This document shows, piece by piece, positions 1 through 64,000 of a DNA stretch of 64,000 bases. The notes beneath the pieces were generated by a model. The model made no database searches. It saw only the letters and a program-made list of their open reading frames with translations, and had not been told where the DNA came from. A program made the position numbers and the translations under genes. The DNA is taken from positions 62,001 through 126,000 of the IMG/VR virus record IMGVR_UViG_3300020595_000009; one strand, 5' to 3'. The DNA is from a virus. Position 1 is the first letter of the stretch, and the number at the start of each line of letters is the position of its first letter.

Positions 1-47
1 TAACCTGATTGCGATAGCGCTGGGCCTCTAACTAATACCTTTTTCAT
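1..47 (-). CDS. Glycosyltransferase, N-terminal fragment at window edge
   Basis: Only the first 15 codons are inside the window. They read MKKVLVRGPALSQSG, an opening (VLVRGPALS.SG) that I associate with phage GT4-like glycosyltransferases. The ATG overlaps the TGA of the upstream glycosyltransferase as ATGA, and a GAGGAGG Shine-Dalgarno lies just before it, so the two are translationally coupled. The assignment rests on the short N-terminus and on the neighbour. Confidence 0.6.
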   Translation of the reverse strand, partial: MKKVLVRGPALSQSG

Positions 48-1306
48 ACTACCTCCTCAAATGTCCAAGTTGAATGATTTTTTCTGCTTTCCCAAGATCC
101 ATAACGATTATGAATGTCTTCTAGGAGTGTTGGCCACTTATCACAAAAGTCTTTAAAGTTATAGTTCTTTTGTACGTGTTCTCGACCAGCTTCACCAAGT
201 GCTTTTCGCTCTTCTTCGGGCATTTCCATAATCTTCGTGAGAGCCTCTATAAAGTCTTCCTTGTTGAGGCGGTCCTCGTAGATGTAAGGAATGTCTTGAG
301 AGCCTATGATGGCCTTTGAGGGCGGTTCTAGGCCTATTCCAAACCAGTTCTCACCATCAGTTACTTGTTCTTGGAGCCCACCGGTCATATTTACAATGAT
401 TGGGGTACCACAAGAAAGAGATTCAAGGGTTGCTAGGCCAAAACCTTCAGCATCTGAAATGTTGAGGGTACAATCGACCATGTTATAAATGTTCGCAAGA
501 ATCTGCGGTGGATACTTTTGCTTTGAAAAGAATACTTGGCCATCTTCGTGCATGTCAAGTTTCTTTGCAATTGCTTCTAGATCTTGACCGTTTGGATCTT
601 TTGGTTCTGTATGCATAATAAGAGTTGCCTTGTCCTTTCCAACTCTTTCCAAAAACTCTTTGAACCAAAATAGTAGGGTACCTGACTGCTTTCGTCGTGC
701 GTTTCGGTTGTTCCAAAAGAATACAAACTTTTCGTGGGACTCTCCTAGTTGTTCTTTCCTAAGATCTGATGTAGCTTCTGTTGGCATTGGCTTGAAGATG
801 TCGCCATCAACTGCGTGTGGAACATAATGAGATTCAACATCCGGCGCAACTTCTCGAACAATAGCATCTGTAACCTTTGAGATTGAACAGATAACATCAT
901 TTGAGTTATAAAACTTTTCATTATAATGGGGAGCTGGAAAGTTGTCCCATACGTGATAATAAACCATCGGCATTTGAGAACGGATCTCGTCTTCCATTTC
1001 CCAAAGCCACCCAAAGAAACGTGGATCTGTCATAAACCACAAAAGGTCCGGTCGATGATTTCTCATAATCGACCGGACCACATCAGGTGTTCCAAACCCG
1101 TCAATCGGGTAAATAACCCAATCATCGCCCCATTCCTCTGTTTTGATGGGGTCGTATTTTGGGTGTTTTATAGCACCACCAAGTGAAATAACTTGGTACT
1201 TTCCTGTTTTTAGAAGGGATTCTATTACATACTTTGTTTGAGTGCCAACACCAGACGGGGAAAGAGGCATGTCTGATATTGTTAGAATCTTAATCTTGTC
1301 TGTCAT
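44..1306 (-). CDS. GT4-family glycosyltransferase
   Basis: 420 residues. The N-terminal Rossmann segment has KILTISDMPLSPSGVGTQ, a nucleotide-sugar/acceptor loop. The C-terminal half carries SDAEGFGLATLESLSCGTPI near residue 287, the E-x7-E signature of retaining GT4 enzymes. It probably transfers a sugar to phage DNA, a virion protein or a host glycan; the acceptor is not evident. I start at the ATG at 1304-1306, which follows GAGG and begins just after the upstream stop at 1308. A longer frame to 1342 would overlap the nuclease gene and has no ribosome site. A sigma70-like promoter lies inside the end of the upstream gene. Together with the partial gene to its left and the phosphomannomutase at 4757-5476 it suggests a glycosylation module. 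Confidence 0.85.
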   Translation of the reverse strand: MTDKIKILTISDMPLSPSGVGTQTKYVIESLLKTGKYQVISLGGAIKHPKYDPIKTEEWGDDWVIYPIDGFGTPDVVRSIMRNHRPDLLWFMTDPRFFGWLWEMEDEIRSQMPMVYYHVWDNFPAPHYNEKFYNSNDVICSISKVTDAIVREVAPDVESHYVPHAVDGDIFKPMPTEATSDLRKEQLGESHEKFVFFWNNRNARRKQSGTLLFWFKEFLERVGKDKATLIMHTEPKDPNGQDLEAIAKKLDMHEDGQVFFSKQKYPPQILANIYNMVDCTLNISDAEGFGLATLESLSCGTPIIVNMTGGLQEQVTDGENWFGIGLEPPSKAIIGSQDIPYIYEDRLNKEDFIEALTKIMEMPEEERKALGEAGREHVQKNYNFKDFCDKWPTLLEDIHNRYGSWESRKNHSTWTFEEVV

Positions 1307-1307
1307 T

Positions 1308-2111
1308 TTACCTCGGGCAATGTTTTGTATGTTTGAATTCACAATAAGTGCAATTCATTCTATTCTTAAAGTATAACTGTTTGTGAATATTATAAACTGC
1401 TTTTTTCGTAAAGTCAAGAGCATTTTCAACTTTTTTTTGCCCTGAAGTGATTTTAAATATTTCTACCCTATTTTTCTTTGCTGTTCTTTTAAGAAGCGCA
1501 AAGTGACATTCAACGTCTTTTAGTGGGATGCCGTATTTCTTAGCATAAAAATACTTGTAAAGAACTAACTGGTAGTTCGTCATCTTGCTGCTTTTCTTTT
1601 CTGCTTTCCATCCCCAAGAACAAGTTTTGTAATCTAGAATGTGAATCTTACCATCTGAAGTCTTGATAATAAGATCGATAAAGCCTTTGAAAGAAAAGTT
1701 ATAATCAATGCCTAGATCTTCTTTACAGTCTTCATAAAGAGAGTATTCTACAGCAACTAACTCAAACTTGCCGAATTCGATGCGAAGAGCGGGTAAAATA
1801 AGCTCAACTAGGTCTTCACCTTGTGCTTTCATCTGCTCTACGAGCATTTCATCGTATTCTACACCATCCTTTTGGAGTTGGTTGATTTGTTTTGTAAAAT
1901 CTTTTTGGAAATAAGAAATAGGGTCTTCTACATTCTCCAAAAGCAACTGTTCCGCTGTGTTGTGCACAGCGGAACCAAAAGCGGTGTGGGCAGAGCCCTT
2001 GAAACCAGCAATGTCATCGACGTATACTAGCTTGTGATACCAAGGGCACTTATGCCAATTGGAAAGTTCGGAAAAAGAAATATGTGGTTTATGTAGCTTC
2101 GGCTCGGTCAT
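1308..2111 (-). CDS. PD-(D/E)XK nuclease, Cas4/RecB-like
   Basis: 267 residues. The pattern matches the PDDEXK_1 superfamily: SAVHNTAEQ (His near residue 50), GFIDLIIK (catalytic Asp), ILDYKT (D-x-K) and a following YQLVLY helix with the conserved Gln. A Cys in the N-terminal WHKCPW and three Cys in the C-terminal CTYCEFKHTKHC resemble the 4Fe-4S-binding cysteines of Cas4 and AddB-type exonucleases. Likely role: DNA end-processing in recombination or degradation of host DNA. Its start overlaps the end of the next gene by 23 nt, as in an operon. No cas genes or CRISPR arrays are nearby. Confidence 0.85.
   Translation of the reverse strand: MTEPKLHKPHISFSELSNWHKCPWYHKLVYVDDIAGFKGSAHTAFGSAVHNTAEQLLLENVEDPISYFQKDFTKQINQLQKDGVEYDEMLVEQMKAQGEDLVELILPALRIEFGKFELVAVEYSLYEDCKEDLGIDYNFSFKGFIDLIIKTSDGKIHILDYKTCSWGWKAEKKSSKMTNYQLVLYKYFYAKKYGIPLKDVECHFALLKRTAKKNRVEIFKITSGQKKVENALDFTKKAVYNIHKQLYFKNRMNCTYCEFKHTKHCPR
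1389..1417 (-). promoter_or_regulatory. Sigma70-like promoter inside nuclease gene
   Basis: On the minus strand TTGACT (1412-1417), a 17-nt spacer and TATAAT (1389-1394). It lies within the last 110 nt of the nuclease gene and reads into the glycosyltransferase genes, so those may be expressed independently of the upstream operon. Confidence 0.6.
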
Positions 2112-2739
2112 TTAGCTCCTTTATCTTGTTAAACGCCTCTGGTGAGATCTTAGCAGATGCGGAGGCGCTTGTCAAGTAAAAGTGCTCAAAAGCGTTGGCC
2201 CAGTATTCCCTGAGAGACGTCGCCCCATACGGAGAGGCGAAGAGGCCTGGAGTTAGGATGTGTAAGATGTCGTAGCCAACAGTTTGATAAAGAAACTCAT
2301 CCCATTCTGGATCATACTCAAACGGAACAGTTTTAAGGAACTTTTCTGGAATTCCTATTTGAGCTTGCTTTCCCATTAGGCCGATTAGCTTTAAGTATTT
2401 TTCTTTATACTCTTGTTGGATCTTGCCGTCGCCATAGATAAAGTCGGTGAAGCGCTCCTCAAGAGAGTGCGCAACCTCGTGAACAATGTCGTCAAGAAAG
2501 TCCTGCTCGGAAGACTGTTCAGGCAAGACGTAGATAGCACCGTCAGCATAGGCAGCATTTAGGTCTCTTTCTCTAAGATCCTCAAACTCACCAACATAAA
2601 TAACATCGATACCTTGCATTAGAAAATAACCCGGTAAGGTTTTTTCTAATTTTTCCAAGGCTTGTTTAAAATCAAACCTAGTCTTTCCTTGTATAAAAAC
2701 CTCGATTTGTCCGGCGTATAAAGTAAAAAAATTATTCAT
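2089..2739 (-). CDS. Putative zinc metallopeptidase (HEVAH)
   Basis: 216 residues. DDIVHEVAHSLEE contains an HExxH zinc motif near residue 87, with REYWANAFEHF downstream as a candidate third ligand. The N-terminal part (IDVIYVGEF..L) resembles the front of other phage HExxH proteins. Substrate unknown. ATG overlaps the upstream stop by 8 nt. One of three unrelated HExxH proteins in the window. Confidence 0.6.
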   Translation of the reverse strand: MNNFFTLYAGQIEVFIQGKTRFDFKQALEKLEKTLPGYFLMQGIDVIYVGEFEDLRERDLNAAYADGAIYVLPEQSSEQDFLDDIVHEVAHSLEERFTDFIYGDGKIQQEYKEKYLKLIGLMGKQAQIGIPEKFLKTVPFEYDPEWDEFLYQTVGYDILHILTPGLFASPYGATSLREYWANAFEHFYLTSASASAKISPEAFNKIKELNDRAEAT

Positions 2740-3118
2740 CGTCTTCTGCTTGAACGGTCTCTTGAGAATTCGTATAACACCGAAGTGTTTTCTTCCATTC
2801 TAGGTACTCCTCTACACTGAGATCCTGTGCCTCTTCGTATGGAGTTGATGCTGCGACTGCTTCACCCACTTCAGCCAGATCGTCTGCGGCTTGTTCATAG
2901 CCACGAATAAAGTTTTCCTCAGCAAGAGCAAAAACAAGCTCTGGGAAGTGTGAAGCCAGGACATCAATAACCATCTCAACCGTAACATTGCCGGTTTCCG
3001 GTTGAAGCTCTTTTCCAACATAATCAACAACAAAAGTTTTTAGTTCGTTGTCGACTTGTACAACCTCATCAAGATCAGGGTTGCGCATTGCTTCTTCCAT
3101 TGTTTTTATCTTTTCCAT
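2732..3118 (-). CDS. Acidic hypothetical protein
   Basis: 128 residues, acidic, no recognised domain. The middle (VTVEMVIDVLASHFPELVFALAEENFIRGYEQA) is a helical stretch with the look of a conserved phage protein. It lies between phoH and the metallopeptidase gene and is probably cotranscribed with both. Confidence 0.7.
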   Translation of the reverse strand: MEKIKTMEEAMRNPDLDEVVQVDNELKTFVVDYVGKELQPETGNVTVEMVIDVLASHFPELVFALAEENFIRGYEQAADDLAEVGEAVAASTPYEEAQDLSVEEYLEWKKTLRCYTNSQETVQAEDDE

Positions 3119-3129
3119 TTTTTTACCTC

Positions 3130-4440
3130 TTATAAGATCTTGGATGCTAGAGTAGCAATCTTGGATCGCTCACCTCTAACAAGTGTGACGTGGCCGGAGA
3201 TTTCGTACTCCTTGAACTTCTCAACTGCGTAAGCAAGTCCGTTTGATGTCTCGTCAGTATAGTCATTATCGATTTGCTCAATGTCTCCGGTGAGAACAAT
3301 CTTTGTATTATTTCCAACACGTGTAATAATAGTTTTTATTTCATGCATTGTCAAGTTTTGTGCTTCATCAATAATAATGTAAGCGTTGTTTATTGAGCGA
3401 CCACGAATGTAAGTAAGTGCTTCAATCTCAATAATTCCTCGCTCTTGGAACATCTTAAAGTTTTCCTTGCCGGAGAGCAGGGTTTCTAAGTTGTCCTGAA
3501 CGGGTGCTAGCCAGGGAAGCATTTTCTCTTCTAGCGTGCCTGGAAGGAAGCCAATGTCCTTGCCCATAGGAGTTACGGGGCGTGATACAATAAGTTTGTC
3601 GTATTCTTCCTTTTCCAGTACCAACTCCAAGCCGGCAGCGATTGCGGTCAAAGTTTTGCCAGTTCCCGCTTTTCCGATAAGGCTTACCAAACTAATACTA
3701 TCATCTAAAAGTAAATTTATAGCAAATGCCTGCTCTTTGTTTCTTGGAGACAGGGCGCTAAATACCTTTACACGCTCACCTGAACGAACTTTTCGCAAAG
3801 GTGATGACGGCCTAATGTATCTTGCTAGCGCAGTCTTTTTATCATTAGCATTGGAAACCAACATCAAGAACTGATTTGGGTAATAAGCTTCATCTACAAA
3901 GATTTCTTCACCGGCATAAAACCGATCAACAACTTCATCATCAACCAAAACCGATGAGAAGCCTGTGTAAAGCTCGCTTGTGTCTTTTACGACCTTTGAG
4001 CGAATATAGTCTTCACACAGGAGACCAAGGGAGTCACATTTGACTCGCATGTTGATGTCTCTGGAAACCATAACATGCTTTCTTCGTGGGTTGGCGGCTC
4101 GCTCTTGGAAGGCGCAGCAAATGATCTCATTGTCTGGATCTTTTAATTGAATGTCCGGACAGTCTGCTAGATTTTCAGGATCTAACTGAACTGCTTTTAA
4201 AATTCCTAAACCTTTTCCTAAGCGAACTCCTTTATAAAGAGATCCTTTTTCTCGCAAACTGTCTAAAATGCGGATTGTTTCTCTGGCATTTCTACCAACT
4301 CCATCTTGCCTTTTCTTGTGTTTGTCTAACTCTTCTAGGACCTTGAAGGGTAATAAAATATCGTTATTCTCAAACGCATAAAGCGAATCCGGATGTGTCA
4401 AAGGTACATTCGTATCTAGAACATAAGTTTTTTTTGCCAT
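3130..4440 (-). CDS. phoH: PhoH2-type PIN-domain/ATPase protein
   Basis: 436 residues. The N-terminus (YVLDTNVPLTHPDSL) is a PIN ribonuclease domain with conserved Asp residues (also DGVGRNARETIR and VSRDINMR). The C-terminus has Walker A IGKAGTGKT near residue 260, Walker B AYIIIDEAQNLT and GDIEQID. This PIN-PhoH order is that of PhoH2 proteins, which unwind and cleave RNA. PhoH-type genes are common in marine phages. Shine-Dalgarno AAAGGAG precedes the ATG. A CTATTTAAA late-type motif sits only 20 nt upstream, so a promoter role there is doubtful. Confidence 0.92.
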   Translation of the reverse strand: MAKKTYVLDTNVPLTHPDSLYAFENNDILLPFKVLEELDKHKKRQDGVGRNARETIRILDSLREKGSLYKGVRLGKGLGILKAVQLDPENLADCPDIQLKDPDNEIICCAFQERAANPRRKHVMVSRDINMRVKCDSLGLLCEDYIRSKVVKDTSELYTGFSSVLVDDEVVDRFYAGEEIFVDEAYYPNQFLMLVSNANDKKTALARYIRPSSPLRKVRSGERVKVFSALSPRNKEQAFAINLLLDDSISLVSLIGKAGTGKTLTAIAAGLELVLEKEEYDKLIVSRPVTPMGKDIGFLPGTLEEKMLPWLAPVQDNLETLLSGKENFKMFQERGIIEIEALTYIRGRSINNAYIIIDEAQNLTMHEIKTIITRVGNNTKIVLTGDIEQIDNDYTDETSNGLAYAVEKFKEYEISGHVTLVRGERSKIATLASKIL

Positions 4441-4469
4441 GTGGTTTATCTCCTTTCTTTAAATAGTGT

Positions 4470-4664
4470 TTAGATCGATTCCATGGCCTTTCTATAACAT
4501 TTTGGGAGAACCGAGAAACTAGTAAAAACAACCTTTCTTTTTGTTGTTCCAAAGTTAGTTTTCGTTGTGAGAATAAAGTTTAAGCATTTTTCTGAGGAGG
4601 TTGCTTCGTCAAACTCGATATTGATATTTCTAGCAAAGCTAGGGTCTAATTTTTCATCATACAT
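4470..4664 (-). CDS. Small hypothetical protein
   Basis: 64 residues starting MYDEKLDPSF at the ATG 4662-4664, after GAAGGA. A longer reading frame runs through the tRNA-Asn gene and is not credible. It may form a small beta-rich domain (CLNFILTTKTNF..KRKVVFTSF). Function unknown; lies between phoH and the tRNA. Confidence 0.6.
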   Translation of the reverse strand: MYDEKLDPSFARNINIEFDEATSSEKCLNFILTTKTNFGTTKRKVVFTSFSVLPKCYRKAMESI

Positions 4665-4693
4665 AATTTTTTCCTTCTGTGTTTCGCTACCAG

Positions 4694-4766
4694 CTCTGAC
4701 ACTTGGACTCGAACCAAGGACAAGCGGATTAACAGTCCGCTGCTCTACCAACTGAGCTATGCCAGA
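4694..4766 (-). tRNA. tRNA-Asn (GTT)
   Basis: Full cloverleaf on the minus strand: acceptor TCTGGCA/TGTCAGA with one G-U pair, D-arm AGCTCAGTTGGTAGAGC, anticodon loop CTGTTAA (GTT) and T-loop GGTTCGAGTCC. 73 nt; CCA is not encoded. The phosphomannomutase gene ends inside its first 10 nt, so the CDS uses a TAG from the tRNA body. Confidence 0.95.
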
Positions 4767-5476
4767 ATATTTAAAATACTTATTGTCTCTTCCCATCCTT
4801 CTGTCTGAACGGAAACTCCTAATCTATTATCAATAATCTTTTTAGAAAGAGCATAATCATTTCCACCAGGGCGAGTTCTATCTCCAACAAAAGCCAACCT
4901 TGTATCTGGGTGAAGCTCTAAGACCTCTTCAGCAACCTGAGACTTATCTTGACCTGGGTTGTTTAGGTCTAGTGAAATCTCTCCACCGGCAACAGCAGAT
5001 ACTCCTGGGAATGTTTGTTCTATCTTCTTTATTAAGCCTAACCTTTCACCGGACATTTTATCCCAAGCATGGTATTCTTTTCGTTCCTGCAGTGTCGCAT
5101 TTCGGCCAACAATAGAAAAGTTCCACATTCCAATTCTTTTTTCTATGTGGTTTCCAGTCTTAAAAGGATAGTCAGAAGATCTAAGTTGGGATCTGAGAAA
5201 CCCTTCAAAGCCAAGTGGTGGTCTAAAGTCTCTTTGATAAACTTTTTTATTGTTCTTGTAAAAGGCATTTCCCATACAAGCAAAAATACCCCCGGACAAG
5301 TTGAGAATGTCCGGGGGCAACTGCTCTTCTATTTTTTCTAGATCTGAACCTGAGCATAAATAAAATGTATGCTCCTTTGCCCAACTCTCAAAGAAAGTTA
5401 GGAACTCTTTTGTTGCGGGCTGTCTTGCCGGGGTTAGAGTTCCATCAACATCAAATATATATACTTTTTCAGTCAT
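4757..5476 (-). CDS. Eukaryote-type phosphomannomutase (HAD)
   Basis: 239 residues, close to the length of eukaryotic PMM1/PMM2. Visible signatures in order: FDVDGTLTPARQ (HAD nucleophile and acid), a cap domain with KRIGMWNFSIVGRNA, GGEISLDLNNPGQDKSQ and FVGDRTRPGGNDYAL. These match the sugar-phosphate-binding and metal-binding loops of alpha-PMM rather than the larger bacterial ManB/CpsG type. Predicted reaction: mannose-6-phosphate to mannose-1-phosphate, supplying GDP-sugars, which fits the nearby glycosyltransferases. A sugar phosphatase of the same fold is the alternative. It overlaps its neighbours at both ends (8 nt upstream, 10 nt into tRNA-Asn). Confidence 0.82.
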   Translation of the reverse strand: MTEKVYIFDVDGTLTPARQPATKEFLTFFESWAKEHTFYLCSGSDLEKIEEQLPPDILNLSGGIFACMGNAFYKNNKKVYQRDFRPPLGFEGFLRSQLRSSDYPFKTGNHIEKRIGMWNFSIVGRNATLQERKEYHAWDKMSGERLGLIKKIEQTFPGVSAVAGGEISLDLNNPGQDKSQVAEEVLELHPDTRLAFVGDRTRPGGNDYALSKKIIDNRLGVSVQTEGWEETISILNILA

Positions 5477-6170
5477 TTGAGCATTCTAGTGAGAACTCTT
5501 GTTTCTCTCCGGAGTTTAGTTTGATTGTAACATCACGCTTCTCAAACCAAGTTCTTCCGATGCGACTGTCGGCGGCGTCCTCTAATGTTGCTCTGAGTTC
5601 TCCAACGGTTGTAGTAATAACGGTGGAAATAGAAACTTCGGCACTCTCACGATCAGTCATCTCGGTTGTTTTCTCAAACGCATCGTAGATAGCACTTGGC
5701 TTAGCATCAATTAGCGTATCAAAGTAATCAACAATAGCATCAGACATTGTGCGGCCTCTATCTTCCCTTAGAGCGGCATTAACATTTTCTCCGTTCATCT
5801 CTTTCCCATCTAGAAGTTTCTCAAGGGGCGCAGTAATTACTCTGGTTGAAAGTTCTTCCTCTAAGTTTAGGAGGGTCTTGAAAACATCCCAATCAAAATA
5901 GAAGCCGCCGATCAAAGCCACTCCGGTACCATAAAGATCTAGATAAGTTTCTCCCTCAAGGCAAAGGTTATTGTTTCTAATAACTTCCCGATCTGTGAGA
6001 AGTTGATGTACATCGTCCAAAAGACCGGTCTCTTCAATTGCCAGATCTACAAAGTCATCATCAACGTGGATGCCATAGTAAGTTCCTTCAATAGTGATAG
6101 AGACTTGGTTTTCATCGTCGGCATCTAAGTTATCAAAAAAGTTTGTCCAGTTTTTTGTTGTTGTATTCAT
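5469..6170 (-). CDS. Hypothetical protein
   Basis: 233 residues, acidic, no recognised motif. N-terminal half beta-rich (VSITIEGTYYGIHVDDDFVDLAIEE), C-terminal half helical, ending in a short strand-rich tail (RTWFEKRDVTIKLNSGEKQEF). Good Shine-Dalgarno (AAGGAGAAAA). Operonic with the phosphomannomutase gene. Confidence 0.75.
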   Translation of the reverse strand: MNTTTKNWTNFFDNLDADDENQVSITIEGTYYGIHVDDDFVDLAIEETGLLDDVHQLLTDREVIRNNNLCLEGETYLDLYGTGVALIGGFYFDWDVFKTLLNLEEELSTRVITAPLEKLLDGKEMNGENVNAALREDRGRTMSDAIVDYFDTLIDAKPSAIYDAFEKTTEMTDRESAEVSISTVITTTVGELRATLEDAADSRIGRTWFEKRDVTIKLNSGEKQEFSLECSND

Positions 6171-6190
6171 TTTTCTCCTTATTTTAATAG

Positions 6191-6496
6191 TTAACCATGT
6201 ACGGTCGGATGTTTAAAGAACCAACTTACTTCAAGCTCACAGCCAGTTCGCCAGCCATTTTCATCACAGCCGGTAAGGCGAACATGGGTTTTATATCCAA
6301 GAAGTTTTAGCTCCAATACAACGTAAGAGAGAAGAAGCTCCAGTTCGGTGCCATTCTTGATGTTAAACGTTTTAAAACCACGTGAGTTTCCAGTCTTGAC
6401 TTCTGATTGTATATCTTCAATAATTTGACTTATTACCGCTAAGATTCTCGGCTGTAACGTTCTAATTTGTAGATCTTTCATTTCCTTTGCATTCAT
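6191..6496 (-). CDS. Hypothetical protein
   Basis: 101 residues preceded by AAGGAGAAAA. An N-terminal helix is followed by strands (HVRLTGCDENGWRTGCELEVSW). No recognised family. Lies between the CAU tRNA and the 233-residue protein. Confidence 0.7.
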   Translation of the reverse strand: MNAKEMKDLQIRTLQPRILAVISQIIEDIQSEVKTGNSRGFKTFNIKNGTELELLLSYVVLELKLLGYKTHVRLTGCDENGWRTGCELEVSWFFKHPTVHG

Positions 6497-6512
6497 TTTT
6501 CTCCTTATTTAG

Positions 6513-6587
6513 TAGACCCACCAGGACTTGAACCTGGAACCAATCGTTTATGAGACGACTACTCTAAACCAATTGAGCTATAGGTCC
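6513..6587 (-). tRNA. tRNA with CAT anticodon, probable tRNA-Ile2
   Basis: 75 nt: acceptor GGACCTA/TGGGTCT, D-arm GCTC..GAGT, anticodon stem GTCGT/ACGAT with loop CTCATAA, T-arm CCAGG TTCAAGT CCTGG, discriminator A. A CAT anticodon can be initiator Met, elongator Met or Ile (C34 changed to lysidine). There is no three-G-C anticodon stem, so it is not initiator. C4-G69 and C5-G68 are present; I recall these pairs as TilS recognition elements in E. coli tRNA-Ile2. The next gene upstream on the same strand is tilS, which supports Ile2 reading AUA. Confidence 0.8.
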
Positions 6588-6589
6588 TT

Positions 6590-6650
6590 ATACGGTTTTT
6601 ACAGACTGTTCAGGAGGGACGGTGACATTGTCTGAAGGGAACCGTAAACC
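6590..6650 (-). other. Nested hairpin between tilS and tRNA
   Basis: The 63-nt spacer can fold: outer stem TACGGTT/AACCGTA and inner stem CAGAC/GTCTG. It may be a processing signal separating the tilS mRNA from the tRNA. No T-run follows, so it is not a typical terminator. Confidence 0.4.
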
Positions 6651-7262
6651 TTATAACTCATTGTATAAGCTTTTTACTTTTTTTGCAACAACTTTTTGTA
6701 TGCCTGGGTTGATTTTCTTAATCTCTGGAATAATAACGTTTCGGATTCTGTTTCTTGCGAAAGCATTATCATTATTAGATTTATCCTCAATCCAAGGCAT
6801 TTCTTTTTTATCACACCATTTGATCAACTTTTCTTTTTTTGTCAAAAGGAAAGGACGTATAACATTACCCCTCCTGTATGGTGTGATTTTTGCTTTTCCG
6901 TGTAATGAAGAAAAAACATAAAACTCAACAACATCATCCAAGTGGTGACCTGTGATGATTGGCTTGTCGCTAAATTCATCAAAGAATTTATATCTTTGAT
7001 CTCGCCAGAATTCCTCTTGAGAGGCCCCAGGAGGCTTCACAGCGCCAAGGAAGCCGGTGTGGAGGGTAAGGGTGCGGTTTTCACAGAAACGTCTTAGAAA
7101 GGCTTCTGCTTCGTTTGACGTTGGGGTGTTGTGATTAAAGAAAAGCACCTCAACGTCATTTGATGGGTTATTTGAGACAAAACTCAAGGCCGCCATAGAG
7201 TCAACGCCGCCGGAACAGGCAACATAAGATACTCTTGGGATGTTTCCAAGTAGTTGAATCAT
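6651..7262 (-). CDS. tilS: tRNA(Ile)-lysidine synthetase, catalytic core only
   Basis: 203 residues. ACSGGVDSMAAL near residue 15 is the PP-loop ATP pyrophosphatase motif; FFNHNTP, GHHLDDVVEFYVFSSLHG and WIEDKSNNDNAFARNRIRN are TilS signatures. TilS adenylates C34 of tRNA-Ile2(CAU) and replaces it with lysine, switching the anticodon from AUG to AUA reading. E. coli TilS is about 430 residues; this protein ends right after the N-terminal domain, lacking the C-terminal tRNA-binding domains. The CAU tRNA lies directly downstream. The ATG sits 6 nt after a perfect -10 box, so the mRNA should be leaderless. Confidence 0.9.
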   Translation of the reverse strand: MIQLLGNIPRVSYVACSGGVDSMAALSFVSNNPSNDVEVLFFNHNTPTSNEAEAFLRRFCENRTLTLHTGFLGAVKPPGASQEEFWRDQRYKFFDEFSDKPIITGHHLDDVVEFYVFSSLHGKAKITPYRRGNVIRPFLLTKKEKLIKWCDKKEMPWIEDKSNNDNAFARNRIRNVIIPEIKKINPGIQKVVAKKVKSLYNEL

Positions 7263-7268
7263 ACAAGC

Positions 7269-7297
7269 ATTATAAATTACTTGTATGAAAAAGTCAA
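7269..7297 (-). promoter_or_regulatory. Sigma70-like promoter of tilS
   Basis: Minus strand TTGACT (7292-7297), 17 nt, TATAAT (7269-7274). The expected transcription start coincides with the tilS ATG at 7262. It would transcribe tilS and the downstream tRNA. Confidence 0.75.
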
Positions 7298-7365
7298 TAA
7301 ATTATTTTTTCAAGCTAGCGCAGATATCGAAAGAAGAAAAGAGCCAATAATAAAACTTACTGCTC

Positions 7366-7695
7366 CTATATAACTCCAGCTGCGTGTAGGCTTACCGTTA
7401 CTATGTTCCATATTACTGTTGCTCCGTAGACCGTGATCAAGAAATACCATACCCATTTTTTCGAAAGTTTATCTTTTTTAACCCAACGATTATATTCAAC
7501 CAACAAGGCGTGCTGCATAACAAAGATTTTAAACATAGCAAAGGAGATTACTGAATTCTCTAAAAAGTATCCCATTATCGGATTAACTTCTTCGGCAAAG
7601 CCTCCTTCTACAGCAAAGATTGTTATGCATAGATCTAAAAGGTTTAAAATAACTAGTGTTTTTAGATATTTATCATGTGGGTGTTTTTCAATCAT
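7366..7695 (-). CDS. Small integral membrane protein
   Basis: 109 residues with about three hydrophobic segments: LVILNLLDLCITIFAV, SVISFAMFKIFVMQHALL and WVWYFLITVYGATVIWNIV. The arrangement is like DUF5658-type membrane proteins. Its ATG abuts the 3' end of the tmRNA gene, so it may be transcribed with it. Function unknown. Confidence 0.7.
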   Translation of the reverse strand: MIEKHPHDKYLKTLVILNLLDLCITIFAVEGGFAEEVNPIMGYFLENSVISFAMFKIFVMQHALLVEYNRWVKKDKLSKKWVWYFLITVYGATVIWNIVTVSLHAAGVI

Positions 7696-7698
7696 TAG

Positions 7699-8006
7699 TG
7701 GAGATGTGGGGAGTCGAACCCCAGTCCTTAAAACTTAAAATCAATCGTCATTCACAAAATTAGTTAGTCAACCACCCGACTAACAAGCCACCTCATACAA
7801 TGAGGGAATCTACATTAAATAGAAACAAATTAACAAAAAAGCAACTTTGGATAAAAAGGCAGTTGCCGCCCCCTGATTATGCTGCTAACGCAACAGAGTC
7901 AAATTCAACGTTATTGTTGGCAATTATTTTTTTTCTGGTTTTCGTATGTCCAGCCAAGCTTTTGCACGATTTATTTTTTATTCCAAGTCGAAGCCAGTGC
8001 ATCCCC
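7699..8006 (-). ncRNA. ssrA: Phage tmRNA (ssrA)
   Basis: 308 nt. The 5' end GGGGATG pairs with CATCTCC at the 3' end, including a G3-U70 wobble, the alanine-tRNA identity determinant, and the discriminator is A. The 5' part has the tmRNA-like CTGGCTTCGACTTGG and the 3' part a T-arm CTGGGGTTCGACTCCCCA. In between is a tag reading frame (7877-7921) encoding ANNNVEFDSVALAA followed by TAA, a classic proteolysis tag ending ALAA. The resume codon is GCC. Encoded 3' end is ACTA rather than ACCA. It would rescue stalled ribosomes by trans-translation. Confidence 0.95.
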
Positions 8007-8333
8007 TTATTGTCTAAGGCTATTTTCTAGCCGGTTTAGGTGTATAGTGTCTATCCCTAAAAACAAAGCTGTTTCTTGTTGGGATGAACAAACAGATTTG
8101 GCATACTTTACTAATGCCTCTATAGTTATTTTTTTTATTGATCTTGCTAAACTTAGGCCGTACATCTTGCCATTTATCTTGTGGCTCAAAGACTCAAGTT
8201 TGATTGCTATAATGTCTTCTAGTGGCAGGTTTGATATACGAACTAAGAATCTATCGTCAATCAAATTTTCTTCTTTAAGTTGTTTTATGATTGAGTATTT
8301 AGATTTTTTTATTTTACTTTTTGTTTTTCTCAA
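8007..8333 (-). CDS. Basic protein with possible helix-turn-helix
   Basis: 108 residues from a TTG start directly after the upstream stop; it ends next to the tmRNA 5' end. Lys-rich N-terminus; the C-terminal part (ALVKYAKSVCSSQQETALFLGI) resembles a Fis-type helix-turn-helix. Possibly a DNA-binding regulator. No clear Shine-Dalgarno, so expression may depend on coupling. Confidence 0.55.
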   Translation of the reverse strand: MRKTKSKIKKSKYSIIKQLKEENLIDDRFLVRISNLPLEDIIAIKLESLSHKINGKMYGLSLARSIKKITIEALVKYAKSVCSSQQETALFLGIDTIHLNRLENSLRQ

Positions 8334-9131
8334 TTAAAGTAAGCTAGCTAGTTTGTGAAGAAGGTCCTCTGATAAGTCAAGCTGGTCTTCGACCTCGGCT
8401 TCAGGCTCAGGCTCTTCAACCTCAACAGAACCGACAGGGTCTTCTACTTCCACTTCCGGAGCAGGTGTTATTTCTGCTTCCTGGTCCTCTAAGTGAGCTT
8501 CGATGTTCGGAAGAATATAGTCTTTAAAAGCTTTCTCATCTTCAGGGTTAGATAAGGTCTCATAAGCATTGAGAATCTGTGTCTGGATCTTCTTGAGTGT
8601 TACAGCTGCTTCTCTCATCCCTGTTAACTGGTCAGGGTCGGTTGGCATATCATCGCCAGATACTAGCTTCTCTTCTTCGGTCCTAGAATCTCCTTCTTCA
8701 GGATCGATTACCGGTTCTTCTTCCTTACCAAGACCTAAGTCCATTCTATTTGGGTCACTCGGAGCGACGCCAATCTCGATGTCTTCTTCTAGCTCTAAGT
8801 TGGCGGCAGGGTCGGTCTCTGAACTCTTTGAGATGTCTGCGATACCTAAGAGGTTTTTGATACCAATCATCAAGTGGTTGGAATACGCCTGCCTTTGTTC
8901 TGACGAGGTTGTAAGATCTTTATAGTCATCCTGAATTGATGGGATAATATTTTTTAAGAGATCACGAAGTTTATTGACGCCGGTGTTTTGATAAACAACT
9001 TCATCGGACTGTTTTGCTTCTGTAAGGATCCCACGAATAGCTTTACGTAGGCGCTGCTCTTCGTTTAGTTGTTTTCTTTTATTCTCGGTGATAATCTTTC
9101 GTATTGCTTTTCGAAGTTTGAGTTCTTCCAT
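8334..9131 (-). CDS. Possible internal start giving 265-residue C-terminal product
   Basis: In frame with the 916-residue protein. ATG at 9129-9131 follows AAGAGAAG with 6-7 nt spacing, and the motif CACTATTTATA lies 42-51 nt further upstream. The product would start MEELKLRKAIRKIITENKR, much like the N-terminal tags of the late genes at 18-22 kb. This suggests separate late expression of the C-terminal part, probably as a virion or scaffold-like protein. Confidence 0.35.
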   Translation of the reverse strand: MEELKLRKAIRKIITENKRKQLNEEQRLRKAIRGILTEAKQSDEVVYQNTGVNKLRDLLKNIIPSIQDDYKDLTTSSEQRQAYSNHLMIGIKNLLGIADISKSSETDPAANLELEEDIEIGVAPSDPNRMDLGLGKEEEPVIDPEEGDSRTEEEKLVSGDDMPTDPDQLTGMREAAVTLKKIQTQILNAYETLSNPEDEKAFKDYILPNIEAHLEDQEAEITPAPEVEVEDPVGSVEVEEPEPEAEVEDQLDLSEDLLHKLASLL

Positions 9132-11084
9132 TAAATCTTCTCTTTTTATGAAATAGTTTTCTTGCATCTCTCTATAAATAGTGCGCTTTTTAGGTTCATC
9201 GTCTACAGGGGCAGCAAACCCACCAACTGCTCCTCCCCCCATCGCAGACATTTCATCCAGCGAAGATTCCGAAGAAGGGGGTTGGTCTTTTCCCAGAATA
9301 ACTAAAACCTCATCAGGGTCAACGCCCTGCGGTATGAATGGAGTTATGTCCTCTCCTTTCGAAAAGGCCTCTCTAAAGTCTGTAGCACTCAATTCCGGAG
9401 GTTGTGGAGTGAATGCGTGTTCCATTGGATCCAAGACCTTTACTCCCTCTGCAGCATAGTTTTGTACACTTTTTGCAAAACGACTTTGGTCGCCGCCTTT
9501 TGTGCTAGTACCTAATAGGACTTTCTCACCGGGCTTTGCTACTTCTTCTACATGTTTGTAGGCTGCGGTTACTGGTGATGCTGATGGGGATTCTTCGACT
9601 CTTACGTTTCTAAGGCCAAGTGCTTTTGCGTATACGTCAAATATTTGTTTTGCCTGTTCTGACGTTACCTGAACTCCGTTTGCTTCTCTGGTCTTCGGAG
9701 AGACGTAAACGATAACCTCGTCTGCGATGCCGGCATAGTGTGCTACCATATCCATATGGCCACGGTGAGGCGGTTTGAAGCTTCCTGGTATTACTGCGAC
9801 TATCTTTTCTTGATCTTCTTGTTCTGTTAAAGCACTAAGGGCCGGTATCTTTCCTCGGCCGTATTTAAACATACCCAAGATCTGGTTGATGGGGGCAAAA
9901 TTACCGGTAAACTTATAGGTGCTTCCATTCCAGTCAAAGACAAAACCTTCGGCGGCAGTGGTAACACGATCGGCATCTTTTAATTTTTCTAGTTGAGACT
10001 TGAGAATTTCTATAGCCTCTTCGTGACCGGAGGCCTCTATAACTTTTATTGCGTTGGCTACTTCATCTTTCAGTCTTGCTACTTCTGTTGAGTTGTCAAG
10101 AATGAAAAGTGATTGGAGGCCTTCTAAAGCATCAACAGTAAAGTCGTGGACAACACTCTCTACGGGAGCAATCGCTGCTTTCAAAAACTTTGTGTCTGCT
10201 TCTTTAACCATACGACTAAAAGCTGCCCGTTGTTCGGAAGGAATAATGCTTTTAAGTTTTACTACTGAGTATGGGCCGCTACGTTGACCGGAGGCGAATC
10301 GATTTACCAGGAGAGCTTTTGCTTCGTCTGGTAGAGAGCCAAAACTGTCTTCTACCATTGGGGCTATTCTAGCAACAAGGTAATCTAATACAGTATCATT
10401 ATCTGAAACTCCAACCCTGGATATTGTTTGTTCTAAAGCAGCAAGATTCCTGTTCAGTGTCTCGTCACTTAGTTTGTCTAGCTTTCGAATCGGGTTAACC
10501 ATAAACCCAAACTCTTCCTTGGCGACGGCCTCTTGCATCTTTACAAGGGCATGCCGAAGAGTGTTAAAGCTCTCAGAGACATCAACATCCTCAACTTGGC
10601 CCGACTCTTTATTAAAATAGGCATGACCAACGTGGTGGATGGTTAGGTTCTTGGTGTCATAGTTAATGACGTTTGCGTTTCTAGGATCTTGTATCTCGGC
10701 GTTATAATAGATGTTTGCATCTGGTCCGAAGATCTTTTCCTGTGTCTCTGCTGGAAGTGACTGAACTGCTTTCTCGAAAACAGAAAAAGCATCGTTGAAC
10801 GCTTGCTCAACAGAACCTCGCCCAGCAAACTTCGCAGCAAGGCCGGCGGCGTCTAAACCGCCTTTCTTGATGTTCCCCTTGTTCCTGGCTGCTTTGGCCT
10901 TACCATCCTTTACAGAATAAGAAATGTAAAGGTTCTGACCATCAGTCTTCTCTGTTCCCTCAAGTTCGCCCTGGGAGGCTGCGATGAATATTTCTTTCAT
11001 CTGCTTAAAAGTTAACGCCGGGTTATCATAAAGGTGAGACATATGACCGGCGACGCCTCCTTCGTTAACGAACATTGAAGTCAT
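8334..11084 (-). CDS. Ligase-like / cytidylyltransferase-like fusion protein
   Basis: 916 residues. Near residue 46, EKTDGQNLYISY is a K-x-D-G motif like the nucleotidyl-lysine motif of RNA/DNA ligases and capping enzymes. Around residue 440, AVIPGSFKPPHRGHMDMV is a HxGH nucleotidyltransferase (NadM/CTP-transferase-like), followed by a Rossmann domain with VIVYVSPKTRE. The C-terminal 265 residues hold two copies of an amphipathic motif (LRKAIRKIITE and LRKAIRGILTE) and a Pro/Glu-rich tail. Similar fusions occur in marine T4-like phages, with no activity known to me. A late-type promoter motif and an alternative start lie inside. Confidence 0.75.
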   Translation of the reverse strand: MTSMFVNEGGVAGHMSHLYDNPALTFKQMKEIFIAASQGELEGTEKTDGQNLYISYSVKDGKAKAARNKGNIKKGGLDAAGLAAKFAGRGSVEQAFNDAFSVFEKAVQSLPAETQEKIFGPDANIYYNAEIQDPRNANVINYDTKNLTIHHVGHAYFNKESGQVEDVDVSESFNTLRHALVKMQEAVAKEEFGFMVNPIRKLDKLSDETLNRNLAALEQTISRVGVSDNDTVLDYLVARIAPMVEDSFGSLPDEAKALLVNRFASGQRSGPYSVVKLKSIIPSEQRAAFSRMVKEADTKFLKAAIAPVESVVHDFTVDALEGLQSLFILDNSTEVARLKDEVANAIKVIEASGHEEAIEILKSQLEKLKDADRVTTAAEGFVFDWNGSTYKFTGNFAPINQILGMFKYGRGKIPALSALTEQEDQEKIVAVIPGSFKPPHRGHMDMVAHYAGIADEVIVYVSPKTREANGVQVTSEQAKQIFDVYAKALGLRNVRVEESPSASPVTAAYKHVEEVAKPGEKVLLGTSTKGGDQSRFAKSVQNYAAEGVKVLDPMEHAFTPQPPELSATDFREAFSKGEDITPFIPQGVDPDEVLVILGKDQPPSSESSLDEMSAMGGGAVGGFAAPVDDEPKKRTIYREMQENYFIKREDLMEELKLRKAIRKIITENKRKQLNEEQRLRKAIRGILTEAKQSDEVVYQNTGVNKLRDLLKNIIPSIQDDYKDLTTSSEQRQAYSNHLMIGIKNLLGIADISKSSETDPAANLELEEDIEIGVAPSDPNRMDLGLGKEEEPVIDPEEGDSRTEEEKLVSGDDMPTDPDQLTGMREAAVTLKKIQTQILNAYETLSNPEDEKAFKDYILPNIEAHLEDQEAEITPAPEVEVEDPVGSVEVEEPEPEAEVEDQLDLSEDLLHKLASLL
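9173..9182 (-). promoter_or_regulatory. Late-type promoter motif inside coding region
   Basis: ACTATTTATA on the minus strand, identical in core to motifs in front of the tagged genes at 18.3-22.4 kb, here about 42 nt upstream of an internal ATG with a ribosome site. Confidence 0.4.
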
Positions 11085-11085
11085 C

Positions 11086-11340
11086 TTATTTTCCTTCTTC
11101 TAGAACTTTTATTTGTTCTTCTAGAGTTTTTAACCGCTCATCCATCCTTCGGGATTCTAAGCGTGCTTGTTTAAGTTCATGAAGAGCCATAACAAGCGCA
11201 CGGCGAGAACCAACAGAACGAGGCCTAAGTGACTCTAGATTCCTTATAGCAGACTCTAAGATGGCACTTAGGCCAGGTTTGTTTTTGGATTCGTTAAGGT
11301 ATAAAAAATCATTAAACTTTTTTTCTATACTCTTTAACAC
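11086..11340 (-). CDS. Small coiled-coil protein
   Basis: 84 residues. The C-terminal half (LKQARLESRRMDERLKTLEE) forms a clear heptad pattern; the N-terminus (FNDFLYLNESKN) resembles the tag region of neighbouring virion-like proteins. Stop-to-start spacing with the 916-residue gene is 1 nt. Confidence 0.65.
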   Translation of the reverse strand: MLKSIEKKFNDFLYLNESKNKPGLSAILESAIRNLESLRPRSVGSRRALVMALHELKQARLESRRMDERLKTLEEQIKVLEEGK

Positions 11341-11341
11341 T

Positions 11342-11563
11342 TTATCCCTCTGCTAGATCAGCCGGGGCCGCCTTCTTCGCTTTTCGTCTAGGAGCCGGCT
11401 TGGCTTCTTTCTTCGCAACTGGCTCGGGCTTAGGCTCGGGCTTAGGTGCTGGCTCGGGTGCTGGTACTGGTTTTGCTGCCGGCTCTACTGCAGCTGCTTT
11501 TCGGGCCTCGGCAGCTCTCATTGCTCTGAGCTTTCGAATCCTTCTTGTTCTTGGTGATGCCAT
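11342..11563 (-). CDS. Basic Ala/Pro/Lys-rich protein
   Basis: 73 residues, low complexity. An Arg-rich N-terminus, then alternating Pro with Ala/Glu/Lys (APEPAPKPEPKPEP), then a Lys/Arg-rich end like histone-H1 tails. Possibly nucleic-acid-binding. Preceded by AAGGAG. Confidence 0.65.
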   Translation of the reverse strand: MASPRTRRIRKLRAMRAAEARKAAAVEPAAKPVPAPEPAPKPEPKPEPVAKKEAKPAPRRKAKKAAPADLAEG

Positions 11564-11565
11564 TT

Positions 11566-12135
11566 TTATTCTCCTTTTTTGATTCCAAACTTTCGGAGCA
11601 GCATGTTATGAAGCATGCTATTCTTTTTGTCATGGTAATCTTTTGATTCAGTTTGTGTTTCTTCTTTAGACTCTTCAGCCTCTTTTGATGCCTTACTCAT
11701 AGGTTCTTCTTTGTCTCCGTCTTTGTCTAGATCTAAAAAGTCTGGCTTTTTCTCTTCTTCTACCATTGGGTATCCTCCGATTTGATTTTGATATCTTTTC
11801 ATCAACCGACCTGAACCTATGTGAAAAGCTTCATCTTCCATTGCTTTTAGATTTGGGTCAGCGTCAATGTCGTGTGTCTTGACCATTAGATCTTCGCCAC
11901 GACAGTTTTGTGAGTGATGCACTAACTCATGAGAAAGAGACCTTAGAATGTCTTTTGGGTGTCTTCCGGTAGTATAAATAGTCACCACCATAGAAGAAGG
12001 ATCATAATGAGCAGTATACCCCATTGGGTTCTGCGCATTTTCTTGATCATCTACAAAGTTTATTGTTGGATCTTGATCGAATCCAAGTTGCTTTTTAGCA
12101 AACGGATAAAACTCATTTACCAAATCTTCATACAT
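11566..12135 (-). CDS. Putative metallopeptidase (HELVHH) with acidic tail
   Basis: 189 residues. SLSHELVHHSQNCRGE near residue 69 is an HExxH zinc motif, and MEDEAFHIGSG downstream offers an acidic third ligand. After residue 125 the chain becomes low-complexity, with DLDKDGDKEE resembling an EF-hand loop. Family uncertain, similar in plan to ImmA/IrrE-like phage peptidases. Confidence 0.6.
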   Translation of the reverse strand: MYEDLVNEFYPFAKKQLGFDQDPTINFVDDQENAQNPMGYTAHYDPSSMVVTIYTTGRHPKDILRSLSHELVHHSQNCRGEDLMVKTHDIDADPNLKAMEDEAFHIGSGRLMKRYQNQIGGYPMVEEEKKPDFLDLDKDGDKEEPMSKASKEAEESKEETQTESKDYHDKKNSMLHNMLLRKFGIKKGE

Positions 12136-12157
12136 TATAAGGTACCTTTACTTATAA

Positions 12158-12367
12158 TTAGTGTGTAAACTCAGAATTAACCGTTTTACATTCTACACAA
12201 CGAAAAATTGGAATCGGTGCATACGATGTTTGACCTGATGGTGACTGTAGGGCGGAAAGTCTCTTAATCTGAACGACTTGCTCAAAAAAGACACTGTCGC
12301 ATTCATCGCACTTAACGTCAGTGCAGTCTTCTGGTCGGATGTTGATGTTTAGATTGTCTTGTTGCAT
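12158..12367 (-). CDS. Zinc-ribbon protein
   Basis: 69 residues with two CxxC pairs (VKCDECDSVFF and FRCVECKTVN), spaced like a rubredoxin/zinc-ribbon fold. Comparable small zinc proteins are common in T4-like marine phages and may bind nucleic acid or RNA polymerase. Confidence 0.7.
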   Translation of the reverse strand: MQQDNLNINIRPEDCTDVKCDECDSVFFEQVVQIKRLSALQSPSGQTSYAPIPIFRCVECKTVNSEFTH

Positions 12368-12379
12368 TATTGTATTCTC

Positions 12380-12631
12380 CTATATATTTATTGCTCTTCG
12401 GAATAAGCTTAAATCTTTTTGCTTAAACCACTCTGGATCTAATCCTTCTATTGGGGTTAACCCAGCAGTTAACGCCCATTCAATTTTATAACAATGAAAT
12501 CCCATTAACTTTCGGTGATCAATAACAACACCAATTAAAAGATCATTAATATAATTATCTGATATTCCTAATACTAAGTCACTAACATTATATTGTTTAA
12601 CTGTATCATTAATATTAACCTTATTAGTCAT
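12380..12631 (-). CDS. Small SH3-like family protein
   Basis: 83 residues. The pattern VSDLVLG..LLIGVVID......YKIEWAL is the same layout (DLV, G-x-V, then an I/D-W strand) as several other small proteins here. Overlaps the upstream gene by 4 nt. Confidence 0.55.
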   Translation of the reverse strand: MTNKVNINDTVKQYNVSDLVLGISDNYINDLLIGVVIDHRKLMGFHCYKIEWALTAGLTPIEGLDPEWFKQKDLSLFRRAINI

Positions 12632-12810
12632 TGTTTATTAATATAAAGTACCGGAACTTCTATGTGTTTAATAATAGTATTCATGCTTTCTAGTTTAGTA
12701 AACCATATTCTATCATACTTTACGTAAATGTCAACAACTAAATACAGTTCTTTTTTATAAAGTATTAAATCACCAAGTTCCAGGTTCTTTACAAACGACT
12801 CTCCAATCAT
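12628..12810 (-). CDS. Small SH3-like family protein
   Basis: 60 residues. NLELGDLILYKKELYLVVDIYVKYDRIWFTKL has the GDL opening and alternating strands of the small SH3-like family. ATG overlaps the upstream transglycosylase stop. Confidence 0.55.
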   Translation of the reverse strand: MIGESFVKNLELGDLILYKKELYLVVDIYVKYDRIWFTKLESMNTIIKHIEVPVLYINKQ

Positions 12811-13340
12811 TAGATACAGATCTGTTCGCTAATTCTATCACTATTGCGAGTTACTGCTTCCGATAGTCGATCGGCACGTCTAATGATCCGGCGAGCATAA
12901 GCTCTAGATCTAGGTGTACACTGGTTTCCAGCATTATAATGACAGAGAGGTTCAGCCCATTCTTGTCGGTGTTCTACAGAGAAAAGCTGGAATGGTTCTG
13001 TTGAGATCGATCTAGAAAATCTATAATGAAAAGCTTTTACCGCATTGACTCCATCATTAATCAAATCACAATTCTCCAGTTTTCCTTCTTCACAAAAGTA
13101 TCTAGGGTTGATCTGTAATGGACCATGGCAACAACCTGTATAAGAAACAACTCCTTTTTGAAGTCTAGATTCTTCCCAAGCTACTGATACAGCAATTAGG
13201 GGTGAAACGTTTCTAGCAATTGCTTCACTAGCAATCACCTCACAAGTATTAAACCTTTCAGGGTTCAGGGTATGTTCTGGAGTATTTAAAACTCCAGCAG
13301 TAAAAAGGATATAACAAATCCCATAGCTTAACTTAACCAT
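12810..13340 (-). CDS. Secreted lytic transglycosylase (SLT-like)
   Basis: 176 residues. A hydrophobic N-terminus (LSYGICYILFTAGVL) is a probable signal sequence. AVSVAWEESRLQKG supplies the catalytic Glu of the goose-lysozyme/SLT fold; HGPLQINPRYF and LCHYNAGN match the conserved GxxQ and YN blocks. It would cleave peptidoglycan glycan strands, for entry or lysis. Starts within the last codons of uvsE. Confidence 0.8.
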   Translation of the reverse strand: MVKLSYGICYILFTAGVLNTPEHTLNPERFNTCEVIASEAIARNVSPLIAVSVAWEESRLQKGVVSYTGCCHGPLQINPRYFCEEGKLENCDLINDGVNAVKAFHYRFSRSISTEPFQLFSVEHRQEWAEPLCHYNAGNQCTPRSRAYARRIIRRADRLSEAVTRNSDRISEQICI

Positions 13341-14262
13341 TGATAATCTCCGTTTTGTATTTAATAACTGCTAGTTCTTTAGCCTTAGCTTCTACCATAA
13401 CATGTATATTATTATTATAGTTATTAATAGTATTATATATATAGTTAGAGTGTTTCTCTTCTCTAATCTTAATATTGTTCTGTTCTTCTCTAGCTGACTC
13501 TGAGTAATGTACTACAGGGGTGATATCTCCCCAGGTCGACAAAGCTAGTTCTAACGCATCTTGTTCAGACTGGCCTCCCGTACAAAGCTTGTGATGGTGG
13601 TAATCAAAAACAATAGGGATCCCAGTTTGTTCGTGAACTCCTTCGTAAAGTTCTTTTGTTGAGTAAAGAGAAACCTTGTCATCATTTTCCACCGTTAGTC
13701 TTGATCTAACTGCTGGAGAAAGTTTGTTTACATTCTCACAAAACGTTTTTAGTGCGCTTGGCTTGTCTCCATAAGCAGCACCAACGTGAATGTTGATCTT
13801 AGCCCAGTGATCTCTTGGGAGGCCCATCAAATCCATAACCTTGCCGTGAATCTCCAAATCAGTAATAGTGTTTTGGACTACACGTTCTTTAGGTGAGGCC
13901 AACTTGTTGAAAGGTCCAGGGTGGTATGTAAGTCTATGGTTGTGCTTTTTAGCAAAGTCACCAACTTCTTTTAGCTTCTTAGAGATCTCCTTGATGTCCG
14001 GCATATCATCAATGTTGTAATGAGATGCCCAAGGAAACATATTAGAACTCATTCGAAAAAACTTTACATTGTTTTGCTCATTCCACTTGACAATCTCAAG
14101 TAGGTCTGTTATATTTAGTAGAGTTAGTTGAGAGGCATAGTGGATACCCTTCGCATCAAAAGTTTTTTTAATCATTGTTCTGTTAGTAGTGATGCGTTGA
14201 CTCTTAGGTCGTTCACTAAAACCCATGTTGATACAAGCGTAACCGATATAGTCGCTATTCAT
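13333..14262 (-). CDS. uvsE: UV damage endonuclease (UvsE/UVDE)
   Basis: 309 residues from the ATG at 14260-14262, preceded by GGAGGAT. The TIM-barrel endonuclease fold is evident: YACINMGF at the N-terminus, FFRMSSNMFPWASH, RLTYHPGPF, NIHVGAAYGDK, RLTVENDDK and PIVFDYHHHKL, which supply the metal-binding His, Glu and Asp residues of UVDE. It nicks 5' to cyclobutane dimers and 6-4 products. The final 60 residues are Asn-rich and lower complexity. Two promoter types lie upstream, one bipartite element and one sigma70-like site, so it is likely expressed early. Confidence 0.92.
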   Translation of the reverse strand: MNSDYIGYACINMGFSERPKSQRITTNRTMIKKTFDAKGIHYASQLTLLNITDLLEIVKWNEQNNVKFFRMSSNMFPWASHYNIDDMPDIKEISKKLKEVGDFAKKHNHRLTYHPGPFNKLASPKERVVQNTITDLEIHGKVMDLMGLPRDHWAKINIHVGAAYGDKPSALKTFCENVNKLSPAVRSRLTVENDDKVSLYSTKELYEGVHEQTGIPIVFDYHHHKLCTGGQSEQDALELALSTWGDITPVVHYSESAREEQNNIKIREEKHSNYIYNTINNYNNNIHVMVEAKAKELAVIKYKTEIING

Positions 14263-14302
14263 AATCCTCCTGTGAGTTGGTCCGGAAAGCCCGGTGTATA
14301 TA

Positions 14303-14332
14303 TTAGACGAACGAGCGACGGATCTTATCCAC
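14303..14332 (-). promoter_or_regulatory. Bipartite ECF-type promoter element, copy 1
   Basis: Minus strand GGATAAGATCC, 10 nt, CGTCTAA, ending 41 nt before uvsE. This copy lacks the full DnaA-box match (it has AGTGGATAA) and continues CGTCTAATATA instead of CGTCTAACTAAT. Confidence 0.6.
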
Positions 14333-14400
14333 TTTTCGAACGTTTTTTTTCCGATAAATTTACCGGTTCCGGCCCCGCAAACGATCGAGGCCAGTCGTCT

Positions 14401-14430
14401 ATTATAACACGAAACGAGGCCCAAAGTCAA
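14401..14430 (-). promoter_or_regulatory. Sigma70-like promoter upstream of uvsE
   Basis: Minus strand TTGACT (14425-14430), 18 nt, TATAAT (14401-14406). It lies 70 nt upstream of the bipartite element, giving uvsE two promoters. Confidence 0.6.
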
Positions 14431-14451
14431 GCATTTGGTCCGTCGGTGTCC

Positions 14452-15030
14452 TTACCAGATCTTTTTATCAACTTCCCCAAAAACGGGCGTATCATCTGGC
14501 TTGATTGAGATTACTTCTACCATTGCCGCTGTTAGTACTTCGGCATTATACCTTTCCGCACTTTGCTCTGCCCAGCTCCAACGAGACTCAATATCGGAAG
14601 GCATACGATAATCGCACCACTTCATTTTATTTTCCTTGTCGACAAAAACACAAACAACGTGCCCACTTAATTTTCCAGTATCTTTTGATCGCATTTGAAA
14701 GAAAGAAAACCAAACTTTTAAAACTAGGTCAGATTTTAGTAGACAAGTAGCCCAATAAATGCTATGATCATCACAGTCACCAATTAGTTCACCATTAGCG
14801 ATTCTTTTTTGAATTTCAGTTGGGTGAGAAAGATTATCGAGTTTTCCTTCCCATTTATCTTTTCGGTACCGCTTGCCCCACTCTAATCTTTCACCAACTT
14901 CACTATACGTAGAAACTTTCTCAACAGGAAACTCGTTATTTTTTGTAACCTTCATTGTGAGCCCATACCACCACTTACCAAAGTTCGGTATAAAGTTCCA
15001 AAAAAAGTAAAGTAATTTAATTAAAAACAT
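14452..15030 (-). CDS. Transglutaminase-like cysteine protein, membrane-anchored
   Basis: 192 residues. An N-terminal hydrophobic segment (FLIKLLYFFWNFI) precedes a domain with LIGDCDDHSIYWATCLL, GHVVCVFVD and WCDYRMPSD, a Cys-His-Asp order as in transglutaminase-like peptidases. Possibly a peptidase or amidase at the membrane. Good Shine-Dalgarno (AAAGGAGAA). Confidence 0.65.
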   Translation of the reverse strand: MFLIKLLYFFWNFIPNFGKWWYGLTMKVTKNNEFPVEKVSTYSEVGERLEWGKRYRKDKWEGKLDNLSHPTEIQKRIANGELIGDCDDHSIYWATCLLKSDLVLKVWFSFFQMRSKDTGKLSGHVVCVFVDKENKMKWCDYRMPSDIESRWSWAEQSAERYNAEVLTAAMVEVISIKPDDTPVFGEVDKKIW

Positions 15031-15051
15031 TATTTTATTCTCCTTTATTAA

Positions 15052-15165
15052 TTATTTGTTCTTGCTAGCCATAAGGATTATGGTAAATACCACAAGCCAC
15101 AAAAAAGCAATTGCAACCAAAGTGTTTTGAACAACTAAATTGTTCTTTATTTTTTCTTTAATCAT
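15052..15165 (-). CDS. Single-pass small membrane protein
   Basis: 37 residues starting MIKEKIKNNL, then TLVAIAFLWLVVFTIILMAS, a membrane helix with a basic C-terminus. Overlaps the region upstream of the divergent M15 gene. Weak ribosome site, so moderate confidence. Confidence 0.45.
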   Translation of the reverse strand: MIKEKIKNNLVVQNTLVAIAFLWLVVFTIILMASKNK

Positions 15166-15277
15166 TCTATTTACCACAACACATTCCAATAATATGAAAA
15201 CCCTATATAACATTCTAAGAACTGCTTTAAATAGTTTGCGCAACCCAAATGCGCCAGCAGAAGAGGAGACCGATGAA

Positions 15278-15835
15278 ATGCCCAAGACTGATAGATTTAA
15301 AGAAATGAACCCTTTTGAAAGAATTGTAGATCGATTTAACAAGGCAGTTGTCGATCCACAGGACTATGAACTAACTATGGCTGGGTATCAATCTTATCTA
15401 GACGCCACAGGTATTGTTTTTGTTTCCGCCAAGGAGATGTGCACACCTCACCACCTTGATACTGCTTCTGAGTTGGGCTATGAAGCGTTTGTTCCGGAAC
15501 ACGAATGGTGGGACAGGGGTGCTGCGCTTGCGTCCCTCTTCGACTATCTCAGGGAAGATTTAGGAAAGCCAATTGTTGTAAGAAATTGGTGGCGCCCAGA
15601 AGACTATAATGAAAAAGTTGGTGGAGCAAAAGCTTCCGATCACATTGGTGCTTATGCTTTTGACATGGATTTCAAGACACAAGACGATCGCCGGCACGTT
15701 GAAGCGCTGCTGGAAGCCCTTTATGACGATCTAGAACTAGGAATGTCTTTAGGTTTAGGCGGCTATTCTATCCATCTTGGCCTTCTTTCCGAACGTGGGA
15801 ACAGGCGCTGGTATTACGATAGCTACGTAAAGTAA
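15278..15835 (+). CDS. M15-type peptidoglycan peptidase (endolysin-like)
   Basis: 185 residues from the ATG at 15278, which has an AGAGGAG ribosome site; an in-frame ATG at 15194 would add 28 residues but lacks one. The core PIVVRNWWRPEDYNEKVGGAKASDHIGAYAFDMDF contains the S-x-H..D zinc-binding arrangement of Peptidase_M15, with YSIHLGL as a later ligand. Predicted to cleave peptide cross-links in peptidoglycan during lysis. It is one of few plus-strand genes. Confidence 0.8.
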   Translation: MPKTDRFKEMNPFERIVDRFNKAVVDPQDYELTMAGYQSYLDATGIVFVSAKEMCTPHHLDTASELGYEAFVPEHEWWDRGAALASLFDYLREDLGKPIVVRNWWRPEDYNEKVGGAKASDHIGAYAFDMDFKTQDDRRHVEALLEALYDDLELGMSLGLGGYSIHLGLLSERGNRRWYYDSYVK

Positions 15836-15856
15836 ATTATAGAAAGATTTATGATG

Positions 15857-15876
15857 TGCCCCCTTGAGCGGGGGCA
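15857..15876. terminator. Hairpin between convergent genes
   Basis: TGCCCCC and GGGGGCA with a 6-nt loop, just after the M15 stop and just after the stop of the small minus-strand gene; probably works on both strands. Confidence 0.6.
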
Positions 15877-15882
15877 GTAAAT

Positions 15883-15996
15883 TTACTCTGCTTTCTTTAG
15901 AACGCTGAGATATTTACGGTAACACCACTTCAAGCTTTCCCAAACGAAAGGTGAAGCAACGGCGCCACAAACGACGCCCCACATAAATGCTGACAT
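15883..15996 (-). CDS. Small membrane-associated protein
   Basis: 37 residues starting MSAFMWGVVCGAVASPFVW, a membrane helix followed by a basic tail (KWCYRKYLSVLKKAE). AAAGGAG lies before the ATG and a late-type ACTATTTAT motif 40-50 nt upstream. Too short for most gene finders, but start, ribosome site and terminator all agree. Confidence 0.6.
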   Translation of the reverse strand: MSAFMWGVVCGAVASPFVWESLKWCYRKYLSVLKKAE

Positions 15997-16035
15997 AATG
16001 ATACTCCTTTACAATTGTGGTAAAAATCACCACTA

Positions 16036-16046
16036 CAATAAATAGT
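16036..16046 (-). promoter_or_regulatory. Late-type promoter motif
   Basis: ACTATTTATTG on the minus strand, 40 nt upstream of the 37-residue membrane protein. Confidence 0.45.
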
Positions 16047-16071
16047 TAAGTAAAGGTTTTAAAGTATTTTG

Positions 16072-16860
16072 TTATAAATAAGGCTTGACAATGTTATTTG
16101 CCCTTAGAAAATTATTTATAATAGACGGACGAGCTGAAATTCCAAAACTATCAACAGAAGAATTTGAAGCAACTTGCAATCCAAACAGTTTATCACCTAA
16201 AAAGATGGCAGATCCGGACTGGCCAGAAGATGTGGGAATAGAATGCATGAAAAAGTTGTTTCCATCTAAGTTATTTGGAAGCTGACAAAAGTCGTCACAC
16301 CAACCTCCCCAGTATCCTTCAAACAAAAGCAGCCCAAAAGAAGGAAATGTGCGGAAAAATCCTCTTGGTGCGCCCCAATTATGAAGCTCAGCAAAAAATT
16401 TTATGTTTCCTTCATCAGCTATAGCATTAATTTCATGATCAAAGTCGCCTTGAAGCCAAATCAAGCATAAATCAACATCCGGATTTTGCGCAACCACCCA
16501 GCCATCACCGAAATCGCCAACCAAGTTCTCACCAGAAAAAGAATAATTAAAATTAACGTTATAATCAATGTGCTCTGGCTCCGGCCCAAACAAATCTTCG
16601 GGGTCAGAATGGCAAAAATGATCAACAGTTAAGATAAAACAGCCATCTTCGTCGCTTTTGATGCAAACACCGCCGGCAGACCACCAACCATAAGGTATTT
16701 CATTGCCCTCAAAACGCATTGTAAGCGCTTTGGAGAGTTGAACATAGGCAAGGGCCGGGACAAAAACTTCGGAGGCGGCAGAAGACGTTTGAGAGAGATT
16801 ATTTCCTTTACAATCAAACAAAGAAAAACAAAAAATCGCAATAAAAATCATTCGCCGCAT
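16072..16860 (-). CDS. Secreted trypsin-like serine protease
   Basis: 262 residues. The N-terminus (MIFIAIFCFSLFDCKGNN) is a signal sequence with a Cys at a lipobox-like position. The triad can be traced: ILTVDHFCHS (His), NPDVDLCLIWL (Asp) and SSGQSGSAIFLGD (Ser in GxSGS). This is the order of S1 chymotrypsin-like peptidases, rare in phages. An upstream in-frame ATG at 16896 would add 12 residues; CTATTTATTTTATG directly abuts the chosen start, so transcript and start are uncertain. Confidence 0.75.
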   Translation of the reverse strand: MRRMIFIAIFCFSLFDCKGNNLSQTSSAASEVFVPALAYVQLSKALTMRFEGNEIPYGWWSAGGVCIKSDEDGCFILTVDHFCHSDPEDLFGPEPEHIDYNVNFNYSFSGENLVGDFGDGWVVAQNPDVDLCLIWLQGDFDHEINAIADEGNIKFFAELHNWGAPRGFFRTFPSFGLLLFEGYWGGWCDDFCQLPNNLDGNNFFMHSIPTSSGQSGSAIFLGDKLFGLQVASNSSVDSFGISARPSIINNFLRANNIVKPYL

Positions 16861-16902
16861 AAAATAAATAGAAACCGCAAGTGAAAATAACCACAAATAT
16901 TT

Positions 16903-17088
16903 TTATTTATTTAAGCTTTCCCAAACTCTTTCAAATAAATAATGTAAAAACATCATCAAGAAAGTTAAAAAGATTGTAAGCGTTAAAGATTTTTTAAGTT
17001 CGCCAATCCAAATCCAAGAAACTGTACCGGCCACTGTGGTAGAAAAAATTCGCCAAACAATAACTTTGCAAATTAAAGGTTTTTTCAT
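16903..17088 (-). CDS. DUF2061-type membrane protein
   Basis: 61 residues. ICKVIVWRIFSTTVAGTVSWIWIGELKKSL..LHYLFERVWESL matches the DUF2061 layout: K-x-x-x-W-R at the start, two membrane helices, then HYLxERxW. Function unknown. Confidence 0.7.
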   Translation of the reverse strand: MKKPLICKVIVWRIFSTTVAGTVSWIWIGELKKSLTLTIFLTFLMMFLHYLFERVWESLNK

Positions 17089-17103
17089 AATTTAGATAAA
17101 AGA

Positions 17104-17128
17104 AAAGGGCGGGAAGAACCCGCCCTTT
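17104..17128. terminator. Rho-independent terminator
   Basis: Stem AAAGGGCGGG/CCCGCCCTTT, 5-nt loop, directly after the sigma-like gene; the minus strand continues TTTTCTTTT. Confidence 0.85.
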
Positions 17129-17153
17129 CATTATAACATAACTTTAAAGTTGT

Positions 17154-18305
17154 TTATAGACCCAAAGTCTCTTTTACGACTGCAGCAATTGTTTCTTCTA
17201 AAGAAAGTTCTTCATTTTTGCGATATCTTTCATCTGGTCGTCGAGGAAACATAGATCCTCGACGTCTTGCTGTTGGGGGAGTCGGATTCGTCGATGAACC
17301 AGCCATTGATCCTGCCTTTGGAAGTGATTCATAGTCCAAGTCGATTCCGGGCTCCATAAGGTCGGCATCAGGATCTTCTGACTTAGCTAAAACTTTTCGG
17401 TAAACAGCTAAAAGCTCATCGTCAAGCTCACCGTCCTCGACCATTGAGCCATAATTATCATAAGCCCATTTATAAAAGTCTTCAAAGAACTGCTTTTCAT
17501 CTGCTCTGATAGCTTCGGCATCATCAAACATACGATCGGCTGTTTCGCCTTCTCGGATATCGCCGGGCTTCACACCACCAGCAAATGCGATTCGAAGAGT
17601 TTTCTTGACGCCTTCATCACCTGGAGAGTACAACCATCGATCAATTCTTTCACGTGACCGAGAAATTTCACGACCAACTTCTCCGACAGTGTTGTAACCA
17701 AGCTCGACACGCAGTTCCTCGACTGACTTTGGATCGGCCGCAAACTGATTTAGGGTAACAATTTTTTGCCGATCGTTGAGGTTGATTTTGTCATCCTTGA
17801 TTGCTTGGACCATAGCATCGAAAGCTTCATTGCGCTCTTTGTCAAGAAGAATCTGCTCGGGGTTCTTAATTTTTGGAACCAACGGATAGATTTCGCTCTT
17901 GTCGGACATACTTGTGATATCCGGCTCGCCTTCAGCTGCGCCGCCACCGGCAAAAGGAAGCTCTTTGCGTCCTGCTCGGAAACTGTCAATTAATTCATTT
18001 TTCATAATGGCGCCGGCCCAAGTGGAGAATGCAGAATCTCCTCGGAACCCACCAATTTGAGTCATGATTTTGATAAGGGCGCTTTGCATTGCGTCCTCGG
18101 CGTCAGCTTCGTTTCCGCCGGCTAACTTAAGCGCAAGAAAACGATGCTTTTTTGAAAGTCTGGTTAAAAGCTCTTCCATCGCCGGACTATTTGGGTTTTC
18201 CTTGGCTTTGGCAGCAAGTGCTTCCATGCTCTCCGCTTTATCTTCATCAATGCGTGCAATCTCCTCTTGGATGATTTGCAGCAGCCTAGTTTTCTTGATT
18301 TTCAC
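17154..18305 (-). CDS. ECF-like sigma factor with N-terminal packaging-type tag
   Basis: 383 residues. Residues 1-22 (MKIKKTRLLQIIQEEIARID) resemble the N-terminal tag of the next genes. Around residues 50-115, LKLAGGNEADAEDAMQSALI, GGFRGDSAFSTWAGAIMKNE and LIDSFRAGRKE form sigma region 2 of ECF type. Around 175-215, LNDRQKIVTLNQF and VEELRVELGYNTVGEVGREI look like region 4 with its helix-turn-helix. The last 160 residues are an acidic extension ending SLEETIAAVVKETLGL, again tag-like. It would bind host core RNA polymerase. A late-type promoter precedes it and a terminator follows, so it is a single late gene. Inference: packaged in the capsid and injected. Confidence 0.8.
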   Translation of the reverse strand: MKIKKTRLLQIIQEEIARIDEDKAESMEALAAKAKENPNSPAMEELLTRLSKKHRFLALKLAGGNEADAEDAMQSALIKIMTQIGGFRGDSAFSTWAGAIMKNELIDSFRAGRKELPFAGGGAAEGEPDITSMSDKSEIYPLVPKIKNPEQILLDKERNEAFDAMVQAIKDDKINLNDRQKIVTLNQFAADPKSVEELRVELGYNTVGEVGREISRSRERIDRWLYSPGDEGVKKTLRIAFAGGVKPGDIREGETADRMFDDAEAIRADEKQFFEDFYKWAYDNYGSMVEDGELDDELLAVYRKVLAKSEDPDADLMEPGIDLDYESLPKAGSMAGSSTNPTPPTARRRGSMFPRRPDERYRKNEELSLEETIAAVVKETLGL

Positions 18306-18335
18306 TTTAAAAAACTCCTTATAAGTTATGTTTTG

Positions 18336-18346
18336 TTATAAATAGT
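18336..18346 (-). promoter_or_regulatory. Late-type promoter motif of sigma gene
   Basis: ACTATTTATAA on the minus strand, about 31 nt before the sigma ATG; a TTGACT lies 4 nt before it, too close to act as a -35 box. Confidence 0.5.
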
Positions 18347-18353
18347 TAGTCAA

Positions 18354-18386
18354 AACAAAAAAAGCCCCGCCGAAAAAGCGGGGCTT
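18354..18386 (-). terminator. Rho-independent terminator
   Basis: Minus strand AAGCCCCGC, TTTTTCG loop, GCGGGGCTT and a T7 tract; ends the 86-residue tagged protein gene. Confidence 0.9.
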
Positions 18387-18408
18387 GGATTCGCAAGATT
18401 TATTTTTC

Positions 18409-18669
18409 TTAGAAGTCTATGCCGTCATCGTTTGCCGGGAGGGCTTCGGAAGTTTCCGCATTTCTTAGCGCATCAACTTCTTTATTTGCGTGAGCGGATG
18501 CCTCATCGACATCAGCACCGGCAGCTTCGGCTTCTTCGAAAGCGCTTTTCCAAAATTCCCACTCTGCATCAGTAAGATCTTCAAGGGGCATTGGGCTCTT
18601 TGACTCATCAAGAGCAGCCTCAAGCTCTTCTTTGATGATCTTGACAAGTTTTTGTTTTGTGATTTTCAT
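18409..18669 (-). CDS. Tagged small acidic protein
   Basis: 86 residues. N-terminal tag MKITKQKLVKIIKEELEAAL, then an acidic helical body (EWEFWKSAFEEAEAAGADVDEAS). The tag matches those at 20330, 21457 and 21936. Probable late virion-internal or scaffold protein; function unknown. Confidence 0.7.
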   Translation of the reverse strand: MKITKQKLVKIIKEELEAALDESKSPMPLEDLTDAEWEFWKSAFEEAEAAGADVDEASAHANKEVDALRNAETSEALPANDDGIDF

Positions 18670-18690
18670 TATAATCTCCTTTAGTTAATT

Positions 18691-20271
18691 TTAATCCAAG
18701 CGAGCAAGCCTGGGGTTTGGGGCAATTGAAAGCTCGGCATCACCAATAAGCAGCACTTCACCTTCGGTCCAAGCAACAAGCGGGATTGGGTTTCCATTTA
18801 CAGCGTCGTGCCCGCCGGAACCAATTGTTGGGACAGCAGAAACACCAAAGTTGGCCAAGGGTGAAAGCTCATTGGCGGCGCAAAGCCCATCTTGATTGAT
18901 ATCTTGCCAAACAACCAACCCGGAAAAAATTTTATCATTTTTTGTTATAAGGTTGTCCATGTCTAAATCAAAAGAAGCAAGATGGTCAAATCCGTCGGTC
19001 CAATCGCCTTGAACGTTTCCAAAAAGTTCAGCGCCGGAAGTTATAACACCATCACCATTCCAATCATAAGCCAAAAAGCCGTCGCCACCATTAGGCCATG
19101 CCATTGCTTGTTCTCGGCCAATGTTGTATAAGTCAAAGTTAACTCCATCATTAATTGAGCTTAATTCAATACCGTCGCCATCCAAGTCAATCACCAACGG
19201 GTCACCAACATTACAAGGAATAACCCGAAACGCCGCAACAGCCGCAAGGGCCATTTCATCTTCTAAACCTTGACGAACGCCTCGCTCATAATCGATTTGA
19301 GCTTGCGCCCACTGCAATGAAGCTTCGGCATTTGGTGGGGTATAGTCAGAAGCACAAAGAGGCTCGGCTTCCATGGCCATTCCAAGGCTGCCAAGGGCGT
19401 TGCTCATTGCCGGTTCGATAAAAGCTTCATTAGCATCGCAGATCTCGATAATTGGCATTTCAGGATAAGAAGGAGCAAATCCTCGTCGCTCTAATTCCAA
19501 ATTAAAAGTTTGCGCAAAGTGTTGCCGGCCGATCGCAATGCCTTTTATATAAGAGCTTTCCACCGGTGTGGGCTCAATACTACAAAAGCCTCGGTTCATT
19601 AGGTCGAAGCGAACCCGAACACGGTTGTCTTCCAAGGCGCTAATTGCTCCTTGCTCATACCAAAACTGGGCCTCCTCAAAATGAATAGAGCCGGCGATTG
19701 CACTTGTTAGCGGCGCAGCGTCCAATTCTTGTGTTAAACTAGAATAAACTTCCACTTTCGCCATGTCCGCAAGATAATCGCAGGAAACCGAATTTGCTTG
19801 TTCAACATTATCGTAAAACTCCACAAAAGGGCAATCCGTTATTGATGCATCCAATCCGGCAAACAAATCTTCATGAGAAAGGTTATAGTCCATTGCAATG
19901 TTGAGGTTTTGCAATTGAATGGCCATTTGGTCCAAGTAAAGCTCTGTGCCCAAATTCAAACCAATATTGATAGAGTCTCGGAGAATCTCGACCCGTTGAA
20001 GCTCGTCGGCGCTAAGGTCTTCTGCTTCCACGAAAGGATCGGCAGGGGGCTCGACAGGGGGCTCGACAGGAGGGTCAATTGGGTCCGCCGGGGGATAAGC
20101 AATTGGAGGCCGATCGTCAGGTTGGGTGTCGATCGGTGGGTTGTCGTCAGGCTCACAGCAGGGTCGAGGTTCGTTTGTTGTGCCTTCATACGAGACACTT
20201 CCATCCGCAGCACAAGCGCCCATCATGCCAACCAAGCAAGCAGCGATAACGGTTGTTTTATAGTTTTTCAT
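18691..20271 (-). CDS. Lipoprotein with EF-hand-like calcium loops
   Basis: 526 residues. Signal peptide ending GMMGAC is a lipobox. A Pro/Asp linker (about residues 35-80) leads to a large Cys-containing helical domain. The C-terminal 170 residues hold four EF-hand/dockerin-like loops: DLDGDGIEL, DWNGDGVITSGAELFGN, DLDMDNLITKND and DINQDGLCAANEL. Such calcium-loop modules are typical of surface proteins of delta-proteobacterial-type bacteria. In a phage it may remodel the host surface or block superinfection. Codon and base use are similar to neighbours. Confidence 0.75.
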   Translation of the reverse strand: MKNYKTTVIAACLVGMMGACAADGSVSYEGTTNEPRPCCEPDDNPPIDTQPDDRPPIAYPPADPIDPPVEPPVEPPADPFVEAEDLSADELQRVEILRDSINIGLNLGTELYLDQMAIQLQNLNIAMDYNLSHEDLFAGLDASITDCPFVEFYDNVEQANSVSCDYLADMAKVEVYSSLTQELDAAPLTSAIAGSIHFEEAQFWYEQGAISALEDNRVRVRFDLMNRGFCSIEPTPVESSYIKGIAIGRQHFAQTFNLELERRGFAPSYPEMPIIEICDANEAFIEPAMSNALGSLGMAMEAEPLCASDYTPPNAEASLQWAQAQIDYERGVRQGLEDEMALAAVAAFRVIPCNVGDPLVIDLDGDGIELSSINDGVNFDLYNIGREQAMAWPNGGDGFLAYDWNGDGVITSGAELFGNVQGDWTDGFDHLASFDLDMDNLITKNDKIFSGLVVWQDINQDGLCAANELSPLANFGVSAVPTIGSGGHDAVNGNPIPLVAWTEGEVLLIGDAELSIAPNPRLARLD

Positions 20272-20329
20272 TAATTTCTCCTTTTTAGTGGTGTTTTTAT
20301 CGATAGTTTGACATGCTAGGGGGCATGCT

Positions 20330-20836
20330 CTAGGAGTTAGGTACCCCGATCGATTTTCCCTTCTTATAACCTTTAATAGCGCCTATGATCGCAGGGATTA
20401 CCACAGCTGCGGTACCCATGATTGCTAAAGTCCCGGCCGGCCCAAACGTCATGAGCCCACGATCGGTAAGCATCCGGATCATATCAGCTATTTGCGGGCT
20501 AGAGAGGCTAGCTATGGCGGTTGCAACGGTGGCCGCCACCGCCGTACCGGTACCTGTCATGGCCCCGATACCCCCTCCTAAGATCGCACCTGCCTTGCCG
20601 AGTCGTTCAGGATCGGTCTCCAGGGCGTCGTGCCAGGCGTACGATCGAGGTGAGTTTTCATTAAGCGATATCGCCTCTGCAATTGCTTTAACGTCTTTTT
20701 GCAGTTCTGGTCTTTCTGCGATCTCTTTATTTAATGCTTTTAAAATCATTGCGGCGCCTTGTTTCTCGTCTTCTTCGAGTGTCCCCTCAAGCTCCTCTTT
20801 GATGACTTTAACGAGGTACTGTTTTGTGATTTTCAT
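20330..20836 (-). CDS. Tagged protein with glycine/alanine membrane segments
   Basis: 168 residues. Tag MKITKQYLVKVIKEELEGTL, an acidic linker, then two hydrophobic segments (AILGGGIGAMTGTGTAVAAT and TLAIMGTAAVVIPAIIGAI) and a basic end (KGYKKGKSIG). It might insert in membranes on delivery. Late-type promoter 31 nt upstream. Confidence 0.7.
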   Translation of the reverse strand: MKITKQYLVKVIKEELEGTLEEDEKQGAAMILKALNKEIAERPELQKDVKAIAEAISLNENSPRSYAWHDALETDPERLGKAGAILGGGIGAMTGTGTAVAATVATAIASLSSPQIADMIRMLTDRGLMTFGPAGTLAIMGTAAVVIPAIIGAIKGYKKGKSIGVPNS

Positions 20837-20866
20837 TTTTGTTTCTCCTTTAAAATGTTTCTTGCC

Positions 20867-20877
20867 TTATAAATAGT
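20867..20877 (-). promoter_or_regulatory. Late-type promoter motif
   Basis: ACTATTTATAAGGCAAGAA on the minus strand; the sequence downstream is nearly identical to that at 21883 and 22418. Confidence 0.55.
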
Positions 20878-20905
20878 TTCGAATTTTTTATAAATTTTTT
20901 GATGT

Positions 20906-21460
20906 TTAAGAGGTTTGTTCGTCGGAAAGAAAAGCCTCAACGGGCCGGAACATTACCACAACAGCAAAACTTGGTGTTTCATAGTACATTCCATCGGCCA
21001 TACCAGGATTTTTTATCCATTTTCCTTGGTTTTCGGTGCCCCAAGCGCCTTGTTGCCATCCGGAAACCTTTTTTAGCACCTGATCCATGTCAAGAATGTT
21101 ATAGTTTTCTTTTCGGACTGCCGCTTTCACCCCCTCCGGGTCATCGGCAAGGTTATAAATGTCGGCCGTGGGAACGTTTGCTGTATAAAGCGCCTTGTTA
21201 GCAAAAAAACTTTCTTTCTCTGCTGGATTCACATAGAAAAACGTGCGAGGAACCGCCGAAATCGCCAAATCTTTTTTTGAATAACCCATTTTTCCGAATA
21301 ATTTTGGGTCAAGCAATATCTTTTCCTTTGCGTTCTCGGGTGATTCTTGAGTAAAGTGGTATAATTGCGTTGTGCCCCCTTCGGAAGGAATGCGTTCCTC
21401 TGAAGCTTCGACCAAAACCGTTTCAACTAAGGTTCTAAGATACTGTTTTGTGAGCTTCAT
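20906..21460 (-). CDS. Tagged protein, possibly ADP-ribosyltransferase-like
   Basis: 184 residues. Tag MKLTKQYLRTLVETVLVEAS, then TTQLYHFTQES, RTFFYVNPAEKES and IYNLADDPEG. An LYHxT opening followed by a RTFFYVN strand is reminiscent of ADP-ribosyltransferase folds, but I cannot identify a full catalytic triad. T4 injects a related activity (Alt), so the idea deserves a structural search. ATG overlaps the upstream stop by 4 nt. Confidence 0.55.
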   Translation of the reverse strand: MKLTKQYLRTLVETVLVEASEERIPSEGGTTQLYHFTQESPENAKEKILLDPKLFGKMGYSKKDLAISAVPRTFFYVNPAEKESFFANKALYTANVPTADIYNLADDPEGVKAAVRKENYNILDMDQVLKKVSGWQQGAWGTENQGKWIKNPGMADGMYYETPSFAVVVMFRPVEAFLSDEQTS

Positions 21461-21852
21461 TGACTTTTTTTCTTTTGCATCCTTCTCTGGCTTACATCAA
21501 GCCACTTTCTTCCAGTTTTAGACTTGAAAAAAGATTGTAATTTTCCTAATGGTCCGGATCCGTGAGAGCGATATCCCTGCAATCTAGGAAGATACCTATC
21601 GTACAACTCGCCGTCAAGGTTGCCAAAGTAGTTTTCGTGCTCTAGGAAGCCGATCTTGTTTCCTTGTTGATCTAGAATATCGTAGGTTGTATCTTTATAG
21701 CCGGCCATTTCATCATGAGGATCATCTGGATCTTCTGGACGGACGGTCTCGCCGGTTTTAACAACCTGAACTCCTCGGGCTAGTGGGTGTTTATACGTCT
21801 TCTCTATCTCTTCTTTAATGATTTGTGTTAGGTATTCTTTTGTGAGCTTCAT
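21457..21852 (-). CDS. Tagged hypothetical protein
   Basis: 131 residues. Tag MKLTKEYLTQIIKEEIEKTY, then an unrecognised beta-rich domain (TYDILDQQGNKIGFLEHENY) and a strongly basic C-terminus (RKWLDVSQRRMQKKKSQ) that could bind nucleic acid. Confidence 0.7.
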   Translation of the reverse strand: MKLTKEYLTQIIKEEIEKTYKHPLARGVQVVKTGETVRPEDPDDPHDEMAGYKDTTYDILDQQGNKIGFLEHENYFGNLDGELYDRYLPRLQGYRSHGSGPLGKLQSFFKSKTGRKWLDVSQRRMQKKKSQ

Positions 21853-21882
21853 TGTTTTTTTCCTTTTAAAATGTTTCTTGCC

Positions 21883-21893
21883 TTATAAATAGT
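21883..21893 (-). promoter_or_regulatory. Late-type promoter motif
   Basis: ACTATTTATAAGG on the minus strand, 31 nt before the 131-residue tagged gene; flanks are near-identical to 22418. Confidence 0.55.
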
Positions 21894-21935
21894 CTTAAAA
21901 TCTGAAAAAAATGCTATGGGGGATTGGCTGTTCTA

Positions 21936-22388
21936 CTAGAGATATCTAACGTTATTCATTATTCCGGCCGTTGAAAAGTATACCCTAAAGTTCTTTGTAT
22001 CTATGTCTCTTAAAAGAAAATTTTTGCCAAGCATGTAAAATGTTGCTTTCACGTCCGGATTTTTTCCGACGATTCCTTTTTCTATTTTATCTGATCTTTC
22101 TTTGAGGTAATTGTATACAGCTCTAGTGTCGTTCTCTGAACCCAATTTTAGAAAAGCTTTTGGAGCTTTGGTGGCGCCGGTACCGCCTGAGTACACCTGA
22201 GTGCCCCGACCCCGAAACGATTTCGGCGTTTTGATTAAGTCAGGCTCCTCTAGATCGACGCCGGTTTCGGGGTCCTTGATATCCTTGACAAGATTATCGA
22301 TCTTATCGCTTAAGGACTGGCCTTCCTGCATGATCGCTTCCAATTCTTCTTTAATGATATGTGTTAGATGCTGTTTTGTGATTTTCAT
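21936..22388 (-). CDS. Tagged hypothetical protein
   Basis: 150 residues. Tag MKITKQHLTHIIKEELEAIM, then an unrecognised domain ending FRVYFSTAGIMNNVRYL. Late-type promoter upstream. Function unknown. Confidence 0.7.
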   Translation of the reverse strand: MKITKQHLTHIIKEELEAIMQEGQSLSDKIDNLVKDIKDPETGVDLEEPDLIKTPKSFRGRGTQVYSGGTGATKAPKAFLKLGSENDTRAVYNYLKERSDKIEKGIVGKNPDVKATFYMLGKNFLLRDIDTKNFRVYFSTAGIMNNVRYL

Positions 22389-22417
22389 TTAATTTTCCTT
22401 TTAAATTGTTTCTTGCC

Positions 22418-22428
22418 TTATAAATAGT
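22418..22428 (-). promoter_or_regulatory. Late-type promoter motif
   Basis: ACTATTTATAA on the minus strand, about 30 nt before the 150-residue tagged gene. Confidence 0.55.
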
Positions 22429-22429
22429 C

Positions 22430-22625
22430 TTAAAATCTCAAAAATTTTGGAGCGGGATTTTTTTGGGGGGCCTTATTTTTCTTATAGGGGGAGGGGGGTC
22501 TAAAATCTCAAAATTTTCTGTGCGTCATGCGAGTGTCCTTAGCCGGGCCGGAGGCCATTCTCCCACGGGCCAACCTGGTTCCGGGGGAGGGGAGGGGGGA
22601 CCCCTACCCCAACAAAACAAAATCG
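22430..22625. other. Intergenic region without clear gene
   Basis: About 200 nt with strong G-runs on the plus strand and a repeated TAAAATCTCAAAA segment (near 22431 and 22500). G/C-rich inverted segments around 22540-22605 may terminate the small membrane protein gene. No credible ORF. Confidence 0.5.
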
Positions 22626-22715
22626 TCAAAGCACAAAGGCCAAGCACAATCCTACGATCAACATACAACCTAAAACGATACCACCTAAAACGTCTTTGAT
22701 ACTTTCTGCGTCCAT
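22626..22715 (-). CDS. Tiny membrane protein (29 residues)
   Basis: Starts MDAESIKDVLGG, then GIVLGCMLIVGLCLAFVL, one membrane helix running to the end. AGAGGAAAG ribosome site and the same CCCAACAC leader as its neighbours. First gene of the small-gene array. Confidence 0.6.
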   Translation of the reverse strand: MDAESIKDVLGGIVLGCMLIVGLCLAFVL

Positions 22716-22769
22716 TGCTTTCCTCTAGTGTTGGGTTTGCTAGCCTACCGGAATCGGCGGCCTTGTTAA

Positions 22770-22985
22770 TTATAAGCCGCCGATCCAAATGTTCAAGGGC
22801 AGCTCATGAATTTCGAAATCAATTGAGCCGGTCTCGATTCCGGCCGCTCGAAGTGTTGAAACTCGATCTTCATTGAATTCAGCAATTGCTTGCTCGGCCG
22901 CTCCCCTTGAATCGTATACGCCTTCAATATCGACTGCGCCCTCTGCGCCATAAGCGCCATTAAAATTTCCAACAATATAAATCAT
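22770..22985 (-). CDS. Small hypothetical protein
   Basis: 71 residues starting MIYIVGNFNGAYGAEGAVDI after AGGAGGAAG; bipartite promoter 20 nt upstream. Looks like a small alpha/beta domain (FEIHELPLNIWIGG). Function unknown; host-takeover candidate. Confidence 0.65.
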   Translation of the reverse strand: MIYIVGNFNGAYGAEGAVDIEGVYDSRGAAEQAIAEFNEDRVSTLRAAGIETGSIDFEIHELPLNIWIGGL

Positions 22986-23004
22986 TTTCTTCCTCCTTGG
23001 GTTC

Positions 23005-23040
23005 ATTAGTTAGACGTACGGGCGACGGATCTTATCCACA
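23005..23040 (-). promoter_or_regulatory. Bipartite ECF-type promoter element, copy 2
   Basis: GGATAAGATCC, 10 nt, CGTCTAACTAAT on the minus strand, 20 nt before the gene at 22770-22985. It overlaps the last codons of the upstream gene. Contains the DnaA-box sequence TGTGGATAA. Confidence 0.75.
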
Positions 23041-23274
23041 ATTTTCTGGAAACAATTCATCCCACATTGCCGGAGTCATTCCGGTCATGATGAATTCCCG
23101 ACGGCCGGCGTCAAGGAAAGGCATGGCGTTCTGAATAAGCTTTCCGCCTTCCCATTCACGCATGCCCTGAAGCAACTCGGTAAGACTAACCCGCCCGAAT
23201 GGCATATCAGTATTAGCTCGTGAATGCCAAGCGTGGACGGTTCCGTCTCGATTAATAGTAAAAGTGCAGCTCAT
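23032..23274 (-). CDS. Small hypothetical protein
   Basis: 80 residues. CTFTINRDGTVHAWHSR begins a beta hairpin; MTPAMWDELFPENCG at the end. CGGAG precedes the ATG. Its stop overlaps the next promoter element. Confidence 0.65.
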   Translation of the reverse strand: MSCTFTINRDGTVHAWHSRANTDMPFGRVSLTELLQGMREWEGGKLIQNAMPFLDAGRREFIMTGMTPAMWDELFPENCG

Positions 23275-23288
23275 AAAGTATACTCCGA

Positions 23289-23354
23289 TTAGAGGGTTGC
23301 GAGGGCGCCGACAAAGCCAAGAATGAGATAGCTTGCGAAAAGTAGGTCAATCAT
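23289..23354 (-). CDS. Tiny membrane peptide (21 residues)
   Basis: MIDLLFASYLILGFVGALATL, one membrane helix. AGAGGAAAAA ribosome site and the conserved CCCAACACG leader, 23 nt after a bipartite promoter. It would be the first gene of that transcript, with the 80-residue gene second. Confidence 0.55.
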   Translation of the reverse strand: MIDLLFASYLILGFVGALATL

Positions 23355-23376
23355 TTTTTCCTCTCGTGTTGGGTTC

Positions 23377-23412
23377 ATTAGTTAGACGAATAAGACGAGG
23401 ATCTTATCCACA
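23377..23412 (-). promoter_or_regulatory. Bipartite ECF-type promoter element, copy 3
   Basis: Same boxes and 10-nt spacer as the other copies, 23 nt before the 21-residue peptide. Includes TGTGGATAA. Confidence 0.75.
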
Positions 23413-23426
23413 TAAAGTTTGATTTA

Positions 23427-23618
23427 TTACGAAATCAAACCAAGCAACTCTTGAAAGTCCTCGACTCGCCAAAGAGGATAAGCCACCGATCGGATCCCGT
23501 CATCGTCTTCGGCAAAGCCTTGATCGGTGGCGAGCACTTCGATATCGGCAACCAAGCCGGGCTTAAGCTGGCCGCAGTTGTTGATCCATTGGGCGGCTTC
23601 TTGAATAGTGTGTAGCAT
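23427..23618 (-). CDS. Small hypothetical protein
   Basis: 63 residues starting MLHTIQEAAQWINNCGQLKP; AAAGGAAGA ribosome site. The pattern GLVADIEVLATDQGF..AYPLWRVEDFQELL suggests a small SH3-like or beta-grasp domain. Unknown function. Confidence 0.6.
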   Translation of the reverse strand: MLHTIQEAAQWINNCGQLKPGLVADIEVLATDQGFAEDDDGIRSVAYPLWRVEDFQELLGLIS

Positions 23619-23640
23619 TTTCTTCCTTTGTGTTGGGTTC

Positions 23641-23676
23641 ATTAGTTAGACGAATAAGACGAGGATCTTATCCACA
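23641..23676 (-). promoter_or_regulatory. Bipartite ECF-type promoter element, copy 4
   Basis: Identical conserved boxes and spacer; 23 nt before the 63-residue gene. Confidence 0.75.
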
Positions 23677-23682
23677 TAAAGA

Positions 23683-23886
23683 TCAAAGTACGTTGCGATC
23701 TGTCTTATAGAATTTCCACTTGACCGATCCATCTTTCTGGCGAACCTTCTGGATGACCCGATCGTAATCGGTCACCGTCCGCATGTGCATCTTTAATTGA
23801 CGTTCAGCGCCCTTGCCTCGAAAGCTTTTAGTCAGCTGACCGTCTTGATAGAGTTCATATCCAATGGTTCGTTTGGTTCTTTTCAT
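23683..23886 (-). CDS. Small basic protein
   Basis: 67 residues, Lys/Arg-rich (MKRTKRTIGYELYQDGQLTK). A central KMHMRTVTDYDRVIQKVRQK helix. AGAGGAAAG ribosome site. Could bind RNA or a host enzyme; unknown. Confidence 0.65.
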   Translation of the reverse strand: MKRTKRTIGYELYQDGQLTKSFRGKGAERQLKMHMRTVTDYDRVIQKVRQKDGSVKWKFYKTDRNVL

Positions 23887-23908
23887 TTTCTTTCCTCTCG
23901 TGTTGGGT

Positions 23909-24061
23909 TTAAAGCGGCGGCATGCCGTAGTGTTCCGCTTGCCACTCTAGGGATTCGATTTTCTCTACAAGCGCCTGGCGCTCAGCTAGCAGGAGTTCGA
24001 TTATCTTAGCAAGTTCTAGAATGGCGCTCGTTAGCGCCCCCGTGTAGTCTTCTGTAGCCAT
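23909..24061 (-). CDS. Small coiled-coil protein
   Basis: 50 residues: MATEDYTGALTSAILELAKI, then LLLAERQALVEKIESLEW, a heptad helix. GAGGAAC ribosome site and CCCAACATG leader, 22 nt after a bipartite promoter. Confidence 0.6.
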   Translation of the reverse strand: MATEDYTGALTSAILELAKIIELLLAERQALVEKIESLEWQAEHYGMPPL

Positions 24062-24082
24062 AGTTCCTCACATGTTGGGTTC

Positions 24083-24118
24083 ATTAGTTAGACGAACAAC
24101 GGGCGGATCTTATCCACA
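24083..24118 (-). promoter_or_regulatory. Bipartite ECF-type promoter element, copy 5
   Basis: GGATAAGATCC, 10 nt, CGTCTAACTAAT, 22 nt before the 50-residue coiled-coil gene. Confidence 0.75.
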
Positions 24119-24126
24119 TAAAAGCA

Positions 24127-24148
24127 ATAAAAGCGCCCGGCGGGGGCC
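24127..24148 (-). terminator. Possible terminator before copy 5
   Basis: Minus strand GGCCCCCGCCGGGC followed by GCTTTTATTGCTTTT; insulates the element from upstream transcription. Confidence 0.45.
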
Positions 24149-24209
24149 GATTCCTGTAACCTACCGTAACCATTGGGTTTTTCATCTTTTATCATTTTAT
24201 TTCACTTTA

Positions 24210-24245
24210 TGTGGATAAGATCCGGCCTTCGATCGTCTAACTAAT
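24210..24245 (+). promoter_or_regulatory. Bipartite ECF-type promoter element, copy 6 (plus strand)
   Basis: TGTGGATAAGATCC, 10 nt, CGTCTAACTAAT reading rightwards, first of two tandem copies upstream of the only plus-strand gene in the array. Its orientation shows the element follows its gene. Confidence 0.75.
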
Positions 24246-24312
24246 GAGAGACGGGAGAGCGAAGACAAAGCGGCGACGCTAAGTCAACCGAATCGAACTT
24301 TATTTCACTTTA

Positions 24313-24348
24313 TGTGGATAAGATCCGGCGCTCAATCGTCTAACTAAT
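24313..24348 (+). promoter_or_regulatory. Bipartite ECF-type promoter element, copy 7 (plus strand)
   Basis: Second tandem copy, 46 nt before the winged-helix gene. Spacer sequence differs from copy 6 but length is the same. Confidence 0.75.
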
Positions 24349-24393
24349 GTAACGGGGCTCAGCCGCCCTTTCTTTCTACCCACGAGGTAAACA

Positions 24394-24840
24394 ATGGCTA
24401 ATCAGAACTTCAAGGCAATCGCAATGGCTCAACTCGGATACACGCTGCGAGACATTCGCATCGAATCCCGCCGTGAGGAGATTTACGATCTCACCGCTTC
24501 GCTTGCTGCCGAGGCTCGCCGCACTCGTGAGACGGACACCGTTCGTCAATCGACTGTCGCAAGCGTCCTCATGGGCTTTGTCGGCTTCTCAACCGACCCG
24601 GATCAATACGGTCCAACGTGTGCGGACGTTCATAACGTCCTGCTCGAAGGTGGTGCGAACATCAAGCGCAATGCGGTTGCACAGCACCTCGCCAAGCTCA
24701 AGGCTGGCGGCTTCATTGACTCGGCTCGCAAGATGGAATGCGAACCGGGCAAGCGAGGAGCGCCTCCGGTGTTCTTCTTCCTGACCTCAAGCGAGGATGC
24801 ATTCGCTTCGGTCCTCTCCGGCGAGACGGTCGCCAAGTAA
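24394..24840 (+). CDS. Winged-helix DNA-binding protein
   Basis: 148 residues. Residues 70-135 (CADVHNVLLEGGANIKRNAVAQHLAKLKAGGFIDSAR.. then KRGAPPVFFFLT) form helix-turn-helix plus a beta wing, like ArsR/MarR-type repressors. Noticeably more GC-rich than the neighbours, possibly a recent acquisition. Two tandem bipartite promoters and a strong terminator make it an independent unit; a regulator of host or phage transcription is likely. Confidence 0.7.
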   Translation: MANQNFKAIAMAQLGYTLRDIRIESRREEIYDLTASLAAEARRTRETDTVRQSTVASVLMGFVGFSTDPDQYGPTCADVHNVLLEGGANIKRNAVAQHLAKLKAGGFIDSARKMECEPGKRGAPPVFFFLTSSEDAFASVLSGETVAK

Positions 24841-24848
24841 GGCGGCTC

Positions 24849-24869
24849 GGGGGCTTCGGCCCCCTTTTT
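24849..24869 (+). terminator. Rho-independent terminator
   Basis: GGGGGC TTCG GCCCCC and five T, 8 nt after the winged-helix stop. Confidence 0.95.
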
Positions 24870-24900
24870 GCTTTTCCCCTAAATTTTTTGAAGCTTCGCT

Positions 24901-25140
24901 ATGTATGACCTTACCACGGCAGTAATGAACGAACTTGATCAAGAACTTGTCCGACGGTCTGAAGCGACGCAATTGAAACTAGAACAAACGGCCCTGACTG
25001 ACTGCGAGGATGTTGCCGCTGGCTGGTGGAAAGTTGCCTGCCTGGACCGGTCGAATAGGGAGGTTCTGGTTTACGAAGATTGGTGCGATTGTTGCCAAGC
25101 AAGATGGCAGGGCGCTTCGCCGCATTGGACTGAACTCTGA
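24901..25140 (+). CDS. Possible small Cys-containing protein
   Basis: 79 residues, MYDLTTAVMNELDQELVRRS..., with DWCDCCQARW near the end. Coherent composition, but it lies behind a terminator with no evident promoter, and only GAAG as ribosome site. An opposite-strand frame covers the same interval and looks random. Confidence 0.4.
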   Translation: MYDLTTAVMNELDQELVRRSEATQLKLEQTALTDCEDVAAGWWKVACLDRSNREVLVYEDWCDCCQARWQGASPHWTEL

Positions 25141-25520
25141 TCCGATCGGTATAAATAAAAAAACAAAATCGCCAAGCGTCGCTCCGGTGGGGCGGCGTCC
25201 CGGCGGGGGCCGAAAAACCTAAAAACAAAATCGATGGGGGCCTCTCCTATCGTAGTCGGTTTATTCGGCCCCTTATTTGTTTCAATAAGGGGTTTAATTT
25301 TGTTTTATATATATGTTAACGTTTATATAACGTAACGTCTTTGTTTTGTTTTAGTCTTCCCTTACCTTTCCTCTACAGGCTTTCTTGTTATTCTGTTTTG
25401 TTTTATCTGGAATGGTTTTTGGTTTGAACAGGGTTCTCATAACCTCGTGATAAGGGTTCCGAGGTTTTGCTTTGTTTTTATTTTTGTTCTTTGACATTGT
25501 TTTGTTCTCTTTGCCGTTAT
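25141..25520. other. Intergenic region without clear gene
   Basis: About 380 nt. Holds one stable hairpin (25269-25292), several TTTTGTTTTG tracts and an AT stretch near 25305. No ORF of note on either strand. Confidence 0.5.
25269..25292. terminator. Hairpin, probable bidirectional terminator
   Basis: CCCCTTATT/AATAAGGGG with loop TGTTTC; TTTAATTTTG follows on the plus strand. A look-alike with TTTGTTTCAA in the loop is at 28412. Confidence 0.55.
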
Positions 25521-25522
25521 AG

Positions 25523-25596
25523 TACACCCTGCACGATTCGAACGTGCGACCGATTGCTTAGAAGGCAATTGCTCTATCCAGCTGAGCTAAGGGTGC
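25523..25596 (-). tRNA. tRNA-Arg (TCT)
   Basis: Acceptor GCACCCT/AGGGTGT, D-arm AGCTCAGCTGGATAGAGC, anticodon stem ATTGC/GCAAT with loop CTTCTAA, T-arm GCACG TTCGAAT CGTGC. Encoded 3' end is ACTA, not ACCA. Reads AGA. Confidence 0.95.
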
Positions 25597-25611
25597 TTTA
25601 AGTAGTTCTCA

Positions 25612-25782
25612 CTAAAGTTGTTTTACTGTATAGCGTTTTCCACTAACAGGGCTAATCCAATTCCATTCATTATTATCATAAGCCCAAGTTGATTCACGTC
25701 CGGCAATACCTAGCATTGCTTCTTCTACGTCATTGAATCTTGTTTGGAATTCGAAACCATCAATATATACAGCTACTTTCAT
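25612..25782 (-). CDS. Small hypothetical protein
   Basis: 56 residues starting MKVAVYIDGFEFQTRFNDVE, containing ISPVSGKRYTVKQL. Small beta-rich domain. No strong ribosome site. Directly upstream of tRNA-Arg, so probably cotranscribed. Confidence 0.55.
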   Translation of the reverse strand: MKVAVYIDGFEFQTRFNDVEEAMLGIAGRESTWAYDNNEWNWISPVSGKRYTVKQL

Positions 25783-25804
25783 TTTTGTTTGTGTTTAATT
25801 TATT

Positions 25805-26170
25805 TTATAGTTCGACTAGTTTGTATTTCTTTCCGTCGATCTCAATTACTTTGTTTGTGCAAGCTTGAGTTTGATCTCGGTGTTCTTTTTCGGTAAGCCG
25901 TTCGTCGTTTAGGAACCACCATTTTTCTCCGTCGGCATGTTCAACAGCAGGGCCATCTTCACGGTGAAACTTTCCTTCAAGAAACCACATTTTGTCTCCG
26001 CTGGCACACTCAATAGCCGGACCATCTTCACGGTGATACTCTCCGTTTAGCCGCCATTCTTTGGTTCCGTCGGAACACTCTATAGCCGGGCCATCTTCAC
26101 GGTGACGCTTTCCGTTTAGCGACCACGCTTTGGTTCCGTCGGGCCACGCTTTTACATTATATTCAATCAT
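25805..26170 (-). CDS. HREDGPA repeat protein, family A (3 units)
   Basis: 121 residues. N-terminus MIEYNVKAWPDG, then 23-residue MORN-like units (W-x-L-N/E-G-x-x-HREDGPAxE), and the family A tail LTEKEHRDQTQ..VIEIDGKKYKLVEL. First gene of a three-gene run with 1-3 nt gaps. Function unknown; related repeats occur in bacterial YwqK-type proteins and giant viruses. Confidence 0.75.
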   Translation of the reverse strand: MIEYNVKAWPDGTKAWSLNGKRHREDGPAIECSDGTKEWRLNGEYHREDGPAIECASGDKMWFLEGKFHREDGPAVEHADGEKWWFLNDERLTEKEHRDQTQACTNKVIEIDGKKYKLVEL

Positions 26171-26173
26171 TTT

Positions 26174-26470
26174 TTATGCCTCGACAAGTTTGTATTGCTT
26201 TCCGTCAATCTCAATTACTTTGTTTGTGCTAGCTTGAGTTTGTTCTTGGTGTTCTTTTTCGGTAAGCCGCTTTCCGTTTAGAAACCAACATTTGGTTCCG
26301 GTGGCCAACTCAACAGCCGGGCCATCTTCACGGTGCTGCTTTCCGTTTAGACACCACACTTTGGATCCGCTAGCCAACTCAATAGCCGGGCCATCTTCAC
26401 GGTGGTACTTTCCGTTTAGGTACCACACTTTGTGTCCGTTGGACCCCACTTTTACATTATATTCAATCAT
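26174..26470 (-). CDS. HREDGPA repeat protein, family A (2 units)
   Basis: 98 residues from MIEYNVKVGSNG; a longer frame overlaps the upstream gene. Two HREDGPA units and the IEIDGKQYKLVEA tail. Exactly one 23-residue unit shorter than the 121-residue neighbour. Confidence 0.75.
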   Translation of the reverse strand: MIEYNVKVGSNGHKVWYLNGKYHREDGPAIELASGSKVWCLNGKQHREDGPAVELATGTKCWFLNGKRLTEKEHQEQTQASTNKVIEIDGKQYKLVEA

Positions 26471-26471
26471 T

Positions 26472-26906
26472 TTATAGTTCGACAAGTTTGTATTTCTTTC
26501 CGTCGATTTCAATTACTTTATTTGTACATCCTTGAGTTTGTTCTTGGTGTTCTTTTTCGGTAAGTTCCTTTCCGTTTAGCCACCATTCTTTGGTTCCGTT
26601 GGCCAACTCAACAGCTGGGCCACCTTCACGGTGGCGCTTGTTGTTTAGATACCATTCTTTGGATCCGCTTGCAAGCTCACGAGCCGGGCCATCTTCACGG
26701 TGACGCTTTCCGTTTAGATACCACGATTTGTGTCCGTTGGCATCCTCAAAAGCCGGGCCATCTTCACGGTGAAGCTTGTCGTTTAGATACCATTCTTTGT
26801 GTCCGTTGGCATACTCAATAGCCGGGCCATCTTCACGGTGGTAATTTCCGTTTAGAAACCATTTTTTGTCTCCGTTGGGCCACACTTTTACATTATAATC
26901 AATCAT
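26472..26906 (-). CDS. HREDGPA repeat protein, family A (4 units)
   Basis: 144 residues from MIDYNVKVWPNG. Four units, one of them degenerate (HREGGPA), then the family A tail. Again +23 residues relative to the three-unit paralogue. The longer frame upstream overlaps the 94-residue gene and is not used. Confidence 0.75.
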   Translation of the reverse strand: MIDYNVKVWPNGDKKWFLNGNYHREDGPAIEYANGHKEWYLNDKLHREDGPAFEDANGHKSWYLNGKRHREDGPARELASGSKEWYLNNKRHREGGPAVELANGTKEWWLNGKELTEKEHQEQTQGCTNKVIEIDGKKYKLVEL

Positions 26907-26931
26907 TTTTTTGTTTGTACTTGGAATTTCT

Positions 26932-27216
26932 TTAGATAGGCCAGATTGTAATAGTGCCGGGATCATGGAATTCGGCAAAATAGCTATGTTGATCAAGCAA
27001 GTTGGTTAGATCTTTGTGAACGCCGAAATGATAATTATCTGGGTTCCTTGTATAGTAATCGATTAGAAGCAAGCCATCTTTGTTTGTATCGCCGTTTTCA
27101 CCACTAATCCAAATACCTCCTTCTTGACCATTGAATTCTTCGCTTGTTCTCATAAGGGTAATATCAAATTGATCCTCAATAAGATCCATTAGGTTGTCTC
27201 TTTCGGTATTATCCAT
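26932..27216 (-). CDS. Hypothetical protein
   Basis: 94 residues, no known motif; GGIWISGENGDTNKDGLLLI then a HFGVHKDLTNLLDQH helix. Overlaps the upstream gene by 8 nt. Confidence 0.65.
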   Translation of the reverse strand: MDNTERDNLMDLIEDQFDITLMRTSEEFNGQEGGIWISGENGDTNKDGLLLIDYYTRNPDNYHFGVHKDLTNLLDQHSYFAEFHDPGTITIWPI

Positions 27217-27547
27217 TTTTGTTTGTTTCTGGGAAATGTTTTTGAATTGCGTTATGAATTTGTTCGGCGCTAAGTTTGCCGCCGCAGTCGAATCTATCAG
27301 CCTGGAGGATTGTGTTTAGCAGGGTCTTTGCTTCATCTTCATCAATTTGTCTTAGAGCATCAACCCAATACCCAACCCGATCGCCTATAGCTAATTTCTC
27401 TTTATTAGTTTTTTGTTCTTTGCTTTGTTTGTAGATCCAAATTGCAAGCTTGTTTGTTTTATAGAATTCTTGATGTTCTTCCAATTTCCATTTGATCAAG
27501 CATTCAGGAACTTTATCACCAAGGAAGATTTGATCCAGTGTTTTCAT
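27209..27547 (-). CDS. Hypothetical protein
   Basis: 112 residues, mostly helical, with KLAIGDRVGYWVDALRQIDEDEAKTLL centrally (GDRV..W resembles the small SH3-like family). Unknown function. Confidence 0.65.
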   Translation of the reverse strand: MKTLDQIFLGDKVPECLIKWKLEEHQEFYKTNKLAIWIYKQSKEQKTNKEKLAIGDRVGYWVDALRQIDEDEAKTLLNTILQADRFDCGGKLSAEQIHNAIQKHFPETNKNG

Positions 27548-27550
27548 TGT

Positions 27551-27811
27551 TTAGCGCTTTGGAGCATACCTTGGATGAATACAAGCATTAGCATACCTTG
27601 TAGCAATTCCAACATGACATGAAGTTGTTTGAGATACAAAGTGTGGCACTCTATGTTCTAGTGCTACTTTGTTTCCATTCTCGGAAGTAAACCCAATAAG
27701 AAGATTGTATGAATAAAGGTTGCTTCCATCCGTGTGAAGTGAGTGGCGACCATTTCGTGCGCTTTCACTATTAGTCCAAGCGTTGACAACTTGTTCATTT
27801 CTTTTAGCCAT
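27551..27811 (-). CDS. DUF8033-like hypothetical protein
   Basis: 86 residues. VVNAWTNSESARNGRHSLHTDGSNLYSYNLLIG followed by an RxP..S.TTS.H pattern, seen in many phage proteins of unknown function. Follows GGAAAG. Confidence 0.65.
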   Translation of the reverse strand: MAKRNEQVVNAWTNSESARNGRHSLHTDGSNLYSYNLLIGFTSENGNKVALEHRVPHFVSQTTSCHVGIATRYANACIHPRYAPKR

Positions 27812-27841
27812 TTTCTTTCCTTTTTTTGTGGTTTGAAGAAG

Positions 27842-27914
27842 TGGGTTGTGTAGGGCTCGAACCTACGACCAAGAGATTAAAAGTCTCCTGCTCTACCAAC
27901 TGAGCTAACAACCC
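27842..27914 (-). tRNA. tRNA-Lys (TTT)
   Basis: Acceptor GGGTTGT/ACAACCC, D-arm AGCTCAGTTGGTAGAGC, anticodon loop CTTTTAA, T-arm GTAGG TTCGAGC CCTAC. CCA not encoded. Confidence 0.95.
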
Positions 27915-27983
27915 GTTATTTCGTTCCTGAGAGGCAGCGGTCGAAGCACCAAACCACGACGCCGACCGCCGCCCCCCTCTCTC

Positions 27984-28019
27984 ATTAGTTAGACGATCGG
28001 GGGAGGGATCTTATCCACA
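27984..28019 (-). promoter_or_regulatory. Bipartite ECF-type promoter element, copy 8
   Basis: GGATAAGATCC, 10 nt, CGTCTAACTAAT, 70 nt upstream of tRNA-Lys and the genes beyond it. Confidence 0.7.
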
Positions 28020-28130
28020 TAAAATGAAAAAAAACGACCGGCCGGGGTGGTTATTTTCAATTGACGAATAGTTTCAATCGCCGGGGGCCGAGATCTTTCT
28101 TTCAATTCATTTGCATTAATTGGCGTTATT

Positions 28131-28166
28131 TATGGATAAGATCCCTTCTTTATTCGTCTAACTATT
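28131..28166 (+). promoter_or_regulatory. Bipartite ECF-type promoter element, copy 9 (plus strand)
   Basis: Plus-strand GGATAAGATCC, 10 nt, CGTCTAACTATT. It lacks the DnaA-box G (TTATGGATAA), so the sigma-like boxes, not the DnaA box, are what is conserved. No protein gene follows. Confidence 0.65.
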
Positions 28167-28224
28167 GAAGGTGATAAAAGTTTATCTTCCCTGCGGGGCA
28201 TAGTGAACCAACCCCGCTGTTTTA
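28165..28224 (+). ncRNA. Candidate small RNA
   Basis: Transcription from the element at 28131 would start near 28165. The next 60 nt contain hairpin GATAAA/TTTATC and then GCGGGG/CCCCGC (28193-28217) followed by TGTTTT, a terminator. No ORF. This would yield a roughly 60-nt structured RNA. Confidence 0.45.
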
Positions 28225-28284
28225 GGGGGTTTCCGAGATCGCCCTATTTTGGGATTTTGTCTTATTTGACCCTTCTGGAAAGCC

Positions 28285-28313
28285 ATTATAACATATAATT
28301 GTTCTTTTATCAA
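28285..28313 (-). promoter_or_regulatory. Sigma70-like promoter, antisense to small RNA
   Basis: Minus strand TTGATA (28308-28313), 17 nt, TATAAT (28285-28290). It reads leftwards across the candidate small RNA towards tRNA-Lys, with no protein gene in between. Confidence 0.55.
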
Positions 28314-28847
28314 GAATAATGCCTTCAATTGGGCTTTTTTGCCTTTATAAGGATCGCCCGCAGGGGAGCATGAACCTATGGGGGAGTTGCGCTTATCCCC
28401 TCCTCTGTCGGCCCCCTGTTTGTTTCAAATGGGGGGTTTGTTTGTTTATGGGGATGGTCTAACAAGGGGCTTAGATGGCGCTTAGGGGCAGTATACAAGG
28501 GGGTTTGAGGGGTATTGGCGTTTTGGTTTATTCTATACTATTTACTATGTTCTTGATTGGGTAAAATAGGTGTGCTAAGACCCAACCCCTGAGAGAGCCT
28601 TTTTGTTTATAAAGCCTATAGTTCTTTTGGTTATAGGGTTTATTCTTACTAAAGCTTTTATTTAGGTTTATTCCCCCTTTATGGTATTGTTATAGCATAC
28701 TGGGTTTTGTTTTGTTATAAGGATTCTGTTTTGTTTTGTTATTGGATTCTGTTTTGTTTTGTTTTATGTTTCTTTTTTTTGTGGTCTTGGCGAAGTGTGA
28801 AGATTGTGGTTGGCTTGTTGTCAACGGTTAGGCACAACAAACGGGTA
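28314..28847. other. Intergenic region without clear gene
   Basis: About 530 nt. Contains a hairpin at 28412-28436 and, near 28700-28765, three rows of GGATTCTGTTTTGTTTTG-like repeats. The one plus-strand frame (28707-28958) is low complexity and overlaps the parB-like gene, so I do not call it. Confidence 0.5.
28412..28440. terminator. Hairpin with TTTGTTTC loop
   Basis: CCCCC and GGGGGG around TGTTTGTTTCAAAT, then TTTGTTTGTTT on the plus strand; same plan as 25269. Confidence 0.45.
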
Positions 28848-28875
28848 AACCTCCCCTGCGGAAACAGGGGAGGTT
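28848..28875 (-). terminator. Terminator of the ParB-like gene
   Basis: Eleven-pair stem AACCTCCCCTG/CAGGGGAGGTT located 26 nt after the stop codon; TTTACCCGTTTGTTG follows on the minus strand. Confidence 0.7.
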
Positions 28876-28900
28876 CGAGATCAGACTATTATAGTGATTG

Positions 28901-29905
28901 CTACAGTAGTTTTCGTGGCTCCGATTCCGTATTGACAGGCCCACGGTTAATCTTCTGAGGCAGAACCCAAAGTTCAATTAAGTTTGCCTTCCTATGATGG
29001 CTTTTGAAATAGGCGTTAACTTTCTTAACTTCATTCTGCATCTGAATCCTTACGCTGTCAAGTTGTTTGTCTCCGGGGACATTGGCGTAGCCAAACAATT
29101 TGACAGTCGGAATACAACTCATATCCCATGGGCCGGTACCCATTTGATTGATCAAGCTCTTGATAATGCTGATGGGCTTTGCGCTCTTGTCAGCGCCTGT
29201 GATAGTGCCACAAAGAATTTTCTTGTCACTGCTAAATTCTAGACTGGCTTTCCCATCCCAGCTTGGGACTTGAGCCTGCATCGCCTTGAAAGCTGTATCC
29301 TTGTCATATGTTCTAAGTTGTTCGGTTGCCTGGCAATCAAGTAGTTTCAGTGTTCGATTGAGCACGTCTTTCCGACGAGACTTTGCGTTAGATCCTTTCA
29401 ACTCATCCTTAAGCCATTCTTCCATTTGTTTGTTTAGGTCATCAATACTATCCTGGTTTGTTCTGTCGATCTCTCCAAAAATACCTTTCTTGTCCATTGC
29501 TTCATGATATAAGTATTGGGCAATGTCGCCAGGTGTGTTTGGCGTGCAAATGTTCTGCATATGCTGATTCTGCTTATACTGATATGTTGAACGAGCAGAA
29601 CGCCCATCAAACTTAACTACATTTACTTCGATTTCCCGCCACTTGCTTTTTGGGCTGTTGATCTCTGCTTTGTATAACCTGCTCCAAGCAGCATGTCGAT
29701 GGAAGCCATCAACCAAGACTGGTTCTTCGTTGTCATCGAATTCAACAGAAATCTTATTTCTAAGGCCTTCTTCCTTAATACTTGTTTCAAGATCATTGAT
29801 TATCATAGGATCTGCTTGGCCGGTTCCGCTTTGTCGGAACTGCTTTGTGTCATCCACCTTGATATCAGCGAACTTAATTGTCTGTGTGCTCTGGTCTGAA
29901 GCCAT
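28901..29905 (-). CDS. ParB/Srx-domain protein
   Basis: 334 residues from the ATG at 29903-29905, after AAAGGAGAAAG. Residues 10-110 match a ParB N-terminal domain: IKFADIKVDDTKQFR, ETSIKEEGLRNKI and PVLVDGFHRHAAW (the DGxHR motif). The rest is helical with YDKDTAFKAMQAQ and no recognised nuclease motif. Phage ParB-like proteins can be CTPases/nucleases or regulators. Own sigma70-like promoter and terminator, so a single unit. Confidence 0.75.
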   Translation of the reverse strand: MASDQSTQTIKFADIKVDDTKQFRQSGTGQADPMIINDLETSIKEEGLRNKISVEFDDNEEPVLVDGFHRHAAWSRLYKAEINSPKSKWREIEVNVVKFDGRSARSTYQYKQNQHMQNICTPNTPGDIAQYLYHEAMDKKGIFGEIDRTNQDSIDDLNKQMEEWLKDELKGSNAKSRRKDVLNRTLKLLDCQATEQLRTYDKDTAFKAMQAQVPSWDGKASLEFSSDKKILCGTITGADKSAKPISIIKSLINQMGTGPWDMSCIPTVKLFGYANVPGDKQLDSVRIQMQNEVKKVNAYFKSHHRKANLIELWVLPQKINRGPVNTESEPRKLL

Positions 29906-30069
29906 TTTTCTTTCTCCTTTGGGCATGCTCGCCCTGTTAAAAGTTAATTTCGTAAGTTGAAATACTTATCGTTCCTTTTCTGGTACTCTTCCTTCAACTT
30001 ACCTCTCTTCTCGTGATCGATCTACTCTATGTCATATTCTTCATCATACCTCCATTGGTTTATAGTATC

Positions 30070-30098
30070 ATTATAAACTAACCTTGCTGGAAAGTCAA
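30070..30098 (-). promoter_or_regulatory. Sigma70-like promoter of the ParB-like gene
   Basis: TTGACT (30093-30098), 17 nt, TATAAT (30070-30075) on the minus strand, giving a leader of about 160 nt in which I see no gene. Confidence 0.7.
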
Positions 30099-30334
30099 GT
30101 TCTTCTTGTTAGTTCATTACAGAATGCTGGGTATTCCTCTTCATTGTATGGTTGGGTTTTTAGCTTGACTGCTTTACTGTCGCTGCTCACAAGATAGAAG
30201 CAACTGTTGAATGTTTCATTGTTACTCGTAAGCAAGAGGCCATACTCCCAAGCCTCACGGGGATCTGTGAATACTCTTGTTGTTGCGATCTTGATTCCAT
30301 TTCTTCCCATAGCTGTAGTCATAATGTGTGTCAT
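30095..30334 (-). CDS. Small hypothetical protein
   Basis: 79 residues after AAAGGAGAAAG. TTRVFTDPREAWEYGLLLTSN suggests a small alpha/beta fold. The stop overlaps the -35 box of the ParB-like gene promoter. Confidence 0.65.
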   Translation of the reverse strand: MTHIMTTAMGRNGIKIATTRVFTDPREAWEYGLLLTSNNETFNSCFYLVSSDSKAVKLKTQPYNEEEYPAFCNELTRRT

Positions 30335-30403
30335 TCTTTCTCCTTTGGTTTTTCTATTTATTTTTTGTTGATCTTGGTGAAGTGCGAAGAGCCTTGTTTT
30401 CTC

Positions 30404-30766
30404 TTAGTCAAACTCCAAACTGTTTGTTTCACGGTTGTAAAAGCAGTAGATGTTTTTTGCGAGCCATAGATCCACAATGGTTTCCGGATCAACTTCTTCG
30501 TCGTTTAGATACCACCATTTTTCTCCGTTGGAACACTCACAAGCCGGGCCATCTTCACGGTGAAGCTTTCCGTTTAGCCACCACGCTTTGTATCCGTTGG
30601 CCCTCTCAATAGCCGGACCATCTTCACGGTGAAGCTTATCGTTTAGGAACCACTTTTTGGTTCCGTCGGCATCCTCAACAGCCGGACCATCTTCACGGTG
30701 ATGCTTTCCGTTTAGATACCACACTTTGTCTCCGTTGGGATAAGTTTTACATTCAGGTTTATTCAT
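30404..30766 (-). CDS. HREDGPA repeat protein, family B (3 units)
   Basis: 120 residues. Family B start MNKPECKTYPNG, three 23-residue units, and the constant tail ETIVDLWLAKNIYCFYN..NSLEF. Last gene of the first family B run (30404-32930). Confidence 0.75.
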   Translation of the reverse strand: MNKPECKTYPNGDKVWYLNGKHHREDGPAVEDADGTKKWFLNDKLHREDGPAIERANGYKAWWLNGKLHREDGPACECSNGEKWWYLNDEEVDPETIVDLWLAKNIYCFYNRETNSLEFD

Positions 30767-30768
30767 CT

Positions 30769-31269
30769 TTACTCAAACTCTAAACTGTCCGTTTCAGAGT
30801 TGTAGAAACAGTAGATGTTCTGGGCCAAGTAGCGATCAACCAATGTCTCTGGCGAAACTAGTGCTCCGTCCAGGCACCACCCCTTGTTCCCGTAAGCGTC
30901 TATGATCGCCGGACCATCTTCACGGTGACGCTTTCCGTTTAGCCACCATTCTTTGGTTCCGTCGACACACTCTATAGCCGGGCCATCTTCACGGTGACGC
31001 TTTCCGTTTAGACACCACACTTTGTATCCGTTGGCCCACTCGCAAGCCGGACCATCTTCACGGTGGCGCTTTCCGTTTAGCCGCCATTCTTTGTTTCCGT
31101 TGGCCCACTCAACAGCCGGGCCATCTTCACGGTGGCGCTTTCCGTTTAGCCGCCATTCTTTGGTTCCGTTGGCCCACTCAACAGCCGGACCATCTTCACG
31201 GTGAAGCTTGCCGTTTAGATACCAGTCTTTGTGTCCGTTGGGATAAGTTGTACATTCAGGTTTATTCAT
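30769..31269 (-). CDS. HREDGPA repeat protein, family B (5 units)
   Basis: 166 residues, five units, the joint longest in the window. Tail slightly divergent (VSPETLVDRYLAQNIYC). Its ATG directly follows the previous TAA; GGAG inside the upstream gene's last codons serves as ribosome site. Confidence 0.75.
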   Translation of the reverse strand: MNKPECTTYPNGHKDWYLNGKLHREDGPAVEWANGTKEWRLNGKRHREDGPAVEWANGNKEWRLNGKRHREDGPACEWANGYKVWCLNGKRHREDGPAIECVDGTKEWWLNGKRHREDGPAIIDAYGNKGWCLDGALVSPETLVDRYLAQNIYCFYNSETDSLEFE

Positions 31270-31701
31270 TTACTCAAACTCCAAACTGTTTGTTTCAGGG
31301 TTGTAAAAGCAGTAGATGTTCCTTGCCAGCCATAGATCCACAATGGTTTCTGGATCGGCTTCTTCGTGGTTTAGATACCATTCTTTGTTTCCGTTGGCCC
31401 TCTCACAAGCCGGGCCATCTTCACGGTGAAGCTTTCCGTTTAGGAACCATTCTTTGTGTCCGCTGGCCCTCTCAACAGCCGGACCATCTTCACGGTGAAG
31501 CTTGCCGTTTAGGTACCACACTTTGTTTCCGTTGGCATCCTCAACAGCCGGACCATCTTCACGGTGATGCTTACCGTTTAGATACCACACTTTGTCTCCG
31601 TTGGCCCACTCAATAGCCGGGCCATCTTCACGGTGATGCTTACCGTTTAGATACCACACTTTGTCTCCGTTGGGATAAGTTTTACATTCAGGTTTATTCA
31701 T
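31270..31701 (-). CDS. HREDGPA repeat protein, family B (4 units)
   Basis: 143 residues, four units; zero spacing to both neighbours (TAAATG). Tail EADPETIVDLWLARNIYC. Confidence 0.75.
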   Translation of the reverse strand: MNKPECKTYPNGDKVWYLNGKHHREDGPAIEWANGDKVWYLNGKHHREDGPAVEDANGNKVWYLNGKLHREDGPAVERASGHKEWFLNGKLHREDGPACERANGNKEWYLNHEEADPETIVDLWLARNIYCFYNPETNSLEFE

Positions 31702-32133
31702 TTACTCAAACTCCAAACTGTTTGTTTCAGGGTTGTAAAAGCAGTAGATGTTCCTTGCCAGCCATAGATCCACAATGGTTTCTGGATTGACTTCTTTGTT
31801 GTTTAGACACCAATATTTGGTTCCGTTGGTATACTCAACAGCAGGGCCATCTTCACGGTGAAGCTTGCCGTTTAGATACCAATATTTGGTTCCGTTGGCA
31901 TACTCAGCAGCAGGGCCATCTTCACGGTGAAGCTTTCCGTTTAGCCGCCATTCTTTGCCTCCGTTGGCCCACTCAACAGCTGGGCCATCTTCACGGTGAA
32001 GCTTTCCGTTTAGGAACCATTCTTTGTTTCCGTTGGAATACTCACAAGCAGGGCCATCTTCACGGTGACGCTTTCCGTTTAGATACCACGCTTTGGTTCC
32101 GTTGGGATAAGTTTTACATTCAGGTTTATTCAT
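31702..32133 (-). CDS. HREDGPA repeat protein, family B (4 units)
   Basis: 143 residues, four units; two consecutive units share the TKYWYLNG variant, suggesting recent unit duplication. Confidence 0.75.
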   Translation of the reverse strand: MNKPECKTYPNGTKAWYLNGKRHREDGPACEYSNGNKEWFLNGKLHREDGPAVEWANGGKEWRLNGKLHREDGPAAEYANGTKYWYLNGKLHREDGPAVEYTNGTKYWCLNNKEVNPETIVDLWLARNIYCFYNPETNSLEFE

Positions 32134-32496
32134 TTACTCAAACTCTAAACTGTTTGTTTCACGGTTGTAAAAACAGTAGATGTTTTTTGCGAGCCATAGA
32201 TCCACAATAGTTTCCGGATCGACTTCTTCGTCGTTTAGCCACCACTCTTTGGTTCCGTTGGCCCACTCAACAGCCGGACCATCTTCACGGTGAAGCTTGT
32301 CGTTTAGATACCATTCTTTGTCTCCGCTGGCATTCTCACAAGCAGGGCCATCTTCACGGTGGCGCTTTCCGTTTAGACACCACACTTTGGTTCCGCTGGG
32401 ATACTCACAAGCCGGACCATCTTCACGGTGACGCTTTCCGTTTAGATACCACGCTTTGTGTCCGTTGGGATAAGTTTCACATTCAGGTTTATTCAT
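32134..32496 (-). CDS. HREDGPA repeat protein, family B (3 units)
   Basis: 120 residues, three units, tail EVDPETIVDLWLAKNIYC identical to the gene at 30404. Confidence 0.75.
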   Translation of the reverse strand: MNKPECETYPNGHKAWYLNGKRHREDGPACEYPSGTKVWCLNGKRHREDGPACENASGDKEWYLNDKLHREDGPAVEWANGTKEWWLNDEEVDPETIVDLWLAKNIYCFYNRETNSLEFE

Positions 32497-32498
32497 CT

Positions 32499-32930
32499 TT
32501 ACTCAAACTCTAAGCAATCAGTTTCAACGTTGTAAAAGCAGTAGATGTTCTTTGCCAGCCATAGATCCACAATGGTTTCCGGATCAACTTCTTCGTCGTT
32601 TAGAAGCCATTCTTTGTATCCGTTGGTATCCTCACAAGCCGGACCATCTTCACGGTGGCGCTTTCCGTTTAGATACCACCCTTTGCGCCCGTTGGCATAC
32701 TCAACAGCCGGGCCATCTTCACGGTGAAGCTTGTCGTTTAGCCACCACGCTTTGCTTCCGTTGGCATACTCAACAGCCGGGCCATCTTCACGGTGGTGTT
32801 CTCCGTTTAGAAACCATTCTTTGGTTCCGTTGGCCCTCTCAATAGCCGGGCCATCTTCACGGTGGCGCTTTCCGTTTAGGAACCAATGTTTGTTTCCGCT
32901 GGGATAAGTTTTACATTCAGGTTTATTCAT
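32499..32930 (-). CDS. HREDGPA repeat protein, family B (4 units)
   Basis: 143 residues from MNKPECKTYPSG at 32930; an upstream in-frame extension overlaps the CxxC gene and lacks the family start. First gene of the run; its ATG overlaps the upstream stop by 4 nt. Confidence 0.75.
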   Translation of the reverse strand: MNKPECKTYPSGNKHWFLNGKRHREDGPAIERANGTKEWFLNGEHHREDGPAVEYANGSKAWWLNDKLHREDGPAVEYANGRKGWYLNGKRHREDGPACEDTNGYKEWLLNDEEVDPETIVDLWLAKNIYCFYNVETDCLEFE

Positions 32931-33223
32931 ACATCTTGGAACTTGTGTAGCGATCCTCTTGACGTGAATCGGTTGATAGGTTTTGTGTAATAGTCTAAAA
33001 GCCACTCTTGACTATGCGGGATGCTTTCAGTTTCTTTTGGAGTCGGAAATGTTTGAAAGTATAGAGGTTCTAACTCCAACTTGACACCTCGGCCTGAATG
33101 TCGAACTTGGTTGTCTAGTATCAGTGAAACCAGAGAACATGGAACATAACTTGGACCACACTCCTCACAGTCTATGCGAACATTGACTTTCCTCACAACT
33201 AAGCTCCCAAGTTGATGACGCAT
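32927..33223 (-). CDS. Hypothetical protein with CxxC
   Basis: 98 residues starting MRHQLGSLVVRKVNVRIDCE; single CEEC motif, then SLILDNQVRHSGRGVKLELE. No recognised family. Overlaps the VWA gene region by none, 11 nt after its stop. Confidence 0.55.
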   Translation of the reverse strand: MRHQLGSLVVRKVNVRIDCEECGPSYVPCSLVSLILDNQVRHSGRGVKLELEPLYFQTFPTPKETESIPHSQEWLLDYYTKPINRFTSRGSLHKFQDV

Positions 33224-33234
33224 TTGTTCCAACC

Positions 33235-34470
33235 TCACTTTACAACTAGCAGGCGCTCATTGACTGACTTTGGATCAAATGCTGGCCGTTCGGCATTTGC
33301 TTCATTCGTCAGCCACATTCGCTTTACCCGACAAGATCCAGGGGCCGGAGCACACAAGTCAGTGAGAACAATCAATGCGTCAAACTCTTTGCGCTCATTC
33401 ACATACTCTGTGGGCGCTCTAAAGTCAGTTCCACCGCAATACACCCTTTCCTTTGGGCCTTTCTTTCCTTTTTCATGAACATAAACATGCTCGTCAAGAA
33501 CCTTAGTATCAAATGGCGCAACAGTGAAAGTCGCATACTTTGCAAGTCCATCAAGTTCAGCAAAGAAACTAGTGAGAAGTTTTTCATCTACCGAGCCTGA
33601 CATATCCACAGCCACGGCAATGTTTGCAACATAGTTTTGTCGCCGTCCCGGTCGAATGTATGGCTTACGCCGATTGATCTTCATTACCGAGTTTCGCTTG
33701 TTTGCTTTTTGCGAAGACTGAATGAACTGGCGCAGAACAGACTTCCAATTGATTTGTGGTGTCAATGCCTCAATGATCTTCTTTCGCATTTCAGCAGACA
33801 CCATTCCCCAACTAGCAGCCTTTGTAGCTTCATTTGTAGCTTTTTGCAAAATCTGCTTTGCCTTCTGCTCTGCGATTTCTTGTGATCCACCTGCTGCTTC
33901 ACTGGGATCGGAAAGCCATTCATCATGATTATCAAAGAACGAGTTTCCACTTGCGCCTTCACCATCTTCAGAAGCCTGCGATTCTGCCTCCTTCATCATT
34001 TCTTTGATCTTCTCTTCTAGCTTGTCCTGGTTTTCTTTCAGGATCTCAAAGTAGAAGTCAGCAGTTTTATTGTGTGGGAACTTCTCAAGATCCGAGAAAG
34101 GACCACGCCCCGGAACTAAGCAGAACTCCGGCAATAGATGACTGATATGATCATTGATCGCAAGGTCGGTTGCATAGTTCCAAATCTTCATATACTTTGG
34201 TTCTGGCAGCCGAGTCGTAATGTGCTGGTTGATGAAATGAAACAACTCATGAAGAATAACACCTCGACGATGCTTTGCCGACAACCCACCCATAAACTCA
34301 GGGTTGTACCACATAGTGAACTTGTTCTTTTCTTTGTGGTAGCCAATCGCCGCTGTTGGCAGATCGTTTGTAGGTGTGCGAGCAATTTGCGCAACGCAAT
34401 GTGCCAAGAACACTTCGTTCTTTACAGTTGCGAAAAGGTCTTTGTTGAATTCTTTGCGTGTATATGACAT
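33235..34470 (-). CDS. Metallopeptidase-like/VWA domain protein (DUF2201 type)
   Basis: 411 residues. N-terminal GVILHELFHFINQHI carries HExxH as in the putative metallopeptidase domain of DUF2201 proteins. An acidic helical linker follows (about 155-235). The C-terminal VWA domain has the MIDAS signature VDMSGSVDEKLL and GGTDFRAP. Paired with the MoxR ATPase directly upstream; such pairs (compare RavA-ViaA) act as chaperone-like machines in metal insertion or complex assembly. The substrate is not evident. Confidence 0.82.
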   Translation of the reverse strand: MSYTRKEFNKDLFATVKNEVFLAHCVAQIARTPTNDLPTAAIGYHKEKNKFTMWYNPEFMGGLSAKHRRGVILHELFHFINQHITTRLPEPKYMKIWNYATDLAINDHISHLLPEFCLVPGRGPFSDLEKFPHNKTADFYFEILKENQDKLEEKIKEMMKEAESQASEDGEGASGNSFFDNHDEWLSDPSEAAGGSQEIAEQKAKQILQKATNEATKAASWGMVSAEMRKKIIEALTPQINWKSVLRQFIQSSQKANKRNSVMKINRRKPYIRPGRRQNYVANIAVAVDMSGSVDEKLLTSFFAELDGLAKYATFTVAPFDTKVLDEHVYVHEKGKKGPKERVYCGGTDFRAPTEYVNERKEFDALIVLTDLCAPAPGSCRVKRMWLTNEANAERPAFDPKSVNERLLVVK

Positions 34471-34524
34471 TATCTTAGCTGGATTCTTTGTATTGACGGA
34501 GTTCTTAATTACTAGACGTGCTTA

Positions 34525-35664
34525 CTAAGACTGATTGATCTCATTGTCTGTCCTGTTGGAGTGCACAAACAGTTGGTTGAGGGCCTTACCACAGTACTTG
34601 TGGAATACCTTTCCTTCCTTTGTGCTCGTAACAATCTCCTTGAAGAAGGTTACAGAGTTGTCTGCCGGGAAAGTATCAGAAGCCATCCACTTTGCAACAC
34701 GCTTTGCAACACGAGTCACCTCTTTTTCATCAGGATTGGACTTTGACCAGTCAGAGAACCAACCCAAAGAAACAGCTTGTGATGTATAGCGAGTATGATC
34801 AACAGCGTCCCAAGCATTGAAGTCTGGTGTTTTCTTTCCAAGGAGGATATCATCCAGGCTTACATCAAACTTGTAGTTTTCCAAGAAGGACATAAACCCA
34901 ACCGCCGCCTCAACACCAATAAAGCCTACTCCTAGATTGTGAATGACTGAAATGTCAAAACTATCTTTCTTCATTAGACCGGCTGCTTCAAGGCAATCAT
35001 TGAAGCGCTTCCAAGAACGTCGAGAAGGGTATACTTTGTTAGGTTGGAAATCTCCCAAGTTCTCCAAGAATACACACACACCGGATGTGCTAGTATTCTT
35101 TTGTACGAACTCGGTGATCATCTTGTTGATGTTTCCATCAGTTGCCCATTGGATCCAATCCTGAACAGATGGTTCAACATCATAGCATACCCACCTATCC
35201 ATTACAGCAGGATCAAAGTCTCGCACACTGTATTGATCAGCACCTTCACGATCGCCGCCGTTTGTTGCAGCAATAATCAAAGTTTCAGGGTGTAGATGTT
35301 GCCCAGCAATCTTTCTACTATCTGTGAGTTCCATGAATGCCTGAGTAATGTCATCCGTTCCACGGTCTACCTCATCCAAGAATAGAAGCACCGGACGATC
35401 ACACGCAATCCAAAGCCTTTCAGTTGGGCTGAACTTGGTATACTCCGATGTTTCAGAAACAATAGGAAGTCCCACAAGATCACCAACGTCGGCAAGCTGT
35501 GAAGCACGAATCTCCACAACAGGAAGTTTTCTTTCACGACCGATCATGTATGCAACCTCCGACTTTCCGACACCGTGACGACCTCGGACCATAACGGGAA
35601 GTTTCACGTCGAGAATGCTGTTGATAAGCGGAAGAGCAGAAGTAAAATCAAATTGTACAGTCAT
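34525..35664 (-). CDS. MoxR-type AAA+ ATPase
   Basis: 379 residues. Walker A GRHGVGKSEVAY near residue 30, Walker B VLLFLDEVDRGTDDIT, sensor 1 IIAATNGGD and an Arg finger region DPAVMDRW. Layout is of the MoxR family. 54 nt upstream of the VWA partner; a bipartite promoter lies 71 nt before its ATG, so the pair is a single transcription unit. Confidence 0.85.
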   Translation of the reverse strand: MTVQFDFTSALPLINSILDVKLPVMVRGRHGVGKSEVAYMIGRERKLPVVEIRASQLADVGDLVGLPIVSETSEYTKFSPTERLWIACDRPVLLFLDEVDRGTDDITQAFMELTDSRKIAGQHLHPETLIIAATNGGDREGADQYSVRDFDPAVMDRWVCYDVEPSVQDWIQWATDGNINKMITEFVQKNTSTSGVCVFLENLGDFQPNKVYPSRRSWKRFNDCLEAAGLMKKDSFDISVIHNLGVGFIGVEAAVGFMSFLENYKFDVSLDDILLGKKTPDFNAWDAVDHTRYTSQAVSLGWFSDWSKSNPDEKEVTRVAKRVAKWMASDTFPADNSVTFFKEIVTSTKEGKVFHKYCGKALNQLFVHSNRTDNEINQS

Positions 35665-35734
35665 ACACTTTCTCCTTTAGAGAGTAATTATAAATGGCTA
35701 ACCGCTCGCAGTGTAAGACGAGCGCCGCCGGTTC

Positions 35735-35770
35735 ATTAGTTAGACGATCGAGCGGAGGATCTTATCCACA
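35735..35770 (-). promoter_or_regulatory. Bipartite ECF-type promoter element, copy 10
   Basis: GGATAAGATCC, 10 nt, CGTCTAACTAAT, 71 nt before the MoxR gene. Confidence 0.75.
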
Positions 35771-35802
35771 TAAAATCGAAAAAATCGGATCGGGGAGGGC
35801 TT

Positions 35803-36168
35803 TTATTCAAGAAAGACTGAAGACAGCCAGCCACTTGTTTCAAGAAGCATTTTCTGCACCTCCTGAGCACATTCTGTTGCTGCCTTCATTGGGCTGTCTG
35901 AATACACCAACCCAAGCTCTTCCCCTTCGGTGGTAAAGATTACACACTCGTAAGCAAAGTCTTTGTCCTCTTCATTGACATAATACACCCACTCAACAAA
36001 GAACGTTCCTTCAAAGTGCGGAATACGTAGTTCTGCCTGTAATGCTACAGTTCCTTCGTCTGGATCGATCCTTGGTTCTGTGTATAGCTCTGGATACAAC
36101 CCTGAGATAAGTTCCTCAAGTTCCAGTGCTTTCTGTTCAAAGTATTCTTTCTGTTGGATCTTTACCAT
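35803..36168 (-). CDS. Hypothetical protein
   Basis: 121 residues; strand-rich centre (EGTFFVEWVYYVNEEDKDFAYE) and a C-terminal helix. A CTATTTAG motif lies 31 nt upstream and GGAAAAAA is the ribosome site. Confidence 0.65.
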   Translation of the reverse strand: MVKIQQKEYFEQKALELEELISGLYPELYTEPRIDPDEGTVALQAELRIPHFEGTFFVEWVYYVNEEDKDFAYECVIFTTEGEELGLVYSDSPMKAATECAQEVQKMLLETSGWLSSVFLE

Positions 36169-36233
36169 GTTTTTTTCCTTGTTCTTGGAGCGTTCTTCTA
36201 AATAGTGTGATGTTGTGTAAGCAATCGATGTTG

Positions 36234-36410
36234 TCAGGTGTTTGCTGCCTCCAGCCGGCGTGTGTTTCTAATGTAATAAGTTGAGCCGGTCAAGGCACTT
36301 TCAACGCAATACATTTCTTCATCGTCATTTTTATCGATAAAAGTAATAGTTCCATAGTCTGTTCCATCAACTACGACTTCTTGGCTAATTTCAAAATCTG
36401 GTGGCCTCAT
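36234..36410 (-). CDS. Small SH3-like family protein
   Basis: 58 residues from MRPPDFEISQEVVVDGTDYG after AAAGGAGAAAAG. Pattern V..DGTDYGTITFID....MYCVES like the other small SH3-like proteins. Confidence 0.6.
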   Translation of the reverse strand: MRPPDFEISQEVVVDGTDYGTITFIDKNDDEEMYCVESALTGSTYYIRNTRRLEAANT

Positions 36411-36438
36411 CTTTTCTCCTTTGTTGTTTGTGTTTGTT

Positions 36439-36630
36439 TTAGGCTTCACCACTAGGGGGGATTGCTAGTACGATCGATCTGATTTGTTGCTCGAAAAACT
36501 CAATCATCTCAGTAGGTTCAGGTTCTTCAAGTCCTGATTCTTCACTTTCTGTGCGAACATCTTTAAGAAAAGAAACCCAATCTCCCATTAGTTCGATTGC
36601 TTTCAGGTATGTGTATTGTTCTCCTGTCAT
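36439..36630 (-). CDS. Small acidic protein
   Basis: 63 residues, helical, Glu-rich centre (ESEESGLEEPEPTEM). Function unknown. Confidence 0.55.
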   Translation of the reverse strand: MTGEQYTYLKAIELMGDWVSFLKDVRTESEESGLEEPEPTEMIEFFEQQIRSIVLAIPPSGEA

Positions 36631-36717
36631 TTTCTCTCTCTGCTCTTTTTGTTGTGGTGGTGCTTTCTTTCAAAAGCGGGGGGGCCGAAAAAAGGTTTTG
36701 TTTCACAAAATTTTTAG

Positions 36718-36799
36718 TGCCGTAAAGAGGACTTGAACCTCTATCTCCTTTGCCTTTTGATTGGACTTACTAGGCGGATTTCCTATTTCCCATTACGAC
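36718..36799 (-). other. tRNA-like element with unresolved anticodon arm
   Basis: 82 nt. Acceptor GTCGTAA/TTACGGC, T-arm AGAGG TTCAAGT CCTCT, 3' end ACTA as in the other phage tRNAs, and a plausible 3-pair D-arm GGA/TCC with AATAGGAAA loop as in type II tRNAs. I cannot form a proper 5-pair anticodon stem with a 7-nt loop in the middle. It may be a degenerate tRNA, an interrupted one or a mimic. Confidence 0.45.
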
Positions 36800-36940
36800 T
36801 TTTTGTTGGGCTCTCACCAACACTGAGGTTTCGTAATAATATTCGCTTTCCCAAGTTTACCTCTAACATTGGTCACTAACGGATAACTCGAACAAATGTC
36901 CAAGCTCTCAAAAGACTCTTCACAAGAGCAACTTATCTAA

Positions 36941-37255
36941 TCAGGCTTTTGTAATCTTTAGCCCGTATTGATTAGCCATTTTGATTAGTTCCTGCTCTGA
37001 TAGTTCTGGCTTTTCTTTCTTTGTTCTTGACGAGATTAGAAACCAGTCAATAAGAGAAAGAGCGATTGATGTTCCAACTAACAAAGCGTATGCGATCAAA
37101 AGCACCTTTCCAAGCTCTAGTTGTAAGGAAAGGATTGTTGCTGCGGCACAGATGCCTGTAAACTTACCAGCAACAAAACAAGCCAAAGCCACTGTATTGA
37201 TTGGTGTAAGAGCGCCTTTTACAGCATCGATAGTATGTACGTCGTTCTTTTTCAT
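36941..37255 (-). CDS. Two-helix membrane protein
   Basis: 104 residues. Two or three hydrophobic segments (TVALACFVAGKFTGICAAAT; LLIAYALLVGTSIALSLIDW), then a basic segment and a soluble helix. The gene ends 140 nt upstream of the tRNA-like element. Confidence 0.65.
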   Translation of the reverse strand: MKKNDVHTIDAVKGALTPINTVALACFVAGKFTGICAAATILSLQLELGKVLLIAYALLVGTSIALSLIDWFLISSRTKKEKPELSEQELIKMANQYGLKITKA

Positions 37256-37261
37256 AAGTGG

Positions 37262-37942
37262 CTAAACCTTTTTGAGGTGACGCTCTTCAAAGTAAAGACT
37301 GTAAGGTGTGTCCCCTGAGATGTCTATAACTTTGTATAGTTTCGATCCCATAGAAGCAGTCCAAGTGTCTTTACAGATGCTCTCAATTAAGAACATATGC
37401 TTTTCTTTCTTTGCTTTCGCCCAATTGCTATGGCTATAAATGTGTGGCCTGGTTCCTAACTTACCATATGCGTTTTGTAGAAATATCTGATTTGGACTTT
37501 GGCCGTGCGCTCTTACTAGATCACCAACGTCAAAAGCCGGCTCTTTGTTTTTTAGTTCTAGCCACTTTTGGAAGTAGGTGTTTTCTGTCATCTTGATATA
37601 CAAAGCCCGATGAGGAATAAACTCTTTGTTGTTTCTTGTTTCTCGGATGACATTAGAGTAATAAGGCGGGTTTTCTTCGTAGTAAGAGATTACTGCTTCC
37701 CACAGTTGCTGGGTGGTTCCATCTTCTTTGAACTGCTTCTCAAATTTGGCTTGTGCGTTGATCATACTAGGAGCGTGCTTTTGGTATACACCACCTAAAG
37801 TATCAATCTGGCGACTTGATAGTTCCCCACGATTCTTGAACTGTGTGCTTAGAGAATTTGTAAAACTCTTTTCCCAGTCTGAAAGGCGAGCTTGGATCTT
37901 TGAAGAAGCGAGATACTCTAAAGTAGCATTTACATTTTCCAT
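37262..37942 (-). CDS. Hypothetical protein
   Basis: 226 residues from MENVNATLEYLASSKIQARL after GGAAGAA. Helical N-terminal half; the C-terminal part has FDVGDLVRAHGQSP, similar to the GDLV opening of the small SH3-like family, and a final Y-x-L-Y-F strand. 43 nt downstream of a bipartite promoter. Confidence 0.65.
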   Translation of the reverse strand: MENVNATLEYLASSKIQARLSDWEKSFTNSLSTQFKNRGELSSRQIDTLGGVYQKHAPSMINAQAKFEKQFKEDGTTQQLWEAVISYYEENPPYYSNVIRETRNNKEFIPHRALYIKMTENTYFQKWLELKNKEPAFDVGDLVRAHGQSPNQIFLQNAYGKLGTRPHIYSHSNWAKAKKEKHMFLIESICKDTWTASMGSKLYKVIDISGDTPYSLYFEERHLKKV

Positions 37943-37984
37943 TTTTTCTTCCTTGGTAATCGGTGTCGGGGTCATTCTGCGCTC

Positions 37985-38020
37985 AATAGTTAGACGATCG
38001 AGCGGAGGATCTTATCCACA
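37985..38020 (-). promoter_or_regulatory. Bipartite ECF-type promoter element, copy 11
   Basis: GGATAAGATCC, 10 nt, CGTCTAACTATT, 43 nt before the 226-residue gene. On its right it adjoins a segment shared with copy 13. Confidence 0.75.
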
Positions 38021-38063
38021 TAAAATCGAAAAAAGTGACGCACCGGAGCGATTTGTTTCATTT

Positions 38064-38426
38064 TTACTCAAACTCTAAACTGTTTGTTTCAACGTTGTAA
38101 AAGCAGTAGATGTTTTTTGCGAGCCATAGATCCACAATAGTTTCCGGATCGACTTCTTTATTGTTTAGCCACCATTCTTTGGATCCGTCGGCATACTCAC
38201 AAGCAGGACCATCTTCACGGTGGAGTTCTCCGTTTAGCCACCACACTTTGTTTCCGTTGGCCCACTCACTAGCCGGACCATCTTCACGGTGGCGCTTTCC
38301 GTTTAGCCGCCATTCTTTGGTTCCGTTGGCCCACTCAACAGCCGGACCATCTTCACGGTGAAGCATGCCGTTTAGATACCAGTCTTTGCTTCCGTTGGGA
38401 TAAGTTGTACATTCAGGTTTATTCAT
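38064..38426 (-). CDS. HREDGPA repeat protein, family B (3 units)
   Basis: 120 residues. Last gene of the second run (38064-40314). Contains the unusual LNGMLHREDGPA unit. Confidence 0.75.
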   Translation of the reverse strand: MNKPECTTYPNGSKDWYLNGMLHREDGPAVEWANGTKEWRLNGKRHREDGPASEWANGNKVWWLNGELHREDGPACEYADGSKEWWLNNKEVDPETIVDLWLAKNIYCFYNVETNSLEFE

Positions 38427-38789
38427 TTACTCAAACTCCAAACTGTTTGTTTCAGGGTTGTAAAAGCAGTAGATGTTCCTTGCCAGCCATAGATCCACAA
38501 TGGTTTCCGGATCGACTTCTTTATTGTTTAGATACCACACTTTGGTTCCGTTGGCCCTCTCACTAGCCGGGCCATCTTCACGGTGGCGCCTTCCGTTTAG
38601 AAACCATTCTTTGGTTCCGCTGGCATACTCAACAGCCGGACCATCTTCACGGTGAAGCTTTCCGTTTAGCCACCACGCTTTGGTTCCGCTGGCATACTCA
38701 TAAGCAGGGCCATCTTCACGGTGACGCTTTCCGTTTAGATGCCACACTTTGTGTCCGTTGGGATAAGTTGTACATTCAGGTTTATTCAT
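38427..38789 (-). CDS. HREDGPA repeat protein, family B (3 units)
   Basis: 120 residues; third unit has LNGRRHREDGPA. TAAATG junction with the neighbour. Confidence 0.75.
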   Translation of the reverse strand: MNKPECTTYPNGHKVWHLNGKRHREDGPAYEYASGTKAWWLNGKLHREDGPAVEYASGTKEWFLNGRRHREDGPASERANGTKVWYLNNKEVDPETIVDLWLARNIYCFYNPETNSLEFE

Positions 38790-39152
38790 TTACTCAAACT
38801 CTAAACTGTTTGTTTCAACGTTGTAAAAGCAGTAGATGTTTTTTGCGAGCCATAGATCCACAATAGTTTCCGGATCGGCTTTTTCGTCGTCTAGATACCA
38901 CACTTTGGTTCCGTTGGCCCACTCACTAGCCGGGCCATCTTCACGGTGAAGCTTTCCGTTTAGAAACCATTCTTTGCGCCCGTTGGCATACTCAATAGCC
39001 GGGCCATCTTCACGGTGAAGCTTTCCGTTTAGAAACCATTCTTTGCGCCCGTTGGCCCACTCAACAGCCGGGCCATCTTCACGGTGAAGCTTGCCGTTTA
39101 GCGACCACACTTTGTCTCCGTTGGGATAAGTTTTACATTCAGGTTTATTCAT
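38790..39152 (-). CDS. HREDGPA repeat protein, family B (3 units)
   Basis: 120 residues; the last two units are nearly identical to each other at DNA level (both with GRKEWFLNGK), a sign of recent unit duplication. Confidence 0.75.
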   Translation of the reverse strand: MNKPECKTYPNGDKVWSLNGKLHREDGPAVEWANGRKEWFLNGKLHREDGPAIEYANGRKEWFLNGKLHREDGPASEWANGTKVWYLDDEKADPETIVDLWLAKNIYCFYNVETNSLEFE

Positions 39153-39515
39153 TTACTCAAACTCTAAACTGTTTGTTTCAACGTTGTAAAAGCAGTAGAT
39201 GTTCTTTGCCAGCCATAGATCCACAATAGTTTCCGGATCGACTTTTTCGTGGTTTAGATACCATTCTTTGGTTCCGCTGGCATACTCAACAGCCGGACCA
39301 TCTTCACGGTGAAGCTTGTCGTTTAGATACCATTCTTTGTCTCCGCTGGCATACTCAATAGCCGGGCCATCTTCACGGTGGCGCTTTCCGTTTAGACACC
39401 ACACTTTGTGTCCGTTGGCCCACTCAACAGCCGGACCATCTTCACGGTGATGCTCTCCGTTTAGGTACCACACTTTGTCTCCGTTGGGATAAGTTTTACA
39501 TTCAGGTTTATTCAT
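39153..39515 (-). CDS. HREDGPA repeat protein, family B (3 units)
   Basis: 120 residues; tail EKVDPETIVDLWLAKNIYC identical to the next paralogue upstream. Confidence 0.75.
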   Translation of the reverse strand: MNKPECKTYPNGDKVWYLNGEHHREDGPAVEWANGHKVWCLNGKRHREDGPAIEYASGDKEWYLNDKLHREDGPAVEYASGTKEWYLNHEKVDPETIVDLWLAKNIYCFYNVETNSLEFE

Positions 39516-39517
39516 CT

Positions 39518-39880
39518 TTACTCAAACTCTAAACTGTTTGTTTCAACGTTGTAAAAGCAGTAGATGTTCTTTGCCAGCCATAGATCCACAATAGTTTCCG
39601 GATCGACTTTTTCGTGGTTTAGATACCACGCTTTGTTTCCGTTGGCCAACTCAACAGCCGGGCCATCTTCACGGTGACACTTTCCGTTTAGATGCCACGA
39701 TTTGTGTCCGTTGGCCAACTCAATTGCAGGGCCATCTTCACGGTGAAGCTTGTCGTTTAGATACCATTCTTTGTTTCCGTTGGCATACTCAACTGCAGGG
39801 CCATCTTCACGGTGAAGCCTGTCGTTTAGCCACCATTCTTTGGTTCCGTTGGCATAAGTTTTACATTCAGGTTTATTCAT
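39518..39880 (-). CDS. HREDGPA repeat protein, family B (3 units)
   Basis: 120 residues; N-terminus MNKPECKTYANGTKEWWLND, the YANG variant also seen in the third run. Confidence 0.75.
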   Translation of the reverse strand: MNKPECKTYANGTKEWWLNDRLHREDGPAVEYANGNKEWYLNDKLHREDGPAIELANGHKSWHLNGKCHREDGPAVELANGNKAWYLNHEKVDPETIVDLWLAKNIYCFYNVETNSLEFE

Positions 39881-39882
39881 CT

Positions 39883-40314
39883 TTACTCAAACTCCAAACT
39901 GTTTGTTTCACGGTTATAAAAACAGTAGATGTTTTTTGCGAGCCATAGATCCACAATTGTTTCCGGATCGACTTTTTCGTGGTTTAGCCACCACGCTTTG
40001 TATCCGTTGGCCCACTCGCAAGCCGGGCCATCTTCACGGTGGCGCTTTCCGTTTAGATACCAATATTTGATTCCGCTGCCCAACTCACTAGCCGGACCAT
40101 CTTCACGGTGACGCTTTCCGTTTAGCCACCATTCTTTGGTTCCGTCGCCCAACTCAGCAGCCGGACCATCTTCACGGTGAAGCTTGCCGTTTAGATACCA
40201 CCATTTTTCTCCGTTGGCCCACTCAACAGCCGGACCATCTTCACGGTGATGCTCTCCGTTTAGGAACCATTCTTTGTTTCCGTTGGGATAAGTTTTACAT
40301 TCAGGTTTATTCAT
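39883..40314 (-). CDS. HREDGPA repeat protein, family B (4 units)
   Basis: 143 residues, first gene of the second run; units carry ELGDGTKEW and ELGSGIKYW variants not found elsewhere. Confidence 0.75.
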   Translation of the reverse strand: MNKPECKTYPNGNKEWFLNGEHHREDGPAVEWANGEKWWYLNGKLHREDGPAAELGDGTKEWWLNGKRHREDGPASELGSGIKYWYLNGKRHREDGPACEWANGYKAWWLNHEKVDPETIVDLWLAKNIYCFYNRETNSLEFE

Positions 40315-40324
40315 TTACTCAAAC

Positions 40325-40570
40325 TCATACCTTCATTAGGTATTTACCACTAAACTTCTCAATGCTCCCACAGCTTGCTCCGGTTAGCCACTCAATACAA
40401 TAGACACATTCTAGTGGCGGCTTGTCCTCACCCAGATCGGCAATCACTGGCTCGATAATATCAACAACCAAGCCCATACTGCGGTCACTATCAAAGTTAG
40501 AGATGTCCTCGCCATATGTGGTCCCGTAGGTAGAACATACCAGATCTGCTAACTCAAACTTTTGCTTCAT
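40325..40570 (-). CDS. Small SH3-like family protein
   Basis: 81 residues from MKQKFELADLVCSTYGTTYG; layout ADLV..MGLVVDI..YCIEWL matches the family. Its ATG overlaps the upstream zinc protein's end. Confidence 0.6.
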   Translation of the reverse strand: MKQKFELADLVCSTYGTTYGEDISNFDSDRSMGLVVDIIEPVIADLGEDKPPLECVYCIEWLTGASCGSIEKFSGKYLMKV

Positions 40571-40679
40571 TTTTATACTTTGTTTCGCAGTGTCGGCAAA
40601 GCGACTTCTTTTCTTTACTATCAATAAAACTAAAGCAAGCCTGACAAATTTGCTTTTTTGTGATTTTTTCTGAACTCAT
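40554..40679 (-). CDS. Tiny zinc-ribbon protein
   Basis: 41 residues: MSSEKITKKQICQACFSFID, then SLCRHCETKYKNEAKV. Two CxxC pairs make a minimal zinc ribbon. AAGGAAAGA ribosome site. Overlaps the following gene by 17 nt in another frame. Confidence 0.55.
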   Translation of the reverse strand: MSSEKITKKQICQACFSFIDSKEKKSLCRHCETKYKNEAKV

Positions 40680-40843
40680 TTTCTTTCCTTGTTGTTTTGA
40701 TGAACCCACTTGACACCTTCTTTGTCTTGAACGATGATCCGATGCTGGGGTTTATACTTATAAGTTATTTCATTCTCTGCGTCTAAAAACCCTACAACCT
40801 TTACCTGCTGGGTCTTGTATTTTATCACTTTACCAATTCTCAA
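40676..40843 (-). CDS. Small SH3-like family protein (TTG start)
   Basis: 55 residues from the TTG at 40841-40843, which has GGAGG 8 nt upstream; longer forms overlap the next gene. RIGKVIKYKTQQVKVVGFLD then HRIIVQDKEGVKWVH, a small beta-barrel-like pattern. Confidence 0.5.
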   Translation of the reverse strand: MRIGKVIKYKTQQVKVVGFLDAENEITYKYKPQHRIIVQDKEGVKWVHQNNKERK

Positions 40844-40845
40844 TT

Positions 40846-41037
40846 CTATGCCTCCGATACGATTAGCAGGTCTTCTTTGTATTCGACCGATGGACTCATC
40901 CAAAACTTAGTTGGGTAAATCCAATCTATCCACGGATCTCCTGCTTCATCCCACCCAATAACTAAGCCTAGATTGTCGGGACACTCCCTTGTGCGCATAG
41001 GCATCATGGGCATAGTTACTAAATCCCCTTCTTTCAT
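40846..41037 (-). CDS. Small SH3-like family protein
   Basis: 63 residues. MKEGDLVTMPMMP..LGLVIGWDEAGDPWIDWIYP is a clear member of the family (GDLV, G-x-V, DW). ATG overlaps the zinc-knuckle gene stop. Confidence 0.65.
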   Translation of the reverse strand: MKEGDLVTMPMMPMRTRECPDNLGLVIGWDEAGDPWIDWIYPTKFWMSPSVEYKEDLLIVSEA

Positions 41038-42440
41038 TCATTCTCCTTTGACGACATTTCAGCAAAAGCGTATATTTCCAAAATGGAGTTTACAAGATCA
41101 CTAATAGAGACTGAGCAATTGTTACCAGGGTAGAAGGCAACATATGTAACAGCTTCAGGTTCGCCGTTCCACTTCTTTTGTCTCACATCCAATGTTCTCG
41201 CAATTGATGAGGAGCCGGTTGTTCCGCCGATCATTTTTCCCTTCTCAAACGTTTGTGCGTACCCGCCGGAATGAGCCATTTTTATGAAGTCACTAGCAAG
41301 ATCTCTTGTCTTGCGTGGCTGAAGGAGAGCAGTACACTTTTCCATCATGTCGGTGGTGGCCTTCATAGGCGTGCCTTCTTCATAGAACAAGTTTCCACCG
41401 ACTGTCACAGTGCTAAAGTAAGCAGAATTTACTTCGGCTGTATTATTGACTCCATCTAGTTTGTTGTAGTTGGGTATCATAAAATCAATCAAGTGCGAAA
41501 TCGTACTAATGCCGTATCCTCTACTGGCGGATTGCAATGTTATACTCTTGGCATGGCTGAAAAGTAGCTCTTGCGCATACTCTTTGACTAAAGTTTCAAT
41601 CTCTGACGTCAGCGCTTGTGTTAGCTTGAAGCTAAGGTTTCTACTAAGCCGTTCATCATCCATCCAACTGATCTCTATGTCCGGAGACTGATCGTTATAC
41701 CATTCTCCTTCATATTTTGTATGCTCTACATTCTTGTATGCTGAAGACTTGTTGCTTGAATCCATATGGATAGCAGAAACCATAGAAGAAAAGAACTCAC
41801 TTCCACTACCGTTTCTTTTATTCAGCGCTGAACTTTGAACGTTCCTGAGATGAGAACGCAAGAAAGCAATGACTAGAGCACCTTCTTTTCCTTCATAATT
41901 TGAGTAGTTGCCGTTTTTCATAGTCGGCTCTACAACTTCCTTCCAAATCTTCTTGTACTGATTGTCGCTGTTGGCCTCTAGCATACTTTGAACAAAACCA
42001 CTAAAGTCTAGTTCCAAAAACCCAATTGCCTTTTGTAACCTAAAATAATAGTGATTCTCATTGGGTACTTCTCCAGTTACAAAGAAAGACAGTACTTGGT
42101 TTTTACCTTCTTTGATCTTGATCGACATAGATTCTTTTAGCAATCGAGAATCTTCAAATTGGAACTTAGAGTAATTGCTAATCTTATCAACAATCAAGTT
42201 CTGCAGTTCAGAAGACTGGTTCCAACTGAGCTTGATATAACCAGATCTTGGCGTTACTTCGCATTCAATCATTGATGCATCAAGCGAATGGATCGGAGCG
42301 GCTTTCTTGATTGCTGCTGGTAGATCTCTCAACAGGCGTGGCAAGATCTGTGCAGCCAAATCAGTTGTGCGAGCTTTCTCTTTACAACTGCGAACATTAT
42401 GTCCGGCTTCACCACAATATCTACAAGTTCGTTCTGTCAT
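41034..42440 (-). CDS. CCHC zinc-knuckle protein
   Basis: Ordered from the C-terminal end of its operon, 468 residues. The N-terminus CRYCGEAGHNVRSC is a CCHC zinc knuckle (C-x2-C-x4-H-x4-C), a single-stranded nucleic-acid-binding motif common in retroviral and eukaryotic proteins. The rest is a large unrecognised domain with HSKYE-type polar stretches and GGTTGSSSIARTLDVRQKKW. A bipartite promoter lies 54 nt upstream. Function unknown; RNA binding is a fair guess. Confidence 0.7.
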   Translation of the reverse strand: MTERTCRYCGEAGHNVRSCKEKARTTDLAAQILPRLLRDLPAAIKKAAPIHSLDASMIECEVTPRSGYIKLSWNQSSELQNLIVDKISNYSKFQFEDSRLLKESMSIKIKEGKNQVLSFFVTGEVPNENHYYFRLQKAIGFLELDFSGFVQSMLEANSDNQYKKIWKEVVEPTMKNGNYSNYEGKEGALVIAFLRSHLRNVQSSALNKRNGSGSEFFSSMVSAIHMDSSNKSSAYKNVEHTKYEGEWYNDQSPDIEISWMDDERLSRNLSFKLTQALTSEIETLVKEYAQELLFSHAKSITLQSASRGYGISTISHLIDFMIPNYNKLDGVNNTAEVNSAYFSTVTVGGNLFYEEGTPMKATTDMMEKCTALLQPRKTRDLASDFIKMAHSGGYAQTFEKGKMIGGTTGSSSIARTLDVRQKKWNGEPEAVTYVAFYPGNNCSVSISDLVNSILEIYAFAEMSSKENE

Positions 42441-42493
42441 TTTTTTCCTACTAGGTTGTTGTTTTTGCCTTTATCGGCGGGAATTCGTCTCTC

Positions 42494-42529
42494 ATCAGTT
42501 AGACGATCGAGCGAGGGATCTTATCCACA
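42494..42529 (-). promoter_or_regulatory. Bipartite ECF-type promoter element, copy 12
   Basis: GGATAAGATCC, 10 nt, CGTCTAACTGAT, 54 nt before the zinc-knuckle gene. Confidence 0.75.
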
Positions 42530-42561
42530 TAAAATCGAAAAAAGTGGCCGATCGGGGTGAT

Positions 42562-43266
42562 TTATTTCAAGATAGATGAATTATCTAGGCTATTTATTGC
42601 TACTTTGCTATAAGCGCTTTCAGCTAATTTGCTAATTTTCTGATTTGGAGAAGCCAGCAAAGGCACCAAGACGGAATTCCTTGTGCCCCGGCTTAGCATC
42701 TCAATATATTGACTGATAAACCAAGGCACATATTTATACGAGTGCCCGAGCTTTGTATCAGCCGCTGTGACGTGAGAAGAAACGAATGAACTTATGTCAT
42801 ACAAAGTTTGTTCGTCTAATCGGTCAATGTAATGACAACCGCTCCCCAGGAGAGATACAACGAATCTCCTAAGTTTGCCTGAACCTGATCCGTATAGCGG
42901 GTAGCCTGAAGACATCTGTTTATTGAACGCTCTTTTTACCACCTCGGTCCAGGTCGCAAACATCCTGTTAGTTTCTTCATCAGATAAGCTTTTTTGAGAG
43001 GTAAAGAGGTATGTCTGTAGCTTAGTTGATCGCTTGTGGTGTTCTTGTAGTTCTTGGATATGTGTAGGCTGCAATTGTATTGTTCCAGCCATTTTGACTG
43101 CCCACTCACAACGCACAGGTCCGCTAAGACCCCTCCAAACCTCCATCATATCATTTTCTGGAATTGTTCCGCCGGCTTCTAGGATCTTGAACAAAGATCG
43201 CCTAATAGCGGAATCAGCTTGTACGAACTCTACTGAAGGGATAGTCACTTTGATCTTCATAGACAT
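42562..43266 (-). CDS. Helical hypothetical protein
   Basis: 234 residues, largely helical with a HEAT-like end (SRGTRNSVLVPLLASPNQKISKLAESAY). No catalytic motif. Last gene of a small operon. Confidence 0.65.
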   Translation of the reverse strand: MSMKIKVTIPSVEFVQADSAIRRSLFKILEAGGTIPENDMMEVWRGLSGPVRCEWAVKMAGTIQLQPTHIQELQEHHKRSTKLQTYLFTSQKSLSDEETNRMFATWTEVVKRAFNKQMSSGYPLYGSGSGKLRRFVVSLLGSGCHYIDRLDEQTLYDISSFVSSHVTAADTKLGHSYKYVPWFISQYIEMLSRGTRNSVLVPLLASPNQKISKLAESAYSKVAINSLDNSSILK

Positions 43267-43457
43267 TATTCCACTCCTTTTCCACTTGGCGCAAACCCCA
43301 TTGGCCTAGTTTTCTCTTCAATCTCTGCGGCTGGTTGTTGCATTACAGAATAAATTAGTGTTTGTGCAGTTTTAGTTTGCATCGCCATTTGTACCACAAC
43401 TTCTGCTACCATTTTGCCAGCTTGTTGTGAGAATCCGGACATAAAAGTTCTAAGCAT
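43266..43457 (-). CDS. Small hypothetical protein
   Basis: 63 residues, Met/Gln-rich amphipathic helix (FSQQAGKMVAEVVVQMAMQT). Overlaps both neighbours, 1 and 8 nt. Confidence 0.55.
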   Translation of the reverse strand: MLRTFMSGFSQQAGKMVAEVVVQMAMQTKTAQTLIYSVMQQPAAEIEEKTRPMGFAPSGKGVE

Positions 43458-43695
43458 TGTTATACTCCCTTACATAAGTTGCGTTACAAGTCTCCGTTCT
43501 TTGACCGTAAGGAGACTCAAGCCAATCAATAGTGCATTGACAAAAAATAAAGTTTGGATCTGTGTCTGAGATTTCTGATTTTGAATTCTTATTTTCTATG
43601 TCTCTAATGTTTGTGAGTAAGCCATAGTAGTTTTTGTATGGTTGCCCATTCTTAGGGTTTTCTAAAGTAACCAGATTTCCAAGTTTTAGTTTCAT
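43450..43695 (-). CDS. Small SH3-like family protein
   Basis: 81 residues from MKLKLGNLVTLENPKNGQPY; GNLV..YGLLTNI..FCQCTIDWLESP fits the family. CTTGGAAAAA precedes the ATG. Confidence 0.6.
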   Translation of the reverse strand: MKLKLGNLVTLENPKNGQPYKNYYGLLTNIRDIENKNSKSEISDTDPNFIFCQCTIDWLESPYGQRTETCNATYVREYNNA

Positions 43696-43736
43696 TGTTT
43701 TTTCCAAGAAGAAATAATTGATTATAGTGTTGTTTG

Positions 43737-44222
43737 TTATTCAGGCCATTTGAGTGCCGGGTAAACATTCTCCCAAGATCCATCTTCACACAAAACGTGT
43801 CTAAAGGGTAAGCAGTCATCCTCTACATACTGGCTCTCAATGAATGTTTCTTTTGGCTTACAAACTAAGGCAAGGAATTCTTGAAGTTGATCAACGGCTT
43901 CATAACATTCCTCTCCACAATAATCTTCCATTGTGATAGAATTATGTGCGTATACATTCAAATTACCAAAGAAGCATTCCAAAAATGTGGTAAAGCAATT
44001 TGAATAAACAGCATCAACAAACTCTGAATGAAGGTCTTTTTGAGTGGAGTCCTGCCAACCCCAACGAGGATACTTTGTTTCATTCCTCGCTTCAAACAAG
44101 AAGTGCTCTCGTTCGTCAGCCGGCAGATCATACTCTTTCCAAAGTTCATCTGTTAATTTTCCAATGATCTTTTGATGATCTTCTTTGAGTTCAAATTCTA
44201 CGTGCCAGTTCCATAACGACAT
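43737..44222 (-). CDS. Hypothetical protein
   Basis: 161 residues from MSLWNWHVEFELKEDHQKII after AAAGGAAAAA. Trp- and Cys-containing, no recognised domain. 90 nt downstream of a bipartite promoter and probably first of its operon. Confidence 0.6.
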   Translation of the reverse strand: MSLWNWHVEFELKEDHQKIIGKLTDELWKEYDLPADEREHFLFEARNETKYPRWGWQDSTQKDLHSEFVDAVYSNCFTTFLECFFGNLNVYAHNSITMEDYCGEECYEAVDQLQEFLALVCKPKETFIESQYVEDDCLPFRHVLCEDGSWENVYPALKWPE

Positions 44223-44311
44223 TTTTTTCCTTTGTTGTTGAAGGAGGGTTTGTTTCAAGAGAGGGGGCCGAAAACCCCTCGGTGCGCAGCTTGGTGGGCT
44301 TTTGGGCGCTC

Positions 44312-44347
44312 ATTAGTTAGACGATCGAGGCGAGGATCTTATCCACA
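44312..44347 (-). promoter_or_regulatory. Bipartite ECF-type promoter element, copy 13
   Basis: GGATAAGATCC, 10 nt, CGTCTAACTAAT, 90 nt before the 161-residue gene. Confidence 0.75.
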
Positions 44348-44390
44348 TAAAATCGAAAAAAGTGACGCACCGGAGCGATTTGTTTCATTT

Positions 44391-44822
44391 TTACTCAAAC
44401 TCCAAACTGTTTGTTTCACGGTTGTAAAAACAGTAGATGTTCTTTGCGAGCCATAGATCCACAATGGTTTCCGGATCGACTTCTCCGTGGTTTAGCCACC
44501 ACGCTTTGGTTCCGTTGGAATACTCAACAGCCGGGCCATCTTCACGGTGAAGATTGCCGTTTAGATACCAATGTTTGTCTCCGTTGGCATACTCACAAGC
44601 CGGGCCATCTTCACGGTGAAGCTTGCCGTTTAGGAACCATTCTTTTTCTCCGTCGAGCCACTCAAAAGCCGGACCATCTTCACGGTGACGCTTTCCGTTT
44701 AGGAACCATTCTTTGGATCCGTCGGCACACTCTAGAGCCGGGCCATCTTCACGGTGGCGCTTTCCGTTTAGCCGCCATTCTTTGGTTCCGTTGGCATAAA
44801 TTTTACATTCAGGTTTATTCAT
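44391..44822 (-). CDS. HREDGPA repeat protein, family B (4 units)
   Basis: 143 residues; last gene of the third run (44391-45984). Its end and the 60 nt beyond are the same as at 38064. Confidence 0.75.
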   Translation of the reverse strand: MNKPECKIYANGTKEWRLNGKRHREDGPALECADGSKEWFLNGKRHREDGPAFEWLDGEKEWFLNGKLHREDGPACEYANGDKHWYLNGNLHREDGPAVEYSNGTKAWWLNHGEVDPETIVDLWLAKNIYCFYNRETNSLEFE

Positions 44823-44824
44823 CT

Positions 44825-45118
44825 TTACTCAAACTCCAAACTGTTTGTTTCACGGTTGTAAAAACAGTAGATGTTCTTTGCGAGCCATAGATCCACAATA
44901 GTTTCCGGATCGGCTTTTTTGTTGTTTAGGAACCACCATTTGTTTCCGTTGGCATACTCAATTGCAGGGCCATCTTCACGGTGAAGCTTGTCGTTTAGGA
45001 ACCACGCTTTGTTTCCGCTGGCCAACTCAACAGCCGGGCCATCTTCACGGTGAAGCTTGCCGTTTAGATACCATTCTTTGGCTCCGTTGGCATAAGTTTT
45101 ACATTCAGGTTTATTCAT
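44825..45118 (-). CDS. HREDGPA repeat protein, family B (2 units)
   Basis: 97 residues, the shortest family B member, two units only, otherwise with intact start and tail. Confidence 0.75.
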   Translation of the reverse strand: MNKPECKTYANGAKEWYLNGKLHREDGPAVELASGNKAWFLNDKLHREDGPAIEYANGNKWWFLNNKKADPETIVDLWLAKNIYCFYNRETNSLEFE

Positions 45119-45619
45119 TTACTCAAACTCCAAACTGTTTGTTTCAACGTTGTAAAAGCAGTAGATGTTTTTTGCGAGCCATAGATCCACAATGGTTTCC
45201 GGATCGGCTTCTTTGTTGTTTACGTACCATTCTTTGGTTCCGTTGGTATCCTCACAAGCCGGACCATCTTCACGGTGGCGCTTTCCGTTTAGATACCATT
45301 CTTTGTGTCCGTTGGTCCTCTCAACAGCCGGGCCATCTTCACGGTGGCGCTTTCCGTTTAGATGCCACTCTTTGGCTCCGCTGGCATACTCAACAGCCGG
45401 GCCATCTTCACGGTGAAGCTTGCCGTTTAGCCGCCATTCTTTGTATCCGTTGGCCCTCTCAACAGCAGGACCATCTTCACGGTGAAGCTTGCCGTTTAGA
45501 TACCATTCTTTGTTTCCGTTGGCCAACTCAACAGCCGGGCCATCTTCACGGTGAAGCTTGCCGTTTAGATACCATTCTTTGGTTCCGTTGGCATAAGTTT
45601 TACATTCAGGTTTATTCAT
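45119..45619 (-). CDS. HREDGPA repeat protein, family B (5 units)
   Basis: 166 residues, five units. The first two units are nearly the same DNA sequence (KEWYLNGKLHREDGPAVE). Confidence 0.75.
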   Translation of the reverse strand: MNKPECKTYANGTKEWYLNGKLHREDGPAVELANGNKEWYLNGKLHREDGPAVERANGYKEWRLNGKLHREDGPAVEYASGAKEWHLNGKRHREDGPAVERTNGHKEWYLNGKRHREDGPACEDTNGTKEWYVNNKEADPETIVDLWLAKNIYCFYNVETNSLEFE

Positions 45620-45621
45620 CT

Positions 45622-45984
45622 TTACTCAAACTCCAAACTGTTTGTTTCACGGTTGTAAAAGCAGTAGATGTTTTTTGCGAGCCATAGATCCACAATAGTT
45701 TCCGGATCGACTTTTTTGTTGTTTAGATACCACCCTTTGCGCCCGTTGGCATACTCAACAGCCGGACCATCTTCACGGTGACGCTTACCGTTTAGATACC
45801 ACAATTTGGCTCCGTTGGCCCACTCACAAGCCGGACCATCTTCACGGTGGCGCTTTCCGTTTAGCCACCATTCTTTGGTTCCGTTGGGATACTCACAAGC
45901 AGGGCCATCTTCACGGTGATGCTTTCCGTTTAGATACCACTCTTTGTCTCCGTTGGGATAAGTTTTACATTCAGGTTTATTCAT
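45622..45984 (-). CDS. HREDGPA repeat protein, family B (3 units)
   Basis: 120 residues from MNKPECKTYPNG; overlaps the stop of the small SH3-like gene by 4 nt, so this run is driven by the bipartite element at 46213. Confidence 0.75.
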   Translation of the reverse strand: MNKPECKTYPNGDKEWYLNGKHHREDGPACEYPNGTKEWWLNGKRHREDGPACEWANGAKLWYLNGKRHREDGPAVEYANGRKGWYLNNKKVDPETIVDLWLAKNIYCFYNRETNSLEFE

Positions 45985-46178
45985 TTTATTTCTCTTAGCA
46001 AAGCTTTGGATATATAAGGTATGTATCTCACTTCCGTCCAAGGTAGTATGATCCAATCAACACTATAATGATCTGAATCGATTATTTTATCTACCAGCCC
46101 CATTCCATAGTACTTACTTGGTCCATTTCGATAGGCAAGTGGTAAGGAGCACATTTCTACTAAGTCACCAATTTTCAT
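45981..46178 (-). CDS. Small SH3-like family protein
   Basis: 65 residues. MKIGDLVEMCSLPLAYRNGP..YYGMGLVDKII..YSVDWIILP: GDLV, G-x-V and DW all present. First gene after bipartite copy 14. Confidence 0.65.
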   Translation of the reverse strand: MKIGDLVEMCSLPLAYRNGPSKYYGMGLVDKIIDSDHYSVDWIILPWTEVRYIPYISKALLREIK

Positions 46179-46212
46179 TTTTCATCGTCGGGGGAGTAAG
46201 ATCGGGGGGCTC

Positions 46213-46248
46213 GCTAGTTAGACGATCGAGGCGAGGATCTTATCCACA
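46213..46248 (-). promoter_or_regulatory. Bipartite ECF-type promoter element, copy 14
   Basis: GGATAAGATCC, 10 nt, CGTCTAACTAGC, 35 nt before the 65-residue gene. A terminator lies directly upstream. Confidence 0.75.
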
Positions 46249-46254
46249 TAAAGA

Positions 46255-46292
46255 CGAAAAAACCCCGCTGATCTTTCAACCAGCGGGGTTTT
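46255..46292 (-). terminator. Rho-independent terminator
   Basis: Minus strand AACCCCGCTG, 10-nt loop, CAGCGGGGTT, then TTTTCGTCTTT. Ends the lipoprotein transcript immediately before bipartite copy 14. Confidence 0.9.
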
Positions 46293-46369
46293 GCATTATA
46301 GCCGAAGAAGCTTCAGCAATGAATAAGCAAACTGTAAAAAGGATTCACGATCCCAATACAGCATCTTTA

Positions 46370-46747
46370 TTACTCATCAGAATCAGATCCATCATCATCC
46401 TCTACATCGGTTTCATCAGTATCAGATCCGTCATCACTATCAGACGACGAACCGGAGTCATCCTCTACATCAGTTTCATCAGTATCGACTACTGTGTCTC
46501 CAACGGTATCTTCCGCCGAATCGGTTACTGCGTCCTCAACACTGTCTTCAACAGTATCGGCTACTGTATCCTCAACGGTATCTTCAACAGTGTCGGTTTC
46601 AGGCACATCTCCTGATCCTTCAGCGTCGCTAATAACATCAGCAGCGCCAGTGTCATCAGTTGGGGGTGTTTCTTCCTCTTCCGAGCATCCCATAATAAGG
46701 ATTGTTCCAAGAGCAAGAGCGATTGTTTGATACATAATGTTTTTCAT
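46370..46747 (-). CDS. Lipoprotein with Thr/Asp/Glu-rich repeats
   Basis: 125 residues. Signal peptide with lipobox LIMGC, then EEEETPPTDDTG and imperfect repeats of DTVEDTV and DETDVEDDSG to the end. Very acidic, probably an extended surface stalk. Similar DT-rich lipoproteins are frequent in myxobacterial and Bradymonas-type genomes. AAAGGAG ribosome site. Confidence 0.75.
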   Translation of the reverse strand: MKNIMYQTIALALGTILIMGCSEEEETPPTDDTGAADVISDAEGSGDVPETDTVEDTVEDTVADTVEDSVEDAVTDSAEDTVGDTVVDTDETDVEDDSGSSSDSDDGSDTDETDVEDDDGSDSDE

Positions 46748-46771
46748 TTTTTCTCCTTTGTTAGTATCGGT

Positions 46772-46996
46772 TTATTCTTCTTCTGATCCAACTGGATCAT
46801 CTTCCACAACTCGTGAAAGAATTTCTAGGCCGGCTTCAGCATTTGCGACATCATTGATAAAATCTACTATGTCATCAACAATGTCTGTGTGGCTTCCAAC
46901 TCCAACAGGGCTGGATAAGCAAACTTGTAGATTTGCTAGCGCTCGTGTTCGCACTGCCTCAAAATGTGCAACTGCTGCCGTTTGTAAGGGGTTCAT
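46772..46996 (-). CDS. Small hypothetical protein
   Basis: 74 residues, helical, acidic end (SRVVEDDPVGSEEE). Directly behind a sigma70-like promoter and cotranscribed with the lipoprotein gene. Confidence 0.6.
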   Translation of the reverse strand: MNPLQTAAVAHFEAVRTRALANLQVCLSSPVGVGSHTDIVDDIVDFINDVANAEAGLEILSRVVEDDPVGSEEE

Positions 46997-47028
46997 AGTA
47001 CAACTCTCCGTGTTTCAAGTGTTATACT

Positions 47029-47056
47029 ATTATACTGTATTCTGAGCGAAAGTCAA
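47029..47056 (-). promoter_or_regulatory. Sigma70-like promoter
   Basis: TTGACT (47051-47056), 16 nt, TATAAT (47029-47034) on the minus strand; drives the 74-residue gene and lipoprotein gene. Confidence 0.7.
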
Positions 47057-47070
47057 GCGTTTTGTTTTAT

Positions 47071-47490
47071 TTATTTCTTGTTCTGCCACTCATAAGAAAC
47101 GCTGTCTTTTGTTATTGGACCACCAGCAGCCCAAGTCATACACGATCTCGCACTGTGGCATTTGAAAGAATGCATCCAACAATAACCTAAATGGCCTTCT
47201 TTATCTTCAACAGGCTCTGAGGTTGGTCCAGGCATACATTCTAACATTCTTTGTGAGATGTCAAATGCAACACAGTTCCCACAAAGGCTTTCTTTTGCCA
47301 CCTCTTCTGTTGTGTTCCAATGATCAGCAAGTCCTTTCCAATATTCTTTATCTTCAAGGTTTAGCGGACCATACTTGATATAGTCTGCCTTGATCGCAGC
47401 GTTTCTGTTTTTTGTGTTTAGTTCTAAGTCCTGTGTTGGCTCAGGACAAGATAGAGCTGCTTTATTGTTCTTGATTGTTATCTTGATCAT
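47071..47490 (-). CDS. Cys-rich conserved phage protein
   Basis: 139 residues. IKADYIKYGPLN, KESLCGNCVAFDISQRMLEC and GYCWMHSFKCHSARSC hold six Cys in pairs, probably a zinc or iron-sulfur site. I recognise this layout from marine T4-like phages; function unknown. Overlaps the next gene by 29 nt. Confidence 0.7.
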   Translation of the reverse strand: MIKITIKNNKAALSCPEPTQDLELNTKNRNAAIKADYIKYGPLNLEDKEYWKGLADHWNTTEEVAKESLCGNCVAFDISQRMLECMPGPTSEPVEDKEGHLGYCWMHSFKCHSARSCMTWAAGGPITKDSVSYEWQNKK

Positions 47491-48289
47491 TTTGTTCTAT
47501 CTCTTTGGTCGCAAGCATTTTCCTTACGCTCTCTGGATCGTCTAGTGTATAAGGCGATGATCCTTTAAATTGTAACCTTCCCTGTACACGAATTCCCGCA
47601 CCAACGACACTTGTTCCATCTTTTCTTGTTTTCGATCCAGATCTTCCAGGTCGAAGCTCAATATTGATATCACCTTCTAGTTTTGGAACTGGCAAATTTG
47701 CTGGATTTTCACCAAGGTAGAAAAGGCCAGATCCGCCAATTTGGATATAGTCAATTCCTTTTTTCTTATAGTGGTTGGTGATGAACCTTGTTGTTCTCTT
47801 GATCTTTACGTTCAAAGGCTTAAGCAAACCAAGAGCCACTGCTTCAACCCATTTATCTTTTTCTATTGTTGCCGGGAGCTTGCTAACGCCGACAAACTCT
47901 AAAAACTTATCTAGATCCGGAATGATTGGTGTTAAAGATTCCTCCATGATGTCGATTGTATCTTCTTCAACAGATTTGCAAACAATATCAAAGTACTTTC
48001 CGCCCTCTGTCCGATCGGGATAATAACGCAGTGATGTTCCGCCCATCTGCGCATCTTTATCAAGTTTTACTTCAATTTTGTAGATCTGATCTCCTATCTT
48101 GATGTCCGCATCGGCAGCAGCAGCAGATGCCCCTGCTCCTGATGTGATATCTCCCGAAGCGCCTACCGCATTCAAAGCTGCAATGACTTCATTCTCGTAC
48201 TCAAAGCCTCTTTGGTTTGAAGACTCTTCGATTGTGCCTTCGTTGATAAAGCCTCTCCAGTTTTCCATTATAAGTTTATGGTGCTTCAT
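47462..48289 (-). CDS. PD-(D/E)XK-like protein with MENWR leader
   Basis: 275 residues. Leader MKHHKLIMENWRGFINE is typical of virion-associated proteins in marine T4-like phages. GFEYENEVIAAL, DADIKIG and YKIEVKLDKDAQMG give an E..D..E-x-K pattern of a restriction-endonuclease-like fold. The C-terminal part (KKGIDYIQIGGSGLFYLGEN) resembles that of the protein at 54062. Possibly an injected nuclease or a virion component. Confidence 0.65.
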   Translation of the reverse strand: MKHHKLIMENWRGFINEGTIEESSNQRGFEYENEVIAALNAVGASGDITSGAGASAAAADADIKIGDQIYKIEVKLDKDAQMGGTSLRYYPDRTEGGKYFDIVCKSVEEDTIDIMEESLTPIIPDLDKFLEFVGVSKLPATIEKDKWVEAVALGLLKPLNVKIKRTTRFITNHYKKKGIDYIQIGGSGLFYLGENPANLPVPKLEGDINIELRPGRSGSKTRKDGTSVVGAGIRVQGRLQFKGSSPYTLDDPESVRKMLATKEIEQNDQDNNQEQ

Positions 48290-48363
48290 ACTGTAAATAG
48301 TTCCTTTTGCTTGTTTATTCGGGTCTGCGAAACGATTAGTGAATTTGGCTGCTCGCCGGCCTC

Positions 48364-48399
48364 ATAAGTTAGACGATCGAGGCGAGGATCTTATCCACA
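48364..48399 (-). promoter_or_regulatory. Bipartite ECF-type promoter element, copy 15
   Basis: GGATAAGATCC, 10 nt, CGTCTAACTTAT, 75 nt before the 275-residue gene. A weak hairpin AACGC/GCGTT plus T-run lies directly upstream. Confidence 0.75.
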
Positions 48400-48441
48400 T
48401 AAAAATGAAAAAACGCCGGGGGGAGTGCGTTTTGTTTCAAA

Positions 48442-49035
48442 CTAGCTACCACCAAATCCAGGGGGTGCTGATTTTGAGCGGGTTTGTTTTGGCTTTTTGT
48501 TATAAGGTGCGCCAGCGGGTTGTGGCCCAGTCGTAAGATACTTATTTCGTTTCTTTACATAGCCTTTCTGTATTTTCTTTTGATAGGCTTCTAGCTCTTG
48601 TAGCACTAGTTTCCTTATCAAGATCTTAATAGCCGGCTCTTTTTTGCTTTCCCTCAAGAACATTGTTGGCAACTCAATTTTTGCTTTCTTGTCCTTTATT
48701 GCTTTGTGTTCATGAGGATCATCATCATAGTGCCTTATAACGTTCAAGTCAAGAAGAGTTTTCACTTTATCTTCGCCGTTAGTAAAATAAACGTCCTCAA
48801 TACTTAGATCGTAGGCAATCTCAAACAAATCTTCATTATCACGACCAAAGGCTGGTTTTGGACCGTATCGTGAAGTTACAATAACAACCTTATTACCAGC
48901 ATTGCGCTCTTTTTTGATAAGGTCTGCTGTTATTGGGTCTAAACCTACCGGAACATCCATTCCTTCTTCTTCATCCCATTCATTTTTTAGGATTGTGCTA
49001 TCAAAGTCAAAGCTTACAGTCGGTTGGTCTTTCAT
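48442..49035 (-). CDS. HAD-like phosphatase
   Basis: 197 residues. SFDFDSTILKNEW is the HAD DxD motif; VVIVTSRYG the second Thr/Ser motif; HYDDDPHEH the acidic motif IV. Compact C0/C2-type, as in phage polynucleotide phosphatases and 5'-nucleotidases. The basic tail (KGYVKKRNKY..PKQTRSKS) may bind nucleic acid. Confidence 0.7.
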   Translation of the reverse strand: MKDQPTVSFDFDSTILKNEWDEEEGMDVPVGLDPITADLIKKERNAGNKVVIVTSRYGPKPAFGRDNEDLFEIAYDLSIEDVYFTNGEDKVKTLLDLNVIRHYDDDPHEHKAIKDKKAKIELPTMFLRESKKEPAIKILIRKLVLQELEAYQKKIQKGYVKKRNKYLTTGPQPAGAPYNKKPKQTRSKSAPPGFGGS

Positions 49036-49046
49036 TTTGCTTTCCT

Positions 49047-49688
49047 TTAGTAAGTTCGGATTGGTTTGAGTGTTTCTCTTTTAAAGTCTAGCTCGATCAA
49101 ACCTTGGATCTTTGGATGAGAACAGCCTCCGTCAGAAGACCTTCCGAACGCTGCCCCTTTTATTTGTTGCATTTTCTTTACAGGAGAAGCGCCAGGGGTG
49201 AATTTGATTTTGATTAGGGTCTTCTCCCTTGCTACTCCTTTTTGTAGCTTGAAGTCCTGCCCTGGGATGATAGAAACAACTGTTACATCCTTGATCGAAC
49301 GAAGGTCATTGACAATCTCTGACTTGTTTCTGTTTCGATCTGTAACCATTCTTACCACAACTTCGTAAATATATCCTTTTGTTGAGCCTTTTGCTTCTTG
49401 GATTGCTTTTTGTGAAGGGTTTTCTGTGATTTCAACAACCAAATCACCGTGACCTTTGATGGTTCGGTGAAATTCTTCTTTAGGGATAAACAGTTGATCG
49501 CCTTCATTGAGCGCAACAGGAAGCTCATCGTCGTACTGGAACTTCCAACCATTTGCCTCAATAACCTCAACCAAGCGACTTTCTTTATCACGGTGCCATT
49601 CTAGATCGTTTTTATCGATAGTGGCATGCTCGAAAAGTCGAATGCGCTTATTTTCAGAAATTATCTTATCTTTATAGGGCTTGCTCAT
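49047..49688 (-). CDS. Cupin-like domain plus unknown C-terminal domain
   Basis: 213 residues. Residues 25-95 (LEWHRDKESRLVEVIEANGW..ALNEGDQLFIPKEEFHRTI) follow a cupin plan with His residues. The second half (EVVVRMVTDRNRNKSEIVND) has a ferredoxin-like look. Function unknown. Confidence 0.6.
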   Translation of the reverse strand: MSKPYKDKIISENKRIRLFEHATIDKNDLEWHRDKESRLVEVIEANGWKFQYDDELPVALNEGDQLFIPKEEFHRTIKGHGDLVVEITENPSQKAIQEAKGSTKGYIYEVVVRMVTDRNRNKSEIVNDLRSIKDVTVVSIIPGQDFKLQKGVAREKTLIKIKFTPGASPVKKMQQIKGAAFGRSSDGGCSHPKIQGLIELDFKRETLKPIRTY

Positions 49689-49707
49689 TTTAGTTTCCTT
49701 TTATTTC

Positions 49708-50796
49708 TTACCAGTATGTTCCCGAAACGTTTTTGCCAAAGTGCCTATGACTCCGGCACGACCAATATCCCGGAGATGTTTTGTCTTTCTTCTCAGCACA
49801 TTTATGTCTAGCAGCAAAAGACTTTCTAGCTTCTGGGTCATTCCAGTTAGATTTCATATCAGGAGAACCGTATGATACTTTCTTGACGTTTCCTGTTTTT
49901 GGATTCCTTACATAAACATAGTATTTTTTTGAGCCGCCTTTCTTTGGCTTCCCTAATTCTACTTCCTTGCCTTTATAATCGGCTTCGTCTAACTCTTGTT
50001 CTTCGAGCATCGGTATACCAAGCGGGACTTCTTGCCCTTCGTATACACCAACGTCACCTAAATCACTCTCCAGAATGTCCTTCTCTTCCTCTGTGAGGGC
50101 TTCATACAGTCCAAGGGAGTATAGGTTGCGGGCTTCTTTCATAAGGCTCATAAAGCCCTCTGAGAGCGGTCTATAGACAACCTCTGTTAGGGGTATTTTG
50201 TTATCTATGTGGTATTGCAATCCTTCTGAGATGTTTGTTGACTCAAGAAGTTGCATTACCTCTAATAAGATTTGTTCTTCTATGTTTTCCATTGATTCAT
50301 TCTTCTTCTTTGCCTTCTTTCCCCAGTTCCCTTTGTCCTTACATGCAGCCTTTGTGGGGCGGCAAGCAGGGTATTTAGATCTTTTCTCACCTTCTTGGCG
50401 ACCGCAACTCTTATAACCTGTGATCTTACCGTCTTTCCTGATCGGGGCATTACAGTCAACCCAACCGCCTTTTTTGCCTGGGGCACCCTTTCGGCCAAAC
50501 CAATCTCGAAGTGAAGTTTCTGATGAAGGCTTTTTGGTTAGTTTTCTTTTCTTTTCGTCAAGCGGTTCATCTTCTTCTTCGGCCAAGATCTCTAAAAGTT
50601 CTTCTTCGGAAAGCTCTGCTAACTCTTCTTCTTTGAGGCCTTTCCAGATCTTCCCCTTGCGGCATCTTACAACAGCACCGGAAGCATAAGCAGAAGGCCA
50701 AACATCGTATTTACGCTTTGCGATACGAGTGCAGCGGTCTTCTTTCTTTTCTTCTATGATTTCCTCAATAAGAGAAATAAGATCTTGTTCAGTCAT
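49708..50796 (-). CDS. DUF5872-like virion-associated protein
   Basis: 362 residues. Leader MTEQDLISLIEEIIEEKK is tag-like. Residues 20-170 (RCTRIAKRKYDVWPSAYASG, GWVDCNAPIRKDG and YPACRPTKAACKDKG) match the DUF5872 Cys/Trp pattern. The C-terminus (YYVYVRNPKTGNVKKVSYGS and RKSFAARHKCAEKKDKTSPG) is a module seen repeatedly in marine phages. Function unknown. Confidence 0.65.
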   Translation of the reverse strand: MTEQDLISLIEEIIEEKKEDRCTRIAKRKYDVWPSAYASGAVVRCRKGKIWKGLKEEELAELSEEELLEILAEEEDEPLDEKKRKLTKKPSSETSLRDWFGRKGAPGKKGGWVDCNAPIRKDGKITGYKSCGRQEGEKRSKYPACRPTKAACKDKGNWGKKAKKKNESMENIEEQILLEVMQLLESTNISEGLQYHIDNKIPLTEVVYRPLSEGFMSLMKEARNLYSLGLYEALTEEEKDILESDLGDVGVYEGQEVPLGIPMLEEQELDEADYKGKEVELGKPKKGGSKKYYVYVRNPKTGNVKKVSYGSPDMKSNWNDPEARKSFAARHKCAEKKDKTSPGYWSCRSHRHFGKNVSGTYW

Positions 50797-50799
50797 TTA

Positions 50800-52503
50800 T
50801 TATTTATCCTTTAGTTCGCCCGTTTTCTTTTCAATGTTATCAGCATTTTTTTGAGCTGCGGACGCTTTTGCATCGTCTTCCAAACCACCAGCAAAATAGC
50901 CTTGAATGTTAGTTGTTAGAGCTTTGAGGTTATTGAAGATGTCAAATATGTTTTCATTCAACACTTCTGATACTTGTTTAAGAACTTCTGAAATTTTTGT
51001 TGATCCTATTTCTATAGAACCAATACCAACCTGGGATTGCCCTCCTGATAAGACGCCTTGGGTGGTTGGCTGGCTCAGGCCAACAATGTTCTGAATCATT
51101 TTTTCACTTAATTTAAACTGTTTATTGCTGCTATAGCCATAAGAAACTTGCAAGCACTTTTTCTTAAGCTCATCATTTGCTTTTTGATAAAAATCTTGTG
51201 ATCTCTTTACTTGAATCTTTTTATCGCCACTAAAGTATTCTTTGCTTATTTTCGCTCTTTCTTCCTCTGATCTGCCTGTAGAAGTTTTAAGGTCTGCTAT
51301 TATTGCATTGTTAACATCATTGGCCAAGGGTGCTAACCCCAGAGTGACCGACTCACCGTCTGTTTCTGTGTTGATTTGCAAAAAGGATAGTCTATTGGAC
51401 GATTTAAATTTGTTTTTTCCTCTTACTTTGTTTGTATTGTATAGATCATCATTGTTGGCAAAATCGATTTTACGCAAGGCCTCTTCTATCTCTTGATCTG
51501 TAAGGCCTAAAGAAGATGAAGCTTGTTCTTTAAACTTTTCAACAAACATTTTGTTAACTTCTTCTGCTGAAGGAAATTGTTTTTTCTTTGACAAGCTTAG
51601 AGCGCTGATGTCTTTTCCGCCTGTTTTTATAAACGAAGCAGGAAGTAGCATGCAGTCGCTAGAGTCTTTTTGCCCAGAATTGCCAAAAATGTTATATAAG
51701 TTTTCTAGAGTAAAATTAAATGAATAGAACCTCAAACTGCCTTCTTGTATGCCGGCTGGACCACTTAAATTCTTAGTGACACAAATATATCTCATCTTAC
51801 CATCTTTAAGAAGATCATTCACAAGGTCCCTATAGGATCCAGCCACTTCTAGGCTGCCTTCTTTATAAAGCTTGAGAGACACCGGCTCTCCTTGTCCTGT
51901 TCTAAAATCAGCAATTGTACCGGCGCCAGTTGCAATCTGTGAGCCACCAAGCAAAACAGCTAAGAAAGATTCAAAAGTAAAACCAGCCGCCGAAGCGTTA
52001 AAACTTGTTATAACCTGAGTCAAAGTTTTAAAGAAGGTCAAATAAGAAATAGCTTCTGCGATTGCTTTTGAGGATGATTGAGCGCCGGCTAGTTTATTTT
52101 TAACAGAGTCGCCCATTTTATAGAAGTTAGATAGTGACGCCACCTTGGCTTCTAGTGTTGCCCCATCAATGTTTTTTAAGAACTGCTCTAGTTGCTGGCG
52201 CTGCTGAGAAGGTACTTCTTTCCCTTCCTCTGTCGTGACCATGGAAGACCAGCCAATTTCTGATATGGGAATGTCTGGAAGATCTGAGAAGGTTAATGAT
52301 CTCCTCTCTTCAGATAGAACGGAGCGACCCTCTATAACTCTTGGTGTTGATAAGTCTATTTTTGACATTTCGTTGATAAGAATGTCAAATTTGTTTATTT
52401 CTTTTTCTAAATTTTCAAACAAAAGAGAAGTATCAACAACTTCTTCTTTGTCTTTGTCATTGGAAACAAAAGTACGCCATTTCTCATTGAAATTTTCACT
52501 CAT
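50800..52503 (-). CDS. Large virion-associated protein, possibly nuclease-like
   Basis: 567 residues. N-terminus NEKWRTFVSND is related to the MENWR leader. The centre (AAGFTFESFLAVLLGGSQIA, TIADFRTGQ, VSLKLYKEGSLEVAGSYRD) has an E..D..K pattern that could be an endonuclease-like fold; I recall similar proteins of unknown function in cyanophages. Coiled-coil C-terminus. Late-type promoter motif upstream. Confidence 0.55.
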   Translation of the reverse strand: MSENFNEKWRTFVSNDKDKEEVVDTSLLFENLEKEINKFDILINEMSKIDLSTPRVIEGRSVLSEERRSLTFSDLPDIPISEIGWSSMVTTEEGKEVPSQQRQQLEQFLKNIDGATLEAKVASLSNFYKMGDSVKNKLAGAQSSSKAIAEAISYLTFFKTLTQVITSFNASAAGFTFESFLAVLLGGSQIATGAGTIADFRTGQGEPVSLKLYKEGSLEVAGSYRDLVNDLLKDGKMRYICVTKNLSGPAGIQEGSLRFYSFNFTLENLYNIFGNSGQKDSSDCMLLPASFIKTGGKDISALSLSKKKQFPSAEEVNKMFVEKFKEQASSSLGLTDQEIEEALRKIDFANNDDLYNTNKVRGKNKFKSSNRLSFLQINTETDGESVTLGLAPLANDVNNAIIADLKTSTGRSEEERAKISKEYFSGDKKIQVKRSQDFYQKANDELKKKCLQVSYGYSSNKQFKLSEKMIQNIVGLSQPTTQGVLSGGQSQVGIGSIEIGSTKISEVLKQVSEVLNENIFDIFNNLKALTTNIQGYFAGGLEDDAKASAAQKNADNIEKKTGELKDK

Positions 52504-52529
52504 TTATTTTACCTTTTTTTACGATCTAA

Positions 52530-52539
52530 CATAAATAGT
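52530..52539 (-). promoter_or_regulatory. Late-type promoter motif
   Basis: ACTATTTATG on the minus strand, 27 nt before the 567-residue protein gene. Confidence 0.45.
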
Positions 52540-52564
52540 CATGCATGAACAAAAAAACAATAAA

Positions 52565-52588
52565 AAAAGCAGTCGTTTGACTGCTTTT
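52565..52588 (-). terminator. Rho-independent terminator of hsp20
   Basis: AAAAGCAGTC/GACTGCTTTT, 4-nt loop, then TTTATTGTTTTTTTG on the minus strand. Confidence 0.85.
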
Positions 52589-52606
52589 CTCTTAGACTCA
52601 GCCTTT

Positions 52607-53005
52607 TTAGCTGACTGGGATTTGTTTTGTTGTAATCTGAACTTCTGGCTCCTTTACAACAACACGTAGAATTCCATCTTCATAGGATGCTTGGATGTGG
52701 CTTTCAGAAGTGCCTTCGGTCGTTCTAAAAGTTGTGTCGAAATCCTCAAACCCAAAGCCTAGTTCTGACTTGCAAGAGATAGCTAGGATGTTTCCGTCAA
52801 GAGAAACATTGATGTCCTCTCGTTTTGCACCTGGAAGTGGAACCACGATTGTGCACTGCCCTTCCTCTCTTTGAATCCGATAAGCATTGTTTTCAGTATT
52901 CGCAGATAATTGTGCACGCATGTGTGCCGGTCGTCTGGCTGACCAGTTATTTCCAAATAATGAATCAAGTAGTCGGTCGTGCCTTGTGTATGCTGTTCTT
53001 AACAT
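52607..53005 (-). CDS. Small heat-shock protein Hsp20
   Basis: 132 residues. Alpha-crystallin domain: CTIVVPLPGAKREDINVSLD then ESHIQASYEDGILRVVVKEP; the Val-x-Pro C-terminal anchor appears as QIPVS. Holdase of the phage folding set, upstream of the late-type promoter cluster. Ribosome site AAAGGAGAAAAA. Confidence 0.9.
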   Translation of the reverse strand: MLRTAYTRHDRLLDSLFGNNWSARRPAHMRAQLSANTENNAYRIQREEGQCTIVVPLPGAKREDINVSLDGNILAISCKSELGFGFEDFDTTFRTTEGTSESHIQASYEDGILRVVVKEPEVQITTKQIPVS

Positions 53006-53090
53006 TTTTTTCTCCTTTAATTTTGTTTAAGATGTTAATTGGGTATAAATATATGCACTTTTATAATGGTGTCAAATATTTATTACCATT

Positions 53091-53372
53091 CTACCCCTTG
53101 AGTAGTTGTTTGTTTGACTCAAAGATCTTTTGTTCAACGAGTGCTGGATCTCCAACTACATTGATGGGAGTGTGGCCATTTATGTGAATTGTTGAAAAGC
53201 GATGCATCTGTGATACATCATCCGGCCAAGCTTCTTTAGATTCGTTCAGATTTCTTTTTAGGAGCACATTCTCCATTACGTAAGAAACTGATTCAGGATT
53301 GACGTATACTTCACTCAGGCTGAAGTTCTTGCCCACCTTCTCCACTCTCGTTAGTTTCACTAAGTTGCTCAT
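53091..53372 (-). CDS. Hypothetical protein
   Basis: 93 residues. VYVNPESVSYVMENVL..IHINGHTPINVVGDPALVEQ resembles a small beta-sandwich like FlbD. Overlaps the coiled-coil gene by 62 nt in another frame. Confidence 0.6.
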   Translation of the reverse strand: MSNLVKLTRVEKVGKNFSLSEVYVNPESVSYVMENVLLKRNLNESKEAWPDDVSQMHRFSTIHINGHTPINVVGDPALVEQKIFESNKQLLKG

Positions 53373-53661
53373 TTGTTTCCTCTGTTTGTTTTTGTAATAC
53401 CTGCTGCGCTACAACCATTTCATAACCTTCTAACATTGCTCCAATGTCAGCCAAAGTTGAGTCAAAATGCGCCAGCTGGGTTCTTAGTATCTCTATTTGT
53501 TTTAACGAGCCCTTGAGGCTCTCCTCCCCTAGTTTTGTTTCAAGCGTTTGAGAATTGGTAAAAATCTGTTGTAACACAGCTTCGTTCTTTCTCACGTGAA
53601 GTAAAGTCAGTTCTTTAAAGACGTCCTCTAATTCAATAGAGTATTGTAAATTAACTCTCAT
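53311..53661 (-). CDS. Coiled-coil protein
   Basis: 116 residues; long helix from residue 10 to 90, Glu/Ser-rich end. GGGAG ribosome site and a sigma70-like promoter 65 nt upstream. Confidence 0.6.
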   Translation of the reverse strand: MRVNLQYSIELEDVFKELTLLHVRKNEAVLQQIFTNSQTLETKLGEESLKGSLKQIEILRTQLAHFDSTLADIGAMLEGYEMVVAQQVLQKQTEETNEQLSETNESGEGGQELQPE

Positions 53662-53725
53662 TTGTTTGTCTCCCTTAGTTTGCTTTGCGCCAAATGAAAA
53701 ACCACAGCCGCTTGACTATGGTTTC

Positions 53726-53753
53726 ATTATAACACATCAGCTCTTTTTGTCAA
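53726..53753 (-). promoter_or_regulatory. Strong sigma70-like promoter
   Basis: TTGACA (53748-53753), 16 nt, TATAAT (53726-53731) on the minus strand. A short hairpin AACCATAG/CTGTGGTT lies right at the start site. Confidence 0.8.
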
Positions 53754-53756
53754 GCA

Positions 53757-54050
53757 CTATCCGGATAAATCAAAGCCAAATTTTATAAGGATGCCAGTCA
53801 TGCCCGAAGTAATAATCCAAAGAAACTTTGTAATGTTTGCTTTAAACTCTTTTAAATCTTCAAGATCTGACTCTTGCTCTTTGAGGCGAGCATAAAGCCC
53901 TTCATCTGGATTGTAGATTGCTTTTTCAATGTTCGTGACCTTTTCATACATATCCGTTTGAGCAAATCTAATTGACTCAATCGTGTCTGTTAGCCGATCA
54001 ATCTTCCCATCTAACTTAGTTACCGTAACTTCAAACTGTTCCTGTGGCAC
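53757..54050 (-). CDS. Coiled-coil protein with C-terminal membrane helix
   Basis: 97 residues. Long helix (KLDGKIDRLTDTIESIRFAQ to EQESDLEDLKEFKANI), then FLWIITSGMTGILIKFGF. Similar in plan to XhlA/hemolysin-type holin accessory proteins. Confidence 0.65.
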   Translation of the reverse strand: MPQEQFEVTVTKLDGKIDRLTDTIESIRFAQTDMYEKVTNIEKAIYNPDEGLYARLKEQESDLEDLKEFKANITKFLWIITSGMTGILIKFGFDLSG

Positions 54051-54061
54051 AACTTTATCTC

Positions 54062-54862
54062 CTAGATTTCTTTAATAAGTTTATTTGCGTCTTCTTTTTT
54101 TGATATATCCAATCTTGACATTTTGCTTCTGTCCTGATCTAAATCATCAGCACGAAAAGCAATGTTGAAAGTAAAAGAATCGCCGTGGTTTTTGATATGA
54201 AACTTTGCATCCGCTCTGAACACCAATTCACTAAAGTAGGGAATGGCTATATCAAAGCGGTCAGATAATTTATACAAGCCCAAGCCGTTGATCTGGATTA
54301 GATCATCTCCCTTGGTGTTATAATACTTTTGTAGAATGGCTGGGGATAACTCTATTCTGTGTTCCTTGCCTTCTCCAAACCAAGAATTCTGCATTGCCTC
54401 AAGTGTTTTCTTATGCCCCGGTTCCTTGTAAAGCCCAACAACTATTTGATCTCGCTCTCCTCTTTTCTTTAGGATGTTGTTTGATCCTGCGGGAGGTTTA
54501 AGATCTTTTAGGTATGGTTGAAGATACTTTACAAAGAACCGGTCCATATACTTTTTATTTTCTTTACTCTTGTCTTTGTTAAAGTTCGAGTTGTGGATCA
54601 CCCATCGTTCTCTTTCTGTGTCGTAGCCGACTGTTAATTGACCGAACTCTGTATCTAACGTTGTCTTTACTTCAATTCCAATTGGGTCTTGGTGGCCCGG
54701 AACTTCAATCACAATGTCGGACTTTACTCGATCATTCTTTGCTGTCCCGTCCTGAACAAGATACTGTGAAAAGTAAGATTCAATCTTGTTTTCATTTTTG
54801 TATCCTGTTTCGGTGGAACGCTTGTCTTCAGTTAACAGTTTTCGAAAGATGGAATGAAGCAC
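54062..54862 (-). CDS. PD-(D/E)XK-like protein, virion-associated
   Basis: 266 residues. Leader MLHSIFRKLLTEDKR is tag-like. NENKIESYFSQY, SDIVIEVPG and IGIEVKTTLDTEFGQLTVGYD fit E..D..E-x-K of an endonuclease-like fold. The C-terminal domain (KGDDLIQINGLGLYKLSDRF) is shared with the protein at 47462, though overall similarity is low. Confidence 0.65.
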   Translation of the reverse strand: MLHSIFRKLLTEDKRSTETGYKNENKIESYFSQYLVQDGTAKNDRVKSDIVIEVPGHQDPIGIEVKTTLDTEFGQLTVGYDTERERWVIHNSNFNKDKSKENKKYMDRFFVKYLQPYLKDLKPPAGSNNILKKRGERDQIVVGLYKEPGHKKTLEAMQNSWFGEGKEHRIELSPAILQKYYNTKGDDLIQINGLGLYKLSDRFDIAIPYFSELVFRADAKFHIKNHGDSFTFNIAFRADDLDQDRSKMSRLDISKKEDANKLIKEI

Positions 54863-54864
54863 AG

Positions 54865-56451
54865 TTAGCCCTCTACAATAGCATAGTCTGTAGTAATTAG
54901 TGTGCCGGCAACAGAAACTGCGTTCAAGACAGCATTTTTTGTAACCTTGACCGGATCGAGGATGCCTGTTTCATAAGCATCAACAACTCCTTCCTTTGTA
55001 AAGTCCCAAGAACGGCCTTCCTGATGGAGCTGCCTACTGATCAAATCAAAGGACTCTCCAGCATTATCACACATAATCTGTAAAGGAGCTTTTGTTGCTT
55101 CTCTCATAATAGCCACTGCGGTTCTTTGATCCGGATGATCCATCTCCCAGTCATCGTAACCAAGTGATTCACGACTACCCAGACGGCGACCAATACGATA
55201 AAGGGTAGAACCCCCACCAGCAATGATTCCTTCAGCCTGCGCTGCGCTGACTGCTTCTAGGGCATCTTCAATGCGGTGCTTTTTCTCGGTCATTTCTACT
55301 TCTGTTGAAGCACCAACACGAATAATAGCAACGCCAGAAGCAAGGCGAGTAATTCTTTCCTGGATTCTTTCACAAAGAACCATGTCATCGCATAGCGCAA
55401 TTTCGTTTTTAAGGGTGTCAATACGTTCCTGTACATCTTCTAGATCTCCTTTTCCGCCGACAACGACAGTTTGAGCACGACCAATGCTAATAGACTTACA
55501 GAGGCCCAGATCTTTCAAAGCTAGATCTTTCACGAGCACTCCAGCATCAACAGAAGCCAAGGTTGCGCCTGTTGATGCGGCTAAGTCCTTAAGAATGTTC
55601 TTTCTTTCTTCTCCGTATCTTGGTGCTTTTACGGCAACCACTTTCATTGTGCCTCGCTGCGAGTTCATAATAAGCGCAGCAAGAGCCTGTCCGTCAATCT
55701 GATCGGCAACAATAACTAGTGGCCTTCCTTCTCTAGCGACCAACTCAAGCACTGGAAAGATTTGTTCGACTGTATCGATCTTCTCATCAGCAACCAAAAT
55801 CAGGGCATTCTCATAGTTGCAAGTCCCTGCTCTTTCGTTTGTAATGAATGCTGGAGAAACAAACCCAGAGTCAAAACGGAAGCCTTCTAGGATGTCGACA
55901 GTTGTATCAACTGAACGAGCTTCTTCAATTTGGACTGATCCATCGTTTCCAGCCTTATCAATTGCAGTTGCAACAATGTCGCCAATCACACTATCGTTAT
56001 TAGCAGAGATGGTTGCGATGTGCCTTACGTCTTCCAAGCTCTCAACAGGTCGCTTGTTTTCTTCTAACTCATCAACAATCGCTGCGGCCACTTTGTCTAG
56101 ACCACGTTTGATCTCAATGGGCGCTGTTCCAGCAAGAACGTGTCGGCGTGCTTGCTGATAGATTGCGTTTGCTAGAACTGTTGTTGTTGTAGTTCCATCA
56201 CCAGCATTCTGCGCAGTTTTACGAGCAGCCTGTTTTACAATCTGTGCTGCCGAGTTTTGGAATGGATCTTCAAACTCAATAAACTCTGAAATGGTTACAC
56301 CATCTTTCGTAATGATGGGTGGCGCATCCTTCTTGTGAAGAATAACATTTCGTCCTCTCGGACCTAAAGTTGTTTGGACGTTCTCAGCTAAAGTCTGAAC
56401 TGCTTCTGAGATACTATTAGATAGATTTTGTTTGCTTTGATAGTTCTTCAT
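54865..56451 (-). CDS. groEL: Phage-encoded GroEL chaperonin
   Basis: 528 residues. TTLGPRGRNVILHKK, the ATP site TKDGVTI and GDGTTTTTVLA, VKAPRYGEERKNIL in the apical domain and IAGGGSTLYRIGRRL are chaperonin blocks. It lacks the GGM tail of bacterial GroEL. No groES or gp31-like gene is in the window, so it may use a co-chaperonin encoded elsewhere. It would fold phage capsid proteins. Part of the clpP-groEL operon. Confidence 0.95.
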   Translation of the reverse strand: MKNYQSKQNLSNSISEAVQTLAENVQTTLGPRGRNVILHKKDAPPIITKDGVTISEFIEFEDPFQNSAAQIVKQAARKTAQNAGDGTTTTTVLANAIYQQARRHVLAGTAPIEIKRGLDKVAAAIVDELEENKRPVESLEDVRHIATISANNDSVIGDIVATAIDKAGNDGSVQIEEARSVDTTVDILEGFRFDSGFVSPAFITNERAGTCNYENALILVADEKIDTVEQIFPVLELVAREGRPLVIVADQIDGQALAALIMNSQRGTMKVVAVKAPRYGEERKNILKDLAASTGATLASVDAGVLVKDLALKDLGLCKSISIGRAQTVVVGGKGDLEDVQERIDTLKNEIALCDDMVLCERIQERITRLASGVAIIRVGASTEVEMTEKKHRIEDALEAVSAAQAEGIIAGGGSTLYRIGRRLGSRESLGYDDWEMDHPDQRTAVAIMREATKAPLQIMCDNAGESFDLISRQLHQEGRSWDFTKEGVVDAYETGILDPVKVTKNAVLNAVSVAGTLITTDYAIVEG

Positions 56452-56459
56452 AATACTCC

Positions 56460-57128
56460 TTAGATTACTTCGTCAGCGATCCCATACTCAACAGCTTGTT
56501 CTGCTGAGATGTAATGATTTGAGTTTGACGAAAACATTTTCTTGATCTTCTTGATGGATAAGTTTGAGTTCTCGGCAACGCAGCGAACATACATATCCTG
56601 CAGGACCTTTACTTCTTCCAGTTCGTTCTCCATGTTGTGCACAGAGCCCATTGTCCCTGCGGACGCTTGGTGAAGCATAAGACGACAGTTTCGGGCAACA
56701 AGACGCTTACCCTTTGTCCCAGCAGCTAGAATAGCTACGCCGGCAGACATTACTTTGCCTAGGCCAATAGTCTCAATGTCGACACCACTAGACTTTGTCA
56801 TGTTCATAAGGTCAATAATACCAAACATCTCTAAGACCTCTCCGCCATAAGTTGAGATGATCATACGAATGTCTTGTTCGGGTTGCAACAACCCTTCGTG
56901 TTCTGCTAACTCCTCCTCGGTAAACAACTCTGGGGTGTTCTGCCAAAGATAATAAATGCCTGATGTAACATCTGCGCACTTCTCTTCGTTGATTGCTCCA
57001 AAAACGGCTACGGTTCGGAGGTCCTTCTCGGCTGGTTGTGCTGGCAGCGAGAAATGGATTGCGCCAGGGGATTCTTCTTCTACTGTCTCTTCATGCTCTT
57101 CGTTTAGATTGTTCTTCTTCTTCTTCAT
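56460..57128 (-). CDS. clpP: ClpP-family protease
   Basis: 222 residues with an acidic leader. DIRMIISTYGGEVLEMFGII, then IGLGKVMSAGVAILAAGTKG (catalytic Ser), RLMLHQASAG (His) and HYISAEQAVEYGIADEV. The Asp of the triad is not obvious. Phage ClpP-like enzymes can serve as prohead proteases; here it lies with chaperone genes. Confidence 0.85.
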   Translation of the reverse strand: MKKKKNNLNEEHEETVEEESPGAIHFSLPAQPAEKDLRTVAVFGAINEEKCADVTSGIYYLWQNTPELFTEEELAEHEGLLQPEQDIRMIISTYGGEVLEMFGIIDLMNMTKSSGVDIETIGLGKVMSAGVAILAAGTKGKRLVARNCRLMLHQASAGTMGSVHNMENELEEVKVLQDMYVRCVAENSNLSIKKIKKMFSSNSNHYISAEQAVEYGIADEVI

Positions 57129-57155
57129 TTTACCTCGTTTTGTGAAGAATAAATT

Positions 57156-57530
57156 TTATTTGTTTACCTCGCTAAAGGCATCCTTGATCTTATCACAGAT
57201 CTCATTAGTTTTCAAGACTTTTGAGAACTCTTTTGGAATAACGGCAACAACACGGACAAACGTAACAGATTGCCAGTCATTGAGAGTTTTTTCCATTCTT
57301 TTTTTCATGACTTCTTTTTCTTTTTCCGGAATGTCTAGATCTTCCATTTGCTTAATTAGCCTTTCTTTAACTGTTACTACATCTTTTCCAAACGATCTAA
57401 TCATAGTCAAGCAAGAAGCAAGGCAGTATGTTAGAAAGTTATAGGAATGTGTATAGTTTAAGAGTGATGCTAGAAAGCGATAAGAGAATACTCCTAGAAA
57501 AAACACGCCAATGATAGTCCACGTATCCAT
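57156..57530 (-). CDS. Membrane-anchored helical protein
   Basis: 124 residues. N-terminal TWTIIGVFFLGVFSYRFLAS, then a second hydrophobic patch and a long charged helix (LIKQMEDLDIPEKEKEVMKK). Function unknown. Confidence 0.6.
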   Translation of the reverse strand: MDTWTIIGVFFLGVFSYRFLASLLNYTHSYNFLTYCLASCLTMIRSFGKDVVTVKERLIKQMEDLDIPEKEKEVMKKRMEKTLNDWQSVTFVRVVAVIPKEFSKVLKTNEICDKIKDAFSEVNK

Positions 57531-57547
57531 TTTTTCCTCTAATAAAA

Positions 57548-57572
57548 AAAGACCGCATAATCTGCGGTCTTT
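57548..57572 (-). terminator. Rho-independent terminator
   Basis: AAAGACCGCA/TGCGGTCTTT, 5-nt loop, then TTTTATTAG on the minus strand; ends the 189-residue acidic gene. Confidence 0.9.
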
Positions 57573-57606
57573 TAAAGTTAAACACTTATTTTTCTAAGTC
57601 AAGGTC

Positions 57607-58176
57607 TTAGCCAAGTTTTGCTGCGATCTTCGCTGCTAGAACTTCGGCAAGTTTGTCCTGCTTTGACTCTTTGACTAGTCGCTCCGCAACTCTGCGGGTG
57701 ACTTTCTTTACGATGTCCTGAGTATCGACAACCTCAACGGTTTCGTTTAGCTCTTCGTACATGTCTTCTTCCATATGGTCACCACATGATGTCTCTTCCA
57801 TTGGGTGAGCCATTTCTTCCACTGGCTCGGCCATTTCGTCCATCTCATCGGCTGCGTCAACAGCGATGTCTGTTTCCGGAGCGGCTTTGATGGCGTCAAT
57901 GAGTTGCTCAAGAGCGGCTTTGATTGCGTCCTCGCCGTCGTCGGCAGGTGCGTCCATTTCCATCTCCTCTTCACCCATTTCCATTTCCATGTCGCCTTCA
58001 GGAGCGTCCATTTCCACTTCTTCCTCTTCCTCGACTTCTTCAGCTTCGGTGAGTTCGGTTGCTTCTTCCATTGGCTCTTCTTCTTCTGAGAGGAAGTTTT
58101 CGGTAAGAGGCCCAATAGCCGCAAGCTTCATGAACTTACGAATGTGTCCCTCTGAAAGTAGTGTCTTCTTAGCCAT
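57607..58176 (-). CDS. Acidic virion-associated protein with tag-like leader
   Basis: 189 residues. Leader MAKKTLLSEGHIRKFMKLAA and PLTENFLSE, which I recall from marine T4-like phages, then a Glu/Met-rich stretch and a helical C-terminus (VKKVTRRVAERLVKESKQDK). Resembles a prohead-core or internal protein. Two late-type motifs upstream. Confidence 0.65.
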   Translation of the reverse strand: MAKKTLLSEGHIRKFMKLAAIGPLTENFLSEEEEPMEEATELTEAEEVEEEEEVEMDAPEGDMEMEMGEEEMEMDAPADDGEDAIKAALEQLIDAIKAAPETDIAVDAADEMDEMAEPVEEMAHPMEETSCGDHMEEDMYEELNETVEVVDTQDIVKKVTRRVAERLVKESKQDKLAEVLAAKIAAKLG

Positions 58177-58260
58177 TTGTTATAACTCCTTTGTTATATT
58201 AAAAATAAGTGTTTGTAGTAAATAGTATGATAAAAATAAAAAAACTTTTTATTCCACCAG

Positions 58261-58271
58261 TTATAAATAGT
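58261..58271 (-). promoter_or_regulatory. Late-type promoter motif
   Basis: CTATTTATAAC on the minus strand, with a second CTATTTAC at 58218-58226, both upstream of the acidic protein gene. Confidence 0.45.
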
Positions 58272-58287
58272 ATGTTATTTATAAAAA

Positions 58288-58641
58288 CTACAAGTCAGGC
58301 ATTTCTATTTCAATAATGTCAAAAATAGATCCTAACTCTTCTTCTGAAAGAGAGAAACTTTGTCTCACTTTCTTTGTTTTTTCTTTTTCCTTGCGGATCT
58401 TTTTTTCACGGGTTTTGGAAAGGTTTCCGTTGTCTTTCTTGTATTCTTCAATCAGCTTCTCTAAGAGTGATGTTTGATTTACGAACTGGAGAATAACCCA
58501 ACGAAGAAACTTTCCTTGGCCAATGCCTTCATACTTTAGTCTAATACGAAAATCAGCGTGGAGCTTTTCGCCAATAGAGAAAGTTAAGTTTTTATACTTT
58601 GGCTCATACTCTACTATGTTTGGCTTTTGATCTTCGCTCAT
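58288..58641 (-). CDS. Possible ribbon-helix-helix protein
   Basis: 117 residues. NLTFSIGEKLHADFRIRLKYEGIGQGKFLRWVIL fits an Arc/MetJ-like strand-helix-helix, then a Lys-rich linker. ATG overlaps the upstream stop by 4 nt. Confidence 0.55.
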   Translation of the reverse strand: MSEDQKPNIVEYEPKYKNLTFSIGEKLHADFRIRLKYEGIGQGKFLRWVILQFVNQTSLLEKLIEEYKKDNGNLSKTREKKIRKEKEKTKKVRQSFSLSEEELGSIFDIIEIEMPDL

Positions 58642-59660
58642 CGATGTAAGATGTGGGTGCTGGACTCAACTGCTGCGTTGTGGGACTGGCGAATGAATGT
58701 TGCTTTGCTTTGTAGCTCAACAATGTCTCTCGCTCCGGAATAGGAAAAGCCTGACCTCACACCAGTAAGTAGTTCTTCTACAACATTGTATACAGAGCCT
58801 TTACAAGGAATAGTGGTAGATACGCCTTCTAAGGACGAAGTTTTTCCACGCCAAGCTTTTTGTGCTTCGGCAGATGCCATACCACGATAAGCTTTAAAGC
58901 AGCGACCATCACGATTGCGGAAAGTTTCACTGGGCGTTTCATCAGTTCCGGCCAATAACGAACCCAACATTACAGCATCAGCGCCAGCAGCCAAAGCTTT
59001 TACAATGTCACCAGAGTTTTTGATACCGCCGTCAGCAATAAGAATGGCGCTGCGATCTGTTTGAGCACAGTCAATAATAGACTGAAGGGTTGGAACGCCG
59101 TGGCCTGTTTGGATACGGGTTGAGCAAATACTTCCTCCACCAATGCCTACACGAATAGAGTCAGCACCCCAATCGGCCAATCGGTTGAAGCCTTCAAGCG
59201 TCGCAACATTGCCGGCCATAATGTGAACGTTCATTCCAAGCTCTCTTCGCAAGGAATCAATAGCCTCGCTTACAAGAGAATGATCGCCGTGAGCAACATC
59301 AATACAAATAACTTTTGCTCCTGACGCATAACATTCAATGGCTCGCTCAATAAAGTCTCCACTCACACCAACTGCTGCTCCAACAACAGAACAGTTTGGT
59401 ACATCCAAGGCGTCTTCTACCTCGGCTGCTTGTTCAGCGATTGTATTGTATCTATGAACAACAGCCATTCCTCCAAGCTTAGACATTGCTGCAGCCATTT
59501 CCCATTCACTTACTGTGTCCATCGGAGAAGCAATAATGGGAATCTCTAGATTTAGTTCATAATCCAAAGGCGTTGCTAGTGAAATTTGTTTCCTTGATAT
59601 AATGTCGGAGTATTGTGGTTCCAACAAAACATCCCCAAATGTGATTGTTTGTTTATACAT
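58638..59660 (-). CDS. IMP dehydrogenase/GMP reductase family enzyme
   Basis: 340 residues, without CBS domains. [17 protein letters not shown], GANVGxx-like [12 protein letters not shown], the Cys loop [18 protein letters not shown] and [20 protein letters not shown]. Length and absence of CBS are like GMP reductase; the SICSTR..GHGVPT loop also occurs in GuaB-like enzymes, so the reaction (IMP to XMP or GMP to IMP) is open. It lies with dUTPase and an adenylosuccinate synthetase homologue. Confidence 0.85.
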
Positions 59661-59862
59661 TTTTTTCCTCTTGATCGATCATTCTTTCTAGATACCATTT
59701 GGCTTTCTTGAGATCTTCTGGGCCGCCTTTCATTGAGTATCGTGAAACATACTTGATCACGTTTCCTTGATTGAAATCCATTTTCCAGCTTTCAATGTAA
59801 TCAATTGTTTCAATGCCTTTATTGTAGTGGTCGGGGTGATCTACTGCTTCTTTTGATTTCAT
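59653..59862 (-). CDS. DUF3310 protein
   Basis: 69 residues from MKSKEAVDHPDHYNKGIETI. DHPDHYxxG..IDYIES..GNVIKYVSRYSMKGGPEDLKKAKWYL is the complete DUF3310 signature, common in phages; some are annotated as nucleotide kinases without proof. Confidence 0.85.
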   Translation of the reverse strand: MKSKEAVDHPDHYNKGIETIDYIESWKMDFNQGNVIKYVSRYSMKGGPEDLKKAKWYLERMIDQEEKNV

Positions 59863-60356
59863 GCTCTTTCCATCATTGAGACAACCGGGCCACAAAGATT
59901 TTGCTGTCCATTGTGACCGCCTCTGAAAACAACGACTGCTGACGGGAATGGTGCTGGATCGTTTGCTTCACCACCACCAAACTTTAGACGACCTTTCACA
60001 AAGCGGATTTCATTGGCTTGCATAACATATTCTGCCCAATACTTTGTGTCTGGGCGTGCCGGGATAAGCATAACTACAGTAGTTCCTGAGTCCTTGCTTT
60101 CTTCATAGGCCTTACGAATCCATTCTTTTAGCACTCGGCCATAAGGCGGATTAACATAACAAGTCTCGCCCTTCCACGATTGGACTAAGGCATCTTCTGC
60201 TTCTGTGAAATAGTTTGTACATAAAGCATTTGAGCCATTTGTTGCCGGGTCTAGTGTAAAGCTAAACTCCTTGTTCAATTTGCTATAAAATTCTTTTGGT
60301 GTTTGCCAGTCCATCTTTTTTGATGACATCATTGTGTTCATTGTTTGCTTATTCAT
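59859..60356 (-). CDS. Phage N6-adenine DNA methyltransferase
   Basis: 165 residues from the ATG at 60354-60356, after AAGGAG. DWQTPKEFYSKLNKEFSFTLDPA is the pfam05869-type start; YVNPPYGRVLKEW is motif IV (NPPY). No specificity domain. May protect phage DNA, perhaps at GATC, which is abundant next to the promoter elements. Confidence 0.88.
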   Translation of the reverse strand: MNKQTMNTMMSSKKMDWQTPKEFYSKLNKEFSFTLDPATNGSNALCTNYFTEAEDALVQSWKGETCYVNPPYGRVLKEWIRKAYEESKDSGTTVVMLIPARPDTKYWAEYVMQANEIRFVKGRLKFGGGEANDPAPFPSAVVVFRGGHNGQQNLCGPVVSMMERA

Positions 60357-60603
60357 TGATCTCCTTTTGATTGTTTTGAGAAGTTTGTGTTGCTTGGGCG
60401 CATACCCAAGCAACATCGCTGCCGGCCGGAATGATTTGTCCTTCCTGTTCTAAACATTCGATCCGGGCTTGCGCATCCTTGCCTGATGCGACCAAACCCA
60501 AGCCAAATAGTGCTAGAAGGAAAAGCCCCGTGAAAGCGTAAAGTATGAGCCTTGTTTCCTTGCGGCGCTGTTGGATAAGTAACTGTGCGTGATAATCATT
60601 CAT
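60349..60603 (-). CDS. Single-pass membrane protein
   Basis: 84 residues from MNDYHAQLLIQQRRKETRLI; membrane helix YAFTGLFLLALFGLGLVAS, short Cys-containing domain outside. Overlaps genes on both sides by 8 nt. Confidence 0.6.
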   Translation of the reverse strand: MNDYHAQLLIQQRRKETRLILYAFTGLFLLALFGLGLVASGKDAQARIECLEQEGQIIPAGSDVAWVCAQATQTSQNNQKEINE

Positions 60604-61051
60604 CTCGCACCCCTGTTGATCCAAAACCACCTTCTCCACGGTTGCTATCATCTAGATCTTCCACAAACACAAAGTCTTCTTGTGAAATGTGTTCTGGAAT
60701 CATTTGTGCGATACGATCACCACGATTGATGATAAATGCTCCGGTGCTCTCCTCGGTCGTAACAGAATGGTTTCTCAAAATAACTCCAATCTCTCCACGA
60801 TAAGAAGAGTCAATAACACCGGCCATTACATCAATGCCGTTTTTATAGGCAAGACCAGAGCGTGGCGCAATACGAAGATAGTAATCAGCTGAAAACGAAA
60901 CAGAGATGCCTGTTTTTACCAGTGTTTGTTCTCCTGGTCGGACAATACAATCTTCTGTTGCGTAAAGATCAATACCAGCATCGCCTTGTCCTCTTTGCTT
61001 GAGGTTGTAAAAGTTCTCAAGTTGTTTTACTTTTAGGTTTAGTTTAGTCAT
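60596..61051 (-). CDS. dut: dUTPase (trimeric)
   Basis: 151 residues with all five motifs: DAGIDLYA, APRSGLAYKNG, AGVIDSSYRGEI, RGDRIAQMI and RGEGGFGSTG. Hydrolyses dUTP to dUMP, keeping uracil out of phage DNA. Confidence 0.97.
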   Translation of the reverse strand: MTKLNLKVKQLENFYNLKQRGQGDAGIDLYATEDCIVRPGEQTLVKTGISVSFSADYYLRIAPRSGLAYKNGIDVMAGVIDSSYRGEIGVILRNHSVTTEESTGAFIINRGDRIAQMIPEHISQEDFVFVEDLDDSNRGEGGFGSTGVRDE

Positions 61052-61054
61052 TTT

Positions 61055-61450
61055 TTATACCTCTGTTAGTTTGTATTTCTTTCCATCAATCTCGACAACC
61101 TTTGCGGAAAGTGTTTGGGCGCATGGGGTGCTGGGTGGCTTGGTTGGTGTGACTAGCCAGTGTTCATCTTCGGTCAGTTGTTGTCCATCTAAGAACCACA
61201 TTTTGTCTCCGCTGGCCCTCTCAACAGCCGGGCCATCTTCACGGTGACGCTTTCCGTTTAGATACCATTCTTTGGTTCCGCTGGCATACTCAACAGCAGG
61301 ACCATCTTCACGGTGAAGCTTGTCGTTTAGCCGCCATTCTTTGTATCCGTTGGCCCTCTCAACAGCAGGACCATCTTCACGGTGAAGCTTGCCGTTTAGG
61401 TACCACACTTTGCTTCCGTTGGACCATGCTTTTACTTTATATTCAATCAT
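61055..61450 (-). CDS. HREDGPA repeat protein, family A (3 units)
   Basis: 131 residues from MIEYKVKAWSNG. Three units and the family A tail VVEIDGKKYKLTEV, with a Pro/Thr-rich insert before it. Isolated copy far from the other family A genes, between dut and purA. Confidence 0.75.
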   Translation of the reverse strand: MIEYKVKAWSNGSKVWYLNGKLHREDGPAVERANGYKEWRLNDKLHREDGPAVEYASGTKEWYLNGKRHREDGPAVERASGDKMWFLDGQQLTEDEHWLVTPTKPPSTPCAQTLSAKVVEIDGKKYKLTEV

Positions 61451-61451
61451 T

Positions 61452-62492
61452 TTATGCTGCCTCCTGTGAAAGAATAGAATAGGGGTTGTCTGAGAAGTAA
61501 ACTCGTGGAACGCCGCATTGTTCGGCAACGTTTGATACACGATGGCGGAAGTCGCTTTCCCACTCTTCGTCTCCCATTACCTCACGCATAACATCCATCT
61601 TGTTGATCACGAGGTCAGTTACACCATTCATTCTACACGATTTAGCGAGAAAGTCAAGATCAATCCAGTTTGTTTGGCGCTTTCTTCCTGTGGTTGCTCC
61701 AAACTCTTGGCCGGCCTCTTGTAGTTGTCCTAAAAGAGGATCGTCACCTTGGAAATTTTTTGCTCCAACATAAGTTTCATAAACCTTCGCAGCACCCCAA
61801 ACACGGTTGATTGCTTGTGGTGGAATACCGTTCAGAAGCGCACCAGCCGTCGTACAGTGGCTTGATGTAACATAAGGGTAATCACCCCAGTCAATGTCAA
61901 TACCAAAGCCTTGTGCGCCCTCACAGAGCACATAAGTGTTTTTGTCGCTATAAAACTCTTCGTAAAGATCAATAACCAAATCTTTCATAAAGGCCAGCTC
62001 ACCTACAAAAGAGCATCCACCAGCATGTACGCCACTTCGACCATATTTATCACGATAAGCAGGACCACAACCTCTTCTAGTCGTTCCAATCTTTTCGTCT
62101 CTTTTATCTTCATTTTTATGTTCCTTTGTAATAATGTGTGCGTTTTGAGCAATGCGAAGGTTTGATACAACATCAATACCAGCCGCCTCAAGATCTTTGA
62201 TTTCTTGTAGGAGGGCATAGGGGTCAATAACGCATCCGTTGCCAATAATAGATTTGATCCCAAAGAACACTCCACTAGGAATGTGATGAGTTACAAGCTT
62301 TTGGCCTTCATGATAGATTGTATGACCGGCATTTGGACCGCCGCCAAACCTCATAACGTGAGTGTAATTGCCGTTCTTACATAGATCGTGTGTAATTTTT
62401 CCCTTACCACAATCACCATACTGAAGCCCAACAACAACATCTGCTGTGATTTCGCCGGCTGGCTTTACGCCGCCCATTGTTTCTCTATACAT
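61452..62492 (-). CDS. purA: Adenylosuccinate synthetase family (short, archaeal-like length)
   Basis: 346 residues from the ATG at 62490-62492, preceded by AAAAGGAG. GLQYGDCGKGKITH is the P-loop with the catalytic Asp; RFGGGPNAGHTIYH, GTTRRGCGPAYRDK, EGAQGFGIDIDWGDYPYVTS, EFGATTGRKRQTNW and NKMD (guanine binding) follow in order. Bacterial PurA is about 430 residues; this length is that of archaeal enzymes and of phage PurZ. The conserved Asp and NKxD favour the normal PurA reaction (IMP, Asp, GTP). Confidence 0.88.
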   Translation of the reverse strand: MYRETMGGVKPAGEITADVVVGLQYGDCGKGKITHDLCKNGNYTHVMRFGGGPNAGHTIYHEGQKLVTHHIPSGVFFGIKSIIGNGCVIDPYALLQEIKDLEAAGIDVVSNLRIAQNAHIITKEHKNEDKRDEKIGTTRRGCGPAYRDKYGRSGVHAGGCSFVGELAFMKDLVIDLYEEFYSDKNTYVLCEGAQGFGIDIDWGDYPYVTSSHCTTAGALLNGIPPQAINRVWGAAKVYETYVGAKNFQGDDPLLGQLQEAGQEFGATTGRKRQTNWIDLDFLAKSCRMNGVTDLVINKMDVMREVMGDEEWESDFRHRVSNVAEQCGVPRVYFSDNPYSILSQEAA

Positions 62493-62538
62493 TCTCACTC
62501 CTTTTATTTCTTTTACGTTTTGGTAAGTATTTTTCATG

Positions 62539-63003
62539 TTAATAAGGGCCGTTCGGTTCTCCAACATCCTCCATCCAATGGCCGCACGCCCTTGCCCAAT
62601 CATCTTGCAAGGAAATTGTGTTTTCGGCGGCCTCTCTGAACCCGTCGTCAGCGTGAACTCTATGCCAATGTTTTTTCTGCGGGTCCCACCAGAAGCCATG
62701 TTCTTTAAGCGCCTGGACCACGAGATCTCCCGGCCAATTGACAAAGGAAATATAGTCTCGCTTGTGTCTAGTGCCTGGTACGAGCCTGGTTTTAAAGTTG
62801 ATGGTATTGCGTTCGCTAACTGGAATAAATCCCATTTTGCTAATAACGTCAAGCATGGAATGGTGGTGCTTCTTTGTTCTACCTTTCTCCTTTTTAGCGG
62901 AGAGTTCATTTTTTTCGTCACAGCAGGGATTGGGGCATGATCGCCATCCGAACACCCCCGGATCAGCAAGGCATTCCCCGTCCCAATAATCATTAAGATA
63001 CAT
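62539..63003 (-). CDS. Hypothetical protein
   Basis: 154 residues. Cys cluster SCPNPCCDEKN, and ALKEHGFWW..KHWHR, a pattern of small DNA-associated phage proteins. Function unknown. Confidence 0.6.
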   Translation of the reverse strand: MYLNDYWDGECLADPGVFGWRSCPNPCCDEKNELSAKKEKGRTKKHHHSMLDVISKMGFIPVSERNTINFKTRLVPGTRHKRDYISFVNWPGDLVVQALKEHGFWWDPQKKHWHRVHADDGFREAAENTISLQDDWARACGHWMEDVGEPNGPY

Positions 63004-63016
63004 TTTCTTTTCTCCT

Positions 63017-63274
63017 TTATTCTGTAAGTCCGAGTCGGTTGTATTTTTTTAGGACTTTTTCGATAACGTATTCGTGCGCAGGCTCTGAAGAGAATGCGAC
63101 AACCAAGTCTATCCAATCCACAACCTCTCCCTCGGCGTTGGCATAGAATGCCGCCGTTTCGTACGAAGCGACGACCTTGTCTGAGAAGGATGTTTGGATA
63201 TACACACCATCAGGCATTTGCCATAACTTTCTATTGCTGTCAATGTCTTTTATAAACCTTGCGTTAGTTTTCAC
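63017..63274 (-). CDS. Hypothetical protein
   Basis: 85 residues, MKTNARFIKDIDSNRKLWQM; mixed alpha/beta. ATG overlaps the upstream stop. Confidence 0.6.
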   Translation of the reverse strand: MKTNARFIKDIDSNRKLWQMPDGVYIQTSFSDKVVASYETAAFYANAEGEVVDWIDLVVAFSSEPAHEYVIEKVLKKYNRLGLTE

Positions 63275-63558
63275 TGGGCGGTCGTATCAGACTGCTTGCT
63301 TTGATGAAGAGCCTCAATAAGAGCCTCGGCGTTTACATTGATCAACTTAGAACAGCGAATCCATTCAGTTTCTGGGTTGTAATCTTCTCTTCGGATCTCC
63401 AACAAGCTCTCAAGGTTTGTTTCGATCCCTTGTCGTGCCTCTGTCGGAACCCAATCTACCCGAGCAAAAAGCCATCCGTTCTCCTTCTTTGTTTCGCTGA
63501 CTGTGCCAACAAGCAAAGAGTTTCCTTGGACCTGCATTACTGTATCATTAATAATCAT
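63271..63558 (-). CDS. Small SH3-like family protein
   Basis: 95 residues from MIINDTVMQVQGNSLLVGTV after TAGGAGAAAA. N-D-x-V opening, LVGTVSE and ARVDWVP: the family pattern plus a helical extension. Confidence 0.6.
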   Translation of the reverse strand: MIINDTVMQVQGNSLLVGTVSETKKENGWLFARVDWVPTEARQGIETNLESLLEIRREDYNPETEWIRCSKLINVNAEALIEALHQSKQSDTTAQ

Positions 63559-63586
63559 TTTTCTCCTATTAGTTATTTCCATTGTT

Positions 63587-63787
63587 TTATTCACTGATCA
63601 AGTATAGTCTTTTATCAAACCTACTTATTGTATTGGGGGTCAATACTTTCTTATCTTTTCTTCCAAACCAATCAACACGAATAATGTGTGAGGTTCGAGG
63701 ATCGCTGCTGCCTCCAACGACGATCCCGTAATCGCCACGAGGGCTGTCCCAGCCAACGAGCGATCCGATTCTAATTTCGGTGTCCAT
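63587..63787 (-). CDS. Small SH3-like family protein
   Basis: 66 residues from MDTEIRIGSLVGWDSPRGDY after CGGAGG. GSLV..YGIVVGG..IIRVDWFG: the family pattern. First gene after a sigma70-like promoter. Confidence 0.65.
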   Translation of the reverse strand: MDTEIRIGSLVGWDSPRGDYGIVVGGSSDPRTSHIIRVDWFGRKDKKVLTPNTISRFDKRLYLISE

Positions 63788-63823
63788 ACGCCTCCGAGCG
63801 TTGTTTTTCCACGATAGAGCCGT

Positions 63824-63853
63824 ATTATACCACGGTTCAGGGCCGGATGTCAA
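63824..63853 (-). promoter_or_regulatory. Sigma70-like promoter
   Basis: TTGACA (63848-63853), 18 nt, TATAAT (63824-63829) on the minus strand; leader about 30 nt. Confidence 0.75.
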
Positions 63854-63895
63854 GCATTCCGTGCCCGCCGTGGGGTTGAATATAATACTAGTGGT

Positions 63896-64000
63896 TTATT
63901 CTTTTCCGGCTAAAAACCTTGCAGCGTAAGCCGAAACACACATCCTTTGCAACCTAGGGAGAGCATTATAGTCCTCCCGGTAAAGTTCACTTAGGCTTTC
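63896..64000 (-). CDS. Hypothetical protein, C-terminal fragment
   Basis: 34 codons and a TAA at the right edge, ending MCVSAYAARFLAGKE. Too little to identify. Confidence 0.5.
   Translation of the reverse strand, partial: ESLSELYREDYNALPRLQRMCVSAYAARFLAGKE

Follow-up and report, generated by a model that had tools for sequence, protein, structure and literature searches.

A tagged ECF sigma factor as a probable virion-borne transcription switch in a T4-like phage

A T4-like phage for which metagenomes are so far the sole source probably ships a transcription switch in its virion, since, to judge from its genome, one of its sigma factors has a tag of the head-packaging type and genes of early type carry a matching promoter. 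The window analysed, 64,000 nucleotides in length, comprises bases 62001-126000 of the 168,882-base virus record IMGVR_UViG_3300020595_000009; positions refer to the window unless the record is named. The sigma gene would be transcribed late, as suggested by a promoter type like that of the tagged genes and head genes, and the tag would carry the protein into the prohead core. A gp21-type protease is predicted from the site match to cut after I-Q-E14 or I-D-E21. At the next infection, the sigma factor would be ejected with the DNA, bind the host core RNA polymerase and switch on the TGGATAAGATCC-N10-CGTCTAA promoters of non-structural genes, to which promoter architecture, DxxR residues and co-occurrence point. 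Host sigma-70 would work in parallel, probably on a second set of early promoters.

We hold it to be rather probable that a tagged, late-made sigma factor is packaged, is ejected and reads these bipartite promoters alongside host sigma-70, and we lean towards a free sigma factor that is packaged in the head, injected, and puts the host RNA polymerase at once on dedicated early promoters. Packaging and injection had been proposed in an earlier sequence-only reading, and this interpretation appears to be partly supported. Further support comes from the constant position of a T4-type protease site in the tag, from the ECF architecture of the elements, with a -10 CGTC of the kind read by DxxR sigmas, and from the finding of the elements only in the lineage with the sigma factor.

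The sigma factor and its transcription unit

The features of the sigma gene and its surroundings are the following.

17154..18305, minus strand: tagged ECF-type sigma factor, 383 aa (profile matches, PDB alignments)
18243..18305, minus strand: N-terminal tag (residues 1-21), containing the candidate protease sites I-Q-E14 and I-D-E21 (tag comparison; identical in the homologue of record G010)
17961..18182, minus strand: sigma region 2, about residues 42-115 (Pfam and NCBIfam)
17976..17987, minus strand: DxxR motif D107-S-F-R110, region 2.4 (sequence; placed via the AlgU/RpoE alignment)
17628..17861, minus strand: candidate region 4, about residues 149-226 (full-length alignments to AlgU/RpoE and TIGR02937)
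17550..17558, minus strand: candidate protease site I-R-E252, just past the sigma core ([I/L]xE site scan)
17376..17537, minus strand: hypervariable linker (residues 257-310), not alignable to the homologue of record G010 (homologue alignment)
18336..18347, minus strand: late-type promoter motif AACTATTTATAA, 42 nt before the sigma start (motif search)
18362..18386, minus strand: terminator-like hairpin preceding the sigma gene (hairpin search)
17103..17129, minus strand: terminator-like hairpin following the sigma gene (hairpin search)

On profile evidence, the ORF 17154-18305 (-), which has a GTG start and the SD sequence TAAGGAG, encodes an ECF sigma factor. It matched NCBIfam TIGR02937 (sigma70-ECF) with 51.4 bits over residues 42-225 (cut-off 42.9), and residues 50-226 were aligned with AlgU/RpoE by phmmer against PDB (E about 1e-6), so that the earlier designation as ECF-like is confirmed. 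In the same reading, regions 2 and 4 had both been called visible. Region 2 is secure, with 41.8 bits to Pfam Sigma70_r2 (PF04542, cut-off 24). Region 4 is weaker: by itself it gave no match in a Pfam search, and its visibility thus rests on the full-length alignments, which counts against the packaged-sigma explanation. An AlphaFold model of the sigma factor, made from two homologues, had a pLDDT of 40 and is too poor to judge region 4.

The homologue in record G010 has an identical tag, a nearly identical core and a conserved C-terminus. A search for further homologues, aimed beyond the lineage and covering viral contigs, cellular genomes and phage records, yielded only two close homologues, both viral; one weak partial match was identified in cellular genomes and one in phage records, and the phage records gave no close sequence match to the tagged sigma factor. 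In family searches, phrog_1740 was the sole family matched by the tagged ORF, with no match to the gp55 family. A gp55-like late sigma is encoded by a separate ORF (record 43944-44648; weak gp55 match, E 5e-4) and lacks the tag, which favours the packaged-sigma explanation.

The record contains a head and packaging gene set of T4 type, with a gp23-like capsid protein, a gp21-type prohead protease (phrog_207, E 1.2e-52), a portal and a large terminase. By terminase and capsid protein, the nearest named phages are Flavobacterium phage immuto and Microcystis phage Mel-JY01, with ~36-44% identity. A ribosomal protein S21 homologue lies within the head gene block outside the window (record 165862-166188; TIGR00030 over cut-off). 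The window also contains a phage-encoded tmRNA (7698-8006, minus strand) and, elsewhere, four tRNA genes. The stretch 54865-63116 (-) codes for GroEL and dUTPase, both over cut-off, and for ClpP-like, IMP dehydrogenase/GMP reductase-like and PurA/PurZ-like proteins, all below cut-offs.

The earlier description of the sigma gene as a lone gene on a late-type promoter and terminator unit was borne out, with AACTATTTATAA located 42 nt upstream, hairpins on both sides and no other gene between them; this arrangement argues for the packaged-sigma explanation. The core ACTATTTATAA is common to the motif of the sigma gene, the tagged genes and the scaffold gene, and is located 39-42 nt before their starts. 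For ACTATTTATA, 13 copies were counted on the coding strand and 0 on the other strand, with 0.65 expected. From the genes served, we infer that the AACTATTTATAA-type motif is a late promoter. A strong sigma-70-like promoter was looked for ahead of the sigma gene and none is present.

Another explanation would be that the sigma factor reads the bipartite promoters in the very infection that makes it, serving middle or continuing genes, with the tag used otherwise or with packaging being incidental; the tag might also bind the head core and so end sigma activity. This is unlikely, but has to be taken seriously. It has a precedent in gp36 of phiEco32, a phage ECF sigma which serves middle and late genes of the infection producing it (PMC3594737). 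However, the sole promoter-like element found at the sigma gene described here is of late type.

The N-terminal tag and the prohead protease

The sigma tag, MKIKKTRLLQIIQEEIARI, resembles the MKITKQKLVKIIKEEL-type starts of other proteins in the record. The resemblance of the first 20 residues to the tags of neighbouring genes had been noted before, and was found to extend to 21 residues and to seven other proteins, one of them looser. The tag family, with the consensus MKITKxxLxxIIKEEL, thus consists of eight proteins of the record including the sigma factor. Besides the sigma gene, the members in the window are the following.

18409..18669, minus strand: tagged gene, 86 aa (tag match)
20330..20836, minus strand: tagged gene, 168 aa, late-type motif upstream (tag and motif match)
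20906..21460, minus strand: gene with looser tag MKLTKQYLRTLVETVLVEA, 184 aa (tag comparison)
21457..21852, minus strand: tagged gene, 131 aa, late-type motif upstream (tag and motif match)
21936..22388, minus strand: tagged gene, 150 aa, late-type motif upstream (tag and motif match)

Two further tagged genes are located in the head block outside the window, one adjoining the protease gene and the other the terminase gene. Their position favours packaging of the sigma factor, and the presence of the tag on genes inside the head block speaks against a sigma factor working only in the infection that produces it.

The motif [I/L]-x-E is that of the T4 prohead protease. From the phage and its relatives, 53 tags were collected, picked by residues 1-8 alone to avoid circularity. 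Residues 12-14 are [I/L]-x-E in 51/53 tags; residue 12 is I in 52/53, residue 14 is E in 52/53, and residue 13 is free. This fixed site, together with the encoded gp21-type protease and gp23-like capsid protein, argues for the packaged-sigma explanation. The proteases of T4 and giant phages cut after Glu, and capsid targeting sequences span 10-20 residues (PMC5694885); the T4 internal proteins form a diverse set, conserved solely in the targeting sequence (PMC3012670). Like a T4-type capsid targeting sequence, the tag is a short N-terminal peptide common to otherwise different proteins, and on the sigma factor it is a putative T4-style targeting sequence.

It might also be that the tag is no packaging signal and has another purpose, such as binding to a shared partner or control of stability, and nine tagged proteins of relatives, compared with Pfam and PHROGs, gave only weak or unnamed families. 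Such a role is very improbable, given that I12-x-E14, its middle residue being free, is nearly invariant across proteins that otherwise differ, and that the genome encodes a protease of the matching type. Several larger relatives have six to eight tagged proteins each in their records, and a direct scan identified a similar start on gp080 of Flavobacterium phage immuto; a tblastn search with the 22-aa tag gave no matches, the query being too short to be informative. Between the sigma tag and that of the G010 homologue there are zero synonymous changes, which makes this pair uninformative about selection on the tag and counts against the packaged-sigma explanation.

In the sigma factor, [I/L]xE occurs after residues 14, 21, 252, 318 and 371. 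Residues 22-249 are free of it, with 3.3 sites expected (P = 0.018), and this sparing of the sigma core favours packaging. Relative to shuffles, [I/L]xE sites amount to 0.88-0.94 in the bodies of tagged proteins versus 1.18 in other proteins, a modest effect.

A 916-aa protein with a cytidylyltransferase-like domain (8334-11084, minus strand) contains two internal tag-like stretches, LRKAIRKIITE and LRKAIRGILTE, both ending in [I/L]xE. It may be a polyprotein that the prohead protease processes.

The bipartite elements and their reader

In the record, 19 elements of the form TGGATAAGATCC-N10-CGTCTAA were identified at 76.3-144.4 kb, outside the main structural blocks. Those in the window are the following.

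14302..14332, minus strand: bipartite element before endonuclease gene
23009..23039, minus strand: bipartite element, start codon 23 nt downstream
23381..23411, minus strand: bipartite element
23645..23675, minus strand: bipartite element, start codon 26 nt downstream
24087..24117, minus strand: bipartite element
24211..24241, plus strand: bipartite element before plus-strand gene 24394-24840
24314..24344, plus strand: second bipartite element before the same gene
27988..28018, minus strand: bipartite element
28132..28162, plus strand: bipartite element; SD-led ORF downstream looked for, none found
35739..35769, minus strand: bipartite element before AAA ATPase gene
37989..38019, minus strand: bipartite element
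42498..42528, minus strand: bipartite element
44316..44346, minus strand: bipartite element
46217..46247, minus strand: bipartite element; a search of 320 nt gave no SD-led ORF
48368..48398, minus strand: bipartite element

The elements precede non-structural genes and follow gene orientation, and for 17/19 an SD-led ORF was identified 23-191 nt downstream on the same strand. The genes behind them include those for a gp32-like SSB, an endonuclease, an AAA ATPase and a methyltransferase, a gene set which argues against use in the producing infection alone. Across the lineage, 36 distinct copies have the invariant boxes TGGATAAG, TCC and CGTCTAA and a variable 10-nt spacer. Many paralogous genes of a 69-bp unit (LNGKxHREDGPAxE) are present at 25805-46056 and 61055-61540 (-), and bipartite elements fall between some of these paralogues.

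The element can be written as TGGATA-N16-CGTC. CGTC is a published -10 signature of ECF promoters and is contacted by a DxxR motif of region 2.4; the characterised ECF sigma Tt-RpoE1 recognises tGTTAC-N16-CGTC, and the D of its DxxR makes contact with the G (PMC3397946). Here, CGTC is invariant in the 36 distinct copies and the sigma factor has D107-S-F-R110, the combination found in CGTC-reading ECF sigmas. In its upstream box, GGATAAG, the element departs from the classical ECF -35 GGAAC, which counts against the packaged-sigma explanation.

The upstream box carries the sequence TGTGGATAA, the DnaA-box consensus, and an inverted repeat GGAT-AAG-ATCC, for example in the element at 23009-23039, so that a second protein could bind there. 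A role as DnaA box or in replication was rejected as the main reading of the element, since it has two invariant boxes at fixed spacing and follows gene orientation, including in the plus-strand pair. The possible protein site would also suit a case in which the sigma factor is packaged and the elements are read by another factor, such as a phage activator or a host alternative sigma. We consider this quite improbable: the -10 CGTCTAA fits ECF sigmas and lacks the A and T most needed by sigma-70, no copy of the element turned up when 84,980 cellular genomes were scanned for exact matches, and the elements are missing in relatives without the sigma factor.

In an exact scan of IMG/VR, the element was identified in 13 contigs, of which 11 were aligned and are all relatives or fragments of the lineage; the remaining two, under 10 kb, were left out. 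The sigma factor is present in 3/3 element-bearing records spanning the sigma locus, the window's own record included. Element-bearing contigs without the sigma factor were rejected as counter-evidence, since the aligned ones are fragments missing the sigma locus. Five larger relatives, with terminases about 58-59% identical, have tags, and gave no sigma match and no element at up to three mismatches. The largest sigma-less relative (154.6 kb) has repeated TTGACA-type promoters instead, as read by eye. Since one lineage is concerned, this co-occurrence amounts to one contrast rather than a statistic, and it weakens the case for the packaged sigma to that extent. In a sigma-less relative (L132-L133, record G014, about 11-28 kb), repeated TTGACA ... 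GGTTACATTACAAGAG promoters have an upstream GACATTTCGTGAC box.

Sigma-70-like promoters with <=1 mismatch were found 17 times on the coding strand and 2 times on the other strand, with about 2.6 expected from shuffles, and one adjoins the bipartite element that precedes the gene for the gp32-like SSB. Early transcription is thus probably shared with the host sigma. The presence of these promoters tells against the packaged-sigma explanation; such promoters could start early transcription in an infection that then makes its own sigma factor. The bipartite class may be one of two early classes.

Comparison with known systems

Known phage takeovers of transcription use host sigma-70, newly made sigmas or packaged whole polymerases. 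To our knowledge, a free sigma factor delivered by the virion would be new, and no report of one was found in the literature searched, the coverage of which was partial. If true, packaging of a sigma factor would add a cheaper means of takeover, one that comes into play ahead of all phage protein synthesis. It would also explain a class of early-type promoters which host sigma-70 is not expected to recognise. In uncultured T4-like phages, the tag is also a possible predictor of injected proteins.

Like the sigma factor described here, gp36 of phiEco32 is a phage ECF sigma which directs the host core polymerase to a class of phage promoters (PMC3594737). However, phiEco32 is a podophage, gp36 acts on middle and late genes in the same infection, and no packaging tag has been reported for it. 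The T4 internal proteins and Alt are likewise diverse proteins with a common short N-terminal peptide ending in a prohead-protease site (PMC3012670, PMC5694885). Their tag differs in sequence, and the cargoes known from T4 comprise restriction inhibitors, Alt and proteins of that kind, whereas here the cargo would be a sigma factor. The virion RNA polymerases of N4 and giant phages are an early-gene transcription apparatus delivered by the virion (PMC4496689, PMC5694885), as is predicted here. Those are whole polymerases, in contrast to a specificity factor alone which would use the host core. With Tt-RpoE1 and other CGTC-reading ECF sigmas, the -10 CGTC, a spacing of about 16 nt and the DxxR of region 2.4 are shared (PMC3397946). 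These are cellular stress regulators with anti-sigmas and have another -35 sequence. Herpesvirus VP16 is a late-made transcription factor in the virion which starts immediate-early genes with the host polymerase. There is no homology, and VP16 is a eukaryotic, tegument-borne activator; in outline, it is like the proposed packaged sigma, which, if true, would be its bacterial counterpart.
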